NCBI GenBank assembly: GCA_000727475.1
Contig: KL647288.1
Location: 1,632,156-1,696,155, forward strand
Reading direction: 5' to 3'
DNA: 64,000 bases
From: Sarcocystis neurona
Lineage: Eukaryota > Apicomplexa > Conoidasida > Eucoccidiorida > Sarcocystidae
Notes under the pieces: generated by a model
Databases searched by the model: none
What the model was told of the DNA's origin: nothing
Seen by the model: only the letters and a program-made list of their open reading frames with translations
Shown here: positions 1 to 64,000 of the stretch, one piece after another
Layout: every line of letters begins with the position of its first letter
Position numbering within the stretch: the stretch's first letter is position 1
Translations under genes and position numbers: made by a program

Positions 1-41
<41 letters not shown>

Positions 42-660
42 NAGANAGNAGTGAAGAGAGAGAGAGAGAGAGCGAAGAAAGAGAGAATGAGAGATACAAA
101 CAGAGAAAGAGAGAGAGACACAGACAGAAATACAGGGAGATATATACAGACAAAGAGAGAAACAGAGAGATATATATATATAGGCAGAGCGATGCACAGA
201 CAGAAATACAGAGAGTGAAAGACAGAGAGAGAGAAAGAGAGATAGAAAGAGAGATAGAAAGAGAGATACAGAGAGAGAGAGAGAGAGCGATACACAGACA
301 GACAGAAATACAGAGAGTGAGAGACAGAGAGAGAGAGAAAGAGGGAAAGAAATACACACACACACACACAGACAGAGAAAGAGAGAGAGAGAGAGGTACA
401 GAAGAAGAGATACGCAGATACAGACAGAGAGGCAAAGGGAGAAGGAGAGCAAAAAAGAGATACAGAAAGAGAGAGAGAGAGAGATATACAGAGAGAAAGA
501 GAGAGAGATACAGAAAAAGAGATACAGAGAGAGAGGGAGACAGAAGGAGATACAGACAGCGAAAGAGAGAGAGAGAGAGACACACACACACACACAGAAA
601 AAGAGATATAGAGAAGGAGGTTCAGAGAAACAGAGAGAGAAAGAGAGAGAAGAGTCACGC
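1..660. repeat. GA-rich simple-sequence block
   Basis: The first 660 bases are almost only purines on the plus strand: uninterrupted GA dinucleotides at the left edge, then GA mixed with short ATAC, CACACA and TATATA runs. The frames through it give only Arg/Glu/Lys/Thr/His low complexity, so I call no gene. A pyrimidine-rich counterpart lies at the right edge of the window. Confidence 0.9.
42..49. other. Ambiguous bases (N) in the GA repeat
   Basis: Three undetermined bases occur at 42, 46 and 49 inside the GA repeat. They show that the assembly is uncertain at the left edge. Confidence 0.95.
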
Positions 661-1085
661 GTAGAGAAGAAGAGAGAAACACAGAGACGCGAAGATGGAA
701 ACGGACTCGAACACCAACATCCACACACAAAGAAACACACAACATGCGCACATCTTTCTCATTAACGTACATATATATATGTGCCTGCGGAAAGAATAAA
801 TACACGTATATATACATATATAGATATATGTGTGTATGTGAGTATGGATATAAATGTGTACAAATATATATATATATGAATACATATACATACATGTATA
901 CATAAGTATATAAATATGTGTACACATATAATGCATGTACAGAACAAGACAAATGCACGTACATATGGATATTAATACACTTATATATACACGTATATGT
1001 ATGTAAAGGTACATATATATGTACATACCTACATACATACGTATGTAGATACATGTAGGCGTATATATATATATATATGTACGCA
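661..1085. repeat. TA-rich (ATAC/GTAT) simple-sequence block
   Basis: Alternating TATATA, ACATAC and GTATGT words fill this stretch and form many short self-complementary segments. Frames through it translate to Tyr/Ile/His/Thr strings. It separates the purine block from the CAG-rich block. Confidence 0.85.
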
Positions 1086-1225
1086 GTGCGTCACGGTGCA
1101 GCGGCAACAGTGTACGCGCGGGGTCGCGCTGCGAGCCGCAAAGCAGCAAAAGCCCTGTAGCAGCAACCGCAGGGGAACAGTGATCAGCAGCAGGAAAGTG
1201 TGGACTACAGCAGCAGCAACGGGAG

Positions 1226-1540
1226 ATGTTTCAATCTACGGCAGTACCAACAGCGTCAACCCCCGCAGCATCTATAGCAGCCGAGTCTTCCACAAACGGC
1301 AGCAGCACTTCCGCAGCAGTAGCAGTCTCGCAGCAGCAGCGGCAGTCTCGCAGCAAAAGCAGCAGCAGCAGCTCCGCAGCAGCCGCAGCAGCAATCTCGC
1401 AGCAGCAACAGCAGTTTGCCGCAGCAACAGCAGCATTGCATGTCAAAACAGCAAAACCAGCTCCTTCCGTTCTGCCGCTGGCATCTGCAGAAGTATGCGG
1501 GGTCGCGGCGCGGCTCGCGGCATGCGCTCAGTCTTCATAG
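1226..1540 (+). CDS. Hypothetical Ala/Ser/Gln-rich open frame (possible exon)
   Basis: A 104-codon plus-strand frame with a true ATG. It is about half Ala and Ser, with short Gln runs (residues about 50-95), and ends in a less repetitive tail containing SVLPLASAEV. It reads CAG DNA as poly-A/S/Q, the usual composition of coccidian repeat-bearing proteins. No domain is recognised and no splice site was matched. It may be a chance opening in triplet DNA. Confidence 0.18.
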   Translation: MFQSTAVPTASTPAASIAAESSTNGSSTSAAVAVSQQQRQSRSKSSSSSSAAAAAAISQQQQQFAAATAALHVKTAKPAPSVLPLASAEVCGVAARLAACAQSS

Positions 1541-2318
1541 CGCCCACAGCAACAACGGGAAAACAGTAGCAACAGCAGCAACTCCTACCTTGTTGCCAAA
1601 GAAGCAACAGCAACAGAAGAGATGCAAAGAAGCAGCAGCAACAGGGAAAGCGCAGCACCCGCGGTAGCTAAACTGTCCACAAAGAAGCTGGTGGTGCTTC
1701 TTTGACAACGTGTAGAGAGAGCAGCAGCAGCAGCTCTCAGTCAGCAACGAAAAAGGCAAGAGGAGGAGCGGCAGACGAAGTAGCAGCGCCTTGATAAAAA
1801 AGCAGCAACACAGAACGTGCGGCACAGGCGAGAGACACACCCGCAAGAACCTAGTGAGCCCTCTCCTGTATAGCTTACGTAAATTTCCTGCAGGAGTTCT
1901 CTGCTGCACACGGACCGGACTGTCGCTAGCAGCAGCAGAAATTCTCTTCTGCTGCTCTTGCGCTGCAGCAGGAACAGCAGCAGCCACGCCTCGCGTCAAG
2001 CCGTCGACTCGCTGCTGCTCCTCCTGCTCCTCTACTCTCTTCCATCGCTGCTGTTGCTCCTGTCCCCCCGCCTGCAGCTCCCTCTGCTGTTGCTGCTGCT
2101 GCGCGCGCAGCTGGACAGACACCTGTCGATGGCAGGAACGCTGTGGGGCGCACAGGAGCACCGGCGTCCGAGCAAGCACCTCTTGCAGCGGTGGCTGTCC
2201 CGGAGCTCCTAACAACGGGGCCATTGTCTGCAGAAGCAGCAGCAGCAATAACAGCGGCGGCAGCAATAACAGCGGCAGTGGCAATAACAGCGGCAGCAGC
2301 AGCAACAGCAGCAGCAGC

Positions 2319-2390
2319 AAAAGCAGCGGCAGCAGCAAAAGCAGCGGCAGCAGCAAAAGCAGCGGCAACAGCAAAAGCAGAGGCAAGGGC
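2319..2390 (+). repeat. 18-bp tandem repeat, four units
   Basis: Four consecutive 18-bp units of the form AAAAGCAGCGGCAGCAGC lie end to end; the third and fourth carry one to four substitutions. In the 2143-2427 frame each unit gives a Lys-Ala pattern. The 18-bp period keeps any reading frame, as expected if units expand within coding DNA. Confidence 0.8.
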
Positions 2391-3362
2391 AGAAGCAGCG
2401 GCAGCAAAAACAACAACATGCGTCTAAGCAACAGCAGCAACCACATGGTGAATAGCACGAATACAAAACGGGACAGCAGTCTACCAGGAGCTGCACCAGT
2501 TTCATCGACACAAGAAGCAGCACCAGCAGGAGCAACACCACCAGCAGGAGCAACAGCACCAGCAGCAGCGACAGCACCAGCAGGAGCAGCAGCAGCAACA
2601 GGATCACCGCAGCACAGGGGGAGACAGCTGCAGTAAGATCAGCAGCAGCAATCCTGAGAGCAGCAGCTGCAGCGTGACAGCAAGCCAACAGGAGTTGAGA
2701 CAGTAACTGCAGCAGCGGCAGCAGTGAGACGACGTAGCAGCACCAAAAAGGGCGGACCCGCAGCGTTAGATCTTGCGTCGCTTCAACTCAAAAGGGCGTC
2801 CCGGAGTAAGCAGCAGCGGGAAGCAAAGCTACGAGAGCAGGTGTGGGGTCCCTCTCAATGAAAGGAGAAACAGCAGCAGCAACTGCGCGTGAAGCCGCCA
2901 CCAGCAGCAGCGTCAGCAGCAGTCAACAAACACAGCACTGGAAGTGATGGAAAACAGCAGCAGCCACTGGCACGGCTTTCACCCCGCCCCCCCCTCGCAA
3001 GCAGCAGCAGCGGCAGCAAAGCAGGGTGAACAGCAGCACCAGCAGCAGGGGCATCTGAACCAAAATTGGCAGCAGCAGCAGCAGCAGCCACGCGCGAGCA
3101 GCAACAGCAGCGAGGCTTGGTCTCTACCACTAGCAAGCCGCAGAAGGGCACAAGACGGTAATAGCAGCAGCAAAAAAGTAACGCTGCAGGGGCAGTGCGC
3201 AGCAGCCACCATCCCCGCTGCTGCTGCAGCAAAACAGGGAGCCGAGCTGGCACCCGCTTGAATGATACACAGCCGCACAGCGACGCCTGCTTCTGTTGCT
3301 GTGTGTCCCACACAGCAGCAAAGAACAGACTGCGAAGTGTTGCTCCCCCGCAGCAGACTTAC

Positions 3363-6300
3363 TAAGTAAACATCCGCAGCAGCAGTCCCTGCGTCGCTGG
3401 CCTTTTCTTCCACCTCTACCTCTCCTTGCTGCTGCTGCTCCTCCTCCTCCTCTTCCTCCGATTGTTGAGACATGTCGTCGTCCTGCGACTGCTGCTGCTG
3501 TTGCAGGGAAGAACCCTTCGGCATCTCAGCAGCACCAGCAAAAACCCCCCTCCTCCCTTTACTGCTAGGCGACGCCAGTGCCGTCGTTGCTACTCCACCT
3601 GCCGCTTCCTGTGCTGCTGTTGCTGCTGCAGGTGCTTCATGTGCTGCTGTCGCACTACTTGGCTGCACCGACGACGACAGCTGCAAGTCGCGAAGCGACA
3701 CGTCTGCTGCAGCTGCTTCGGGGACTTCTTCTTCTTCTGAAGAAGAGAGCAGTTCATCGAAAAATACCGTCTCGGCAAAACCGGCGGGATTTCCAGCTGC
3801 TGTTGCTGCCCCTGTTGCCGCTGCTGTTGCCCTATCGCCTGACTCTTCTCTCCATCGCTCTCCACGCCTTCGCCTTCCTACTGCCTCTGCTGCTGCTGCT
3901 GCTTCCGCTGCTGCTGCTTCCGCTGCTACTGCTTCTGCTGCTGCTGCTTCTCCTGCTGTCGCTGCTGCTTCTGCTGCTGCTGCTGCTTCGGCGTCTGCCT
4001 CTGCTGCGGCCGCTTCTTCGAGTGTTGCTTCTGCTGCTGCTGCTGAGAGGCGTGGGCCCGGCGGGCGCGCACGACGCCCAGAGAACTGAGCCGGAGCAGC
4101 AACGGGAGAATCTTCCCCTTCTGAAGAGAGCTGCAGCAAAAATAGATCAAGGTCCTCCACTACCTTTTCTGCTGCAGCAGCGGAAGCTGCAGCAACGGCT
4201 GACGCGGCAGCAGCTGCTGCTGCAGCAGGCGACGGATGTGTTGCAGAGATCAAAGCAGCAGCAAACGACAGCGGAAACGACTTTCCTCGCCGGCCACCCT
4301 CCCTAGGAGAAACAGACGAACGCAGCAGCATGCTGCCGTTCAGGCCTGTCTCCCTGCTGTTGTTACTGCTGCTGAGACACGCCTGTCGCTCGCTCCTCGC
4401 CTGTCGCCCCGTCGATCCTATCAACCCCTGCTGCTGCTGTAAAGCCTGTTGCTGCTGCTGCTGCAACGCTTGCTGCTGCTGCTGTAACGCCTGTTGCTGC
4501 TGCTGGTGCAGCGTTTGCTGGTGCTGAAGCAACGCCTCCTGCTGCTGAAGCAACGCCTCCTGCTGCTCACCCGCTTGCAGAGGCTGCAGGCCTGCAGCAC
4601 GTAGCTGTCGGTGCAGTGATCCGTCGGGCCAGAGAGAAAGCTCGTTTTCTCCGTCCACACGTGTTGCTGCTTCTCTTCTCTTTCCGTCTTCGTTTACTGC
4701 TGCCGCTGTCTCTGTTGCTGCGGTTCGTGATGCTGCTTCTGCCTCTGCCGTTGCCGGAGCTCCTCGAGCAGTCTTGCTGCTGCCGCTAGCGGGGAGGCGG
4801 CGCTGCAGCAGCTGTTCGGCAACGGCGTCGCTGTGCAGTGGAAAAGGGTGAGAAGCATTCATCTGCACAGAAAACGCATGCAAGCCTCTTCGGCCGAGAG
4901 GCGGAGGCTGCCACCACCACTGGTGCGGCCCCACAGGTACGTACAACTCTCCCTGTTTACCTTTTCCTCTTCCTTCTCCTCCTCCAACTGCTGCAGCAGC
5001 TGCAGCAGCTGCAGCAGAAGCAATGCGCTCTCGCAGCATGCCTTCTGCTGTCGCGCGTGCTCCGGTTGCGTTTCCACCTGCTGCTGCCTCTCCTCCACCG
5101 CTTGCTGCTGCAGGAAGCAGCAACGAAGAAGAGAGCGAAGCAGCGTCTGCTCCTCGCGACGAATCCGGTGGAAAAAGGACAGTCCGAGCGGGAGAACGGG
5201 CATCCAGGGCGGTTGTTGCTGCTGCCGCTGAAGTCCGTGGGGCAGCTGCCGCTGCTCTAGTGGGTGCGGCTGATAATGACGGTGCTGCTGCAGCAGCAGC
5301 AGGTAGCGCCGGCGACAACGACGCAGCTGCTCCCGGTGCTGCTGGTGTGCGCACACCCAGAGACGCCTGCTGCTGCTGCTGTCCAGCAGAGTCTTGAACC
5401 CGCTGTTGCTGCTCCTGGTGCTGTGGCGGCAGCACCTGCAGGTAAAAGCGCTGATTCGGTTGTTCCGCATGCGGTTGCTGCAGCAGTCCCACAGTGCGTC
5501 GCAGGTACGAGGCGGAGGACGCTTCTGCGGCGGTGAGCGAAGCAAACGAGTAACCGTCGGCTGCTCCCGCTGCTGGTGCTGGGGCGCGCCCTACACGCCT
5601 CGGGAATGCTGTTGCTCCTGCAGCCCGTGCTGCTACACTTGCGCTATCTGCTGCTGCTGTGGGGGTCGCCTGCCCTGCTGCTGCTGACCTTGCTGCCATC
5701 CCTGCTGCTCTGGGCGTCCCCACACTTGCAAGAACTGCAGCTCCTGCTCTGAGGCGCGGCGACTGCACCACGTGATGCAAACCGGGAGAACCGCCCCGTG
5801 GCGCAGCCCCTCGAATCGGAGACGCAGCCGGCGAATCCTGCTGCCGCTGCTGCGCCATCCCGAAGGAAAAGCTGCTGGTGGCTGCGCTGCTACGAGGCGC
5901 TCCTTCCCCTGCTGTGTGCCTTGCCGCCACGTCCGGCAGCGCAGAAACATCCGCTTCTGCATTCGCCGGCAAGTGCTGCTCCGGCTGCTGCCAGGGCTGC
6001 TGCTGCAATTGCTGCTGCCACTGCTGCAACTTCTGCCACTCCTTCTGCTGCTGCCACTGCTGCTGCAGTTGCAACTCCTGCTGCTGCCGCAGGTGTTCTC
6101 GCTCTTGCTGCTGCAGGAAAAGGACGGGGGAGGGCGCTGTGTGGAGAGTGCTTGCTACGAATGCTGCCGGTGTCGTCTTTGGTGCTGGTGCCCCTGCATA
6201 TCCTGCTGCTGCTCTTGCATGTCCAGTTGCTGCTGCCGGCGCTGCTGTTGCATCTGCCTGTGCTGCTGCGGCGGTATCCCTCACTCCGCTGTCGACGCCG

Positions 6301-7790
6301 TTGCTCCGGAGCACCTGTCGCCCCGCTGGCGATGCGTGCGGCGCTGCAAAAGACGGGAGAGCAAAGGAAGAGAACGAAGAGGAAGGAGAGGAGGAAAGCA
6401 GATGTGTCTGCTGTCGCAGCAACCCGGCGTGTGGTGCTGCTGCGGCCGCTCGTTCTCCTTTGTTCGCTGCTGGTGGTGCTGCTCTTGCTGTTGCTGCTGC
6501 TGACAGACTGCGTGGCGAAACGGGAGGCGGAGCAGCAGCAGAAGGGAGAAGTCCTTTGTCGTGGACTCGCGTCGTAGCTTCTGCAGTTTCTTCTTCGTGT
6601 GCACACGAGACGAAGTCATCCCCAGCAGCAGCGGCGGGATTTCTGGTGCTGCTGCTGCCGACCCCGCCCCCCCTGTGGCTGCTACGGGTCGGTCCTCCGC
6701 TGCAGCTGCTGCAGGCTCTGCTGCTGGTGCTGCTCGTCTCACTTTCGCTGCTGCTGGTGCTGCCTGCAGCTCGCGCGCTGCTGCTGCGGCGCGGGGGGGC
6801 GCGCCGCCGATGCATCCGTCTACTTTTGTAGGGGCTCGAAAAAAAGAGAGGGAAGACGTCGTGCGGAGGAGAGCAGAGCACCGGTCCTCCGCCTGCTGCT
6901 GGGAAGCCTGCTGCACGAGAACGCGTTCCTGCTGCTGCCTCATCCCCTGTTCCTGCGCCTGCTGCTGCCGCCGCTCCCGCGGCTGTCCTCCCATGTCCCG
7001 CAACCGGCAGCAACCCCACACCCGCGTCGTTCAGCAGCCACGAATTGCTGTCTGGAGCCGCACTTCTTGCGTCTCCTGCAACGCGGGAGCGCAGCAGCAG
7101 CGACGGAGACGCCATTATCCTGTTCCTCCCGCCGTCTGCAGCAGGAAGCGAACGAGGGGAAGAAGAAGCAGCAGCAGCCAGAATGTTCTTCTCCTGCTGC
7201 TCCGCAGTTGCAGCCCCCATCGAAGAATCTTCAGTCCCCTTCAAGCTCTCCCCCTGCTGCAGCAAGCCCGCTCGCTGCTGCTGCTGCTGCAAACTGCCCC
7301 TCCTGCTGTTCCTGTAAGACACGCCTCCTGCTGCTGCTCGTCCCCTACCACGACTTCTGCTGTTCTGCAGCCACCTTGCGGTGCTCCAACGTGGCCTCCT
7401 TTGCCGCCGCTTGCTGCTGCCGTGTAGCCGCTCGCTGCTGCTGTGTGGCCGCTTGCCGCTGCTTTCTGGCGGCCTGCTGTTGCTGCAGCGGCGGCAGGCC
7501 TGGACGTGTGTCTCTTCCGGATCTGCTGCACAGTTCAGTCCTGTGGAGCTGCTGCTGCAGTGTCCTTGCTGCTCGTGTGCTGCTTCTGCGACGGCTGCTG
7601 CTGTACCTCGTCTTCTCAAGTCGCGCTGCAACAGCAGCAGCTGCCTTGGGAAGCAGCGGTGCCGGCAAAAAGCAGCTGCAGTAGCAGCGTTTCCTGCTCT
7701 TATTTGCCCGCGTCTGCTGCTGCTGTACACGCATGCACACCCCCCTGCTAGTCTTATTTTCAGCCATCTGCTGCCGCTGCTCTGAAGCAC
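3363..7790 (-). CDS. Large Gln/Ala/Ser-rich protein, long exon (hypothetical)
   Basis: The minus strand is open from an ATG at 7790 to at least 3363. I end the exon at 3363 because a perfect GTAAGT donor follows in phase 0 after ...Asp-Val-Tyr-Leu; reading on adds poly-Cys and poly-Leu. This gives about 1476 codons. The more complex parts are a Gln-rich middle (around residues 560-620), the peptide PVGPHQWWWQPPPLG, a Gln/Leu heptad-like run, poly-Ala with periodic Glu, and acidic clusters such as SSSEEEEVPE near the end. No domain is recognised. CAG lies on this strand, the usual coccidian coding orientation. The first few hundred codons are doubtful: a TAG lies just upstream of the ATG, and from 7640 to 7345 another frame gives cleaner Gln/Ala runs, so the true start is probably in an upstream exon. 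The downstream exon is not identified. Confidence 0.55.
4431..4560 (-). repeat. Poly-Gln tract with spaced Ala-Leu
   Basis: Within the long minus-strand exon, runs of four to six CAG codons are separated by GCG/GCA-Leu pairs, giving repeated ALQQQQ words. The spacing of 18 to 24 bp keeps the frame. It is the purest Gln tract of the gene and a likely length polymorphism. Confidence 0.75.
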
Positions 7791-9256
7791 GTGTTGCCTG
7801 CTGCAGCCGCCCTAAGAATACTCTGCGCCTGCGTCGGGCACTGCTGTTGCAGAAACTCCTCTTGCGGCGTAGGCTGCTGCTGCTCCTCTCCTCCTCTTTC
7901 TCTGCCTTTGCCGCGTCTCCGCCCGCTGCGCGCAGGTCACCCACTGCCTGCAACAGCTGCTTTACACACGCTATTGTCGTCCCCCCCCTGCTGCTCTTCC
8001 CTGCTCACCAAGACAATACCTGCTTCTGCTTCTTCTACTTTTGGCTTCCTCTGCGCCGCAGCTGACTCCGGGGGCGCACTCCTGCCGCTGCTCCTCCAGA
8101 GGCTGCACTGCAGCAGTGACACTCGCAGCTGTTGATACTTTCACTGCTGCTGCTGCTGTTGCGACGAGTGTGACCCCTCGGCCACTGCTGCTGCTCCTGT
8201 CGTTACTGCTTTGGCTCCTCTTGGTGAGGCTGCCGCTGCTGCTGATCCTGCTGCTGCTGTTGCACCTGCTGAGATTCCTTCTCCCTCCTGCGGCGCTTTT
8301 ACCCGGGGTTTCTGCTGCGCTGGCTTCACTGCTGCTGCTTTCGACTAGCCTGTCACACGAGAAGTTGCAGCTGTTGTTCCGCTCCACTCTGCTGTCGCGG
8401 CTGTGACGGCTGCTGCTGCTGCCGCTCTTGCTGCTTTGTCTGAGGCTGCGGTTGTTCCGGCGGTTTAACTCATGCAGCTGCTGCAGCAGAAACTGCTGCT
8501 GCCTTACTCGTTGCAGCTGCTGTCGCGGACAGACGCTGCAGCACCGAAGGTCGCTCCGCTGTTGCATGTGCCTGCTGCTGCTGTCTGTGCTGCTGGTTCC
8601 AGCAAGAGACCTCCAGCGTGTTCACAGCAGCAGGGGCGCCTCTGCAGCTGCGGACAGCCGGCAGCTGCTGCATCGGAGAGCGACCGGTGCGACGCCTGTA
8701 GATTGCCTCTATTCTGCTGCTGCTGCTGCCCCTGACTTCCTCGGTTGCCGCTGGCTTGCTCGACTGCCGCTGGCTGCTACTGCCGCTGCTAGCGGCTGTT
8801 GCTGTCCCCGGGATGCGGCGCGCTCCTTGCTGCTGCTGCGGCTGCGGCTGGCTGCGTGGTGTGACTGACACTCTACTCAAGCAGACAAGGCAGCGAGAAG
8901 GTAACACCGTAAATCTCCTGCTGCTGCGAGTCCTCTGCGCTGAAACTACCTACCGCAGCACATACAGCTGCTGCCTCTGCTTCCCCTCGAGTGGGTGGAG
9001 GAACAGCACATACATGTTTACACGTAGGACTGGTCTTCCTGCTGTCAACGATGGACGAGAAATTGTGGGAAACGTAGCCAGTGGAGCTGCCAGGGCTACT
9101 ACTGCTGCCACTGTTGCAGCGAAGCGAGAGGCCTTCTACGTACAAAGACGGAAAGTTTCTGCTGCTCGGGATGCTTGTGCCCCTACGTTTTCCGCTGCTG
9201 CGGCTGCGGTAGCGTGGCATGCAGACACTGTTTGTTTCTGTAGACAGCCACGGCAC
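7791..9256 (-). other. Probable 5' exons of the minus-strand Gln/Ala-rich gene, unresolved
   Basis: CAG orientation continues on the minus strand to about 8900, but no single frame stays open. Protein-like stretches change frame: Val-Glu-Glu-Ala-Glu-Ala near 8020, then TTIACVKQLLQAVGDLRAAG near 7975-7920 in another frame, then QQPTPQEEFLQQQ near 7870 in a third. The first change coincides with a run of eight G on the minus strand (7981-7988). Introns or homopolymer errors could both explain this. An ATG-initiated frame of 127 codons opens at 9256 and ends at 8873 without an obvious donor. I call the area part of the gene but give no exon boundaries. Confidence 0.35.
7981..7988. other. C8/G8 homopolymer at a frame change
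   Basis: Eight C on the plus strand (G8 on the minus, coding-like strand) sit exactly where the protein-like reading moves from one minus frame to the next. A one-base length error here would join the two readings. Confidence 0.6.
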
Positions 9257-9332
9257 ATACGCTGCACGTCGTTCACGCTGACCGCGCCGGGGTGAGTGCT
9301 GCGCTGCAGCTGCGGCAGCAGCGGAGACGCAG

Positions 9333-9786
9333 ATGATCGCAGGGGCAGCACCAGCAACCGCAGGCGCACCAGCGCCTGCACAAAGACGATTAAGAAAGGT
9401 ATTCGCGCAGACAGTACAGCAGCAGGAACCGCAGCAGCAACGGCGAGGAAGGAGCAGCAGGCGCCGGGAAGATTGTGTTAAGAAGTGTGCGCCGCCGCAG
9501 TGGCCACGGCAGCAGCGGGATTACCTTGGGCCGCAGTCTTCGCGAGCTGTAAGAGAAGGAGAGAAAGACACTGAAAAAGCTGCTTCAGCAGCAGCAGCAA
9601 AGTGGCGCAAGAGGGTGGTGCTGCAGCTGGATGCTAGCTTTTACTGGGAGGCATGTGGCGGCGGAGAAAAAAATTGGAGCGAGAAGAAATGGATCTCACC
9701 TGGCGGGAAGCAACACTATCACTTCGTGCGACGGAAGAATTTTGATGTGCTTGCATGCGGAAGGCGGAGGAGGGGAGAGGAAAGGT
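9333..9786 (+). CDS. Hypothetical protein, possible exon of a plus-strand gene
   Basis: ATG at 9333 opens a 151-codon frame. The first third is Ala/Pro/Gln/Arg-rich. The last 60 residues are less repetitive and aromatic, with WRKRVVLQLDASFYWEACG followed by a Lys/Gly/His-rich stretch. The frame's stop overlaps a possible donor: GAA-AG is followed by GTAATT, so coding may end at 9786 and continue in an exon in the CAG-rich DNA downstream. It lies head to head with the minus-strand gene, with fewer than 100 bp between the nearest open frames, so a shared divergent promoter is possible. No family is recognised. Confidence 0.35.
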
Positions 9787-10700
9787 AATTGCGAGTAGAA
9801 ACTTCTCGAAGAAACACCAGCATTTACGAAAAACCGCAGAGAAAAGCCGACAGCAGCAGCAGCACCAGTAGCAGCAGCAGCAGCAGCGGAGCAGCACATC
9901 CAGCTGCAGCAGCAGCAGCGAGCGCCGCAGCCGGGAGCAGCAGTTGGGGGCTGGCAGCGCTCTGTCACGAGCAGCAGCAGCAGCAGGAGCAGCCACAGTA
10001 TCAACAGCAGCAGGAACAGGAACAGTAGCAGCAGAATCTTTACCAGCAGCAGCCTCACAGGAACAGTGATAGCAAGAGGAACAGTTGCAGCTGCAGCAGC
10101 CACCATTAACAACGGCGGCAGCCACAGCAGTAATTGAAGGCTGCTACTGCAGTGGTGCTGCGGCAACAACGGAAAAAAAGCAGAATCTGATACTGCTGCT
10201 GCCGCTGCAGTGGTACCACTGCAGTAGCTGCCATCACAGCAACAGCTGCCGCAGCAACTGCACCGTGCAGAAAAGCACATAGGCCAGTACAAGAGCGACA
10301 ATGAATCCAGGAATACGAACAAAGGGAAGACAGTCGTACCAGCAGAGCAGAGCGCAGCGGTAACGGGTAGACAGCACTTCGAGCGGAGAAGGAAGGCACT
10401 TAGTGCTGCTGCGGGAGCGTAGACCGGGCAGCGCCAGACGCAGCAGCACCAACAGGCACTGAAGCAACAGCAGACACAGCAACAGCAATAGCAAAGTGGA
10501 CAACAAGCACCAGTAACAACCACGTAAGATGTCAGCCGAAAGTAAACGAAGACAGAAGTTGCGAGCAGCGTGTGCAGGAGCAACCTCAGGAAGAGCAGCA
10601 GAAGCAACACACGACGAAGCAGCAGTACCGCACCTGCGTCGGCAAGCAGTCAAGCAACCAACTCTGCAGTTCGGAAACACTACTGCACTGGTGCAGTATC
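9787..10700 (+). other. CAG-rich plus-strand DNA after the 9.3-kb open frame
   Basis: CAG triplets lie on the plus strand with short Ser/Gln/Ala frames such as 9789-10028. None is longer than about 110 codons, and the minus-strand openings (9696-10610) are poly-Leu/Cys shadows. It may contain further exons or the 3' untranslated part of the gene that starts at 9333. Confidence 0.4.
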
Positions 10701-11080
10701 AACACTAGATGTACGCACATATACACAAACATACATATACGCACCTATACGTATATATATTATTTGTGTGCAGGAGGGAGCGGCAGCACCAAGTGTGCTG
10801 GAACAAGACGTGTGCGCGAGGCAGCCATGTCTATCATCATATGTACATAAATATATACACGCATGTGTATGTACACGTATGTATACGCATAAATGAGGGT
10901 GTGCAAGTACGTATAAGTAGATCTACCAACGCGAAGAGAGCCGCCATGGACCTCCGTGTACGGCTACGTGAATCCCGTGCGGAACACAGCTCCTGTCCCT
11001 GTTGACACACACGTGTGTCTGTCTATTTGCATACATATTCGCATATATGTGGTACACGCGTGTGTAGCTGTAGAGACCTG
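10701..11080. repeat. TA/ACGTAT-rich simple sequence
   Basis: Dense ACATATAC, CGTATATA and CACGTGTAT words mark the end of the CAG block. No coding frame is credible here. Confidence 0.75.
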
Positions 11081-14000
11081 TTTTCACACGTGAATCCTCG
11101 TCGTGCTTCGGAACGCAGAAAACATGCTTGTTTGTCTACGACGGCTGGTGATCAGACAGGAGAATCAGGTGGGCCAGCTTGCTAATAGATTCGTTTCTTT
11201 CCAAAATTAGAGATGAGAATGCGGCCGTTCATGCCGAGATACGACCCACCGAAACTTTTTCTTTTCATCTGCAGTCACGACGTTTAAGGATAGACAGGAA
11301 CGTCCCGATAGCACGTCTTCCTGAAATATCTGAGCGTCAACGCGACAACGTCTCTTCAACGAGCCGGGCCAGAAGTGTATGTATGCGTGTGAATGCCTAA
11401 TAGCAGCGTGTCTGCACACCGACTCAATCTGTTACGCGTGTTAGACAGCGACGAGGAAGAACGAAATGTCTAAACCGCGACGTCCACTTGTGGCAAGTGG
11501 AGGAGCACAATAACATTTTTCCATGCCACTTGCGTCGCACAAAGAGTGCTGCTTTGTTGGCTACAATCGCGACATCGACGTGGGCTAAGTGAATGAGTAC
11601 AATAAGGATTTTATGACGCCACGTGCGTCATACAAGGAGTGTCGCGTTGTTGGCTACCGGCTCCCAATGAAGACCACCTGATAGACACAACCACGTCGCC
11701 ATTTAATAATTACACACGTTCGCTGCGTTGTCTTGTATAGTACACACGGGATGGGAAGAAGAAACCGCACAAGATTGTGCGGTTCACAGCAGAAAGACGG
11801 AAGACTGAGCAGAGGTTACGACAATCGGGATGTACAGCAGCAGAAGCCGTCTACTCTAGTAGTCGGAGCATATCACATTCTTTTCTAAAGGTCTGTCTTC
11901 TCTTTCTGAATGAGATGGTTGAAACTTAGAGGGTTGTAGGCATCATACCATCATATGAGGAGAGTAAATCTGTCATGATTGGTGTCTCTGTTGCCTCGTG
12001 CACGAGAATCGCACCTGCTCTCTACATGTTGTTGCGATGTTTAGACAACGAAGAAAGAAAAAAATATACTGTGTGCTGTGTGGTGCAACCTGCAGTACCA
12101 CGTTGAGTAAGGTGTGCGACTTGCTGGAAGCACAGAGCGTGACAGAATGTACATCCTGCAGAATAGAAGAGTGTTGCGTGTTGCTCCAGGAAGCTGCAGG
12201 AAACGTGGAAGGCGTGTGTGCGTTGAAGGGCAGGTCCACGGCTACGAAATACAGTACTGGTGTGGAAAGGAAGCGCACAGTACTCTTCGCGAGTGCCTTA
12301 GGTCATACATACCCACAGTAAGGGCGCTTTTGCAACAGAGAGTACAAAGACTACGTCTCTATTCATCAATAAAACGCCTACAGAGGACTGTAAACAATCT
12401 ATGGAGATTTATACCATGGCAGAGTTACAATGGAGCGGGAGCGCGATTGCACGCAGGTCACGATCTATATGAGAATATCCCGGTGTATGCCTCTAAAGGG
12501 GGCAGGCAAGTATAAATATGACGTGTAGGGAATTGCTGGCACTACACGGCCACAGCACTGTGTCTGTAACTGAAGCGCTACCAAGTCTGCGCGACTTTGG
12601 CGTCTGAATTAGCCGCTCGGACAGCAGTACGAGATCTGCGACTTATGTATACCCATGCATGTGTGCGACGATGCCTCTCTCCATGAATATGCGTGTGTAT
12701 ACAACCTAACAGAGTTTGAGTAATGAAGGACGGCCACATTGACGGTTGTGCGAACACTACGCTTTTTCTATACACATGTCTCTCCCTCCTCTTCTCTATG
12801 AATACGTATACATAAGAGGTTATAGAGGAACGAACAGCTGTGCATTCCCGCATATACACACGTGTGTATAGGTTGCAGACATGCCATCATTTGCGAGGTG
12901 CAATTAGTAGTGTTCGCTGCAAACAACCAATAGAAGGCGTCGGTATTAAAAGTACCTAGTTTTTCGGGTTTCTGGGGAGACAATAGAAGGAACACCTGAT
13001 TGAACTGGTTGAAGCCTTACGCCACGATGAGCTATAGTCCATCAATGCAGCACCCACTACTCAGCGGCAGGTGCAGTACGCAGTCTCAGCGGGATGCGTT
13101 GTACGAGCGAAAAACATTCCGGTGTTTCATTTGATTAGTTCTCTACATACAGGGGGGGCGCGCAATCACAGCGGGATCGCCGCATACATGCTTAGGACAA
13201 GCTTGGTCGAAAAGGAACATTCATTCCCAGCGACATTCGTTGCCAGCACATGGAAAAGACAAGTGATCAGGATAGGTTGAAAAGACGTAATTATGCCCAA
13301 GTTCACCGGAGCGTCGTCGTCTCCTCGGCGGACCTTGCAGGTCAAGGGATGATACAGAGAACTGGGGGTCTTTGTATCGTAAGGACGCACAGTAACCACT
13401 AGACAAGAAGGCCCAATACGACAAGCGAACAGAAGCGAAAGAACACGTTTCTCATCGCCGCACGATGACAACTCACGTAGGTAAGCATTTGGTCCCTAGA
13501 CACATACATGTGCATACACACGTATGTGCAGGCATCCGCAGATTTAGTATAATCAGACAAAAACATAAGAGGAGCCACAAACTACTCGAGCAGATCGTCC
13601 TGCTCGAAAGGCTGCACTGCAGATAAAAATGGGCATACGTATGCGCACAGGTACGTAGGCCCGCAAGTGTGGACGTCCGTGAGGCAGAGGTGGACTCCTA
13701 AAACTGCATCAAGAGGAAAAGCAACATTAACACGTCTAGTTTAAACAGCCTACGTATAATTAACATGCACGTCTACACGTGTGTTCACGGACATACATCT
13801 GCATATTTTGTGCGTGTGTACACGCACATGGATCTGTGTGTAATAAACGCAAACGCAGGGCCAAAGGCTTATATCCGGAGATCCTTTAACCCGTGAGAGT
13901 CACCGCGCAACGGGATTTCCTTGCCCACCCCTTCCACTTTGCTTCTTTCCAAATTGATGCGGCGTCGTACCTGAGGTGGATTCCTTCACGTGATGTCAGA

Positions 14001-15816
14001 GTCAGCTGTGTGTCACCTGCACACCACTCACTATCTGCACGCTTGTCTCGCAGCTATTCACGATTTTGCCACGCGTATTGCGTGCCACACGTATTACGCA
14101 CGAAGAGAGAAGGCTGTGCTTTATACAGTCTGTATCCCCTCTGCAAAAACTGGGTCAAATTCGCTAAATTGCTTGTGACGATGCACAAAGTGACGTACGT
14201 ACAAACAAAGTGAAATGCCTACGACTAAGTTACCCAAGTCGCCACACCGTACTGCGCTTCCTTCCTCGCGTCGCCCGCGTCGAGTCTGCTCCAAAGCTGC
14301 AGGCCCGCCACGTGCACGTTGATTTGCATAAGGGGTCTTGCAAGAGATGGTTACGCACACGTAAACATCGTGAACGATGCAGCTGTTTTGTTCGTTTTTG
14401 ACACATCTGCACCTGGAACAGAATGCAGTTCAGCAAGTGTTTTTGCATATATGTTGTCGTCGGTCCGTCTCCTCATTGTGCATAGCCTAGTACATACACG
14501 TACTTCTCATGCGTGCGTCTTCCTTCTTTGGAGCACATCTGCTGCAAGCGTATCACTCACCACACGAGTGCAATACAAATACACGTGCTGGTGTGAGGTT
14601 CTGTTCGGTTCAGCTGCTGCAGAGGAGCGGCTAGTGTAGAGCTGTAAACAAAAGGACACGCAGATCATCGCCGTGAGCGACTGCGTATGCAGGAGAATGG
14701 TAGGCACGTGTGACTGTAAAGGCTGCCACGACCGCCTCTTTTCTTACACACTTGTTCATGTGAAGGCCGTACCTTCTGGAATTTGAAAGGAATATACAGC
14801 GCTTTCCGTAAGCTAATGGTGTGCCTTACCACTGTTGAAAGCTACGCTCAAACGCATCCGGCGAGCCTGCCTGTATTCGAGCGCCCGTCTTTACAGGGAG
14901 TGTCTGTAGAGTATCACGTGTACACAGATACATTCAAGAGAAAACAGGTTAGCAGCCAGTTCGCGTATAAATAATATCTGTGTTTCTGCGTAGTGCGAAC
15001 TATCCTGGTTATTATGGAGCGACGTGGCGAGGTGCAGAATTTTTTTCATCGAGAGCGCCTCGCGGAGGAAACCTGTTTGGAAAAACCGAGGAAGTGTTCT
15101 TCTCAATAGAAATTTAAGCACGAGCACATCTGATTGCAAGAACTGCTGCGTACACTGCATGAGGCTCGCGTTGTTTGCGTCCTGGTGCACGAGTGAATTC
15201 GATGAACAGCGCTGTCGAATTTCTCACTGCGGCACTGCGCCATATTTCTTGTGTACTTATACGGTAGAGCACGTTTTTATTTGTTTCCAGTATGGTCGCT
15301 GCTGATTCGCGCACATCGGCGGCGCCGCAGGCTTTGACGATATACATCGGCGTGGACGCGTGTTTCGTGGTGTTACGCAGTTTCGTTACGACGAAGAGGT
15401 GCTAAGCTGTCCTCTTCATGAATACATGAGCTCCATTCAAACTGCAACTCTGCGATTCTGGCTCTTCGCTGGTCATTTTCCGTTCGGCTTCTCACCACGT
15501 TCTGTCACGCGCTCCTCCCGCGCTAGCAGGTGCTCAACTTAGAGTGCCTTCATCCGTATGCATTCACTGAATCTATCGCTGGTGTTCCTATTGTGTGCTT
15601 CTCCCATATATGCCTGCCCACTGGCGTGTGTGCTAGTTCTGACACTGCTCACCAGACCTTCAGCTTTCACGCACACGATATGGTTTGTATGTGATCTTCC
15701 TCTTTTGACATGAAAATGCTGCATACTTCCTTTCCACAATGCCGCTGGTACTGCTGTGGTAAGCTGACTATGCACCTGCTGCGTGCTTCGTCACCCTCTG
15801 TCGCAGTCGTTGTCCA
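11081..15816. other. Gene-poor stretch
   Basis: There is no triplet bias and no frame longer than about 130 codons. The longest overlap at 11998-12515, including a Cys-rich piece CVLCGATCSTTLSKVC, but none has paired splice sites or a recognisable domain. A small minus frame at 15347-15114 (77 codons, ATG start) looks protein-like but is unsupported. Scattered TACACGTGTA-type words occur throughout. The tandem duplication at 11.5 kb is listed separately. Confidence 0.6.
11478..11657. repeat. Imperfect tandem duplication, unit about 95 bp
   Basis: Unit A (11478-11575) and unit B (11576-11657 and a little beyond) both start with CGACGT and share, in order, AG[C/T]ACAATAA, a T-rich word, GCCAC[T/G]TGCGTC, ACAA[A/G]GAGTG and GTTGGCTAC. 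The offset falls from 98 bp at the left end to 93 bp at the right, so a few bases were lost from unit B. No gene overlaps it. Confidence 0.75.
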
Positions 15817-16593
15817 GTGTCGCCGTTACTAGTGTTGCATCAGATGCTGGTAATATCGTACCGTGAGTCTGCTGTTGCTGTAAGTGTTGGTGCTGCAGCC
15901 GCCCCCTTCTGGAGCTGCAGTTGTTCCACAGCGCTATTGTCATTGCTCTTGCACCTGTTATCTGTGGCCGCTGCAGCTGCTACCGTCGCCTGCGCACGAC
16001 AAAGTCGCTCTCCACGCTTTTGCGTGCCTTCTACTGCTGATGGAAGACGCAGGATGGTACAAGTGTCTGTTGGTGAAAAATCTAATGCGGACACATCTGT
16101 GGTGCTATGGAGGGGAGGTCTGCTCCACCTGTCAGCTTATTCTCAGTGTAGCTCTCCTGCTCATACGGGTGTTGCACACACGCTTGCTTATGCATGCGGA
16201 GTTGCTGCGGTGTTCCGCTGCCTTCTGTGCTACTGCTGTTCTGCTGTCATCTACGCTGCCCCTGCTGCCGCCGCCATATATCCTACAGCCACTGCCCTCT
16301 GCGCTGCTGCGCCGGGCGCTTGCGCATCTGTTAATGGTACCTGCGCAACTGGGGGGACCGCTGCTTCTTCCGCAGCTCAGGCGTGTGGGCGGGGTTTCTG
16401 CTTCTGCTTGATGGGGCCCGCAGCGCAGGATGTGTACAAGTACACATCCTACCATAGAAGCGAAGAGTTCAGCTCGTACTCCTGTACGAGCCGCAGCAGC
16501 TGCTGCAGCAGAATTTGTGCTTCCACCTGCGTAGGCAGCCAATATCACTTCGAGTGAGACTAGCTGCAGCAGCTGCTGCAGCAGGATGCGCAA
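15817..16593. other. CTG/CAG-rich island with opposing open frames
   Basis: The plus strand is open for 246 codons (15817-16557, Ala/Ser/Cys/Leu-rich). The minus strand has frames 16593-16132 (153 codons, Ala/Ser/Arg) and 16094-15840 (84 codons, including VAAAAATDNRCKSND). Minus is the more likely sense because CAG lies on that strand, but no splice sites were matched and no family is recognised. Treat it as a possible exon cluster. Confidence 0.3.
16427..16450. repeat. Perfect inverted repeat, 11-bp arms
   Basis: AGGATGTGTAC, a two-base AA loop and GTACACATCCT form a perfect hairpin-capable palindrome. It lies inside the opposing open frames of the CTG/CAG island. Confidence 0.85.
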
Positions 16594-19148
16594 ACTTTAG
16601 CAAACACCCTTTCTTCTGACATCTTCGGAAGGCGCGAACGCAGTCGCTTTCCTCTTATTGATGCTGCTAGGCGTTGAAGTTATGTCTTCCCAGGAGCTTC
16701 TACATGTGGACACCAAAACGCATTATCATGCTGCGTATCTACACAGATATATAAATGCGTTTGTATAGACATTGTAATTATGCACTTGTGAATTTAGATC
16801 TGTGAGGTACGTCTAAACATGATATATATATATATATACATGCAGACATATTTTCATGAACCAAGCGCGTGTGAGCATGCGCGTACCTTCAATTCATTAA
16901 ACGTATACACAATTGAGGCGGCACACGTTAACACATATACACTTGTTAAGATATGAATATATGTGCAGATACGTATAGGCGGCTGCGGCACGCATCAACA
17001 TCTTGCAGGAACGCGTACAACTTCTCTTCCACGTTCGCTTCAGTGCGCGGAGCTGTACAGCAACGTAGACACTACTGGTATACCTACGCACAGCTGTACA
17101 TGCCTCATCCCTTTCGAAAGCCAGAGGGTGAGTGGAGGACATCGGACAGTTATACACTCAATTCTCTACTCATTGCTTACACGTACTTCCACATTTCTGC
17201 GTACATACCCATACTCTGCATAGAACGAAGTACGGACACGTGCGTCTCTCTCTCTCTGTATGAGTGTATATAGGGTGCCAGTATGTGGCAGTGTTCCTTC
17301 AGAGGACGCCGCCGCACTCCTTCCAAAGTGGAGCATCATACACTGTGACGTACATCTGAGTACGCACGCAGGTACGCCTTCTTGTAGGGTGAATCATTCC
17401 TTCCCAGAGAGACAGTGCGAGGATGACAGCTCTACATATTACTTAGACGTATACGTACACGTGTAGATTCGAATTCACAAATGTGCGTGCGTGCAAACGC
17501 AGGAGCACAGAAAAGCAAAGAAGTGCTTCGGACGCCTTTCGTCTGCCTCACAAACGGTTGTTCACGTATGCGTGGGCCTCCAGGCCTTCACTTTTGCTAC
17601 AGTGTCCGCTGCCGACGCAGAGAGAGGAGCGGTAGCCAGCGTGGTCTGGCGTCGGCTTCGATCGACAACGCAGACGCACCGTGTAGGAGAGGGATGGGAA
17701 AAAAGAAACAGAATCCGCTAGTTTGTTTCCTTCGTCTTGGACTTGGTGCTGTAGAGAGGAAAAAATAAAGTCTGCAACTGTGTCTGTCCTCTTCCTTTTT
17801 GACTTCTTGCTGGGCTCCTGACGACGAGCGGCGCAGAGGCGGGGACGTTTTCACCTTCGCGACGATTCGCGCGTGTTCGTACGCACACATAAACGTGAGA
17901 AACAGCTCGATCAAAACTATGCATACGTGTAAAAGAGGTGACACACCCTCAATCCAGCTCAAATCGCAGGGGACGCACACATGTCGTTGTAAGGTACGTG
18001 CGCACGGCCATTCCTACATGTTAACAGATATGCACGCCGAGCCTGTATGTTCTTTCATACACAACTGAGATGTGTCCGCGCCTGCGTGTCTCGAGGCCGA
18101 CGAGTCACTACGCCTCTGTGTGTGTGGTGTTTAGACACCCTAGCTCCTGCTGTCACCTCCGCTCCAGAAAAATCACTTCGTCACTGGTTACGCAGGGCGG
18201 CGTGTTCGAGTCTCGCTGCGCAGTCAAAGAAGCCGCAGCTCACGCACCCGCAGCTTTACAAGCCTAAAATGGTCAATATATACAGAGTTGTCCGGAAGGA
18301 GCTTACACTTGTGTACATAAGTAAACATGCGTGCACATCATCGAAAAGTGTCAGTAACAGCCTGCACTGCGACAGGCTTCCGCGTCACCGTCTCCCACCC
18401 AGAACTGCATGCCCCGCGAAAACTTTTCTTCATTTTAAATATCGCGTCCGTCCGACAACGCTGCTGAGAATCAAAACGCTCCTTCCCGTCAAACCGAAGC
18501 CTACGTCCAGCTCTCTATATGTGGATAAACGCACTTCCACACAAGCAACTACACATATACGACACGTATCTGGAGATACATACGGAGATACATACATATA
18601 AACATATATATGTATGTCACAGTATAATATATATCTACATGTATATACGCATACGCACGTATCAATGTTTAGGCCAATATATCCTCGGGGGTGAGTGTAG
18701 CTGTACATTTGTATCTCCCCAACGCACAACCGCAGCCGCGTCCATACGTGGCGTTCCCAGTAAGCAGGTTTTCTACTAAATAGAGAAGGGGAAGGCGAAT
18801 CCCGGACGGTTCAACGCTAGCTGATCGGTGGAAGTGCATCAAGGAAAACCCCACTTGCTGCTGTTTTCGCCTTTGCTGTTGCTAAACACAGTTCACCCGC
18901 AGGCGTTCTTTCCCGGGCACGTAGCTGCTGCCTCTCCCCTTCCTCGGTGGGATGGTGCAATCATCGTCGAGGCCTTTGAAAGGATGTGTCTACATGCATG
19001 TCTCCTTCAGCAAAATCCACACACCAGCGGCACCTTTTCTGTAATTGGACTCACTCTACATGAAAAAAGGACGCAGAAACATGGAAACATACACACATAC
19101 ACACATACACAGATATATATATATATATATGTGCACATATAGAAGGTT

Positions 19149-19181
<33 letters not shown>

Positions 19182-19395
19182 ATACACGCACACACGTACA
19201 CAGACACGTGTACAGACTCTAAATCTATGTGGCAGTTTCTGCGTAGGTGATGGCCACTTCATGTGGAACATAGATACGTCTTATACATACTATATATATC
19301 TGTATATTAATAGACGTATATTTATGTACGCACCTGCCACAAACAATACGCAGCACAGCGTCTTTCTAAGCCGCAGCTCGTGTTTCTCCGCACAA
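16594..19395. other. Gene-poor stretch with simple repeats
   Basis: TA-rich words (16740-16950, 18540-18680, 19080-19150) and CA repeats dominate. The longest frames (17481-17768, 18047-18601) have no repeat bias, domain or paired splice sites. It lies beyond the 3' end of the clathrin light chain gene. I see no supported gene. Confidence 0.6.
19149..19176. repeat. (CA)14 microsatellite
   Basis: Fourteen uninterrupted CA dinucleotides, followed by CACATACACG variants to about 19210. Confidence 0.9.
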
Positions 19396-19693
19396 AGTGA
19401 GAAGCCACAACACTGCACACCAGCTGCTCTCTGCTGCTGCTGCTACTGCCGCCCACTTCTTTTCTTCCGCGACCGTTCCCAGGGTGGCGCAGCACTTTCT
19501 TGCTGGTGCGCGCTGCTGTTGCTCTCGGTGCTTCCTGTCGCAGTTGCCCTTCCCGCTCAATTCCTGTTGCTCTCTGCCCGGTCCTCCCCGTCTCAACACC
19601 GCGGACGCGGCTGTTGCTCTGGCAGCTGATGCTAATGTTTGGCTGCTGCTGCTGCTGCTCCTGCTCCTCCTGCTGCAATTGCTCCCGCTATTT

Positions 19694-22600
19694 TTAACAC
19701 GCCTTGCCTTGTTCCTGCGCACTGAGCTCCAGCAGCAGTTCCCTCATTTTGAAGCGGTCTTTCAGGCTGCTGCCTGGCGCTCCGGCAGCAGCCCCCGCTG
19801 CTGCTGCTCCTGCTGCCGCTGCTGCTCCTGTCGCTCCTGCTGCCCCTCCTCCTCCTCCTCCGGTTTTCTTCTCTCCCGCACTGCCACCGTTGCTGCTCCG
19901 GCTGCTGCTGCGGTCGTCCGCTTCTATCAGCTGAACGACCCGCGCCCATCCGTTGCTGCTCGTCTTCTGCGCCTCCGCCTCCCGCGCTGCTTCTTCGCTC
20001 TCCTTCGCTCTGCGCGCCACAGGCCAACAGCAGCAAACCCACACCGGGCCGATCAGCCTTACCCGCAGCAGCGGCAGCAGGACGACAGAACGAATCGCAG
20101 CAGGCGGAACAGTAAAAGCAGCAGGGAAAAGATAAGCAGCAGCTCAACGAACAGCAGCAACAGCAGCGCTACTACTATGTGCCAGTGGCTGCAACAGCAG
20201 TGCCTCGATTTTAACCCGCAGCAGCGGCAACAGCAGCAGAAGCCAAACGCATCCCCCCGCCCCCCCACCTTCCCAAAACGAGAACTGGTACGACCAACAG
20301 CAACAGCATTCCCGTCCCGAAGCCGACGAAACGGCAGCAAGGGCACAGCACAGACAGAAGAGAACAGCAACGGGCAGCGGGAGTGATGTCACACACGCTG
20401 CAGCAGCAGCAACAGCTGAGTCCGCGACACCAAGACTCCACGGCGAACAGGATCTGCCCTGTGCAACGCCCCCGCAGACGAGAAATCTGCATATAGCAGC
20501 AGCAGCAGGGTTCATATCCATTACGTCCTGTTTCCGTCTCTATTACTTCGGCAAAGAGAGTAGACACGCACAGGCCGCACACGAGAAGCGCGGGGATGTA
20601 GACACGGCGTCTACACTTCTCCACCCATATCTCTAGACACACCCGCACAAGCCGGACCACTGCGCACTCCTAAAAACAGCTGCATGCGCCTCACACTTTC
20701 TTGCCTGTCCTTTTGACATCAGTTCGTCTGACATATATGCAGTAGACATATATGCAGTAGAGACACAACACTGTACAGGCACGTGCACACACCTATGTAT
20801 GGATAAGTACGCTACACACATTCATATGTATGTGTGTACACATATATATGAATGCCCACACATATATATATACACACTAATGCAGGCGTACACACACATA
20901 TATACATATATATATATATATATATGGGAAAGCCCGCGTCAAGTGCCTCAGTTCGTCGGCTGGAGCTGCTGGGCTCTGTATTCACACGCAGAGATCTACG
21001 TCTCCCGCACGCGTACGCAGCAGCAGCCGCATCACGCCCGTCCCCTCTTTATAGGCACATGTGTATACACTCACACACATGCAACACTACATATGTCCAC
21101 ACATTTGTATATTTATATAAATACGCATGCAGGAGTCGCATGCAGACGTCCACATTTCATCCGTGTTGTATGTACGTTTGCGTACGTCAATTGATACGCA
21201 CGTATACTCGCATGCAAAGAAATTCCACACGCTTGTTGTGTACGCCTGGGTATGTTCATACATACATATATGTCAATTTCCACAGGCGTTTCATGGACGC
21301 TCGTGTATGTGACCCACACATTTATTCTCCATATATATGCAGACGCATGCAGTCTCCCACGTACGTAAGTGGGTCCTTCCAGTCTGCCTATCTGTTGGGG
21401 GCTCTGCTGCTGCTGCTTCGACACTGCACCTCTGTTGCTGCACACGGCCACGTCGGTGCCCAGTTTTTACGCTGCCCGCTGCCTGCTGCTGGAGTGCTGC
21501 TGCTCCTGCTCCTCACGCTGCAGCAGCTGCATCTCGGGCAGCCCAGGCCCCCCCTTGCAGGGCTGCTGCTGCTTCTTCTATGTGTGCGCACGCACATACG
21601 TACATATATGGAAGGACCTGCCATCTACGAATATACGTACGAGCTCTGCGGCAGCTGTTGCCTGTGACTCGCCTCTGTCTGAATGGATGCGTAGCTGCCC
21701 CACCTGCAGCTGCTTCTCACCTACAGACCCACGTACGTGCATGGAGAACTTTGCTATCTTTTAGCTGGCACCGCGGTCTGCTCCTGCTGCTGCTGTGGTC
21801 AAACATACATACACACACATGTGGGGTCACGCAGATGCTGCTGCTGCTGCTTCTTCTTCTGCAGGACCCGAGCACTCTCTGCTGCTCCACGTTGCTAAAC
21901 GCGAACAGACTCACTGATTCGCTTTCCTTCTGCGCTCCATCTGCTGCTTCCGTTTTTCGTAGAATTCCCGCAGGGCGTCTTGTGCCAGTTCCCTCTGTTC
22001 TTTCTTCTGCTGCGCCTCTCCCCTGCGCCTCGCCTCCACTTCCTGCTGCATCTGCATGCGAATCTGGTCGACGGCGTGGCGGGCTGCAGCGTCGAGGGCG
22101 TCTTCCTCTTCGGCTGCTGCAGCTCTTCTGCCGCCCTCCCCGCCTCCTCCTCTTCTTCCTTCTTCCTTTCCTCCTCCGGCCTCTTCGTCCGCAAAACTGC
22201 TGCCGCGGCTGCCGTCCACACCCGTGGCAGGAGGAGGAGGCGACGCACCAGGAACCGCAGCAGCACACTCATACAAACAGCCGTTCACGACGGCTTGCTG
22301 CTGCTGCTGCTTCATCGCCGCTGCTGCGTCTGCGGCAGCTGCTCGTCTCCCGTCCCCTGCGGTTAGAGCGCTCCCTGCAGGCTGTCTCCTTCCCACCTGC
22401 GGCTCCTCATCTCCCCCTCTCCCGGCAGCAGCAGCAGCAGTCATTCGTACCGGACGTGCATGGCCACTTCGCTCTCTCTCCTCCTCCTCCTCCTCTCCGA
22501 CGAACTGCTGCTGCTGCTGCAACAGGTCGTCTCCTTCTGCAGCGTCGCTGCTGTGGCCGCCGTACAGTCGCTTCTGCTGGCCCCTCCCTCCCTGCTGCTC

Positions 22601-23038
22601 TGCTGCGTCAACGAAGTCGGCAGGCATGTACCCAGAACTGGTGAACTCGTACTCCCCTCCTCCCTCCGACAGAAAAAAAGCGTCTCCGTCCCCATCGCCA
22701 CTTCGACGCCCTGCTGCCGCTAATGCAGCAAAGTCTTCCCCCACCTGCAGAGCCTCCTCTTCCGCCATGTGGGACGCTGCGCCCTGCCCTCTCTGTCGCT
22801 CTTCCCCGTCTGCTGCTGCCACCGCTCTCCCACGGCCTATCTCCTGCAGGCCTGCGTCTCCGGTGCTGCTGGTCACAGGCCCTTCCCCTCCCCTGTCTCC
22901 TTCGTCTAGCGCTCCTCCGACTGCTGGGCCCGTCCCTGCTGCAGCCAGTTCTGCTGCGGCCACAGCAGCAGCGTCCACACCCGGCAGCTCGAACTCGTCA
23001 AAGTAGCTGCCTCCCTCCGTCTGAAAATCCCCGTCCAT
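19694..23038 (-). CDS. CLC: Clathrin light chain (two exons)
   Basis: Clathrin light chain binds the hub of clathrin heavy chain and regulates triskelion assembly on coated vesicles. Exon 1 runs 23038-21915 and exon 2 runs 20009-19694. The donor GTGAGT and acceptor GCGCGCAG join Asn-(CA|A)-Ala in phase, giving 479 residues (1440 nt with a TAA stop). Residues 1-320 are acidic low complexity starting MDGDFQTEGGSYFDEFELPG, with Ala, Gln, Glu and Gly runs. Residues 322-395 form a charged helix (QIRMQMQQEVEARRR ... LREFYEKRKQQMERRRKANQ), matching the heavy-chain-binding helix of the family. W396 begins the family C-terminal motif W-A-R-V-V-Q-L-I-E, and after a Ser/Gly/Ala insert KDRFKMRELLLEL matches the last conserved block. 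The usual animal and fungal length is about 200-250 residues; the excess is repeat sequence. The family call rests on motifs by eye, not a search. A small extra exon inside the intron cannot be excluded. Confidence 0.78.
20010..21914 (-). other. Clathrin light chain intron (1.9 kb)
   Basis: The intron is bounded by GTGAGT at 21914 and by AG at 20011-20010. It holds CAG- and CTG-rich patches (20059-20420, 21380-21570), TA/CA repeats (20780-21130) and a 15-bp tandem repeat. Long frames inside it, for example 21337-22644 on the plus strand, are triplet shadows. Phase agreement of the flanking exons supports the boundaries. Confidence 0.7.
20731..20760. repeat. Perfect 15-bp tandem duplication
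   Basis: ACATATATGCAGTAG occurs twice without a gap, inside the clathrin light chain intron. Confidence 0.9.
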
Positions 23039-24522
23039 TTCCGCCTCACGTGCAAAACTGCAGCACGCGCTTCACTTCAGTCCTACCGATAGCAGCAGCA
23101 GCATACACCGCAGGAGGAGGAGGAGCAGCAACGGCACATAGACGCAGCCGACGCTCCACCAGCAGCACCGAGGTGCACCACGAAGATAGCGAAGCAGAAG
23201 CCGCAGAAAGCGAGGAAACAGCAGCAAGAGGAGGCAGGCGGATGCAGAACCACAAGCGCCACACGGACGACCACACAGAAGCGCTGCCGTGAAGCAGTCA
23301 CAGCAGCAGCAGGAACTGCTGAACGGAATACAACATGTGGGAGGGAGTGGCAGCAGGCTTGATCAGGAGGAGAAACAACCCGAGTTGTCGAGTCCTGGGG
23401 TTCTTGTAATATCCGCAGCACGGCGTATTTTCACGCATATACATCATATCCACCACCGTCACTTTACGTCCCTGCACGCATACATACACCGGTGCGCTGA
23501 TGCATGCACCTATGAGCTATCTTGTCTAGTATCTGGCGTCCACGGCCGCACGTCTGCATACATACGAGGAATACATATATATGAAGAAGACATTAGAGAA
23601 GAGAAGCAAGAAGGTGTCCATGGCGAAAAACAAATGGCGACGTCTACGAAGAGAGCCGCGCTCCCATCAGCATGGGCGCGTGAAAACACTCCTGCGCCCC
23701 CGCATGAGACGCACATCCACAGGGGAAAGTGTTCGTTGATATTTCATCACAAACAAATATACGCACGTAAAGGATACGAACATCTATAGAAGTTCACGTT
23801 GCTATATACATATGTGTATATGTCTGGGGATCTGGTGATACACGAAGAGAACGAGATGAGCAGCTGTGAACGTGTACACGCCAGAAGATGAAGAACTGCC
23901 AGTGTACTCCTGGGGGAGAGGGTTATGGCAAACCCGTGGAAGGAGCGCGGCCTCTTTCTTGTCGAGGGTATGAGTCCCTGGGTATGTCTCTGCTGTATGG
24001 CGCTCTGCTGCTTCAGCTGGCAAACGAGAGGGCACCGTGTAGTGTGAGCTCGCACTGCGCACAGAAAGGGCTGTTTACCGAGGACAGAAAGCGTAACGGC
24101 AGGTATCAAGGCAGCGCAGCACCCGGCAAGAGAAACGACGGCACTGGTGCTGCCGCATTCTTTATTCTGCTGCTGCGACTGCTGGGGAGATGCAGCAGCA
24201 CGTTGTATGCGCCCGCGGCGACTTCAAATCCAGCTGCAGCCGCAGCTCTGAAAACGGCGCTTCTTCTTCTTTTTCCTGCTGCTGCTGCCGTCCCCTGGCT
24301 GTGTTGCTGCTGCTGTCCAAGAACAGCCGGGTGCCGCAGCCCTGCCGCTAAGTCGCGGCGTCACGGTCACGAAGCAGAGGCACACGCACGAGAGAAGCGG
24401 CAGAGGGTCTGGCTTCCCCGCCTCCGTCAGGTGTTGCTGATCATATTTTCTTCCTCCTCCTCTATTCTCTCTCCGTCTCTGTTCGTGCACGGCTGCTGGA
24501 CAAGCCACGAAAGCAGCTGCTG
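23039..24522. other. Upstream region of the clathrin light chain gene
   Basis: A CAG-rich plus-strand patch (23090-23340) lies directly upstream of the light chain ATG and may be its 5' untranslated region or another gene's exon. From 23400 to 24110 the DNA is mixed, with TA words. At 23888-24541 a 217-codon plus frame with Leu/Cys/Ala runs is probably chance. No promoter element could be identified by eye. Confidence 0.5.
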
Positions 24523-24732
24523 TTGCAGTGTGCTGTTTTGAGGGGGCAACGCAGTTCTCTTCTTCTCGCCTTGCTGCTCCTGTTTAGCGGCGGCTGCAGC
24601 ACCGGCTGCTATTCCCCTCTCCTTCCTGCGTGCGCTCCCCCTATTCTCCTGCAAAAAGTGTCGCTGCTGGCAGAGGGACTGGTGGCAAAACTAAGGCTGC
24701 TGCGGTTACCGCTACGCAGACGAACGGACCGG

Positions 24733-24975
24733 ATGGATACGGCGTCGTATGTTTCGGCAGCCGCGCCGGTAACAGCAGCGGCCACACAAAAGCAGCTGCA
24801 GCGCCGCAGGAGCAGGTCCGGATGGGTGGCAGTGAATGAAGAGAAAGGCCAGGAATATAGGCGCAGCGGAGGTCTAGATGAGGAAGAGCAGCAGAGAGCC
24901 AAAGGAGACGACTTCATGGCACGGCCGTGGCTACAGTGCGAGCAGGCGGTATGCCTGCAACGAAGAGGCGTGTGA
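24733..24975 (+). CDS. Hypothetical exon-like open frame
   Basis: From ATG 24733 this frame encodes 80 residues: Ala/Gln start (VSAAAPVTAAATQ), then a charged, less repetitive part with SGWVAVNEEKGQEYRRSGGL and a Glu/Gln cluster. CAG lies on the same strand. No donor was found at the end and no family is recognised. It may belong to the same transcript as the exon-like pieces at 25.2-25.7 kb. Confidence 0.25.
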   Translation: MDTASYVSAAAPVTAAATQKQLQRRRSRSGWVAVNEEKGQEYRRSGGLDEEEQQRAKGDDFMARPWLQCEQAVCLQRRGV

Positions 24976-26500
24976 CAGCACTCCGCAGCAGAGGTGCACG
25001 GGTAAAAGACGGAAAATTGCAAAAAGGCCTGCTCATACGTTCCTAGAAAAGAGGAGGTAGAAGGGGAGACAGAGAGAACAGTGAAAAGCGAGTAGTTGCT
25101 GTTTCTTCGGTGTCTGTACACCCGAATAACCGTAATCGTCCTCCCCTTCTTGATCGCACCCCCACCTCCAGCAGCTGCAACCGGGACTGCAGAAACAGCT
25201 GCAGCAGCTACTAAGCAACCGGGCACGTGGCAACAGCAGCTACACCGGCAGCAGTTGTAGTAAGTCGGGACGTGCAGCAGCAGCAGGGACACAGCGACAG
25301 CAGCCGGGGCAACAGCAGCTGCCCCAGCAGCAGCAGCAGCACCGACACCATCACTATTGCTGCAGTGCCGGAAACACGCGCACGTGGGCAGTAGCAACCG
25401 CAACTGCATTGCGCGCACACGTATGTTAGGAAGGTCAACAACAGCTTCTCTACATCCAGGAAAAGGAACTGTAATGCTGGCAGCAGCCGTATACATCAAT
25501 CGCAGCACCAGCAGCACCACTGCGGGTGCATCTGTAACGGTAGTACCCGCAGCGGCGGCACGAGCAACAACAGCAGATGCGAGCTACTACTACCGCGGAA
25601 GAACAGCTGCTGCTACTACCCACGTACTAGCGTGTGCTTGTGGACAAGAGAAGAAGCCGCTGGCCCCCCAGCATCCTCATTCCCCGCAACAACGAGCACC
25701 AGCACCGTAAGGAACGCGCCGCCAGAACGAAATCAGTAGAAGCGACGCAAAGATTAGCGCGTGAATACTACCCGCAGCAAGACCTTGTAACATCATATAA
25801 CAGAGCAGCAGCGCGTGTTACCACGGTCTGACCCGGGAGCAGCAGTCTATTAAAATATTTCTCTTCAGAGACAGAGGCCGCGATGAGAGCAGGTGCGCCG
25901 TCGCCTGTGTCTCGCGGGACAGTGGCGGCCGTGTCTGCCATGCATACGGAGTTCGTACTTGCGTTTCTGGTACTCGTGTGCTGCTGTTTGGGTGGAGCCA
26001 ACGATCCATCCCGGTTCTGCCGGTACTGCGCCTGCGGCTACAGATGCTGCTGCTGCTGGTACTGTGTTGCTGCTCTTGCTCGTTTTTTTGCGCTGTCGTT
26101 GCTGCTTCCTACGCAACCGTGCCGTGACTGTGAATTATGCGAAGGGCGGCCGCTACGGAGTTGGTCAGACTAGGAGAGTGGTTTCTACTGCAGCACTGAA
26201 GCAAAGTGATTCGCTTCCGCTGAACGCAACGGCGCTCTGCATCCTTGTCGCTGCCACCACATCAGTGTCAATCTTCCACAGTGGCTGCTGCTGTATTGAC
26301 CCCCTCTGGGGTACCCAAGCTGCACTGCTCGCTCTCTGCCAGCATTCGTGCTGTTGCTGAAACCTATTTACGCTGCCACTTGGTGCGTCGTTGTCTTGAA
26401 GGCTCCCAGCCGCGCGAGCCTGCGCTGGGCTGCGGCCTCTGTCCCTTCGCCTCTGCTTGCCACTGCTGCGCTGCTTCTGTAGACGCCACATTGGTGTGGA
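24976..26500. other. Exon-like CAG/GCN-rich segments, strand unresolved
   Basis: On the plus strand an Ala/Gln piece at about 25180-25258 lies between a pyrimidine-rich AG acceptor and a GTAAGT donor. A frame through 25357-25706 (Ala/Thr/Ser-rich, AAAVYINRSTSSTTAG) runs into GTAAGG. AG at 25867-25868 after TATTTCTCTTC then opens a phase-compatible frame ending at 26127 in a Leu/Cys hydrophobic stretch. However, minus frames 26001-25768, 26116-25865 and 26491-26165 look equally protein-like, and CAG switches strand at about 26040. I therefore give no gene model. Confidence 0.35.
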
Positions 26501-29500
26501 CGCCGTGGGGCTCTCTCGCAGACTGTAGGTGGCGGACGGACGCAGACTCCCTGCTGTGGATGCGTGTTAGTGTACCTAAGACATCTGCGGTTGATGTGCA
26601 GAAAGATATGTGGAAAGGAACATACGCACCTGTAGACAAGAAGCAGAGAGACATGCTGCTACCTTCGCCGGGAGAATCGAGACAGACGTACACATACGTA
26701 TCCTGTAAATCAAGGCAACGTACACATACTTACGCGTAAAGAGACAATCACAAGTATACCACACACACACGTACGGGATAGCACAGCCCACACATGGCTG
26801 GCGACTGAGACGTATTGTTCCGGTGAGACCAGCTGCAATAGCTGCATTACCTGCATTAGATGCCGTGCAACTTGTGCTCGCCGAGCAGCTGGCCCAGGCG
26901 CTCGTCCTGAAGATTTAACTATTCAGCTGCAAATCGCGTTTGCCAAGCATCGTCAACCGGCCACAATGAAGCGACAGCTCGTGCTACTGAAGCAGCAGCA
27001 GGACGTGGTACCAGTGTTGCAGTATTGCGAGGGAAGCGTGAGGAAGCAGTAAAATGGCTTTCACGTGCTCCTACCGGTGCCTGTTGGGTCTACGTCGCGG
27101 CTGGCGCAACCTTGGCCGCAGCCTTTCTTCGGAACAAGAAGGACAGTGACGTGTCCACATTTTCTGTCAAAAAACACGGACAGTGATACGTCGAGGCAGC
27201 AGCCCGTGACGCCGCGCTGTTCTGCACGTGCTGATGCTTGAACATATGGAATATACCTGTTGCTCCGAACTGCGACGGCCACGTAGTGCCTACCATCGTT
27301 CTCTCACTCAGGCTTGTAGAGATGCTGCGCTCAGAGGAGTTGGCGGTCCAGCACGTACGTAGTTATCCTGGTGTCCCTGCACGCCGCGCGTGCTGCTGCC
27401 GCTTCAGTTGGTAGAATTTCTCTTGGTGTTCGTGCACGCCATGCTAATGCACCTGCAGATTGCCGCTGCAGATGCCACGTTCTTTGATCTTCCCCTCGTA
27501 GTGGGGCTGCTCCACAGCTACGAGGAGGACCTCGGCTGCGCTCACAGGTGCTGCTGCGCAGCTGGCTGTCCGGCCTCGGCCACTGCGGGGAATTCCCCCT
27601 CTTACTTAATTCCTGTCCTGATGAAGGGCTGTCGGTGCTTGCTCGTGTAATTTGGTTGTAAAAAGGCGATATCAGCTAGCAAAGCACCACCCGGCCCCAC
27701 GCTGAACGCCTAGCTGCCCTTGTAGCTGCGCCAGAGACTGTTGCTACGGCCAGTGCACTCCTTAACGTTTCATCGCCCCCACGTGCCTTGCGTATTCCGA
27801 AAGGCTCTTCTGGTCCTGCGGCTACTACTTCTGCTAGGGCCGCTCCTGCAGCTGCTTCTGCTGAGCTTTTGTTGTCTTTCGTAGCCATGTTACCGACAGG
27901 TCCACACGTGTGAAGACGCCCCTGTCAAACCGAGAGGACAGCGGCTCCCTGATGCACACTTGTCTCCTGTACTCGCCTACAAGACGAGACGATGACTGCG
28001 GCCGAATACTACTGCCTAAGTTTTAAGGAAAAAAAAGGACGTGCGCATCCGCCTATACGGCATACCTTGTACTGCGTGTAATCTTGCCGGCTGCCGAAGT
28101 CCTTCAGCAGCTCTCTCCCTACTCGATCCAGACGTGTCGAAGCGTCTGCTGCTCACAGGTTCCTGCACAAGGTGCCTCTCCGTGTGTGGCCCGCCCTTCC
28201 TCATATATGTTTAGAAGCGATAAGCAAACCACTTCTACGAAGAACTGCTGCTGAAGCCATACAGTCGGCGTGCTTCTTTTCTCGGGCAGTGCCTGTATTC
28301 CTAATAGGAGAAGTGTTCTCCAGGGTTCTACGAAAATGTCCGTAAGGCTTTCAGCTCCTGTACCAATGCAAGCTTGGCTCCTGCCTGCACGCTTACATCA
28401 GTATTTTGTCAGCACTACCTCGTAGAACCCAACCGTGCTTCCAGGTTTACGCGAAACCTTCTGCGATGGCAAAACAAATCGGTGCTATGGGTTCGCTTGT
28501 TCCTGCGTTACTAGAGTTGTTCATCTGCATCGTTTATGTGTCAACTGTATTACTGGCCGGCGAGGTAGAACATCTGTATCCATGTATATACACGTTCACA
28601 CTCGCATACACATATAAATGTATCCGTATACGTATATATGGACGAGGCGCTGCACCTTTCTCGTCTATATCATTCGTGTAATCGTAAAGCATTCGTGTAT
28701 CGAAAGTATTTAAGAACTACAGAAAGTACAAGAGCCCGCAACCACGCAAGGAATGAGTCATCCCATCCTTTCCTCTAGTCAACCGAAATTAGCATTTTGC
28801 CTGCTAATGCCGCGTGAATCAATTTCAGCTTCTACCCTTTCTAAACAAACACGTGTGTAGGCTTGCAAACTTACACATGCGAATGGCCACACGTGTGTGT
28901 GTGGAGGGGTACATTGTCAAACTGCTGATATTTTCAGGGAGATGTACATCATAAAGGACACAAAGTAAATAGACGTGTACACCCATGTATGCACAGTCCG
29001 ATCAAATACTGCTGCGGACCGCCGTTGTTGCGAGGGCAGGGCGCGCCCCGTCCGCGGGGGGAAACAACTCTGCGCACCGGGGGAGAGCCTGTGGAATAGC
29101 TGATTGTCACCCAGCGCAACCCGAGCGGTATCCTGCAGTTCAAACCAGTCGTCGAACTTGTCGAAATCTATATCTGGGGCGTGTCCGTCCTAAGGGCCCG
29201 TCACCCTAGACTCCACCTCCGACCTGGTGCGGGCAAGTACTGCTTACACTGTCCCCAGGTGTGTACGTCCCCGCTTTCGTGCACGCAGACACCTTCTCAC
29301 GCCGACCAAGCAAATGTTTCCACACACCTACGCGTTGCATATTCTTCCGCGTGGCCACGTACATGCAAATACATACTTGTGGTCACGCACATACGGAGAC
29401 AAGAATGTGTTGCAGACACCATGCACGAATGTGTAGACGGTTGCTTTGTTTAAGGAGCAGATGTCTAGACAGATTTTCGTGCTACACACCCCTGCTGCAC

Positions 29501-30439
29501 ACACACACACACACGCACACTCTTAAATGCGTTCAGGCTGGGTATTCCAGACGTCCACTGTATGTATGGACGTTGCTGTAGTATCGAATATGTCACGCAG
29601 GTACACACACATACACGCGCACACCTTGTTATGAAAAAAAGCAGACGCAGGGAACGCTAGGTTTGCCATGCAAACGTGGAGACGTAGGTGCTTTGAAGAC
29701 GCCGTGGCTGCACACACGGTGACGAAGCCTCCCGTATCTCGCGGTGCACGCGGCCGCTTCTTGTAGGTGCTAAACGACGTCTGCGACAACCATGGTTGCG
29801 GCTGGATTTGTACGTATGTCTGTCCTAACATAAACACACATATATGCATGCAAGTTTTGGTGACAAAACACCTACCAGCGCGTTCACGGCCTTCGCACGT
29901 TCAGGCTTCGTCGGCGTGTGTACATCCGCGGTGTCTGCAAAGCACGTAGGTCTCCACGTTTGGAGTTGCACGTCTGCACCTCTGTTCACGGCATACACGT
30001 ACACAGAATTGCACGTAGGAAATGCTTGCGCTCGAGTGCATACATGCAGCCCCGAGCTTATGGATATAGACGCGTGTATATGTATCTCCGTGTTGACGTC
30101 AAATATTGATTTACGTACACTATTACATACCAAGCACGCGCAAACACGCTTAGCCATCATCCTGCCCAGTTGCTTTTGTCAAACGTTCTTATATGCCTGC
30201 GCGCGCATACTTTTTAGAAGCCGTCCACCTTGGACAGGTGTAACCATACACGGGATAAGTGTAAAGCTGAGCACGTAGGAGTGGCGTCGGCATACAAACA
30301 TGTCTCCCTAAAAGCTGTGCAGGTCGAGGCGCAGTAATGAGGCGGACAGATTCGTCCGTTCAGATCTACGGCATCTTCTACAAGCTTGCTAGCGTGCCAC
30401 AGACCCAAAAAACTCGGCGCCTACTTTTCTCCCCTGCAG
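26501..30439. other. Gene-poor DNA with interrupted Ala-rich frames
   Basis: Plus-strand islands read as Ala-rich protein without runs of a single codon: about 26820-26920 (AIAALPALDAVQLVLAEQ), then after a one-base frame change about 26925-27170 (ATARATEAAAGRGTS and VYVAAGATLAAAFL), ending at a TGA with coding-like sequence beyond, and about 27690-27910 (LVAAPETVATASALL). They lack an ATG and paired splice sites. From 28200 to 30400 I see only TA/CA-type words and a GC-rich, possibly structured segment at 29010-29130; nothing is recognised. Confidence 0.4.
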
Positions 30440-30585
30440 TACTTTGCGCAACGTGGTGGCTGATCCAGGATATGCTCAATTTGTACACGAAAGCGTATTC
30501 AAGCCAGTACAATCTCGTGTGCGTGCGCTCACCCGCGAGAAGGCCCCTCAATGGACTGTGCCTCGTGCAGAGGTGACGAACAGAG
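30440..30585 (+). CDS. Internal exon of an unidentified gene
   Basis: A 146-nt open segment lies between a pyrimidine-rich acceptor (CTTTTCTCCCCTGCAG, ending 30439) and a consensus donor (CAGAG then GTAAGTG at 30586). Read as one leading base plus codons, it gives RNVVADPGYAQFVHESVFKP, then a basic/hydrophobic stretch with TREKAPQWTVPRAEV. Codon use is mixed, unlike the triplet repeats. No family is recognised. Its end phase does not match the 31639 exon directly, so another exon would lie between. Confidence 0.38.
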
Positions 30586-31638
30586 GTAAGTGCAGATGTA
30601 AGCGCCACTATTACACAACCCGCTCTGTTTATGTTGCTGATATGACTGGGCGGGGCACATCAGGATGCACGTCGCTTTCAATGGTGTATGCGTACAACTT
30701 TCGACGAACGTTACTGTAGCTCGATGTGCGCGGGCATGTGTAAACGGCGCATTAAATATGTGTATACATGTGTACACGTGCATATATACACACTGGTGGA
30801 TGGTACAAAAATACTCCGGAAAGATGGATTTCAAAGACATACACAAGTGAAAAACTGTCTAAAAACGTTCACAGTGAGACGCTGCACGGCCAGCGTAAGT
30901 GTCGCATTTCACACGCCCTCTGTAAACAGCCTAAACCTACGTCTGCGTCTAACATAGAACTCTGTTGTATAGTTCAGATAGAATGCCCTCTCACCAGAAT
31001 GGATGCATCAGCATTACGAATTCCTACATGTGCTGGATCCGTCTGAGTGCACCTACTCGTCCACGATTTCACAGAGTCGGTCACATATTTCGAATATATG
31101 CACTTATGTATATACCTTCCTTCAAATACACATTATTATATGTGTAAACCTCTCACGAGTACACGTGTGAGTGAGTTCTGAGGGTGTGCATGTTTCCTGT
31201 GTACGCACGACTTGGTCACTGGACATCACGCATGTTAGTACGCGTGTATCATTCGGCATACATTCTCGTTATGATGAAGAAATATACGAGTGACTGTAGC
31301 GTGCGTGCAGGTTCAAATTGTACGCTAGGGCACACTCGTTTATATATCCTTATTCAGTCACATATGCATAGACGCGTGGTTACATGTTCCACATGTATGT
31401 AGTGTGCACCAATTCCTCTGTAGACACATGCATGTGCATACGTGAATGCGCCTTCTGCTCGCCTCACCGCGAAACGCACATCTGCCTGGGGGCATGTATG
31501 TTGCTGTACGTGCCTGGGTGCTTCGTCGATTTGCGAAGACTTCCTACTTTTTGTGGGTCGTCCGTTCTCCACGGTTTCTTCAAATATCGCCGATGTAGAG
31601 AAGTCTAATCTCGGTTCTTGTCTCGCCATCATCAGCAG

Positions 31639-31801
31639 TAGACGGTTTGTTTCTGGAAGCAGCAGAGGAGAGTGGCCAGCAACAGCAGCACAGGAAGTGG
31701 TACCGCAGCAAGAGAGAGTTCTGCGTACGGTTAGAAGGCTTCCAGTAGAGTACACTCAGGAAGTATACACGTGTGCACAGAGCTGCAAAAGCAAGCAGTG
31801 A
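31639..31801 (+). CDS. Exon-like segment, unidentified
   Basis: It follows a good acceptor (CTTGTCTCGCCATCATCAGCAG, ending 31638 of a longer pyrimidine-rich stretch). The frame gives RFVSGSSRGEWPATAAQ, then a Gln/Arg/Val stretch ending PVEYTQE, with a weak GTATAC donor at 31763 or a TGA at 31799. It is probably part of the same plus-strand transcript as the neighbouring exon-like segments, by strand, spacing and composition only. Confidence 0.28.
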
Positions 31802-31859
31802 TCCCTCATACGTCCACAATAGCACGCACAGACGACGTAAAACCAACCACTTCTCTGAG

Positions 31860-31971
31860 GTAGAACAACGACGCCAAGGCACAGAACTATACGAGACTCA
31901 TAAATGTGAGTGCAATCGAGATTACACGAAAGAGCTGGAGCAGCTTAGCCTGCAGTGCGGAGTCTGCTCAC
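31860..31971 (+). CDS. Exon-like segment, unidentified
   Basis: An acceptor after CCACTTCTCTGAG opens GTA-GAA-CAA, and the segment runs to a GTAAGC donor at 31972. The 37 codons contain a Cys pattern and a charged helix: ETHKCECNRDYTKELEQLSL followed by QCGVCS. No zinc-binding family could be assigned. The next open segment (32195-32425, Ala/Val-rich with ENIPARTVAGGVLSLVEATT) is in the same direction. Confidence 0.28.
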
Positions 31972-34900
31972 GTAAGCATGAATAATAATGGCATTCACGT
32001 TAGAGCAGTGCCCCTCCGCGAACCGTTGTACCAGCAAGAGTAGAGCAGAGTGTCACAGACCCGAGTGCTTCGATGGCAGCACCATCGCTGCGAGACAGTG
32101 CTCAGCACCTGCGAAGACACAGCAGCCCAGGCGTCTTATGGTCAAGCGATACAGAAAAATAGAGCAGTAGCAGCGACAGCAGCGGTCGCGAACTTTGACC
32201 GTCGTACTGGACATCACACCATTGTTCGAAAAAGCTGCACAATATGCAACGGCAACAGCAGTGCCACGACATTATCTGCCGCAACCGCGAAGAGTGATAG
32301 AAAACATACCCGCACGAACAGTGGCTGGAGGAGTATTGTCCTTAGTGGAAGCGACGACGACGTGGTGCCACGTTGAACGGCTCTACGGTGTAGCACAGCA
32401 AAGACACAGTTGCAGGGTTCAGTAGCGAAATACTGGTCTGCCATGAATGCCTGTACACAGACACGACTAAAACTACATGTACATGTCGGACCACCTACTG
32501 TTGGAGCCCGTGATTACCCTCATACCCTATTTGAAGGGGGCACTCCATGTAAAAGCAGGTCCACAATTATGTTCGCATGCGCTGATGAAGTCTCCTGATA
32601 AAATACACCAGCTCCCTTCTTCAGCCAAGGAAACCCGGAAATCGTAGGTCGTGCTCTGTCTTCCTGTCCCGGAGACACACTCAAGGCACTGAATAATAAA
32701 ATTTCATTCTTTCCCGCTGGCGCTACTGCTCTTGTGTGGTGCGAGAACTGCTGCAAGTGCACTCTACGAAAAACAGGAAGAGACACCGCAGGAGTCGCAG
32801 TAACAGGGGAGGAGGTGTCTCAGCGAAAGTACTGCATATGCGCGGGTGATAGAAGTGCGTGCAACGGCAACAGCAAGTCCCTCAAAATCCAAACGCCACC
32901 AATGACACGTGCGGCAACACCGGCTGCATCAACAGGTGCAGCAGCACGGCTGCAACGACACCAGCTGCAGCGGGGACAGCTGCAGCAGGAACCTCCAGGG
33001 TATCACCCCACTGTAGCAGCGAAACCGACGAACGATCCAAGTTACCGCGTGAGCAGCCCACACAAGCGGTTGATTCAAAGCTGGCAGAACTCACCTGGCA
33101 GCAAAAGTCCGAAGCGCATGCCTAGCATCTACAGGAGACGCTGTACGGGGGAAAGGCTGACCTCCCTTGATGGGGAGGACGGGGTCCGTCGCCTGTACAC
33201 GTGCAGCCCTGAGAGTGAATGGAACACGTCCTTGAAGGCATGGAGGGCTTGTCCAAATGAAGGTCATATAGTACTTCAGCTGTAAGAGAAGACCGATACA
33301 TCACACCATTCGAATCAGTTCCCTTTCGAGCGATACAGGAAGGTGTGCTGACGCAGCAGGGTAGTGAAATCGTTTGCGCGGTCACCGTGAGAAAGAGACG
33401 GGCTTGAAGCTGTAAGACCTTTTTATTCTTACTTCACCTTCGAAGGCGATCGCAGAACAGGGTCAGAGCGACTCTGAGTCGCCCTCCAAAAGGCATGTTG
33501 CCACCTGTGTCTCACTCTTTATCCTTCTTTGTCCAGATGCGCTGCTGGTAGCTGCTGCTGTTCCAAGCATGACCGGCAGCAGCACGGGACACGAATCTTC
33601 GTCCTCTTTCTTTAGTTCAGAATCAGTCGCCATGGAGCTGTGAAGCCGCGGCGGACGGCAGAAGCTAGCGCACGAAAAAGGAGCATCATCACAGTCTGCT
33701 CAACACCACAGTCTGCGCAGAAGAAGAAGCAGCAGCACACTAGCAGCAGCGACTCGATAAGCAGTAGTAGCACGGTGCAAAGAAGCATCAAGACAGATCC
33801 ACTTGTTGCAGCTGCAACAGGGGGAAGAGAAAAAGAGGCCTTTCACGTTGTGATCTCACGGCATCTCGGGCTCAACGAGCAGCTTCGACGCGAGTGCACA
33901 AAAACAAAACGAGGACAAGGGATACGCTGCGGCAGCAGCCACACTAGCAGCGGCAGCGGCGAGAGAGAGACATCTTGCACCTGTTGGTGGACGTACCTGT
34001 TATTACTAGCTGTGTTTCGGGTGCCGGCGATACTAAGAGGCAGTAAGATGCAGCCGCTCGCCGCCCCTGCGGGAACAACACGAGCGGCGTCATCAGCAGC
34101 GGTGGCAGCAGGGGTTAACGGCAGGAGAGTAACGTCTCAGCATCCTCTTCTGACGCTGCAGCATTCTCGTAGTGTTCACGAGTATCGGTCTGACATTTAC
34201 TTCTCCCTCCCTCTCCGTAGCGCTCTGTGGATGTCCTAGTGTGCAGGCTTGTATAAAGTCTTCTACAGGGATGGAGGTCGCAGGCAGTAACCAGGATAAG
34301 TATGTGACGCTGCAAGACATACGGAAAGTGGAGAACAGGGCCGATGAAGAACCGAAGGTCCTTTCCAACCATGCTGGAAGAGCACAGCACGCCCACGTGA
34401 CGCAGCAGGCCTGCGCAGGTGCAAAGCGAAAGACGCTGCCATGACAGACCAGCGGCACAGATTCCTCCAATAAAGGGCGACGCCACCGTTACAAGCGAGT
34501 CTCTTTGCCAGTGAAAAGTCTGATCAAACGGGCCCTGCTATCCATCTGATGCGACCAAGTGCGGCAGGTGCCGCTACTACCCCCAGCCGCCACGGCAGCT
34601 GCTGCGGATGTTTATCGTCCGCTACTCCTGGTGTACAGCGGCGGCGCCTGCGGCCGCGGAACTGGGAATTGTAGACACGTTGGGTCGCTGGTGGTGGAGC
34701 ACCAGTACCAAGCATCACTTTTTTTCTCATTTTGATTTGAAGGTCCATCACGCTCGCCGGCGCGACGCTGTAGCAGTAGCAGCCACAAATAAGTTTCCAT
34801 TCTGGTGATACTGCTTTGCCATTTACAAGCTCAGCAGCAGTGGCAGCTGCTGAAGGCACGTCGAAGTCTTCCATGCCGCACAGTCAGAAGTGATCCACCC

Positions 34901-35560
34901 TCGTACACGCGATAACAGGGGGTGCTCGGGCTACCGCAACATCGTCTTCTGCTATCACAGTATCTCTTGGTGGTGCAGCACCTGGTTTAATGCGACATTT
35001 GCACTGAAAGGGTCTACTCTTGCTGGAGTATCGTGCACTCCTTGTTCGGTAACTCGAACTCTTTCTTGAACGAAGTTCTCTCCTGCGTCTGTCGCGCCGT
35101 CTCCTGCTACTGCCGCGGCATAACCAGTGGCTGCTGCTGCGCGAGGCAGTTCCATAGCTGTGTTCACGACTTGTGCTATTGGCGGTGAAAGTGACGTAGC
35201 CGCTCAAGTTGCGGCTGCGTTATCCGCCTGTCTTCTTGCGCCTGAAGACGCCGGCAGGAGACGCTTACGCCGAGGTTCGTGAGCAGTACTCAGAATTCAA
35301 AAGCAGTGCCGCGGCAGCCGCAGCAGCAGATTGCGATGGACAGGAGCAACTGCGGGGACGAAACGGAAATGAGGTTTTGCCCAGTGCAGGCTGAGGCTAC
35401 TACCGAAACCGTAACTCACCGGTATCTCGCTGCACCAGCTGGATCGCACATTGCAAGCGGATGCAGACGAATCGTCGTTTGTTTGCGGGAAGAGCCAGAC
35501 GGGAGCACAAAGCAACGGACGCAGCGGTGTCAAACAGACGAGTCACCAGAGGTTGCATAG
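31972..35560. other. Mixed DNA with further exon-like islands
   Basis: Plus-strand frames at 32195-32425, 32734-33285 (183 codons), 33640-34239 (199 codons, Ser/Gln start, Leu-rich centre) and 35209-35560 are partly protein-like. A minus frame at 35167-34955 (Ala-rich, including AVAGDGATDAGENFVQERV) is equally so. None has two good splice sites or a recognisable domain. The region may hold exons of one or two genes, but boundaries cannot be set from sequence alone. Confidence 0.35.
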
Positions 35561-35824
35561 CAGTTCCTAGCAACGCAAACTGCTATAGGGGCAGCAGGAA
35601 AAACAACAGCAGAACGCGCGACAGCGGCTGAGAAGCACCTGGATGTGAGGGAAAGCGGTGGAAGGCAATGTTCAGAACATCAGCAATACATCAACAACCG
35701 TGCCGTGCAGGTGTGGGCGCAAGAGCAGCAACAGGAGCAGTGTGCCGACGAAGGGTCAAGACGGGCAAGAAAGGTGCTCACCAGCATCAGCGGTAACAAA
35801 CACAACATAGCGAAAGTTCTCAAC
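35561..35824 (+). CDS. Internal exon of an unidentified Gln/Ala-rich gene
   Basis: AG at 35559-35560 opens an in-phase 88-codon segment starting QFLATQ and ending KVLN directly before a GTAAGA donor at 35825. It passes through Ala/Thr-rich sequence, then INNRAVQVWAQEQQQEQC and a basic stretch. It is phase 0 at both ends. It lies 0.8 kb upstream of the RBR-like gene on the same strand and could be one of its upstream exons or the end of a separate gene. Confidence 0.38.
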
Positions 35825-36596
35825 GTAAGAGATCGCTACGGCAGACTTCTTTTTCGTTGTAAGTCCTGGAACGTTTGCCCAGAGCGACTCTGTGGAAAGG
35901 AGCTTCTGCTCTCAGGAACCGGAGCACTAGCAGAGAGGTGGCCAAGCCACACCAGGCAGAACAAGAGCAGCTGGAACAGCAAACCGACCAGGAGTTGAAA
36001 AAGGCACAGCAGCGGCAGAGGAGATAGAAAAGCTGTTTACAAGCACACCAGCAACTGAGGCGGGTAGAAACTGGACAACGGCTGCAGCAAAGGGCAAATC
36101 CAGCAGGAAGAAGACAGCACCAGCAGGAGGCAGGCAGGCCGCAGGTATGAACCCGAATTCCTCACGGCCGTAGCAGTGGTGGGTGGCAGTGGCGGCGAGG
36201 AGGCTCCCAAGAATATCGTGGTGTGTTGCCATTTGCTGTGTCTACTAACACCACTGCAGCTCTGCTACTGTTGTCGACAATTTCACTGTCGCACAAGGTC
36301 CTCATTCCTCAGCTGGCCTGCTGGCTCTGCAACGCTTGCTGCTGTCGTTTTTGCTTCTGCAACTGACATTCGTGCAGCGTGCAAACGAGGTTCCAACAGC
36401 AACGCCGGTGCAGCACAAAGGAGCGCCATAGAGATCAGTGCGGCTGGGTTGGCTGCTTTGGTACTATCAGCTGTTGCACCTGAGATACACGGACCACCCT
36501 CTGGGCAATAAGGAGCTGCGCTGCAGGACTCAGTAGGCCGGAGCAATCGGACGTCTTAAACATTACAGCAGTAGAAGCAGGAATCGTAGCAGGGCA
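35825..36596. other. Region just upstream of the RBR-like gene
   Basis: A plus-strand segment after the acceptor GCTTCTGCTCTCAG (ending 35915) contains two alternative frames. One is Gln/Glu-rich (EQEQLEQQTDQELKKAQQRQ) and meets a TAG. The other is Ala/Lys-rich (KGTAAAEEIEKLFTSTPATE) and runs to a GTATGA donor at 36145. From 36176 to 36546 both strands have Ala-rich frames of about 90-110 codons. A TAG in the RBR frame lies about 65 bp before its ATG. No promoter element is recognised. Confidence 0.35.
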
Positions 36597-39500
36597 ATGG
36601 CGCATCACAAGGCTAGCGAACAGGCGGCTGCGACACGAGTTAGGGCAGCAGCAGAAGCAGAAATAGAAGCGGCAATAGGCACAGCGGAAGACAGAGCAGC
36701 ACGAGTAGCAGCAACGGCAACGGCGGGAGCCGCAGCGACAACTGCGCCAAGAGTAGCAACAGACACCGCCAGGGGAGAACTAGGGGCAGCAACACAGAAA
36801 GAAGGAGCAGGTAAAGGGTCGCAGAGGGTCGTAACAAGGAATGCAGGAGGAGAAACGGAAAGACAAATGGGGAACCAGCAGGAGGCAAAGGTTTCTCACA
36901 ACGAGCGTGATGATGAGAACATAAACAGCAGCAGCCGTTGCAGTAACAGCGGCAGCAGGATCGGTATTGCCACGAGCAACAGCGGCCAAAGAAACGGTAG
37001 CAGCAGTGGTACCAGCAGCAGCGAATGTCTCCACACGTGTAGTGACAGAAGGAACCCCAACGGAGGGATGGCAGAAGAGACCGTAACACGTGCAGCAGCA
37101 GCAGCAGAAGTGTACACGTTGCGGTCACAGCCTGTATCACGTACTGCTGTTTCCGCTGCCGAAGTGCTGCTGATGGGTGCGAGAAGCTGCGAGCGGGGAA
37201 GAGAGGCTGCTGCTGCTCACTGTGAATGGATGCACTCGCCCCAACAGCCTGGAGACCACCAACAGATCCAGCAGCAGCAGCGGCAACCCGGGCAGGATCA
37301 GAGAGAAGGAGAGCAGCAGCAGGGGGAGGGAGTGTCGGAGCAGGAGCAACAAGGGAAGCAGCAGCAGCGGCAAGCACCGGAGGAGGACCTGCAGCAGCCG
37401 CAGCATGAAAGACAGGAACAGTCTGTCCAGCGGAACCCGCAGCAGTGCACGCAGGAGAATCAACATGAGGGACAGCAGTATAATCGACGGCGTCCGCCCC
37501 AGGAGTGCAGGGAGCAGCAAAATGAGCGTGGCTCGGCTGGAAATGTTGTGGGGTTAGCAGGGGGAGAACCTCCGTCTGCGAGGGAAAGCAGCAGCGCAGT
37601 AGCGAGGGCGTTCGGCAGTGCAGAGGTCACTCGAGGTGTGCAGGCAGCCGGGATGGAATCGGTCCCATCTGCTGCTCGTGCTGCACTGTTGGGCGTTTTG
37701 ACGCCCCTGAGTACATCCTTCCCGGATGCCGCATCTCCTGTTGCCCCTCAAAACCCGTCCAGCAACCGAACGGCAACGTTCGAACGGAATGCTGCACCAG
37801 TCGCTGCAGCCCCGAGACGAAGCGCCGCATCGACAATTTCAAATCCACGTAGAGGAACAAGAGAGGGAGCGACGGTAGCAGCACGTAGTGTTGGGGCGGC
37901 GCGGAGGGCGGCAGCAACACGCATCATAGCCATAGCGCGCAGAGCACCGGTGGGAGGCAGTAGCAGGGTAGCGAACAGTACGATAGCACCAGAAGCAGGG
38001 CGCGCTGCAGCTAGGAGAGTGGCAGTAGCAGCGAGGAGAATAGCAGCAACTCGTAGAGAAGCGGCACACGCGGAAAGAGAAAGGGCAAGAGCGGAAGCAC
38101 TTGCGATGTTGGAGCAAGCAGCTGAAGCAGAGTCAGGTGAGGAGGGCCTTGAGATTGCCGCAGCAGCGGCAGCAACGCATGCAGCAGCAAGTGGAGGAAG
38201 CGGGTCTGTGCCGAGCTACCAGGACTTCGTGTCTCTCTTTCGTGCGGACGGGGAGTCATTCACCGGCAACAGACACCACGAGGCCGCAGCAGCGGCAATG
38301 GACTTTTTGGGGGACACGTGGGTGGCAGAAGTCGCGGCAGAGGAGGTGAGTAGCTTTTCCGATAGCGAAGAGGAGCTTGTGCTATTCTGCCGGGAAGGCG
38401 CTGCGGCGGTACCAAGAAGAGCAACAGCAAGACCAGGAGGATGGGGACGAGGGGCAGCATCAAGAGTCGTCCCAGGAGGCGTGTCAAGAACAGCCGCAAG
38501 AGCATCAGCAACTAGACCAGAAAGAGTTGCAATCGACGAAAGAGGAGATAGGCAGTCGCCTCTCTCGATGACCAGAGCAGCAGTACGGGCGCTGCAGGCA
38601 GCGCGAGACGGTACAACCGCAGATACAGCTGTAGGGGAAGCTGCAATGCGCGCATCAGTAGCAGCACTACGAAGCGCGGCAGCATCAGACGCGGCAGAGG
38701 AAACTGATGCACGCGAAGGACACGGTAGAGCAACGCGTGGTGCGGGAATCACCCGAACACTAGCCCCAGCACCTGCAACAAGCACAAGAAGCGGAGGGCC
38801 TGCAGCACCGAGCACACGGCAAACAACGCGGCTGCTGACAGGAAGTACACCAGCAGGCAGAAGAGGCGCAACAAATAGAGCATCAGCTCGGACGACCGCG
38901 TACCCCACTGTAGCATCAACGGGTCCTCCCACACGGGACACAACGGCTCGAAGGAACCCTGAAGCAGGAAGTGGAAGAGCATCATCAGGAAGAGGCAGAA
39001 CAGGAGAAGAAAGAGCGAGACCTGCGGCGGGGACTGTAGCTGCGGCGGGACCAAGAATAACAAAGGAGAGAGATGCATGGGGGTCCACGCACGACGCTAG
39101 CGAGCGCGAGTTGCAGCTCAGGGTGGCTGCTGCAGTGTCACTGCTGCTGAATGACCAAGTACAGAAAGGCCCTTTACATGCAGCCTGGAACAAGCTGCTG
39201 CAGGAGGGAGACGCTGTGACAAAGAAGAAAAACTTTCGCTCTATTCAAGATATGGGAGGGAGTTTTTGTTGCCCCGTTTGCTTCGACTCGTTCTACAGCA
39301 CACCCTCTAGACGCTCAGCACATCGCAAGAACAGCCACTGCAGCAACAGCAGCAAGAGCAGCAACAACAACACCAACCGAAGCAGCAGTAGCAGGAAGAA
39401 CAGCAGCAGGAACCACCGGCCCCAGAACAACAGCAGAGGGGGACCTCGCAACAGCACGGATGGGAGGCCGAGACGCCGTAGTGGCAGCCGCAGCAGAAAC

Positions 39501-42500
39501 GACAGAGGAGACATTGCAGGAAGAGGTGATCGCAGCGGTCGCAGGAACGAAAGCACCGGCAGCAGCAGGAGCGAGAGGGCTGAGAGCAGCTGGAGCTGTG
39601 GCATCATTAGGAGACCCAAAAGGCATGAAGCGAACAGCCGCGCGAGACACAGCAGTCCTAACAGTAACAACAGCCACCGTGCGACGCAAAGGCGGGGCGG
39701 CAGCAGGAGGACCGGCAGCAACTCTAATAACGACAGTAACAGCAGCGGAAATGAGGGCAACGACGGCGCTACTGTACAGACAAATCTGGGGCACCGCGGT
39801 ACACCTGCCACGGCTGTGGGGGAAGCTGCTGCAGACGAGCGGCGCACCCAAGCCACGCAGAGGAGCGTGGACAACCTGCCCGAAAGCAGCACCTTTAGTA
39901 GTGGCGGAAGCCGCAGCCAAAGAGAGAGGGGAGCCGACAGCTGCACCGCGTTGGACGGCGGGAGCAGCAGCAGCCGTTGCTGCTCTGGAAGCAGCGGATC
40001 GGGCTCCGAAAGAACTAGAGAAGGCGGTGCAGCCGCAGCGGCAGAAGGAAGAGCGGCACCAGGCGCGGGAGATGCAGCAAGGAGAGCAGCAGTGGACGCA
40101 GCAGGAGCAGCGAGAGAGGCTGCCGATGCGCTGTTGTCGCCAGTGCGGGAACAGGAGCAGGCGGACAGGAGACTGGCAGAGGAGGATGGAGCACATGACC
40201 ACCGTAGGACAGCAACAGGAGAACGGCAGCAGCAGCGGGGAGAAAGAGCAACGACGGAGTCGGCCGCAGCACACCAACGAGACGAAGACCTGAAGGTCGT
40301 CCTGATGAGTGGGAAATGCGGACACGCCGTCTGCCGAACGTGTGCGGCTTCGTGGCTGAGACAGCAAATTATCAAGCGCATCTCTCCCGCGAGGGTAAGC
40401 ATCAAGAGGGGAACAGTCCACCCTCGCCGCAGACTGCAGCAACAGCAAGGCTCAGCGGCAGAAAGCAGAGTCACAGCAGCAGTGCCTAGTGGGAGGAGTA
40501 GCTAATAGATACACCAGTAGGCAGCAGCAGCAGCAACAGGCAACAGTAGCAACAACAAGAAGCAGCAGCACCAGGACCAAGCGTTCCTAGCGCATAACGT
40601 CAGCAGCGCTCAAGTGCAGCTACAGCTGCAAGGCTCGAAGCCTTGGAGGAGCCAGCGTATGAAAAAGAGCAGAGGGGCGGCGGGCGCACTTGATAAGCTA
40701 CAGCTGCAGGAAGTCACAGGAATTAGGAGAAGCAGAAGCAACGCAGCAAAAGCAACGCACCAGTGCTGCTGGTAGATCCGGCGCTGCAGACATCCAGTCT
40801 ATGCCTCGTGTCGCTAGCACACTAACTTCTCCACCTCTCAAGCAAGGTGCACGTGCGGTACCTGTGCTCAACGAATGCCACAAAGCGGACACTCATATCT
40901 CGCGGTTTCAAGCGGCGTCACTTCCATATAAAAGAGAACTGGTCTGTATAGACGGTTACGTGGCTGCAGGTAGCGTACGCTTAAGGGGGACGCACAGGCA
41001 GGGCAAAACGACTACAGGGCAGTGCCGACCTGTTGTCTGCGTATATGTATCTGGGACCTCCGCACCTAAGCGCTGAAAGCATGTCCACATACATATGTGT
41101 ATATAATGCAATGGCCTTTATAAGTAGACGAATAGATGCAGGGCGCCGGGTAACACTCAGAAAAACACACATATTTCTCCGCAAGGGGGAACACACCTGT
41201 GCCGTCTCACTTCACGCGGAAAGGTGCCCGAGTTTACATACAAAAATCCACATAATGACAGAAACTGAAGAGAACGTAGACAAATGGTCTGCGGCCTGTC
41301 ACGTACACTAGACAGACGCCTAGGGTGCAACGAGGCACTGGCCCTTCAAGGATGCTGACGCATGCAGCAGCACGTGTGTATGTGGTGAGCGATCTCCTCA
41401 AAATACTAACGTAATGGAGCACACTGATGTAGAGCGGCTCTCTCATTCCACCAACTGCTGCTCAAACACGTATACTGAGCAGCGGTTTCCACTAGCCACC
41501 TCACCGGCATGTAGCCGCATCAGTGCTCTCATGTGACGACGACCCCATAAACATATATATATATATATATGTATCTACATGTGTACTTACAGAGGAACAT
41601 AATATCGTAGCGGCCGTCTATGTGTGTACAAAGTTCACGGTACCTGTTGATAACCCTTTTTTGCCGGAGACGCCTCTCTAGGCCACTGCACCAGGATTTG
41701 TATTGACAGTTGCGTGTACCTGCAGTGGAGCCCCTGTCCACAGACGTGATCTTTGAACGTACCCGTGTATGTATCTGTGTCTATTTGTATGTCTGTCTTT
41801 TCTCATGGAGGGACGATCGTGTCCACTTTCGCCGTGCGTTATTCAGTAGCGTCTAGAAAGTGATATCTCTTTGAGCGTATGGTTTTAATCGACGCCAGGA
41901 GGTGAATGTACACGAGCGTATACAAGCACACACGCGTGTTCGTATACAATGTAGGCCCCTACAAGAGGTAATGGGAATGGTCTTGCAAGACACGCATATA
42001 TATATATGTATATATGTATATCTGCAAGTGTCTACGAATGAACATTCATGCAGTGGTCACAGAGCTGTGTCCAAAGCTAACGACGTGTGTACACATATAA
42101 CGCTGCTTCGAAATTTCGCCAGGCACGCAGAGGTAGATCTAGGTCGGCCTCTCGGTAGGTCCAGGTTCTGCTGCAGCGGATGCCCTGCGGTGCAGGGTGC
42201 TGGTAATGGTGAAACTGGAGCTTTTTCCTTCACTCTGGTGCACTTGCAGCGGCTCGGCATGCCTGCTGCGTCACCCCTGTTGTTGCTGCGTTTGCGATTC
42301 ATGTCTATGCCGCGGTTCACCTTTTGGCTCGTTGCTGTCCTGCTGCCGCTGCAGTGTCCAGTCTGCCGGGGAGGCGAGCTCGATGAACGCACCGCACGAC
42401 TCCTGCTGTCGTCGTCTCTTGGCGAATGGCTACACTACGTGGAGCTGAAATACATGGGGCTGGGCCTGCCGACTCCGCTGCATAAGCTGTTACTGGAAAA

Positions 42501-44854
42501 TAGACGACCCTGCTTGTACGTTTCCGGTGCTGCTGCTGGGGCTCGCAGAAGTGCGGCACAGGAAGTGCTCGTCACAACGAGAGTGCGAGCGCACAGACAG
42601 GAGAGACAGCAGCAGGCCCGGGAGCACCAGCAGCAGCGACGGAAACGAGCAGAGCAGCGCCAGGGAGGACGGGGGCAGCAGAGGCAAAGACGGCGCCGCC
42701 GAAGACGTCGTCGCCAGCTACAACAGGAGCTGCGACAGCGGCGGCAAATACGGCAGACACTTACGCAGCACTCAGATCTTGAGGGGGAAGACGAGGTGGA
42801 GGATGAGCACGTTAGCAACCGCAATGAGCAGACAAGTCGAACTCGGCGCGGCTGCGGCGGCCTCGGCCGGTCGCAGCACCAGCGGGATGATGGAACCGAG
42901 GAGGAGTCACAGCAACTGTGGGAAGCTGAGAGCGAGGAGGAGCCACAGCAGCGGCAGCGGTCGCACGACACTCAACTTCACCAGGAGGAAAGAATACGTC
43001 CGCCCCTGCGGCAGCAGCAGGAAGAAACAGAGCGGCCGCAGGAGGAGTGGCAGCGAGAACAGCACCAGCAGAGGCAGCAGTACCAGGCGGACTGGCGAGT
43101 CCCGAGATCACTCTATGAGGAAGCGTTGGACGAAGTGGAAGAGGGAATGCTGGAGAAGTTGGAAGAGGCCTTGAGGCAGCGGCTGCAGCGGGAGCTGTAC
43201 GTGTGCGGGCTTGGCGAACTGGAGTTGCCGACGAGCGAAGACGTTGAGGACGGCAGAATTCCTTCAGTAAATCTTCTTTCGCTTCTCCCCACAGAAGGCC
43301 TGCAACGTGCGCAGCGGCAGCAGCAACTCGATTTGCTTGTAGAAGATGTGGCTACCTATGGCCTGCGCCGGTGTCCCGGCTGCGGCATCGCAATTCAACG
43401 CGTGGGCAACCTCGACGATATTCTCTGCAGGTGAGGCAGCGCGACAAGCGTAGCAAGAATATGTAGCAGCGGCACGCTGGAAACGCATGTACGACTGCGG
43501 TGCGCAGCAGCCGATGCAGCGAGATAGAGGTGTAGGTGAGATCTGGCGGAATGACGATTGTACGAGTGAGCTTATGCGCAGGCTGTAGCCAGTTCACACA
43601 CTCTTTTTTGGGTGAACGAACCTCACAGAGTACGAGAACGTGAAGGCCGGCCTTGACAAAGTCCGTGTTACTTTGTGGGAACCGTGTGCAAGGGTGCCAG
43701 CGCATCGACGTGTGGATTCGCCCTCTTAGAAAACTGCTTTGAAGAGACTTGCTCTTAGTGTTCTCACCAGGAGCGGCGGCGTAGGATGAGGAGGAACTTC
43801 CACGTACGTAGTGTTGCTGGATGCGTGTGTAGATGATGACCTACCACTGCGCCTGTCTCTTGTTTAACTTCCGACAGTTGCAGCATTGCGTACGTGTCTG
43901 CCGCACGTGTGAGAGCGCATCCGCACGGCATTGTGAGTTGCAGGCCCACAGAAAAGATGTCCGCGAATTCGACGACGCTGGCCGATTCTCCTGGACTCCT
44001 GCACTTGAGCTCAAGCTGCTGCAGGCACACGTAGACGTGCAACGGGTGCTTATTTACAGAGCCCTCTATACGCTACCGAGTTCGCTTCGTCTATCCAGTC
44101 CTGCGGTGCCCAGCATGAGTCTTACGTAGTCGTACGTGGCCATGCGCTCCCTGTTGCTGGTCCTGCGCTTTTGCTGACGGTGCACAGGTGTGGCTGCCGT
44201 TTCTGCTACGCTTGTGGGGAGATGCTTCAAAGCAGTTCCTTCTGGGCGCTGCTGCAACACCGGCGTATATGCCCCGGAAGCAGCAACAGCAGACCTCCCA
44301 TGGGTGGGGCTTCTTCGATCTCTCGTGTTTTAGACAACAGACGAAACACCGGCAGTATAGTCGTCACCAGCGCCAACATACTCAGGACCAGCAACAGCTC
44401 CGGCAGCAGGAGAAGCAGAAGCACCAGCAGCAGCAGAGGCATCACAGGCCACCGGCCGCGGGAACGCAATAGAAACATCACTCCCGGCACGGACGCCGGA
44501 TTAGCTGCTGATGCTGCTAGTGGCGGTGCTCGCGTGCGGATTGGTGCCGCTTCTGCCAGTAGTGCTGCTGCATCTCCGTCTGCTGCTGTCAGTGGCAACA
44601 GTAGCAACGCCGCACGAGCTAGCTCCGGGCTCGCTGCGTCCCTGGCTTCTCTTTTTAGAAGAGCAGCGTGCACCCAGAATAACGAAACCGGCAGCATCGT
44701 CGTCACCAGCAACTTCCGTAGCAGCAGCCACGACTGCAGCAACGCTGGCAGCAGCAGGAACAGGAACGGCAGCAGCGGCGCCGCCGTCACCGAAGGACGC
44801 ACAGGCGAAAGCGACAGCGACAACGACCCGGAAGAGGGCAGCTCTTCTGCGTAG
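36597..44854 (+). CDS. RBR-like E3 ubiquitin ligase with a non-canonical Rcat (three exons)
   Basis: Exons 36597-40394, 42355-43430 and 44188-44854 join in phase (donor GTAAGC, acceptor GCCGCTGCAG; donor GTGAGG, acceptor GGTGCACAG), giving 1846 residues and a TAG stop. Residues 1-890 are Ala/Arg/Gln/Glu-rich low complexity with a more complex part near 540-600. RING1 ligands are C892, C895, C1241, H1243, C1246, C1249, C1267 and C1270; the last pair is created by the first splice. A 345-residue Ser/Asn/Arg/Ala insertion splits the first zinc loop. Residues 1271-1600 are Arg/Gln/Glu-rich, with only three Cys, so no canonical IBR is present. The RING2/Rcat-like part (RCPGCGIAIQ, then C1624, RCGCRFCYACG, then a His/Cys pair) is rebuilt across intron 2. 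The catalytic Cys position five residues before C1624 is Leu1619. Active RBR ligases pass ubiquitin from E2 through that Cys. The family call is strong; activity is doubtful. The start is the first ATG after an in-frame stop; upstream exons are possible. Confidence 0.75.
40395..42354 (+). other. Intron 1 of the RBR-like gene
   Basis: It runs from GTAAGC at 40395 to a CTGCTGCCGCTGCAG acceptor ending at 42354 (1960 nt). The intron starts CAG-rich, then becomes mixed with TA words (41550-41580, 42000-42020). It separates the sixth RING1 ligand from the final Cys pair. The small frames inside it (40690-41076 and others) are not supported as genes. Confidence 0.72.
43431..44187 (+). other. Intron 2 of the RBR-like gene
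   Basis: It runs from GTGAGG at 43431 to CGGTGCACAG ending at 44187 (757 nt). It splits codon 1625 (AG|G, Arg) inside the Rcat-like motif. The reconstructed CRCGCRFCYACG across the junction is the strongest evidence for the boundary. Confidence 0.8.
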
Positions 44855-47800
44855 CACATCAACAGGGCTACACCTTCTATCCGCAAAGGCGCACCTTGAC
44901 ACACATGTATCACACATCTATCTTTTCCATCACTTTCTGTAGAGATGTGCATGTGTAGGTACTGGTAGGTCTATCTGTCACCTGTGTAGATTTACACTGC
45001 CCGTATATATATATATATGTATATATGTATATATATATGTGCAGAGCACAGTGTCCTTGGCGCCCGTTTCCAGTGGTGATAGATACAGTATTGCAGATTG
45101 CTTCGCACCCGAACGATGCCGGTACACACTTACATTTGGTGCGCGTACACGCGATAGCCTGTGGTGCCCTGGTGTACTTACACACACACGCGCGTGAAGA
45201 GATGCGTGCCTCTCTATGAGCACGCATGCACACAAAGTTGCAGGCAACAATAAAAGGTGTTTCTGAGTCGAGGTTGAGGAGCCAGGCTGAGTCAGTAACG
45301 TCTCTAGTTGTATATTTGTGCATATGTTGCTTTACTTGAGCAGCGATGCACGTGCGCCTGGGTATGAAGAAATACATATACCGTCGGTGGAGCGGACATA
45401 CGTAATGCCGTTGCGTACGCGTACACGGGCGTGTGTGTGGAATAGCGTAGGTCTAAGGACGCACGCGTAGGTATTGATGCCATTGTACTATAATTATCAT
45501 TACACCTCACGGTACCTTCGCATAATTTCCCGTATCTATCTGTCATGGAGATATGCGTGACGCAGCCGTGCGCCCCCACATGTATGAATTTTTGTACACA
45601 CGTGTGTACATCTATATGTGTATGTGTGTACAGATAGAGAAATGAACATAGGTGGATGTAAACGGTTATAGAGTGAATGCAGTATCTCTTTCCTCCTGTG
45701 GATAGACGACTATATATACATATTTCTGGAACCACGCATGAACGCGTAGCCAACGGCACATACGTACTTGTGTAATGCATACTTATAGGGGCGTTACGTA
45801 TCGATATCTGCATCTACATCCATACGCATATTCCTTCGTAGAAGACAAAAGGGGATCATGCGGTTTTGCACGAGAGTGAGTCATGGGTTACACGCACACT
45901 AATTTTCTGGGCCATGTATATGCCTTATCAGAGAACCGACGTCTGCGTTTCACCGGGCCACACCTCACTAGAGGATGACGCGTAGGCATCATAGGTCTGC
46001 CCACCAACGCTGTACGCGGTTTCTCTCTCGTTCTCTCTGCCCCTCTATATATACGTATGTGTACATATGCGTAACAAGGCACTACTTGAGAAGGGTTTGT
46101 ACATGAAAGCGAATGTTCCACGTCTGCCTGGTCTGCCGCTATTCCCCTGTTTGGCACACTTCTTTATCCACATATATATGTGTGCACACACAAGAAATAA
46201 AAGGTGTACACCGCGGAGAGCAAGTGTAGAACTCTTTTATCAAAACAATGGGAACAAGTCATAGTATTCACTTTCCGCGGCTACGTCATACACATATACA
46301 CGTATATATGTGTGATTATGTTTATCCTACGTATATAGACGTGAGGAGATGAAGTGTTCCTGCCGGACGTAAAACAGCTTTCGCTTTCGCTTTCCACAAA
46401 GCTACACCAACTTACACTGGCAGAAGTGTGCAGGTAAGCGCAGCGAGGCATATTCCTTGCTGCAGTCCGGCTACGTATCTCTCCCTTACACTCTGCCTAC
46501 GAAAAGCTCGCCTCCTGCTGCTCCGTATCAATTCAGGAACGAGGTAGGTGTGTAGAAGTGGAAAAGCAGATAGAATATATACACGTTGTCGGGGCGTGCG
46601 CATCCGTTAGACTTCCTAATCTTGTGTGCAACATATATTTATAGACGCGTATGTGCGCAAACAAACATAGGTGTACGAGTAAGAGGTAAAGTAAGAGTGG
46701 GTGTCGCACATGTAGGAATGTACCATTTTACTGCACGCGCCACCACGTAACGGCAACGGGGCATTGAAGTCGAGGAGGTTCACTACCGTCTCGACTCGCG
46801 TTCGTGGATCAGCTTTTTGCCGCAGGCATGTATCCGGAGAAGCAAGAATGTTTGCGCGCTTCTACACAGAGCTGGCACGCTCAGCAGTACAGTAGGAGCA
46901 CCTCTAGGCAAACTCACGTAAACAAATACATACTGTGTGCCGAGTTATTTCCTCGTAATTTTGAGTTCTCCGCAAAGCCCCAGACTGGTGTGTGTGTTCG
47001 TGTATATCTGCGGGTTTTGTTTTGCTTGTATGCAGTCGAGAGTCTTATGTTGGTCCTGTTTGCGCAGTGGCGACGTGAAGAGGCCTTTCAGTTTCATCAC
47101 AATCGTCTTAGAAAGCCCTTTTTTTTTCCTCTTTGCACCACCCCGGTTATTCTCACCTGACCAATGATCGTATCCCAGCAGCGTTATCGTCGCTCTTCAT
47201 TATCGCTCTTGGGGGTACTAGCGGAAGCTGCTAAAACGCGTGGGTGCTCTACTCGTGCAGTTAGAATGAGCCGTGGCCAGTGATTGTCGGTGTGATAAAT
47301 TGGGATCACCAGGAGGGCTGATTCTTCTGACACCGCTACCAATGTAAATGATATACACCACTTACGGACTTGAGAAATTGAGTGTTACTTCTCCATTGCG
47401 ACGGCCCCACCGTGCACTCCTGCTACCGGCACCGCTTCCTGAAGACGCATTACAACTGATATGTCTTCATGAAAGAAGCGTGTTTGGCATATCTCTCATC
47501 GGTGTACACTTGAGCGAAAGGAGCTAAGCACAGAGATTTCGACCGTAGTGGTATTCGTGTGTATGAAGCGAAAAACGTGTTCTAGCGTAACGACAGGAAA
47601 AAGATCAAGGCGCCATGGCTACGCGAAGTCCACTGCCGATCCTGATATATTTACGCGCACGTATTCATGGGTACATGAACTATACACCCGTGTGCGTCAG
47701 TGGTAGCAGACGTATCTTCTTCCGTTCCCCCACATACGACTGCTACAGTTTTGTATGTGAATGAGATGGCACGTCTGTAAGTTTACACGCAGACGTCAAT

Positions 47801-50800
47801 TTAAACTAACGGTGCAGACGCGGGTCCTTTCGTAGGAATTTAACTGGAACACACCGTACGGGTCTATTATCAAAACAGCGTTGCTCTGTTTTAGGCGAAT
47901 CCCTGTACCGGAGACCTGCAGCGGATACACGGACGGCCTGCGCAGGGGCGTGAGTATTCCACGCGTTTGAGGAAGCGAGCGGACGAATAGGTCAGTTCCT
48001 CTTTGTGGTGATTGTGTGAAACCGCGTACATGTACCCCTTATGGTAATCTCGTGTGTAAAGATGTAGACATAAGCGTGGCGTTGAGGTGTGCGAACACCT
48101 TCTCTGCGACTAACCTTGCACCGATGCTCCAACGTTCACGACGAGCATGCTGTCGTGCACCGTACTACATATATACATATATGTATGTACATATATATAT
48201 ATATTTATGTGTTGTATACGTCCAAGGTATCACCCCCTCATGAAAGAAGGGTATGTGCATCTTCGGAGTTCTACTTTGTGTTGGCTCTCGATATGGGGAA
48301 GTCTCAACTCCGACCCCGTACGCCCCAGTATTCACATCATCTAGACGGCGTATCCGCGGTTCTGATCTCTATCGACAGATACCCAGTCCTGCATAAACAC
48401 ACTGGGTGTGTCTGCACGTGGCGAGGACACTAACACAAACTTGGTATACTGCATATGCACGTATGCTCAGATTTGTACAGGTAAACCGGTTGAGTACGTC
48501 ACATGAACTACGCTAGCGAAAGGAATTACGTACCTTTTTCTCCATACGTAGGGACGCGGACACGCGTGGGTCAACGTGCACAGACAACAGTCCGTACAGA
48601 TACCTCTTCCGTGAGCTTGCTTGCAAGAACACAGGGAAGAGGTAGAGGTAAACGCACGGGTTGCAAATCGTAAAAATAAGACCTGATCTCCACCCCTATT
48701 TCGTCCCCGGTCCATTTTTCTTTAAAAGAGACGTGAACGGTTCTGGCGTGAATGGTGATCGAAACTGCTGCAATTGTTTTCTTCTGCGGGCTGGGAATCA
48801 CTGAAAACATCCGGTTAGTGTGTGCTTATAAGTGCGTGTCCGTATGGGTATACGTTCCATACATCTGCTTATCGATGTAAATATGAGTGTGCGTACTAAC
48901 GAGTTTAGCTGCGGCACACGTAGATGCACTGAATCGAGTTTTGCAGAGTATAGCGATGAAACGTCAGTTCTGCGAGGGCGTGGAAAAACAAATCTCCACA
49001 TGATACATGTCTAAATTTGCACACTTGCATTGAAATTCTTCTTTGACGCGAGCACGCCGGTTTTTGCGTGACTGGAGATATTCGTTAGGCCGCAGACGAT
49101 TGGGATCGGTAACAGTCGCACGTAATCTACTGAGTTGCACAGAATCCAGAGAGCCGTTGTTTTACTCATATACACGCGCCTCCCTAGTTTCATGTGCATC
49201 TCTGCACCTTACTGACCGTGAACAGTCGCATCCAGTGTGACAGAACCTCTGTTCTTTAAAATATCTTTCCGGCAAAAGGGCAGCTACCTACACAAGGCTG
49301 GAGTTTCCATGAGGGAAGAGTAATCATCATATGTGAAGTTCCAAAACAGCGGTGGAAAGTGATCGCGCATTTCGCTCTTTCTACGAAGAGTAATAATCAA
49401 CCGGAATCCACCACCAACTGCTCGTTTAAAAAGTCTGAATACATTTCAGACGAAGAGCAACGTCAGATACTAGTGCAAATAAGTAATGAAACTAAAGATA
49501 CTTCGGGGTCATACGTCGCTTGTAATGCAAGATAACTGCCCTTTGGGATAAGTTGCCTTATCACTGAGCCGGCTGCCATTTAAACGTGTATTTCCACAAT
49601 GAACAGACATCTTGACACGTAAAGTAACTGACATGTATACCAGACAGGGTGAGGGTTTTGCAGCGATCACCTTCATTGTGCAGCTTTTGCTGAAATGCGC
49701 TCCTGGACAGGCGCTTCACAGCCTAGGGTGTAGCGAAAGACGCACGCACAAATCACTGGTGCCAACCGTTACAGCGTCTCTTTCGTTTCAGCACGGTCAA
49801 GAACTGTGATGATGTGGAAGGCGTTTCCCCAACTTCCTGCATTTGCAAGCAGTGATATCAAAAGAGAGAGAATAAGTGGACTCGTACCACTGGAAAACGT
49901 ATTAATTTGAACACTACACATAGTGAACTTACCACACCATCACACATGCAGGGCGACCCATCACGAAGCCACCCGTGGCACACTGGAGTTATCAAATTGT
50001 TATTGCCTCTTCCAGCACTTCACGCATTCCACACACGCAGAACAGTACAGTTATACTGAGGAGGATGGGTATTTCGCTGCAAAGGCTGGGCATGCTGCAG
50101 CTTGTTAGCCCCATGGTGCAGTGTTCACCCTCTTTGACACCAATCATATGTAGAGGCATAGTAGAAGCGAGATTCCTTGCAGCGTTAGTTCGAACCCTTT
50201 TCACCTGTAGTACTATTGCTAGAGTTACACCGACAAAATGTCATTACTGGGTTGACGCACTTTGTTTTATGTTAACTTTCTTTTAGACGTAGGTGGGCAG
50301 GCCCCCCCCCTGGTAACAGCTGCTCAACCGTCCAGCGTCCGTGTACCTCCTTATTCACTCTAACATCCGAGTCAACTCTGCAGAAAGGTTAGCGCACCTT
50401 CCTCATTTGTCGACAGCCATTCACGTTCAACGTCACGACTTGTCTGTTCCCAAGGTGTGTGTATGGGCAAGTCCGCTTAAGCGTGAACGTTTGGTTGTCG
50501 CTGCGGCAGCAGTAGCACCTTCGGCAGTCTACCCGCGTAAAGCTTGCTGTCCCTCCTCCAGCGAGAAAATTCGGGCCACCGGTTTGTGCCAGCCATCCAT
50601 CCTGCGTGCGCAGTTCAACATGTGATAACCTGATAGTATTTGCTATGGCGCTTTGTCAGCACGTAGTTCTAGAATCAAAAGTGGGTTCCTCGGTCAATTT
50701 CTAAATGTTATTGTGCAAGCATTTGCGTGAAAGCAGGATTTCGCCTCTGCACAGGAAACTCAAGAACAAACGCCCCCTGAGGCATTATGACGAGGGCAGC

Positions 50801-52849
50801 TGCCGCGGGGTAACCGAAGTTTTTTCGTCCCAGAATCACTTGCTACAGCACCTGGAGGCAAACCGCATCAGTTTGTAGCGAAAGAAAGTGTGCATGGAAT
50901 TCTTACGCGAGCGACGAAGTATGGCATGAAAGAGCTTCAGTGACTAGCGCTGAAAAAACATGTAACAAAGACTTCCACTACAAGAACGCGTGTGTGAATA
51001 ACAGAATGACACCGTCCAGCGCAAAAAGACGTACACGTTTGTTTTTTCCTTGAGATGAGTATTTGAAGCTGTGACATCCGTCTTCGGAGGCGCTCTGCTG
51101 ATACTGATCAGCATCAAAGGAAACGTACTCACGGGCAAGTCGCTGCTCGTGGGGCTGCGTGTTTCCGTAACCCTGATATTATTTATCAGATGCCTCTTCG
51201 CAAGGATGGGTGGCAGGCTTGTGTAAGCAAGAGCAGTTCAATGGGGAACCCATTGAGTCACAAGACTGTCACAGAGACTTACTTGACGGGGGCCGGGGTT
51301 GTCGTTTTGGCGTCGAGAATAATGCGTTTGCAAATGTAGTACACGTACTTCATGCGTCTGGACGGCTTGTCACATGCACCGAGCGAGCATTGCAGATCAG
51401 GCAAGAGCTGTGGTAGCGGCTGAGATCAAGAAACAGCAAATCCCCCAGCATCCGGGCTGTTGTCCGCCCGTCGGCGATACGTGACTGAAGTCCAACACTT
51501 GCGTCGACGTCTTGTACGTATGACACTACCCCTGAGTAAAGCATTAGGTGCCCGCAGCTCACGACTCAAGCGCATGTATGTGTATTAAGAAGCAGTCTTC
51601 TTTCGCTGCAGTGCTGGTTGACCCATGAACAATGAAAGTGGTTCAGCAGAATCTCTTTTTTACGTCAGGGACAGGGAAACGACGTGAAAGATCGGTATTC
51701 GACAGCATCAATAATCGCTTGGAATGACCAAATGTGCTTTCTGGTAAACTTGTGCATCTCGACACAGGACTAGTTGTACAGCTCCGATACATCGCCGTTC
51801 GAGTGCTTATAGTGTACTGTCAGTCTGTCTGACCTCTGTGTGATTCCAGGTACGCAGAATGTTTTGAACAGGCAACTGAACACCTCAACCAAAAACGACG
51901 GCCACGTACACTGGCAGACTTCCAAGCGAGCTTGCAGTCAAGTCTGTAATCAGAAAGTGCTGGTGAACACCGGTACAGGAAACGCAGGCTGATTACAACC
52001 GTTAGGAGTGACCTTTCTCTTTTAATTTCACAGAGGTATAACGAGCGAAGTGCAGGATTCATATATTATGCAGTGATGTGCATCTGAATGCCTGCCGTGC
52101 GAATACTGGAGTGTACGTAACACAAGTCCGAATACATACCGTAGGAATCCGCCCGTTTACGCTGTGAATGAGCGCATAGTCGTAGCACAAGGGGAATTCG
52201 GCCGCGCGTGCACACACAACTCTCATGGATTCTCCCACAGTTGAGCACTTCTGTCCAAGACAGAATGTCCGACGTCTACCACGTACCCTGACATGCCTTC
52301 TTTGCACTCTGAATGTACAGAAGCAGCGGTCAAGCTGTTTATTTGTTAAAACTGCGTACTTCTGTGCATGCACGAGTGAAGGCGCGTGATAACACTGTCC
52401 ACCAAACCTTTCCGGATACCACTATACAACGGATGGAAGTACTAATTCAAAGGAGACCTTTCGAGGAAAACTCCTCGACTATCCGTCGCTGAATTTCTAA
52501 GAACACTTCTCATGGATATAGCCTTCCAGGCGCCACACCAGATGTGCACCAGATCATGCCGCACTTTTTCTTCTTGATACGCTGCAACAAATCCGCGACT
52601 CCCGGCAAACAACACACGTGAAGCGTGGCCCTGGCCAGCTTTGGTAATTAGGGCAGTGCTCTCCCACCGACTGCAGCTCTCACTTGGTCAAGTCAGGTCG
52701 TAGTAGACACAGACACACCTAAAGGATACGAAGGCAGCAGAGTCTGAAGCAGGATCAGTAGACATAGGTAGATAACGACCTCAGCATGTTGGAGTGCGAG
52801 ACTTCAAACGCCACAGTTGTGCTTGCCGGAGCGATGGATTAGGTTGCGG
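44855..52849. other. Gene-poor stretch, 8 kb
   Basis: Directly downstream are TA repeats (45004-45040), then mixed DNA with scattered TACGTGTA and TATATA words (45360-45800, 46290-46330, 48165-48205). The CAG bias is gone. The longest open frames (46804-47160, 45813-45304, 45377-44910, 50341-50625) have no recognisable domain. The run of nine C at 50302-50310 is the only notable homopolymer. I see no supported gene and no tRNA. Confidence 0.6.
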
Positions 52850-53322
52850 ATGACCGGCCGGGTCGTCGACGGTAAGCGCCGCGTCGACGCTCTGCTCGAC
52901 GAAGCGAACATTCGCGGTAAACTGCAGCGTTGCCACTGTTCACCACCGTAACATTCGAGTTCAAAGTTATCGGTTTTGCACTGCCCGTGTTGTGGAGAAG
53001 CGTTTCTTACCTCGGGACAAGTCGCGTGTTATCGCTGTTGCTCGGCGCAAGTGCGGCGACGAATCAGGCATCCACCAACGGTAGGCACAACATGCGCCTT
53101 TCTCAAGATTTCCGCCCCTACGAGCAGCATCATTTGTGGGAGAGACGTGGCCGCTTATGTTGTGCTGTGTGTGGCATTGACCATGTTTTTTCAAGCCGAA
53201 GGCGCACAACGGATGACATCACTTTGACGACGGGCACTTGCACAACCAGGGTCGTTTTCATCCGTCCGTCGGACTGGCACACGGAAACGTACGACGTGGA
53301 GAGCCAGGACGGAACGGCGTAG
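52850..53322 (+). CDS. Hypothetical protein in a GC-richer island
   Basis: An ATG at 52850 starts MTGRVVDG in a GC-rich, non-repetitive stretch. Unspliced it stops after 33 codons. If GTAAGC at 52872 and CTGCAG at 52927 are used, a 56-nt intron is removed and the frame continues in phase to 53322, giving about 139 residues with a hydrophobic segment (LPVLWRSVSYLGTSRVLSLL), a Cys pair (LCCAVCGIDHVF) and a Thr/Asp-rich tail. Base and codon composition differ from the surrounding DNA. No family is recognised; the short intron is unusual against the 0.8-1.9 kb introns elsewhere in the window. Confidence 0.3.
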
Positions 53323-56300
53323 AGTGAGAGCAGCCGGGATAGAAGGAGGTCTCTGAATCAACACATAAGGCGGCCTTGCGAGCTGTAGAGAGGGCTCCTG
53401 GCGTCGCCGGTGCCGGGAAGGGGAAATATCAGGCGGAGACAGTAGCCACTTTCTTTAGTTGGGGATAGGATCCGTAGTGAGATAGGGTGCACGCCTGGTG
53501 TTCTTCTTTGTGCACCTCGGTGCAGTTGTCTTGGCGATTTGCTTCGGCGCTAAACCAGTGTCGCCCCTTCTGCGACTTCTCACGCCGGTTTGGTAGAGCA
53601 CTTTCTACCAAAGCTGCAGGCAGAACAGGCGGCGCACTCTAATGATGATGCCTGACGAGACGAATTAAGCATGTGGTATCTGTAAAGGTATACTCTGGCA
53701 CCGCAAACCTCAAAAACATGATAATGAAGGGCACTGCCGCCTGGGCACGCCTTATCTATAAGCTTCATATCCACCGGTAGAGCCGCGAGGCCACTGGATG
53801 GCTAAACAGAGTGCGCATACCGAGCGCATGTTTTGGAATGAGGTCACCTGTGCTAGTAGACCACGAATGCGGAGACTTGAAAAAGGATCCTCTGCCGTCC
53901 ATATAGCGAGGAGTGATCTGTTGTGAAGGAGGGGCTGATGTTTTCTATTATATCCATGGAAGTTTCCGATGTCGTGCGAGTGCGTGATATGTTTGGCTGG
54001 TGTAGGCACTGGTAAAGCAGCGCTGCTGAAGAGTGGAAAGATGATCCGACGGCCACCCGGCATCACGGTTTAGGCACTGGCACGAGAAAAAAGTGTCCCA
54101 AAATCGCACGTGCGGCCCTCGCAACAGTCAAGTGCAGGCGTGCCTACTAAGGTATTACGTGTGGACATAATTTTCCTTCGAAAGGTTAGCAAGAGTCGCA
54201 TATAGACTTGGCGGAGCAGAAAGTTCTGCACAAAGGGTAAGAGATACACATGAGGTAGGTTGTATGAAAACTGGATGGCATCACTGCTTACACGTCTGGG
54301 TTCCTTTCTAGTATCGCCGCACTATGGAAGGGTCTGCAACCGTGTTAGGTGTCGACTCTTACACATACTTGGACAAGGGTGTTCTGGCAGGAAACAAAGC
54401 TGATTATTACCACTGTATCAGAGTTCTGTAATGTCGCAGAAGACGGGTCTTTCTCAGTTCCAGCCACAGTTGCGAGAGTCTGTTTCCAAAAACAGGAACT
54501 CAAGATCGTCTGTTAGCGAAACGATAGGTGAAATTTGCATGCATTCATCCTTAATCAGTGATATTGTCGCTGTAGTCGACAGGGTTCGCAGCCCGGACTG
54601 CCACCCGTCAGAGTTGTGACTCGTCTTTTGCAGCATTGTGCCTGACACCGGTGCAACAGTTTCCGTCTCAGGCTGGAGAGAGGTGCACTAGAGATGCATT
54701 GGGAGAACGCCGGTAAACGACACCTAAGTTGTTCAGCCTTCTCATTTGATCTACTGAGGTAGATTCGGCGTTCGCGCAAGCGAAACCGGATCGTACGACG
54801 ACGCAATTGGATCCTGATATTCTCTACTGCAGTGCAAAAGATGTCAGGTCTACCACGTCATAAACGGTGGCACACCAAAAGCAATGTGGACACTTTCCTC
54901 GTTATAAAACCGTGCAGGGGCGTTCTGCCAGGAAACGCGCAACAACTGTTGTACAAAGGAACCACGACGACGTAACTTAGCCCGATGAAGTCTTCAACAC
55001 CGAATCTAAAAACGCGTACTCCAACACAATACGTAGTGGTCATCTCACAAAAGTAATGCGACTTCTGCGAACACAGGCACGTAACGCTCCTTGTAACATG
55101 CTTTCCATGAAGACGTCCCCTACATTGATCAAAGAGCGCGGAGATCCGATTGTCAGGCCATGTGTGTCATCCCTACTGCAGGCTATCAGACGCAGTCTTA
55201 CTGCGGACACAAGGACATAGAGGTAAACTTGCATGTCTGGTTTCTGCGACAGCACCTACGTTTTCGACAAGGTGCGGGAAAATACATCCAGAGACACTGT
55301 CAACCACACGGCAGCACCAGGCACTCCTCCTAAGAACAAGAGGCTCTGGGTTAAAGGAGATCCTGAACATGAACACGCTCAACCATCGGCGGTGATAGTG
55401 CAGGCAAGACGCGGCAAATGTTAGAGGAATAATTATGACCATCACATGTGTCGTATATACAAATGCATATCTCTCTTGATACCTGCACAGTCGTATATGG
55501 ATGGTGAGAGTGACGCATTTAAACGACCCTTTGGAACTCAGTATGTCGGTGCAACACTCAATAAGCTCTAGAATAATCAGGCCCGCACGCAGATGAGGCG
55601 ACTTCCCACACACGCAGGTGGAGGACACGTCTTCGGGACTGGTGATAAAAGTATTTCTGACCACTTTGGCCGGCCAAGCACAATACATTCATTCTCTCAT
55701 TATATTTGTAGCCTCAGCTGCGCAGGAAAGCAGATAACACGGGGTACATAGCAGAGGACCCCAGTGTGAGCCTTCATTTGCAAAGCGTGTCACACGTACG
55801 TCATTTTGCTATTTAAGCCTGTTTACCTCTCAACGAATGTACTGCATATATATCTGACTCCTATGGGGATCTGCAGCGTTGCACAGCTGACTTACACTAG
55901 CGTTTAATACAGATATCCAGATGAAGGTGTGGTAAAATCTGGCATGACATAGTTCTGAGCATCTGCTGCAAAGAAAACGCCAGCCTAGCAGCCAAAATAC
56001 ATCGGAAAAAATCTACTACTACAGCAGAGAGGAGAGCGAAGCATTCTCTGCAGGGACAAAATGCTGCGTCGTGAGGCGGCTGGCAGAAGCGCGCGAAAGT
56101 ACGCAGGAATTTCTGCAATGTTAAGGGACACGAGATCACAAGATTTAACTGACCACCTCTACCTACAACAGAGTGAATATTACATGGAAGCAACGACAGC
56201 GGGCAATCAAACTGTGCAGAAAGACTCGAGGAAGTTTACCGGTAGATACCAGTAAAATGCGGGGCGTTGAGTTCTTGCGAATGAGTACAACTGTACACAA

Positions 56301-56882
56301 ATGTAACTTCATACGTTCAGACGTACATAAGCATACATTTATACGTACATATAGGTTTGACGCTTTACAGGCGGATACACGCATACGCATCAGTGACCTT
56401 TGTCAGGGTGCCCTTCTGTAGAATACCTGTAAGTAGTACGCTGCCCTTTTCGAGCAAATACGTGGAACTCCTCCTATACAATTGTGTATGAGAAGAGTCC
56501 TGCATTTGTTCATACAGAAGGCAGATCCCTGTACATTCACATTTTTGTGTATTCATGAATACGGAAGCAAACATATCGTTGTACGTGAACGAGAATACGC
56601 GTGCACAGCCGCCTTCTTACTCGCATACAAATAGGACAGCTCTAATACACGATGCCAGAGCAGCAGCCATGCGGATTACTAGACGCATACTTATGAAGTT
56701 ACACCATTACCATTCCTCCAATGTAAATAAAAGTATATGCACACAGACATGAAGCGTGCGTGCGGCTTTCCCGCCACCTACGTATCTCTGTACAAACGTG
56801 TGCAGAGGTGTATCTGAATGCACACATACGTATCCACGTCTGCAGATTTCTATAGATAGATACAAAATTCCTCCAGTCGTCA
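53323..56882. other. Gene-poor stretch
   Basis: Mixed-composition DNA without triplet bias. The longest frames, 55688-55173 minus (171 codons) and 54066-53752 minus, carry no recognisable domain and no paired splice sites. TA/ACATAC words reappear at 56290-56360 and 56560-56850. Nothing else is seen. Confidence 0.6.
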
Positions 56883-57720
56883 TCAGCTTCGACTAGCAGC
56901 ATGGACAGTCGGATGTAACTCTGGTGAATGGCAAGAGGGATGACGCTTGCGACGCACGTCGTGCTGCTGCCTCAGCTCTCGCTGCTGCCGCTCGTGTTGC
57001 GGCCGCTTTGCTCTCTGTTGCTCCCGTGTGTGCTGGTCTTCAACTGTATTGGTGCCGCTGTTGTCGGGCTGTTTGCTTGTTGCCGCAGGAGCAGCCGGAC
57101 AGCGGCAACGGCAATAGCGAAGAAGCACGTATTATCTACTGCTCGTTGTCTTGTCTGGGTGCCGCCCCTCTTCACGGCTACGAAGCAGGGGGTTGTCGAC
57201 TTTTTCTTGTCACGCTGTTCCGGCTGATCGTGTTGATGTGTTTCTACTGCGCTGCTGTTCCTGAGCTGGTGTTTCTTTGTCCGGCTTCTGTTTTGCTGCT
57301 GCAGCCGCGCGCGTACGCAAGACCCACATGTCTCTGGTACTTCCCGCGTCTTCTGTCCGCACGCAGTGTCCCCCCGCATGCCGAAGAATCGAAGGCTTTG
57401 TCGATCCTCCTGTCTCACGTGCTGAAGGGCCAGACAGTGGTCTTTCTCTGCTGGTCAAGAAGAGCCTGCCACAAAATACCCTCCTTGTCACGCACCCATC
57501 ATTCCACTTACCCATCTTTCCACGCACGTGTGTCTGGTTCGTTTTCGTCGCCTTTTGTTCTCCTTGCTGCGGCTGGGACGGGGGGGGGGGTCTTCACCAG
57601 CACCGGCGCAGCCAGCGAAAACGCGTGCTGTGGTGTGTTGTGTGTCTCCTTCGGCGAAGCGACAGCGACCCAGCAGAGAAACCTGCGCACGAATCTGTGA
57701 GCGTGTAATCAAAACCTTCT
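56883..57720. other. Small CAG/CTG island, possible minus-strand exons
   Basis: The plus strand is open for 258 codons (56924-57700, Leu/Cys/Ala-rich). The minus strand carries frames at 57690-57508, 57527-57210, 57418-56972 and 57128-56883. The last is Gln/Arg-rich (EQQRAKRPQHERQQRELRQQ), as expected for CAG on the sense strand. The frames differ, so introns would be needed. A run of eleven G (57580-57590 plus strand) lies at a frame change. No family is recognised. Confidence 0.3.
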
Positions 57721-58566
57721 TCGTATAGTTGTGCGCGGCCGTCCTAATCAGACTTTTTTTCTCCTATTTGTGAAGGATCTACGGGGAGGATAATACTTTC
57801 GCTACGCGTCGTCCTCCGTGGGCCGCGAAACGGTAGTAGTAGACAAGCAACACACCATAGTCTACAGGCATTCTGTGCTTCCGTTCCACTCCTTGTATAT
57901 TTCCATTTGCACAGCTGCACGACACACCTGTAAATAGCAAGTATATGACCAGGAAGCTGCAGAACTCGCTGCGTGAGTGTCTCTGCGGGCTTTTCGCCAT
58001 CCTTCACGACGCTTTGAAGGGACGACGCGGACGGGCATGCAGGTGAAAGTTCGTCTATCCATTCGTACCACCCATCTGCGTATACTTATATGGAGTGTAA
58101 ACGTGTGGACGTCTGCCGACAATTGTACATCCACGCTTAGATCCCGGCAACGTCTCGTGAACTCGGAAAAGCCTCGCCCCTTAGCAGGTGAAAGTGCCGC
58201 CGCAACACTTGCGTTTCACACAGAACTCTCCCTCCCCTTTGCAGAGGACCCGACAAAATCGTCACAAACGGCCACAAGGCCGCGTGAGCCGGGTCAAAAA
58301 AAGAAAAAGCGGAGTTCTTTTGATAGGATGGCCCAACCGTCTTTTCTACTGCGACAAGAGATGTACTGTGGTGAAGAAACAACGTCCCGCAAATTCTTCG
58401 TCATTTTTCTCTCCATCCTGCTGCCCACGTCATTTCCTCGACAGAAAATATGTCTGATGTCCGACATTCGTGCGTCCATACATTTACACACGAACACTCG
58501 ACCAGCAACTCCAGAATACATCTTTACCTCTCACAGCCCGCGTCTGCATTTCTCGTAGAAACCACA
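57721..58566. other. Intergenic DNA, nothing recognised
   Basis: Mixed composition with no triplet bias. Open frames of 60-190 codons on both strands (for example 57977-58558) have no domain or splice support. Confidence 0.5.
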
Positions 58567-59000
58567 CAGCACTTTCTACACTGTCTCTATGTGTGTGTGT
58601 TAACGTACATTTAAATATAAATGTGTGTACTGCTTTCTAGCGAGTGTCGTACAGCATTTCTCAGACCGTCCCAATGTGTATGTGTTTATATATATATATA
58701 TATGGTTATACTGCTTCTCAAGGGAGCGGGGTACAGCATTTGTGATACCGCCCGTAGTATATCTGTGTCAACGTATATATATATATATATATGCATGTAC
58801 GTAGGACTAGCCTGCGTCTAGCGAGCAGAGTCCAGCATTTCTTATACTACCTGTACACATCTGTGTCAACACAGATATACACGTATAGGATTAAACTGCC
58901 TTTAGCGAGCAGAATCCACCATTGCTGATACTGCCGCTACGTATTTGTCTCTACGTGTACGAATGTAGTGCTTTCAGTGACCAGACGGCGGCAATACTCC
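58567..59000. repeat. Degenerate minisatellite, five units plus a partial
   Basis: A diverged unit built on ACTGC..TCTAGCGAGC, then GT.CAGCATTTCT.ATAC, then a TA- or GTGT-rich spacer, recurs with starts near 58628, 58709, 58808, 58893 and 58966; a partial copy lies near 58567. Spacing is 73 to 99 bp, and most of the variation is in the spacers. The fourth unit contains a perfect 8-bp inverted repeat (ATCTGTGT/ACACAGAT, 58859-58876). No gene overlaps it. Confidence 0.75.
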
Positions 59001-59182
59001 AAGCATATACATATATATATATATGTATAGAAAATCGAGAATGTCTATATATATGCATGCACGTTGGACTGCGCCCTTGCTTCATGACAAATATGCCTCC
59101 TTTGATGCAGAACAACACCCGTCGTCAGCTTTTTTCGTAGCTCTCGTTTGAAACAGCGAAGAATTTGACTTTTGCTTTACTT
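59001..59182. other. TA repeat and spacer before the CTG-rich block
   Basis: Two short TATATA tracts (59010-59025, 59048-59056) are followed by about 120 bases of unique sequence. They separate the minisatellite from the next CTG-rich block. Confidence 0.5.
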
Positions 59183-61482
59183 TCACCAGAGCCGTCGTGC
59201 TCCGCAGATGTCTTCTCTCCCTCCTGCCAAAAATACTCTCCACACAGAATTGTTCGTCCCGCACCATGCCGCGACTATCAACGGCTGCGCATTCTGCTGC
59301 AAGTCCCGATAACCCTGCTGCTGCGGCTGTTCTCGTGTCCGCTGCTGCGCGTCCTTCCGCCTGGCGTCCTTTTTCGCCCGACGCTGCTGCAGGGAACTCT
59401 GCTGCCGCTGCTCTTTCTTCTCCTCCTGCCGCAACTTCTGCAACTGCATCTCCTGCTCCAGCGGTTTCTCCGGCCGCAGCTACCTCTCCGTCTCCAGCGG
59501 TTTCTCCTGCCCCAGCTGCTTCTCCTGTTGCTGCGGTTTTTCCTGCAGCACCTGCTCCTCCTGCAGCACCTGCCTCTCATTCAGCATCTTCCACTGCTGC
59601 AGCTCCTCGTCCTGGCTCGTCGAGTTTTTCCACGGGTCTTCCTCGCTTCTCCCCAGACGCCTCTGTTGCTGCTCTGGTGTGCCCTCCCGCTTTCTCTTCT
59701 CCTATCTTACCGGCGTCTGCAATCCCTTCCCCGGTTTCTTCTTTCTGCTCTCCTCAATCTCATTCCCCCGCTTCTTTCTCCTTCTCCTATTCTGCGTTCT
59801 TTTTCCCTTCCCAGATTGCCTTCCCTCTTGCGCTAACTCCGCCTGCTCCTTCTTCTTCTTCTTTTCCTGCAGCGCCCTGCATCTCACCAGCAGGCAATCT
59901 CTCTACCTCAGCTGCAGCCGCACATCCTGCTGCGTTCCGTCCTGCTCGCGCTGCTGCTGGGACGACTTCTACAGCCGCGTCTGCTGCTGCTGCTTCTCCT
60001 CCTTCTCTGCCGCCTGCTGCGCCCACCTCTCCCGCTGGTAGAAAAGCAGCTCCCAGTGCTCCTGCAGTGGCGCTATCTGCTACTGTTCGTCGCCAGCCCT
60101 CCGCAGCTCCTGCTTCACGCGCTGCTGCCGCAGCTCCTGCTGCTGCTGCGTCTGCGATTCTTGCTGCTGCAGCACCGTGTCTTCTTGCTGCTGCTGGTGC
60201 CCCTGCGCTTTCTGCTGCAGCACGTTCTCCTGCCCCTGCCGTGCTTCCTTCTCTCACAGGCCATCCTTCTGCCGCTGCAACTTCCTCTGCTGCTGCAGCT
60301 TTCTCTCGGGCTGTTAAACCTTCCTCTACTGCTGTCCTTTCTCGCGCTGCACCACTCTCTCCGGCGACTTCTGCTGCTTCGTCCGTCTCTGCTGCTATAG
60401 TTGCTGCTGTACCCGCTGCAGCTGCCTCTGCGAGGTGTCGGGCTTCTCTTCCACGTGCTGCTGATCGAACGGTGAAGTGTCATCAGCCGCCTGCTGCACC
60501 TTCGTCTTTGCCTGCTGCTGCCGTTTCTCCTGGAGCCTCGCTTGTGCGTGACTCTGCCGCTGCTGCTCCTGCACCTGCAGAGTCTGTTCCTATCGCTGCT
60601 GCTGCGCCGTCTTCGTCGATGCTTGCGTCTCTCCGCCCAACACGTGCTACACTGCCGACGCCTGCTGTTCCATCGGTTCTGCCCATCCCTGCTGCTCCCG
60701 CGCTGCCTCCTGCTGCTCTTTGGCAGCCTGCCGTCCCTGCTGCTTTGCTGCCTGCGGCTGCTCCTGCTGCTTCCCTGCCTGCTGCGACTGTCTGGCTGCC
60801 TGTTCCTGCTGCTGCTTGGGTCGCGGCTGCTGCGACCGCTCCCCTTCCATCTGCGTCTGCAGTTCTTGTTGCCGCTTCTGCTGGGAGCTGTCCTGCCACT
60901 GCTGCTGCTTCTCGCACGCGTGTTGCTGCTGGCGGTGTTGCTGTTCCTCCTCCTGCTGCGGTTGCTGTGCGTCTGACTGCCGCCTCCTTCCATCCTGCTG
61001 CTGCTGCTGCTCTTTCTTCTACCGTGCCCGCGGCTGCAGTTTCTGTGCCTCGTACTTCCTTTCCTCCTCTTTTTCACACCAGTTTCTCTTCTTCTTCTTC
61101 TTCCTCTTGTCCTTCTTATTCGTCTTCTCCGTCATCGTCGTCGTCACCACTGCCGTCATCTACTTCTCCCTCTTTTTCGAATTCTTCTTCTTTTTCTCCC
61201 TCTCCTCTGTGTCCATCCGCTGCTGCTGCTCTCTTCCCTGCGCCTGCTGTCGATTGCGCTGCGGTCCTGCGGACTGCTTCCCCTGCTCCTCGTCCAAGTA
61301 CTGCTGGCCCCGCAGACGGCGCAGATGTCTGCGCTGGTGCATGCCCCTGCTCTCGGCTTCTTGTCCTTTCTTCTTCTTCTTCTTCCTCTTCTGCTGCTGC
61401 TGCTGATACTTGTGCTGCTGTATCGACGCCTTGTCATGCTGCGGCTGCTGCTGGCTGCTGCTCCGGTGTTGGAGGCGTGATG
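59183..61482 (-). pseudogene. Gln/Glu/Lys-rich coiled-coil-like frame with 13 stops
   Basis: Read on the minus strand with codons starting at positions 1 mod 3, this block gives continuous Gln/Glu/Lys/Arg/Leu sequence with no frame change over 2.2 kb, for example DEELQQWKMLNERQVLQEEQ and QIAPLQEHWELLFYQRERW, ending at a TGA at 59183. The frame contains thirteen internal stops: eleven TAG (complement triplets start at 59480, 59702, 59903, 59969, 60080, 60326, 60395, 60590, 60647, 61019, 61160), one TGA (60254) and one TAA (60314). Either it is a decayed gene, many small introns hide the stops, or the appearance comes from CAG-rich DNA that never coded. It overlaps the plus-strand 980-codon frame. 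Confidence 0.3.
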
Positions 61483-62139
61483 ACAGGCCTTCGCTGCAGC
61501 ACCGACAGCAGCATAAAGAAGAGGAGCGCAGCTGCCTGCCGTGTGCTGCTGCTGCTGCTCCTTCTCCCCCTGCTTCTGCCTCTTGAACATTTCTCTGTGA
61601 AAGATCGCCACGCCACCAACAACGCTTTCTCTACAACAGCAATGAAAAACGCATGCACCTGGGGGGAGGGTCGTCCAGCAGCGCCGCGTGGGTGCAGCAG
61701 CTCCAGCATCAGGAATAAGCAGCAGCAGCACTCAAGCAACTCGGAAGGAAGTCGCACGGCGGCTCTGCTGGTCTTCGCCCACGCCCACGTTACCCCGACC
61801 CTTCCAGCTGCGACGGTGAGACTTCTTTATCCTCTGCGTGCCGTGCTTCTCCTGCTACTGTTCTTGCTGCCGTGCTTCTCCTGCTTCTGCCTCTTCTGCT
61901 GCTGCCTCTCCTGCTGCTGTTTCTCCTGCTGTGCTGCTCCTGGTGTGCCGTTTTCTGCTGTGCTGCTCATGCTGTACTGCCCCTGCTGCGGCGGTTCCTC
62001 CTCCTGCTCCTCTTCCTCCTCAGGCTGCTGCTGCTGCTCTTGCTGCAGTGCTGCTCTTGCTGTGCCTCTTTCCTGTTGCTGGGGCCGTTGCTGCCCCGGC
62101 TGCGCTTCTCCTCCTCCTGCTGCTGCTCCCCCCTGCTGA
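59197..62139 (+). CDS. 980-codon Ala/Ser/Pro-rich open frame (coding status doubtful)
   Basis: The plus strand has no stop in this frame for 2.9 kb. Residues 1-780 are Ala/Pro/Ser low complexity with poly-Ser near 640-700; a possible ATG start is at 59266 (MPRLSTAAHSAASPDN). After about residue 790 the frame passes into Leu and Cys runs typical of antisense triplets, so coding, if real, ends earlier. Against it: CTG lies on this strand, whereas the supported genes here carry CAG on the sense strand. For it: the other two plus frames and all minus frames have several stops over the same interval. No domain is recognised. Confidence 0.28.
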   Translation: MLRRCLLSLLPKILSTQNCSSRTMPRLSTAAHSAASPDNPAAAAVLVSAAARPSAWRPFSPDAAAGNSAAAALSSPPAATSATASPAPAVSPAAATSPSPAVSPAPAASPVAAVFPAAPAPPAAPASHSASSTAAAPRPGSSSFSTGLPRFSPDASVAALVCPPAFSSPILPASAIPSPVSSFCSPQSHSPASFSFSYSAFFFPSQIAFPLALTPPAPSSSSFPAAPCISPAGNLSTSAAAAHPAAFRPARAAAGTTSTAASAAAASPPSLPPAAPTSPAGRKAAPSAPAVALSATVRRQPSAAPASRAAAAAPAAAASAILAAAAPCLLAAAGAPALSAAARSPAPAVLPSLTGHPSAAATSSAAAAFSRAVKPSSTAVLSRAAPLSPATSAASSVSAAIVAAVPAAAASARCRASLPRAADRTVKCHQPPAAPSSLPAAAVSPGASLVRDSAAAAPAPAESVPIAAAAPSSSMLASLRPTRATLPTPAVPSVLPIPAAPALPPAALWQPAVPAALLPAAAPAASLPAATVWLPVPAAAWVAAAATAPLPSASAVLVAASAGSCPATAAASRTRVAAGGVAVPPPAAVAVRLTAASFHPAAAAALSSTVPAAAVSVPRTSFPPLFHTSFSSSSSSSCPSYSSSPSSSSSPLPSSTSPSFSNSSSFSPSPLCPSAAAALFPAPAVDCAAVLRTASPAPRPSTAGPADGADVCAGACPCSRLLVLSSSSSSSSAAAADTCAAVSTPCHAAAAAGCCSGVGGVMTGLRCSTDSSIKKRSAAACRVLLLLLLLPLLLPLEHFSVKDRHATNNAFSTTAMKNACTWGEGRPAAPRGCSSSSIRNKQQQHSSNSEGSRTAALLVFAHAHVTPTLPAATVRLLYPLRAVLLLLLFLLPCFSCFCLFCCCLSCCCFSCCAAPGVPFSAVLLMLYCPCCGGSSSCSSSSSGCCCCSCCSAALAVPLSCCWGRCCPGCASPPPAAAPPC

Positions 62140-62340
62140 CGTGCTACTCTCCTGCCTCTGCTGCTGCTGCTCCTCCTGCTGCGCTGCTGCTGCTCTCGCT
62201 GCTGTGTGCGGCTCCTCCTCCTTCTGCTTCTCCTCCTCCTGCTGTGCCTCTCCTCCTTTTTCTCTTGCTGTGCTGCTGCTGCTAGTACTGTTGCTGCACG
62301 TGAGGCTCCTTCATCTCTTTATTTACTGTGTCTCTACACG
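61483..62340. other. CTG-rich tail of the block
   Basis: From 61483 to 61830 the sequence is mixed and includes a CAG patch on the plus strand (61690-61740). From 61840 to 62300 CTG/TCC repeats give Leu/Cys runs on the plus strand and would give Gln/Ala/Glu on the minus strand, but no long minus frame is open. No gene is called. Confidence 0.4.
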
Positions 62341-64000
62341 TATGTAAACATCTTGACCTGCTCTTAGTTGATTTTCACAGAGTGATTAGCGGTTCCCTTC
62401 ACTCCCTTCGTTTTTTAGACTTCCTTCTTCTCCGTTCCTCTCTCTGTGTCTCCGTCTCTTGTTGACGTCTGACCATCCTCGTCTCTCCGTCTCTGTGCAT
62501 GCCTTTCTGTTTATCTCTCTGCCCGCTTCCTCCTTCGATCGTTGTCGGATGTTTTCCTGTCCCTTTTTCTTTTTTTCTCTTTTCCTCGCGCTCTGCATCG
62601 GCGTCTCCCAAAGTCTGTCTCCGTCATTTTGCCTAGCTGTCTCTCGCCAGGACCCTCTGTCTGTCTCCTCTCCGCCTGTCTCTCTTCTACGCAGCCTACC
62701 GGCGTCACCTCTGCGTGTGCGTGCATTCTTTCTACCTCTCTCTTTCTTATCTCTTCACGTGGCTTCTCTGTGCTTCTCGTCGAGCTGAATTTCGCCGCGT
62801 TTTCGTCTACGGGACACTTACATACATATCTACATAATACATACATACACGTGTCTCCTAGAGACACCGCCTTTACTTTTCTTTGGACTCTGGGCTCTTT
62901 CTAATTTATGTACGCGTCCCCTGCTTCCTCTCCTTGGCGGCGGTTCCACTCTCTTTTCTTCGTCTTCACTTCTCCCTCCGTCGTCTCGTCTCCTTCCTGA
63001 CGCAAAAAAACTTTCTCCTCTGCGCTCCACTTTTTCTCCTCTTTTTAGCTCCACACATATACATGCGCGACGACGCAATGGCAATACTACCATATATATA
63101 CTCATACATATATATATATATACACATATGTACACTTACAGTACCACCATATATAAATAAATGCACAATACATACAAATATACTTACAATACTAGCATAT
63201 ATAAGCACATGCACAATACACACATATATATATGTATACATATAATATATATATGTATATTTACTGCTTTATATAGACAATATAATATATATATGTGTAT
63301 ATTTAGAATACTGTGATATATAAATACGTGCGCAATACACATATATATTTATATGTGTGTGTCGATTTACTGCCCTCGCAACTGTCTCTGTAGCCGCTTT
63401 TGCCTCGCGTACCACGTCTCTCTCTCTCTTTGTGTCACCCCACGCCTCCTGCGTCTGTGCATCATTTTGGCCCCCCTTCCTGGGCCGCAGACGGAAATTT
63501 GTTGTGCGTCTCCTTTGTGCATGTTCCCTTCTCACCTCAAGTCTACCAGAACAAAGTAGGGGAAAAAACAATTCACTCGACTTTTCTCTCTTTTGTGTGT
63601 GTTTTCCTCTCGTGAGTCTACCAGACCAACACACAGGGAGAAGATTCGTTTTAGTACTTCTCTCGTTAGACGCGAAGCCGAGTCGCTGCCTTCTGAGAGA
63701 AGTCGTCAAATGTCTCTGCTCTCCTCAACCTTCCTCTCCTGCCCGTCGTTTTGCTGCCTTCTGTTACGCACTTCCTCCTCGCCTTCCCCGCGTATTTCTT
63801 TCTCTTCCTTTCCTCCCTTTCTCGTGTGTGTGCATGCCTTCGGATGTATGCGTGTCTTGAATATATTGACCCCCGTCTCGTCTGTCCGCACTCTTCTCTT
63901 CAAACGACATTTGCTGCCACAGTGTCTCTTCCTGTTCTCCACACGCAGGCATTCCAGCGTCGTTCAGGATGCTTCTCCGCCTTTTTTTATCTCTCCCCCT
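62341..64000. repeat. Pyrimidine-rich and TA-rich terminal block
   Basis: TCTCTC/CTTCC-rich DNA (62390-63050 and 63370-64000) encloses a TATATA/ACATAC-rich core (63060-63360). Frames give Ser/Leu/Phe on the plus strand or Arg/Glu/Lys on the minus strand and are not convincing genes. It mirrors the purine-rich plus TA-rich layout of the left edge. Confidence 0.8.

What the first reader, a model, noticed from the sequence alone, without database searches (positions are those of the whole stretch)
43372..44220. RBR-like ligase whose catalytic Cys position is Leu
Across intron 2 the RING2/Rcat-like motif reads RCPGCGIAIQRVGNLDDILC then RCGCRFCYACG. In HOIP, Parkin and plant RBR enzymes a Gly-Cys stands five residues before the Cys that here is C1624, and that Cys carries the ubiquitin thioester. 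Here the position is Leu1619, after Gly-Asn. Zinc ligands around it are kept. It may be a lineage-specific pseudo-ligase, or one that acts through RING1 alone.
Basis: partly seen in the sequence, partly recalled or inferred. Interest (0 to 1): 0.75.

Follow-up and report, generated by a model that had tools for sequence, protein, structure and literature searches.

The report
RING ligase with a dead Rcat
A coccidian parasite protein carries an ordinary-looking ubiquitin-ligase RING next to a second zinc domain of the kind that normally forms a covalent bond to ubiquitin, but that second domain lacks its catalytic residues in all four parasite species compared, so it most likely serves as a docking part rather than an enzyme centre.

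Summary
In an 1846-aa, three-exon gene the module RCPGCGIAIQRVGNLDDILC/RCGCRFCYACG reads Leu1619 (CTC, 43411-43413) where RBR ligases carry the thioester Cys. The codon is not at a splice junction. It is not an error: the Cystoisospora, Besnoitia and Neospora orthologues also have Leu (4 of 4 proteins), and 39 of 49 module residues are invariant. The whole catalytic triad Cys-His-Glu/Gln reads Leu-Asp-Arg in all four, while eight candidate zinc ligands are kept. Profile tests place the module with Rcat (RING2), not with the naturally Cys-less IBR/BRcat (22.0-22.6 against 12.2-13.2 bits). The protein is not an RBR: no IBR lies between RING and module (two orthologues have a Cys-free 111-aa linker), and the RING ends CPVC-Arg, with the C-x2-C loop and linchpin-position Arg of ordinary RING E3s. 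Best reading: a coccidian RING E3 that works through its RING alone, with a degenerate Rcat kept as a non-covalent binding module. Function is inferred; only sequence and a modest model were tested. No Toxoplasma, Cyclospora or Eimeria orthologue was returned, and no outgroup with Cys, so ancestral loss is not shown. New variant of a known kind.

The parts
36597..44854 (+). whole gene, 1846 aa, three exons (36597-40394, 42355-43430, 44188-44854; stop codon 44852-44854)
   Evidence: Spliced translation; junctions agree with three orthologues. Start codon is the first ATG of the open frame and is not proven.
39270..39281 (+). first half of the RING: Cys892-Pro-Val-Cys895
   Evidence: orthologues read FTCPVCLE.
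39282..40316 (+). 345-aa low-complexity insert inside the RING, between zinc ligands 2 and 3
   Evidence: Inserts of 318, 301 and 268 aa at the same place in Cystoisospora, Besnoitia and Neospora.
40317..42369 (+). second half of the RING across intron 1: C1241, H1243, C1246, C1249, W1253, C1267, C1270 and linchpin-position Arg1271
   Evidence: Pfam zf-RING_2 28.8 bits (cut-off 27.3), zf-C3HC4 26.3 bits (cut-off 21) on the joined fragment; positions.
40395..42354 (+). intron 1 (GT-AG)
   Evidence: junction agrees with orthologues.
43372..44272 (+). Rcat-like zinc module, residues 1606-1653, split by intron 2
   Evidence: Pfam IBR, 4 of 4 module fragments match, PDB profile hits ARIH1 and RNF216, Rcat profile preferred, predicted fold nearest RING2 domains with modest scores.
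43411..43413 (+). Leu1619 (CTC) at the position of the catalytic Cys
   Evidence: Leu in 4 of 4 proteins.
43417..43419 (+). Asp1621 at the position of the catalytic His
   Evidence: invariant in 4 of 4.
43431..44187 (+). intron 2 (GT-AG), splitting the codon for Arg1625
44195..44197 (+). Cys1628, an extra invariant Cys beyond the eight candidate zinc ligands
   Evidence: Cys in 4 of 4.
44198..44200 (+). Arg1629 at the position of the catalytic Glu/Gln
   Evidence: invariant in 4 of 4.

Best explanation
The gene encodes a coccidian RING-type E3 ubiquitin ligase with a C-terminal catalytically dead Rcat (RING2-type) module and no IBR. Proposed mechanism: the split C3HC4 RING binds an E2~ubiquitin and, through its linchpin Arg1271, favours the closed E2~ubiquitin, so ubiquitin passes straight from the E2 to a substrate lysine. 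The Rcat module keeps its zinc sites and probably the ubiquitin- or partner-facing surface of RING2 domains, but forms no thioester because Cys, His and Glu/Gln are Leu, Asp and Arg. It would hold ubiquitin, a chain or a partner near the RING. Shown by sequence: the residues, their conservation, the missing IBR, the Rcat-type profile. Inferred: ligase activity, direct transfer, and the binding role of the module.
For: Leu-Asp-Arg in place of Cys-His-Glu/Gln in 4 of 4 proteins while eight candidate zinc ligands stay. Module 39 of 49 invariant; RING half 15 of 31; the part N-terminal to residue 1230 is 18-20% identical to each orthologue in aligned columns: strong constraint on a module without the catalytic residues. 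Rcat profile 22.0-22.6 bits against IBR profile 12.2-13.2, with 11 of 11 known domains sorted correctly when left out. RING ends CPVC-R, with Trp1253, in 4 of 4; RBR RING1s have no functionally analogous linchpin residue and a C-x2-4-C loop, canonical RINGs invariably C-x2-C (PMC5462532, passages). Linker Cys count 0, 0, 1 and 3 in Cystoisospora, Neospora, Besnoitia and the window. HOIL-1 RING2 and RNF216 are solved in complex with ubiquitin or di-ubiquitin (entry titles).
Against: No biochemical, expression or localisation data. Linchpin Arg and C-x2-C are hints, not proof of activity; HOIP also has a short loop II. Absence of the His alone means little: RNF216 has Arg and HOIL-1 Trp there. 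A RING interrupted by 268-345 residues may fold poorly. The full-length orthologues score below Pfam cut-off for IBR (20.7-21.5 against 24.3); for RING two of three give only sub-cut-off hits and Neospora none at E 1. The genome-wide IBR-family search did not list this gene, whose module is split by intron 2. The 506-aa AlphaFold model failed (mean pLDDT 40). Ubiquitin-binding residues of the module were not tested.
Confidence: 0.58

Rival explanations
1. The module is a BRcat/IBR-type domain, which never carries a catalytic Cys, so nothing was lost.
Confidence: 0.18
2. A pseudo-ligase: neither RING nor Rcat transfers ubiquitin, and the protein is a zinc scaffold.
For: Large insert inside the RING; Rcat triad absent.
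Against: All eight RING ligands, Trp1253, Pro1268 and linchpin-position Arg1271 are kept in 4 of 4, which is unexpected for a dead RING.
Confidence: 0.15
3. A relocated nucleophile: the extra invariant Cys1628, one residue before the Glu/Gln place, accepts ubiquitin.
For: Cys1628 is invariant in 4 of 4 and lies beyond the eight candidate zinc ligands; RNF216 has Ala and parkin Leu there.
Against: Neighbouring strand residues usually face opposite ways (general knowledge); no His or Glu/Gln partner is kept at the known places; it may be a zinc ligand instead.
Confidence: 0.05
4. Gene-model or sequencing artefact.
For: One genome without RNA reads; start codon unproven; the three orthologues are database proteins, all with hypothetical-protein names.
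Against: Three further genomes encode the same Leu-Asp-Arg set and the same joined sequence across both introns.
Confidence: 0.02

Closest known systems
RING2 (Rcat) of human RNF216 / TRIAD3
   Same: Gap-free match over the core: same C-x2-C, 14-residue spacing, C-R-C-G, C-Y-x-C; top Foldseek match, E 1.8e-3.
   Different: RNF216 has active-site Cys688 and Gln; here Leu and Arg. RNF216 has an IBR; here none.
ARIH1/HHARI RBR ligase
   Same: Best profile match in PDB (E 8.7e-5).
   Different: HHARI has RING1-IBR-RING2, a C-x4-C loop II, Asp at the linchpin place and a catalytic Cys.
Arabidopsis ARIADNE12 (ARI12)
   Same: A RING2 domain whose catalytic Cys is replaced (PMC4503874, passages).
   Different: Ser, which could still form an ester, in an RBR-family protein; here Leu, which cannot, plus changed His and Glu/Gln places, and no IBR.
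Canonical C3HC4 RING E3 ligases
   Same: C3HC4 ligands, C-x2-C loop II, Arg right after the eighth ligand, Trp four residues after the sixth ligand (the Trp as a RING feature is recalled).
   Different: 268-345-aa insert between ligands 2 and 3, and an attached Rcat-like module.
RING/IBR architecture reported for P. falciparum ligases
   Same: PMC2408969 (passages) lists a RING/IBR architecture among P. falciparum E3s.
   Different: The passages give no residues and do not say whether a RING2 follows; whether any of them is an orthologue was not tested.
The same genome's own Ariadne-type RBR (G000:C1:2332153-2332776, minus strand)
   Same: Has an Rcat domain of the same fold class.
   Different: Keeps NQGCMHMTC with the catalytic Cys, an IBR, and C-x4-C loop II.

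Membership tests
RBR E3 ligase (RING1-IBR-RING2) | N-terminal RING of C3HC4 type | tested here: met
   All eight ligands in 4 of 4; Pfam zf-RING_2 and zf-C3HC4 above cut-off on the window's joined fragment, below cut-off or absent in full-length orthologues.
RBR E3 ligase (RING1-IBR-RING2) | IBR (C6HC) between the RINGs | tested here: not met
   Linker has 0, 0, 1 and 3 Cys in Cystoisospora, Neospora, Besnoitia and the window; one IBR-family stretch per protein, on the C-terminal module; the window's linker-bearing exon 2 alone gave no family.
RBR E3 ligase (RING1-IBR-RING2) | C-terminal Rcat-type domain | tested here: met
   Rcat profile preferred, 4 of 4; RING2 domains lead the structural matches, with modest Z.
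RBR E3 ligase (RING1-IBR-RING2) | Catalytic Cys in RING2 | tested here: not met
   Leu in 4 of 4.
RBR E3 ligase (RING1-IBR-RING2) | His and Glu/Gln of the triad (not fully conserved among RBRs) | tested here: not met
   Asp and Arg in 4 of 4; triad from PMC9834252, passages.
RBR E3 ligase (RING1-IBR-RING2) | RING1 without linchpin | tested here: not met
   Arg follows the eighth ligand in 4 of 4; rule from PMC5462532, passages.
Canonical RING E3 | C3HC4 ligands with C-x2-C loop II | tested here: met
   4 of 4.
Canonical RING E3 | Linchpin residue (in over half of canonical RINGs) | tested here: met
   Arg1271 and its equivalents in 4 of 4; its action is inferred.
Canonical RING E3 | Ubiquitin transfer with an E2 | not testable with these tools
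   Needs purified protein.
BRcat/IBR domain | Sequence closer to IBRs than to Rcats | tested here: not met
   IBR profile 12.2-13.2 bits against Rcat profile 22.0-22.6 (small sets of 5 and 6).

The most novel reading that the evidence does not exclude
An RBR-derived ligase that went back to the RING mechanism: it lost the IBR and all three catalytic residues of Rcat, has a linchpin Arg that RBR RING1s lack, and kept the dead Rcat under strong constraint as a non-covalent ubiquitin clamp in coccidia. The direction (RBR reverting, or RING gaining an Rcat) was not tested.
Probability: 0.22. Interest if true: 0.7.

Novelty: new variant of a known kind. Interest (0 to 1): 0.5.

Why it matters
RBR ligases are defined by a Cys in Rcat. 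A coccidian family that keeps the Rcat zinc core almost unchanged but has none of the triad, beside a RING with a linchpin, would separate what Rcat does by binding from what it does by chemistry. It would also correct annotation by IBR hits alone: such genes would be wrongly counted as RING/HECT hybrids in parasites.

Tried and rejected
Junction explanation: rejected, the codon is not at a junction and the orthologues agree. IBR identity: tested and disfavoured, kept as a rival. Paralogues in the same genome: the module search and the RING search returned this gene's exons plus one weak match at C1:8233350, an exon with a normal ESGC motif; so the gene looks single copy, but searches go exon by exon and are lower bounds. 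The IBR-family search of the genome gave five matches at three places: the Ariadne-type RBR and two sub-cut-off places on C8 and C18 whose frames I listed without seeing a clear RBR. More orthologues: three protein searches (length limits, by the tool's 0.55-1.75 rule, about 319-4651 aa together) returned only Cystoisospora, Besnoitia and Neospora (3 of 9 candidates; 0 of 7; 2 of 14, both already known). No Toxoplasma, Hammondia, Sarcocystis, Cyclospora or Eimeria protein came back; I cannot say whether they lack the gene or the database lacks the model. No outgroup with Cys was found, so ancestral loss is not shown. AlphaFold on a 506-aa Neospora piece failed (pLDDT 40); the 87-aa module gave pLDDT 73, Foldseek best E 1.8e-3 with none at 1e-3 or better. 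Two fragments of the protein gave only sub-cut-off NCBIfam matches. Paper listings seen (titles and abstract starts) showed nothing on this gene; one search listed none; one search found 0 papers with the Besnoitia or Cystoisospora locus tag.

Full report
WHAT IS THERE. The window lies in contig 1 of an unnamed 123-Mb, 74-contig genome. The CAG-rich coding and the relatives found say coccidian; species, genus and family were not identified. The gene runs 36597-44854 on the plus strand with three exons joined by canonical GT-AG introns. The protein has 1846 residues if the first ATG is used. Leu1619 is encoded by CTC at 43411-43413, ending 17 bases before the end of exon 2. The two exon junctions give PAR/CPVCR and LCR/CGCRFC; the orthologues read through the same places as PAVCPVCR, PAMCPVCR or PATCPVCR and as LCRCGCRFC or VCRCGCRFC, which supports the model.

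IS THE LEU REAL. A protein search with the module returned three proteins: Cystoisospora suis CSUI_002390, Besnoitia besnoiti BESB_047130 and a Neospora caninum protein, 75-80% identical over 85-88% of the query region. All three read GIAIQRVGSLDDV[LV]CRCGCRFCFACG. Over the 49-residue module 39 positions are invariant in the four proteins, against 15 of 31 in the second half of the RING; the part N-terminal to residue 1230 has 231 of 1157, 182 of 944 and 154 of 859 aligned residues identical to the window protein. Cystoisospora and Besnoitia belong to Sarcocystidae, as does Neospora (recalled). So the Leu is a constrained character shared by this species and three sarcocystid genera, not an error.

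WHAT IS MISSING. [quoted passage not shown] On the RNF216 and parkin alignments the three places are Leu1619, Asp1621 and Arg1629 here, in 4 of 4 proteins. The eight candidate zinc ligands C1606, C1609, C1624, C1626, C1631, C1634, H1649 and C1653 are all kept. A ninth Cys, 1628, is invariant too. Leu can form neither a thioester nor an ester, unlike the Ser of Arabidopsis ARI12, the nearest published case I saw (PMC4503874, passages).

NOT AN RBR. The RBR signature is C3HC4 - C6HC - C3HC4 (PMC2904391, passages). Between the RING's last Cys and the module's first lie 114, 168, 114 and 335 residues in Cystoisospora, Besnoitia, Neospora and the window, and the linker holds 0, 1, 0 and 3 Cys: too few for a C6HC domain. 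The RING itself looks canonical: ligands C892, C895, C1241, H1243, C1246, C1249, C1267, C1270; Trp1253; Arg1271 directly after the eighth ligand. In canonical RINGs the last pair is invariably C-x2-C and over half have a linchpin; RBR RING1s have C-x2-4-C and no functionally analogous residue at the linchpin place (PMC5462532, passages; HOIP also has a short loop, so the loop alone is not decisive). The same genome's Ariadne-type RBR, by contrast, has CPYYKC (C-x4-C), an IBR and the Cys motif NQGCMHMTC.

HOW IT MOST LIKELY WORKS. Shown: the residues, their conservation, Rcat-type sequence, missing IBR, canonical RING features. Inferred: the RING recruits a charged E2 and favours its closed state through Arg1271, so ubiquitin goes straight to lysine; the Rcat module adds a binding surface. 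HOIL-1 RING2 and RNF216 have been solved with ubiquitin or di-ubiquitin (entry titles), so a non-covalent ubiquitin contact is a natural use of a dead Rcat; this was not tested. The Trp and Pro contacts of the RING with an E2 are recalled knowledge of RING E3s, not a call result.

SPLIT RING. In all four proteins the RING carries a 268-345-residue insert between ligands 2 and 3. This probably explains why Pfam finds only sub-cut-off RING pieces, or none, in full-length orthologues. Whether the RING folds around the insert is open.

LIMITS. No RNA, no biochemistry, no outgroup with Cys, and no Toxoplasma, Cyclospora or Eimeria orthologue returned. An apicomplexan survey lists a RING/IBR architecture among P. 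falciparum ligases (PMC2408969, passages); whether any of these is a relative was not tested. Paper listings seen describe no such coccidian protein, one search listed none, and one search found no paper with the Besnoitia or Cystoisospora tag. Nine papers were opened, all only in passages: PMC2408969, PMC4503874, PMC9834252, PMC5462532, PMC2904391, PMC3940038, PMC3305615, PMC6118397 and PMC11354881.

VERDICT. Observation confirmed; interpretation partly right. A RING E3 candidate with a conserved dead Rcat, a new variant of a known kind, of medium interest.

Noticed in passing
window 39282-40316: A 345-aa low-complexity insert sits inside the RING between zinc ligands 2 and 3; orthologues have 318, 301 and 268 aa there.
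   Followed up: partly
window 44195-44197: Cys1628 is an invariant ninth Cys in the module, beside the place of the catalytic Glu/Gln.
   Followed up: partly
L002 1195-2151 (G000:C1, minus strand): The genome's own Ariadne-type RBR has its IBR split by a long low-complexity insert but keeps the catalytic Cys.
   Followed up: partly
L009 2350-2460 (G000:C1:8233350): A short exon reads CLRCGAVLHLESGCAKMRCRCGFKFCF, an Rcat-like piece with the Cys; the rest of its gene was not traced.
   Followed up: partly
window 2982-7811 minus; 59152-62136 plus: Open frames of 1610 and 995 codons without any Pfam match at E 0.001; coding status not tested.
   Followed up: no
window 19370-20383 plus: Open frame with a sub-cut-off match to the C4-dicarboxylate transporter family DcuA_DcuB (20.5 bits, cut-off 27).
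   Followed up: no
whole genome G000: The assembly has 123 Mb in 74 contigs, which from memory is large for an Eimeria; the species was not identified.
   Followed up: no
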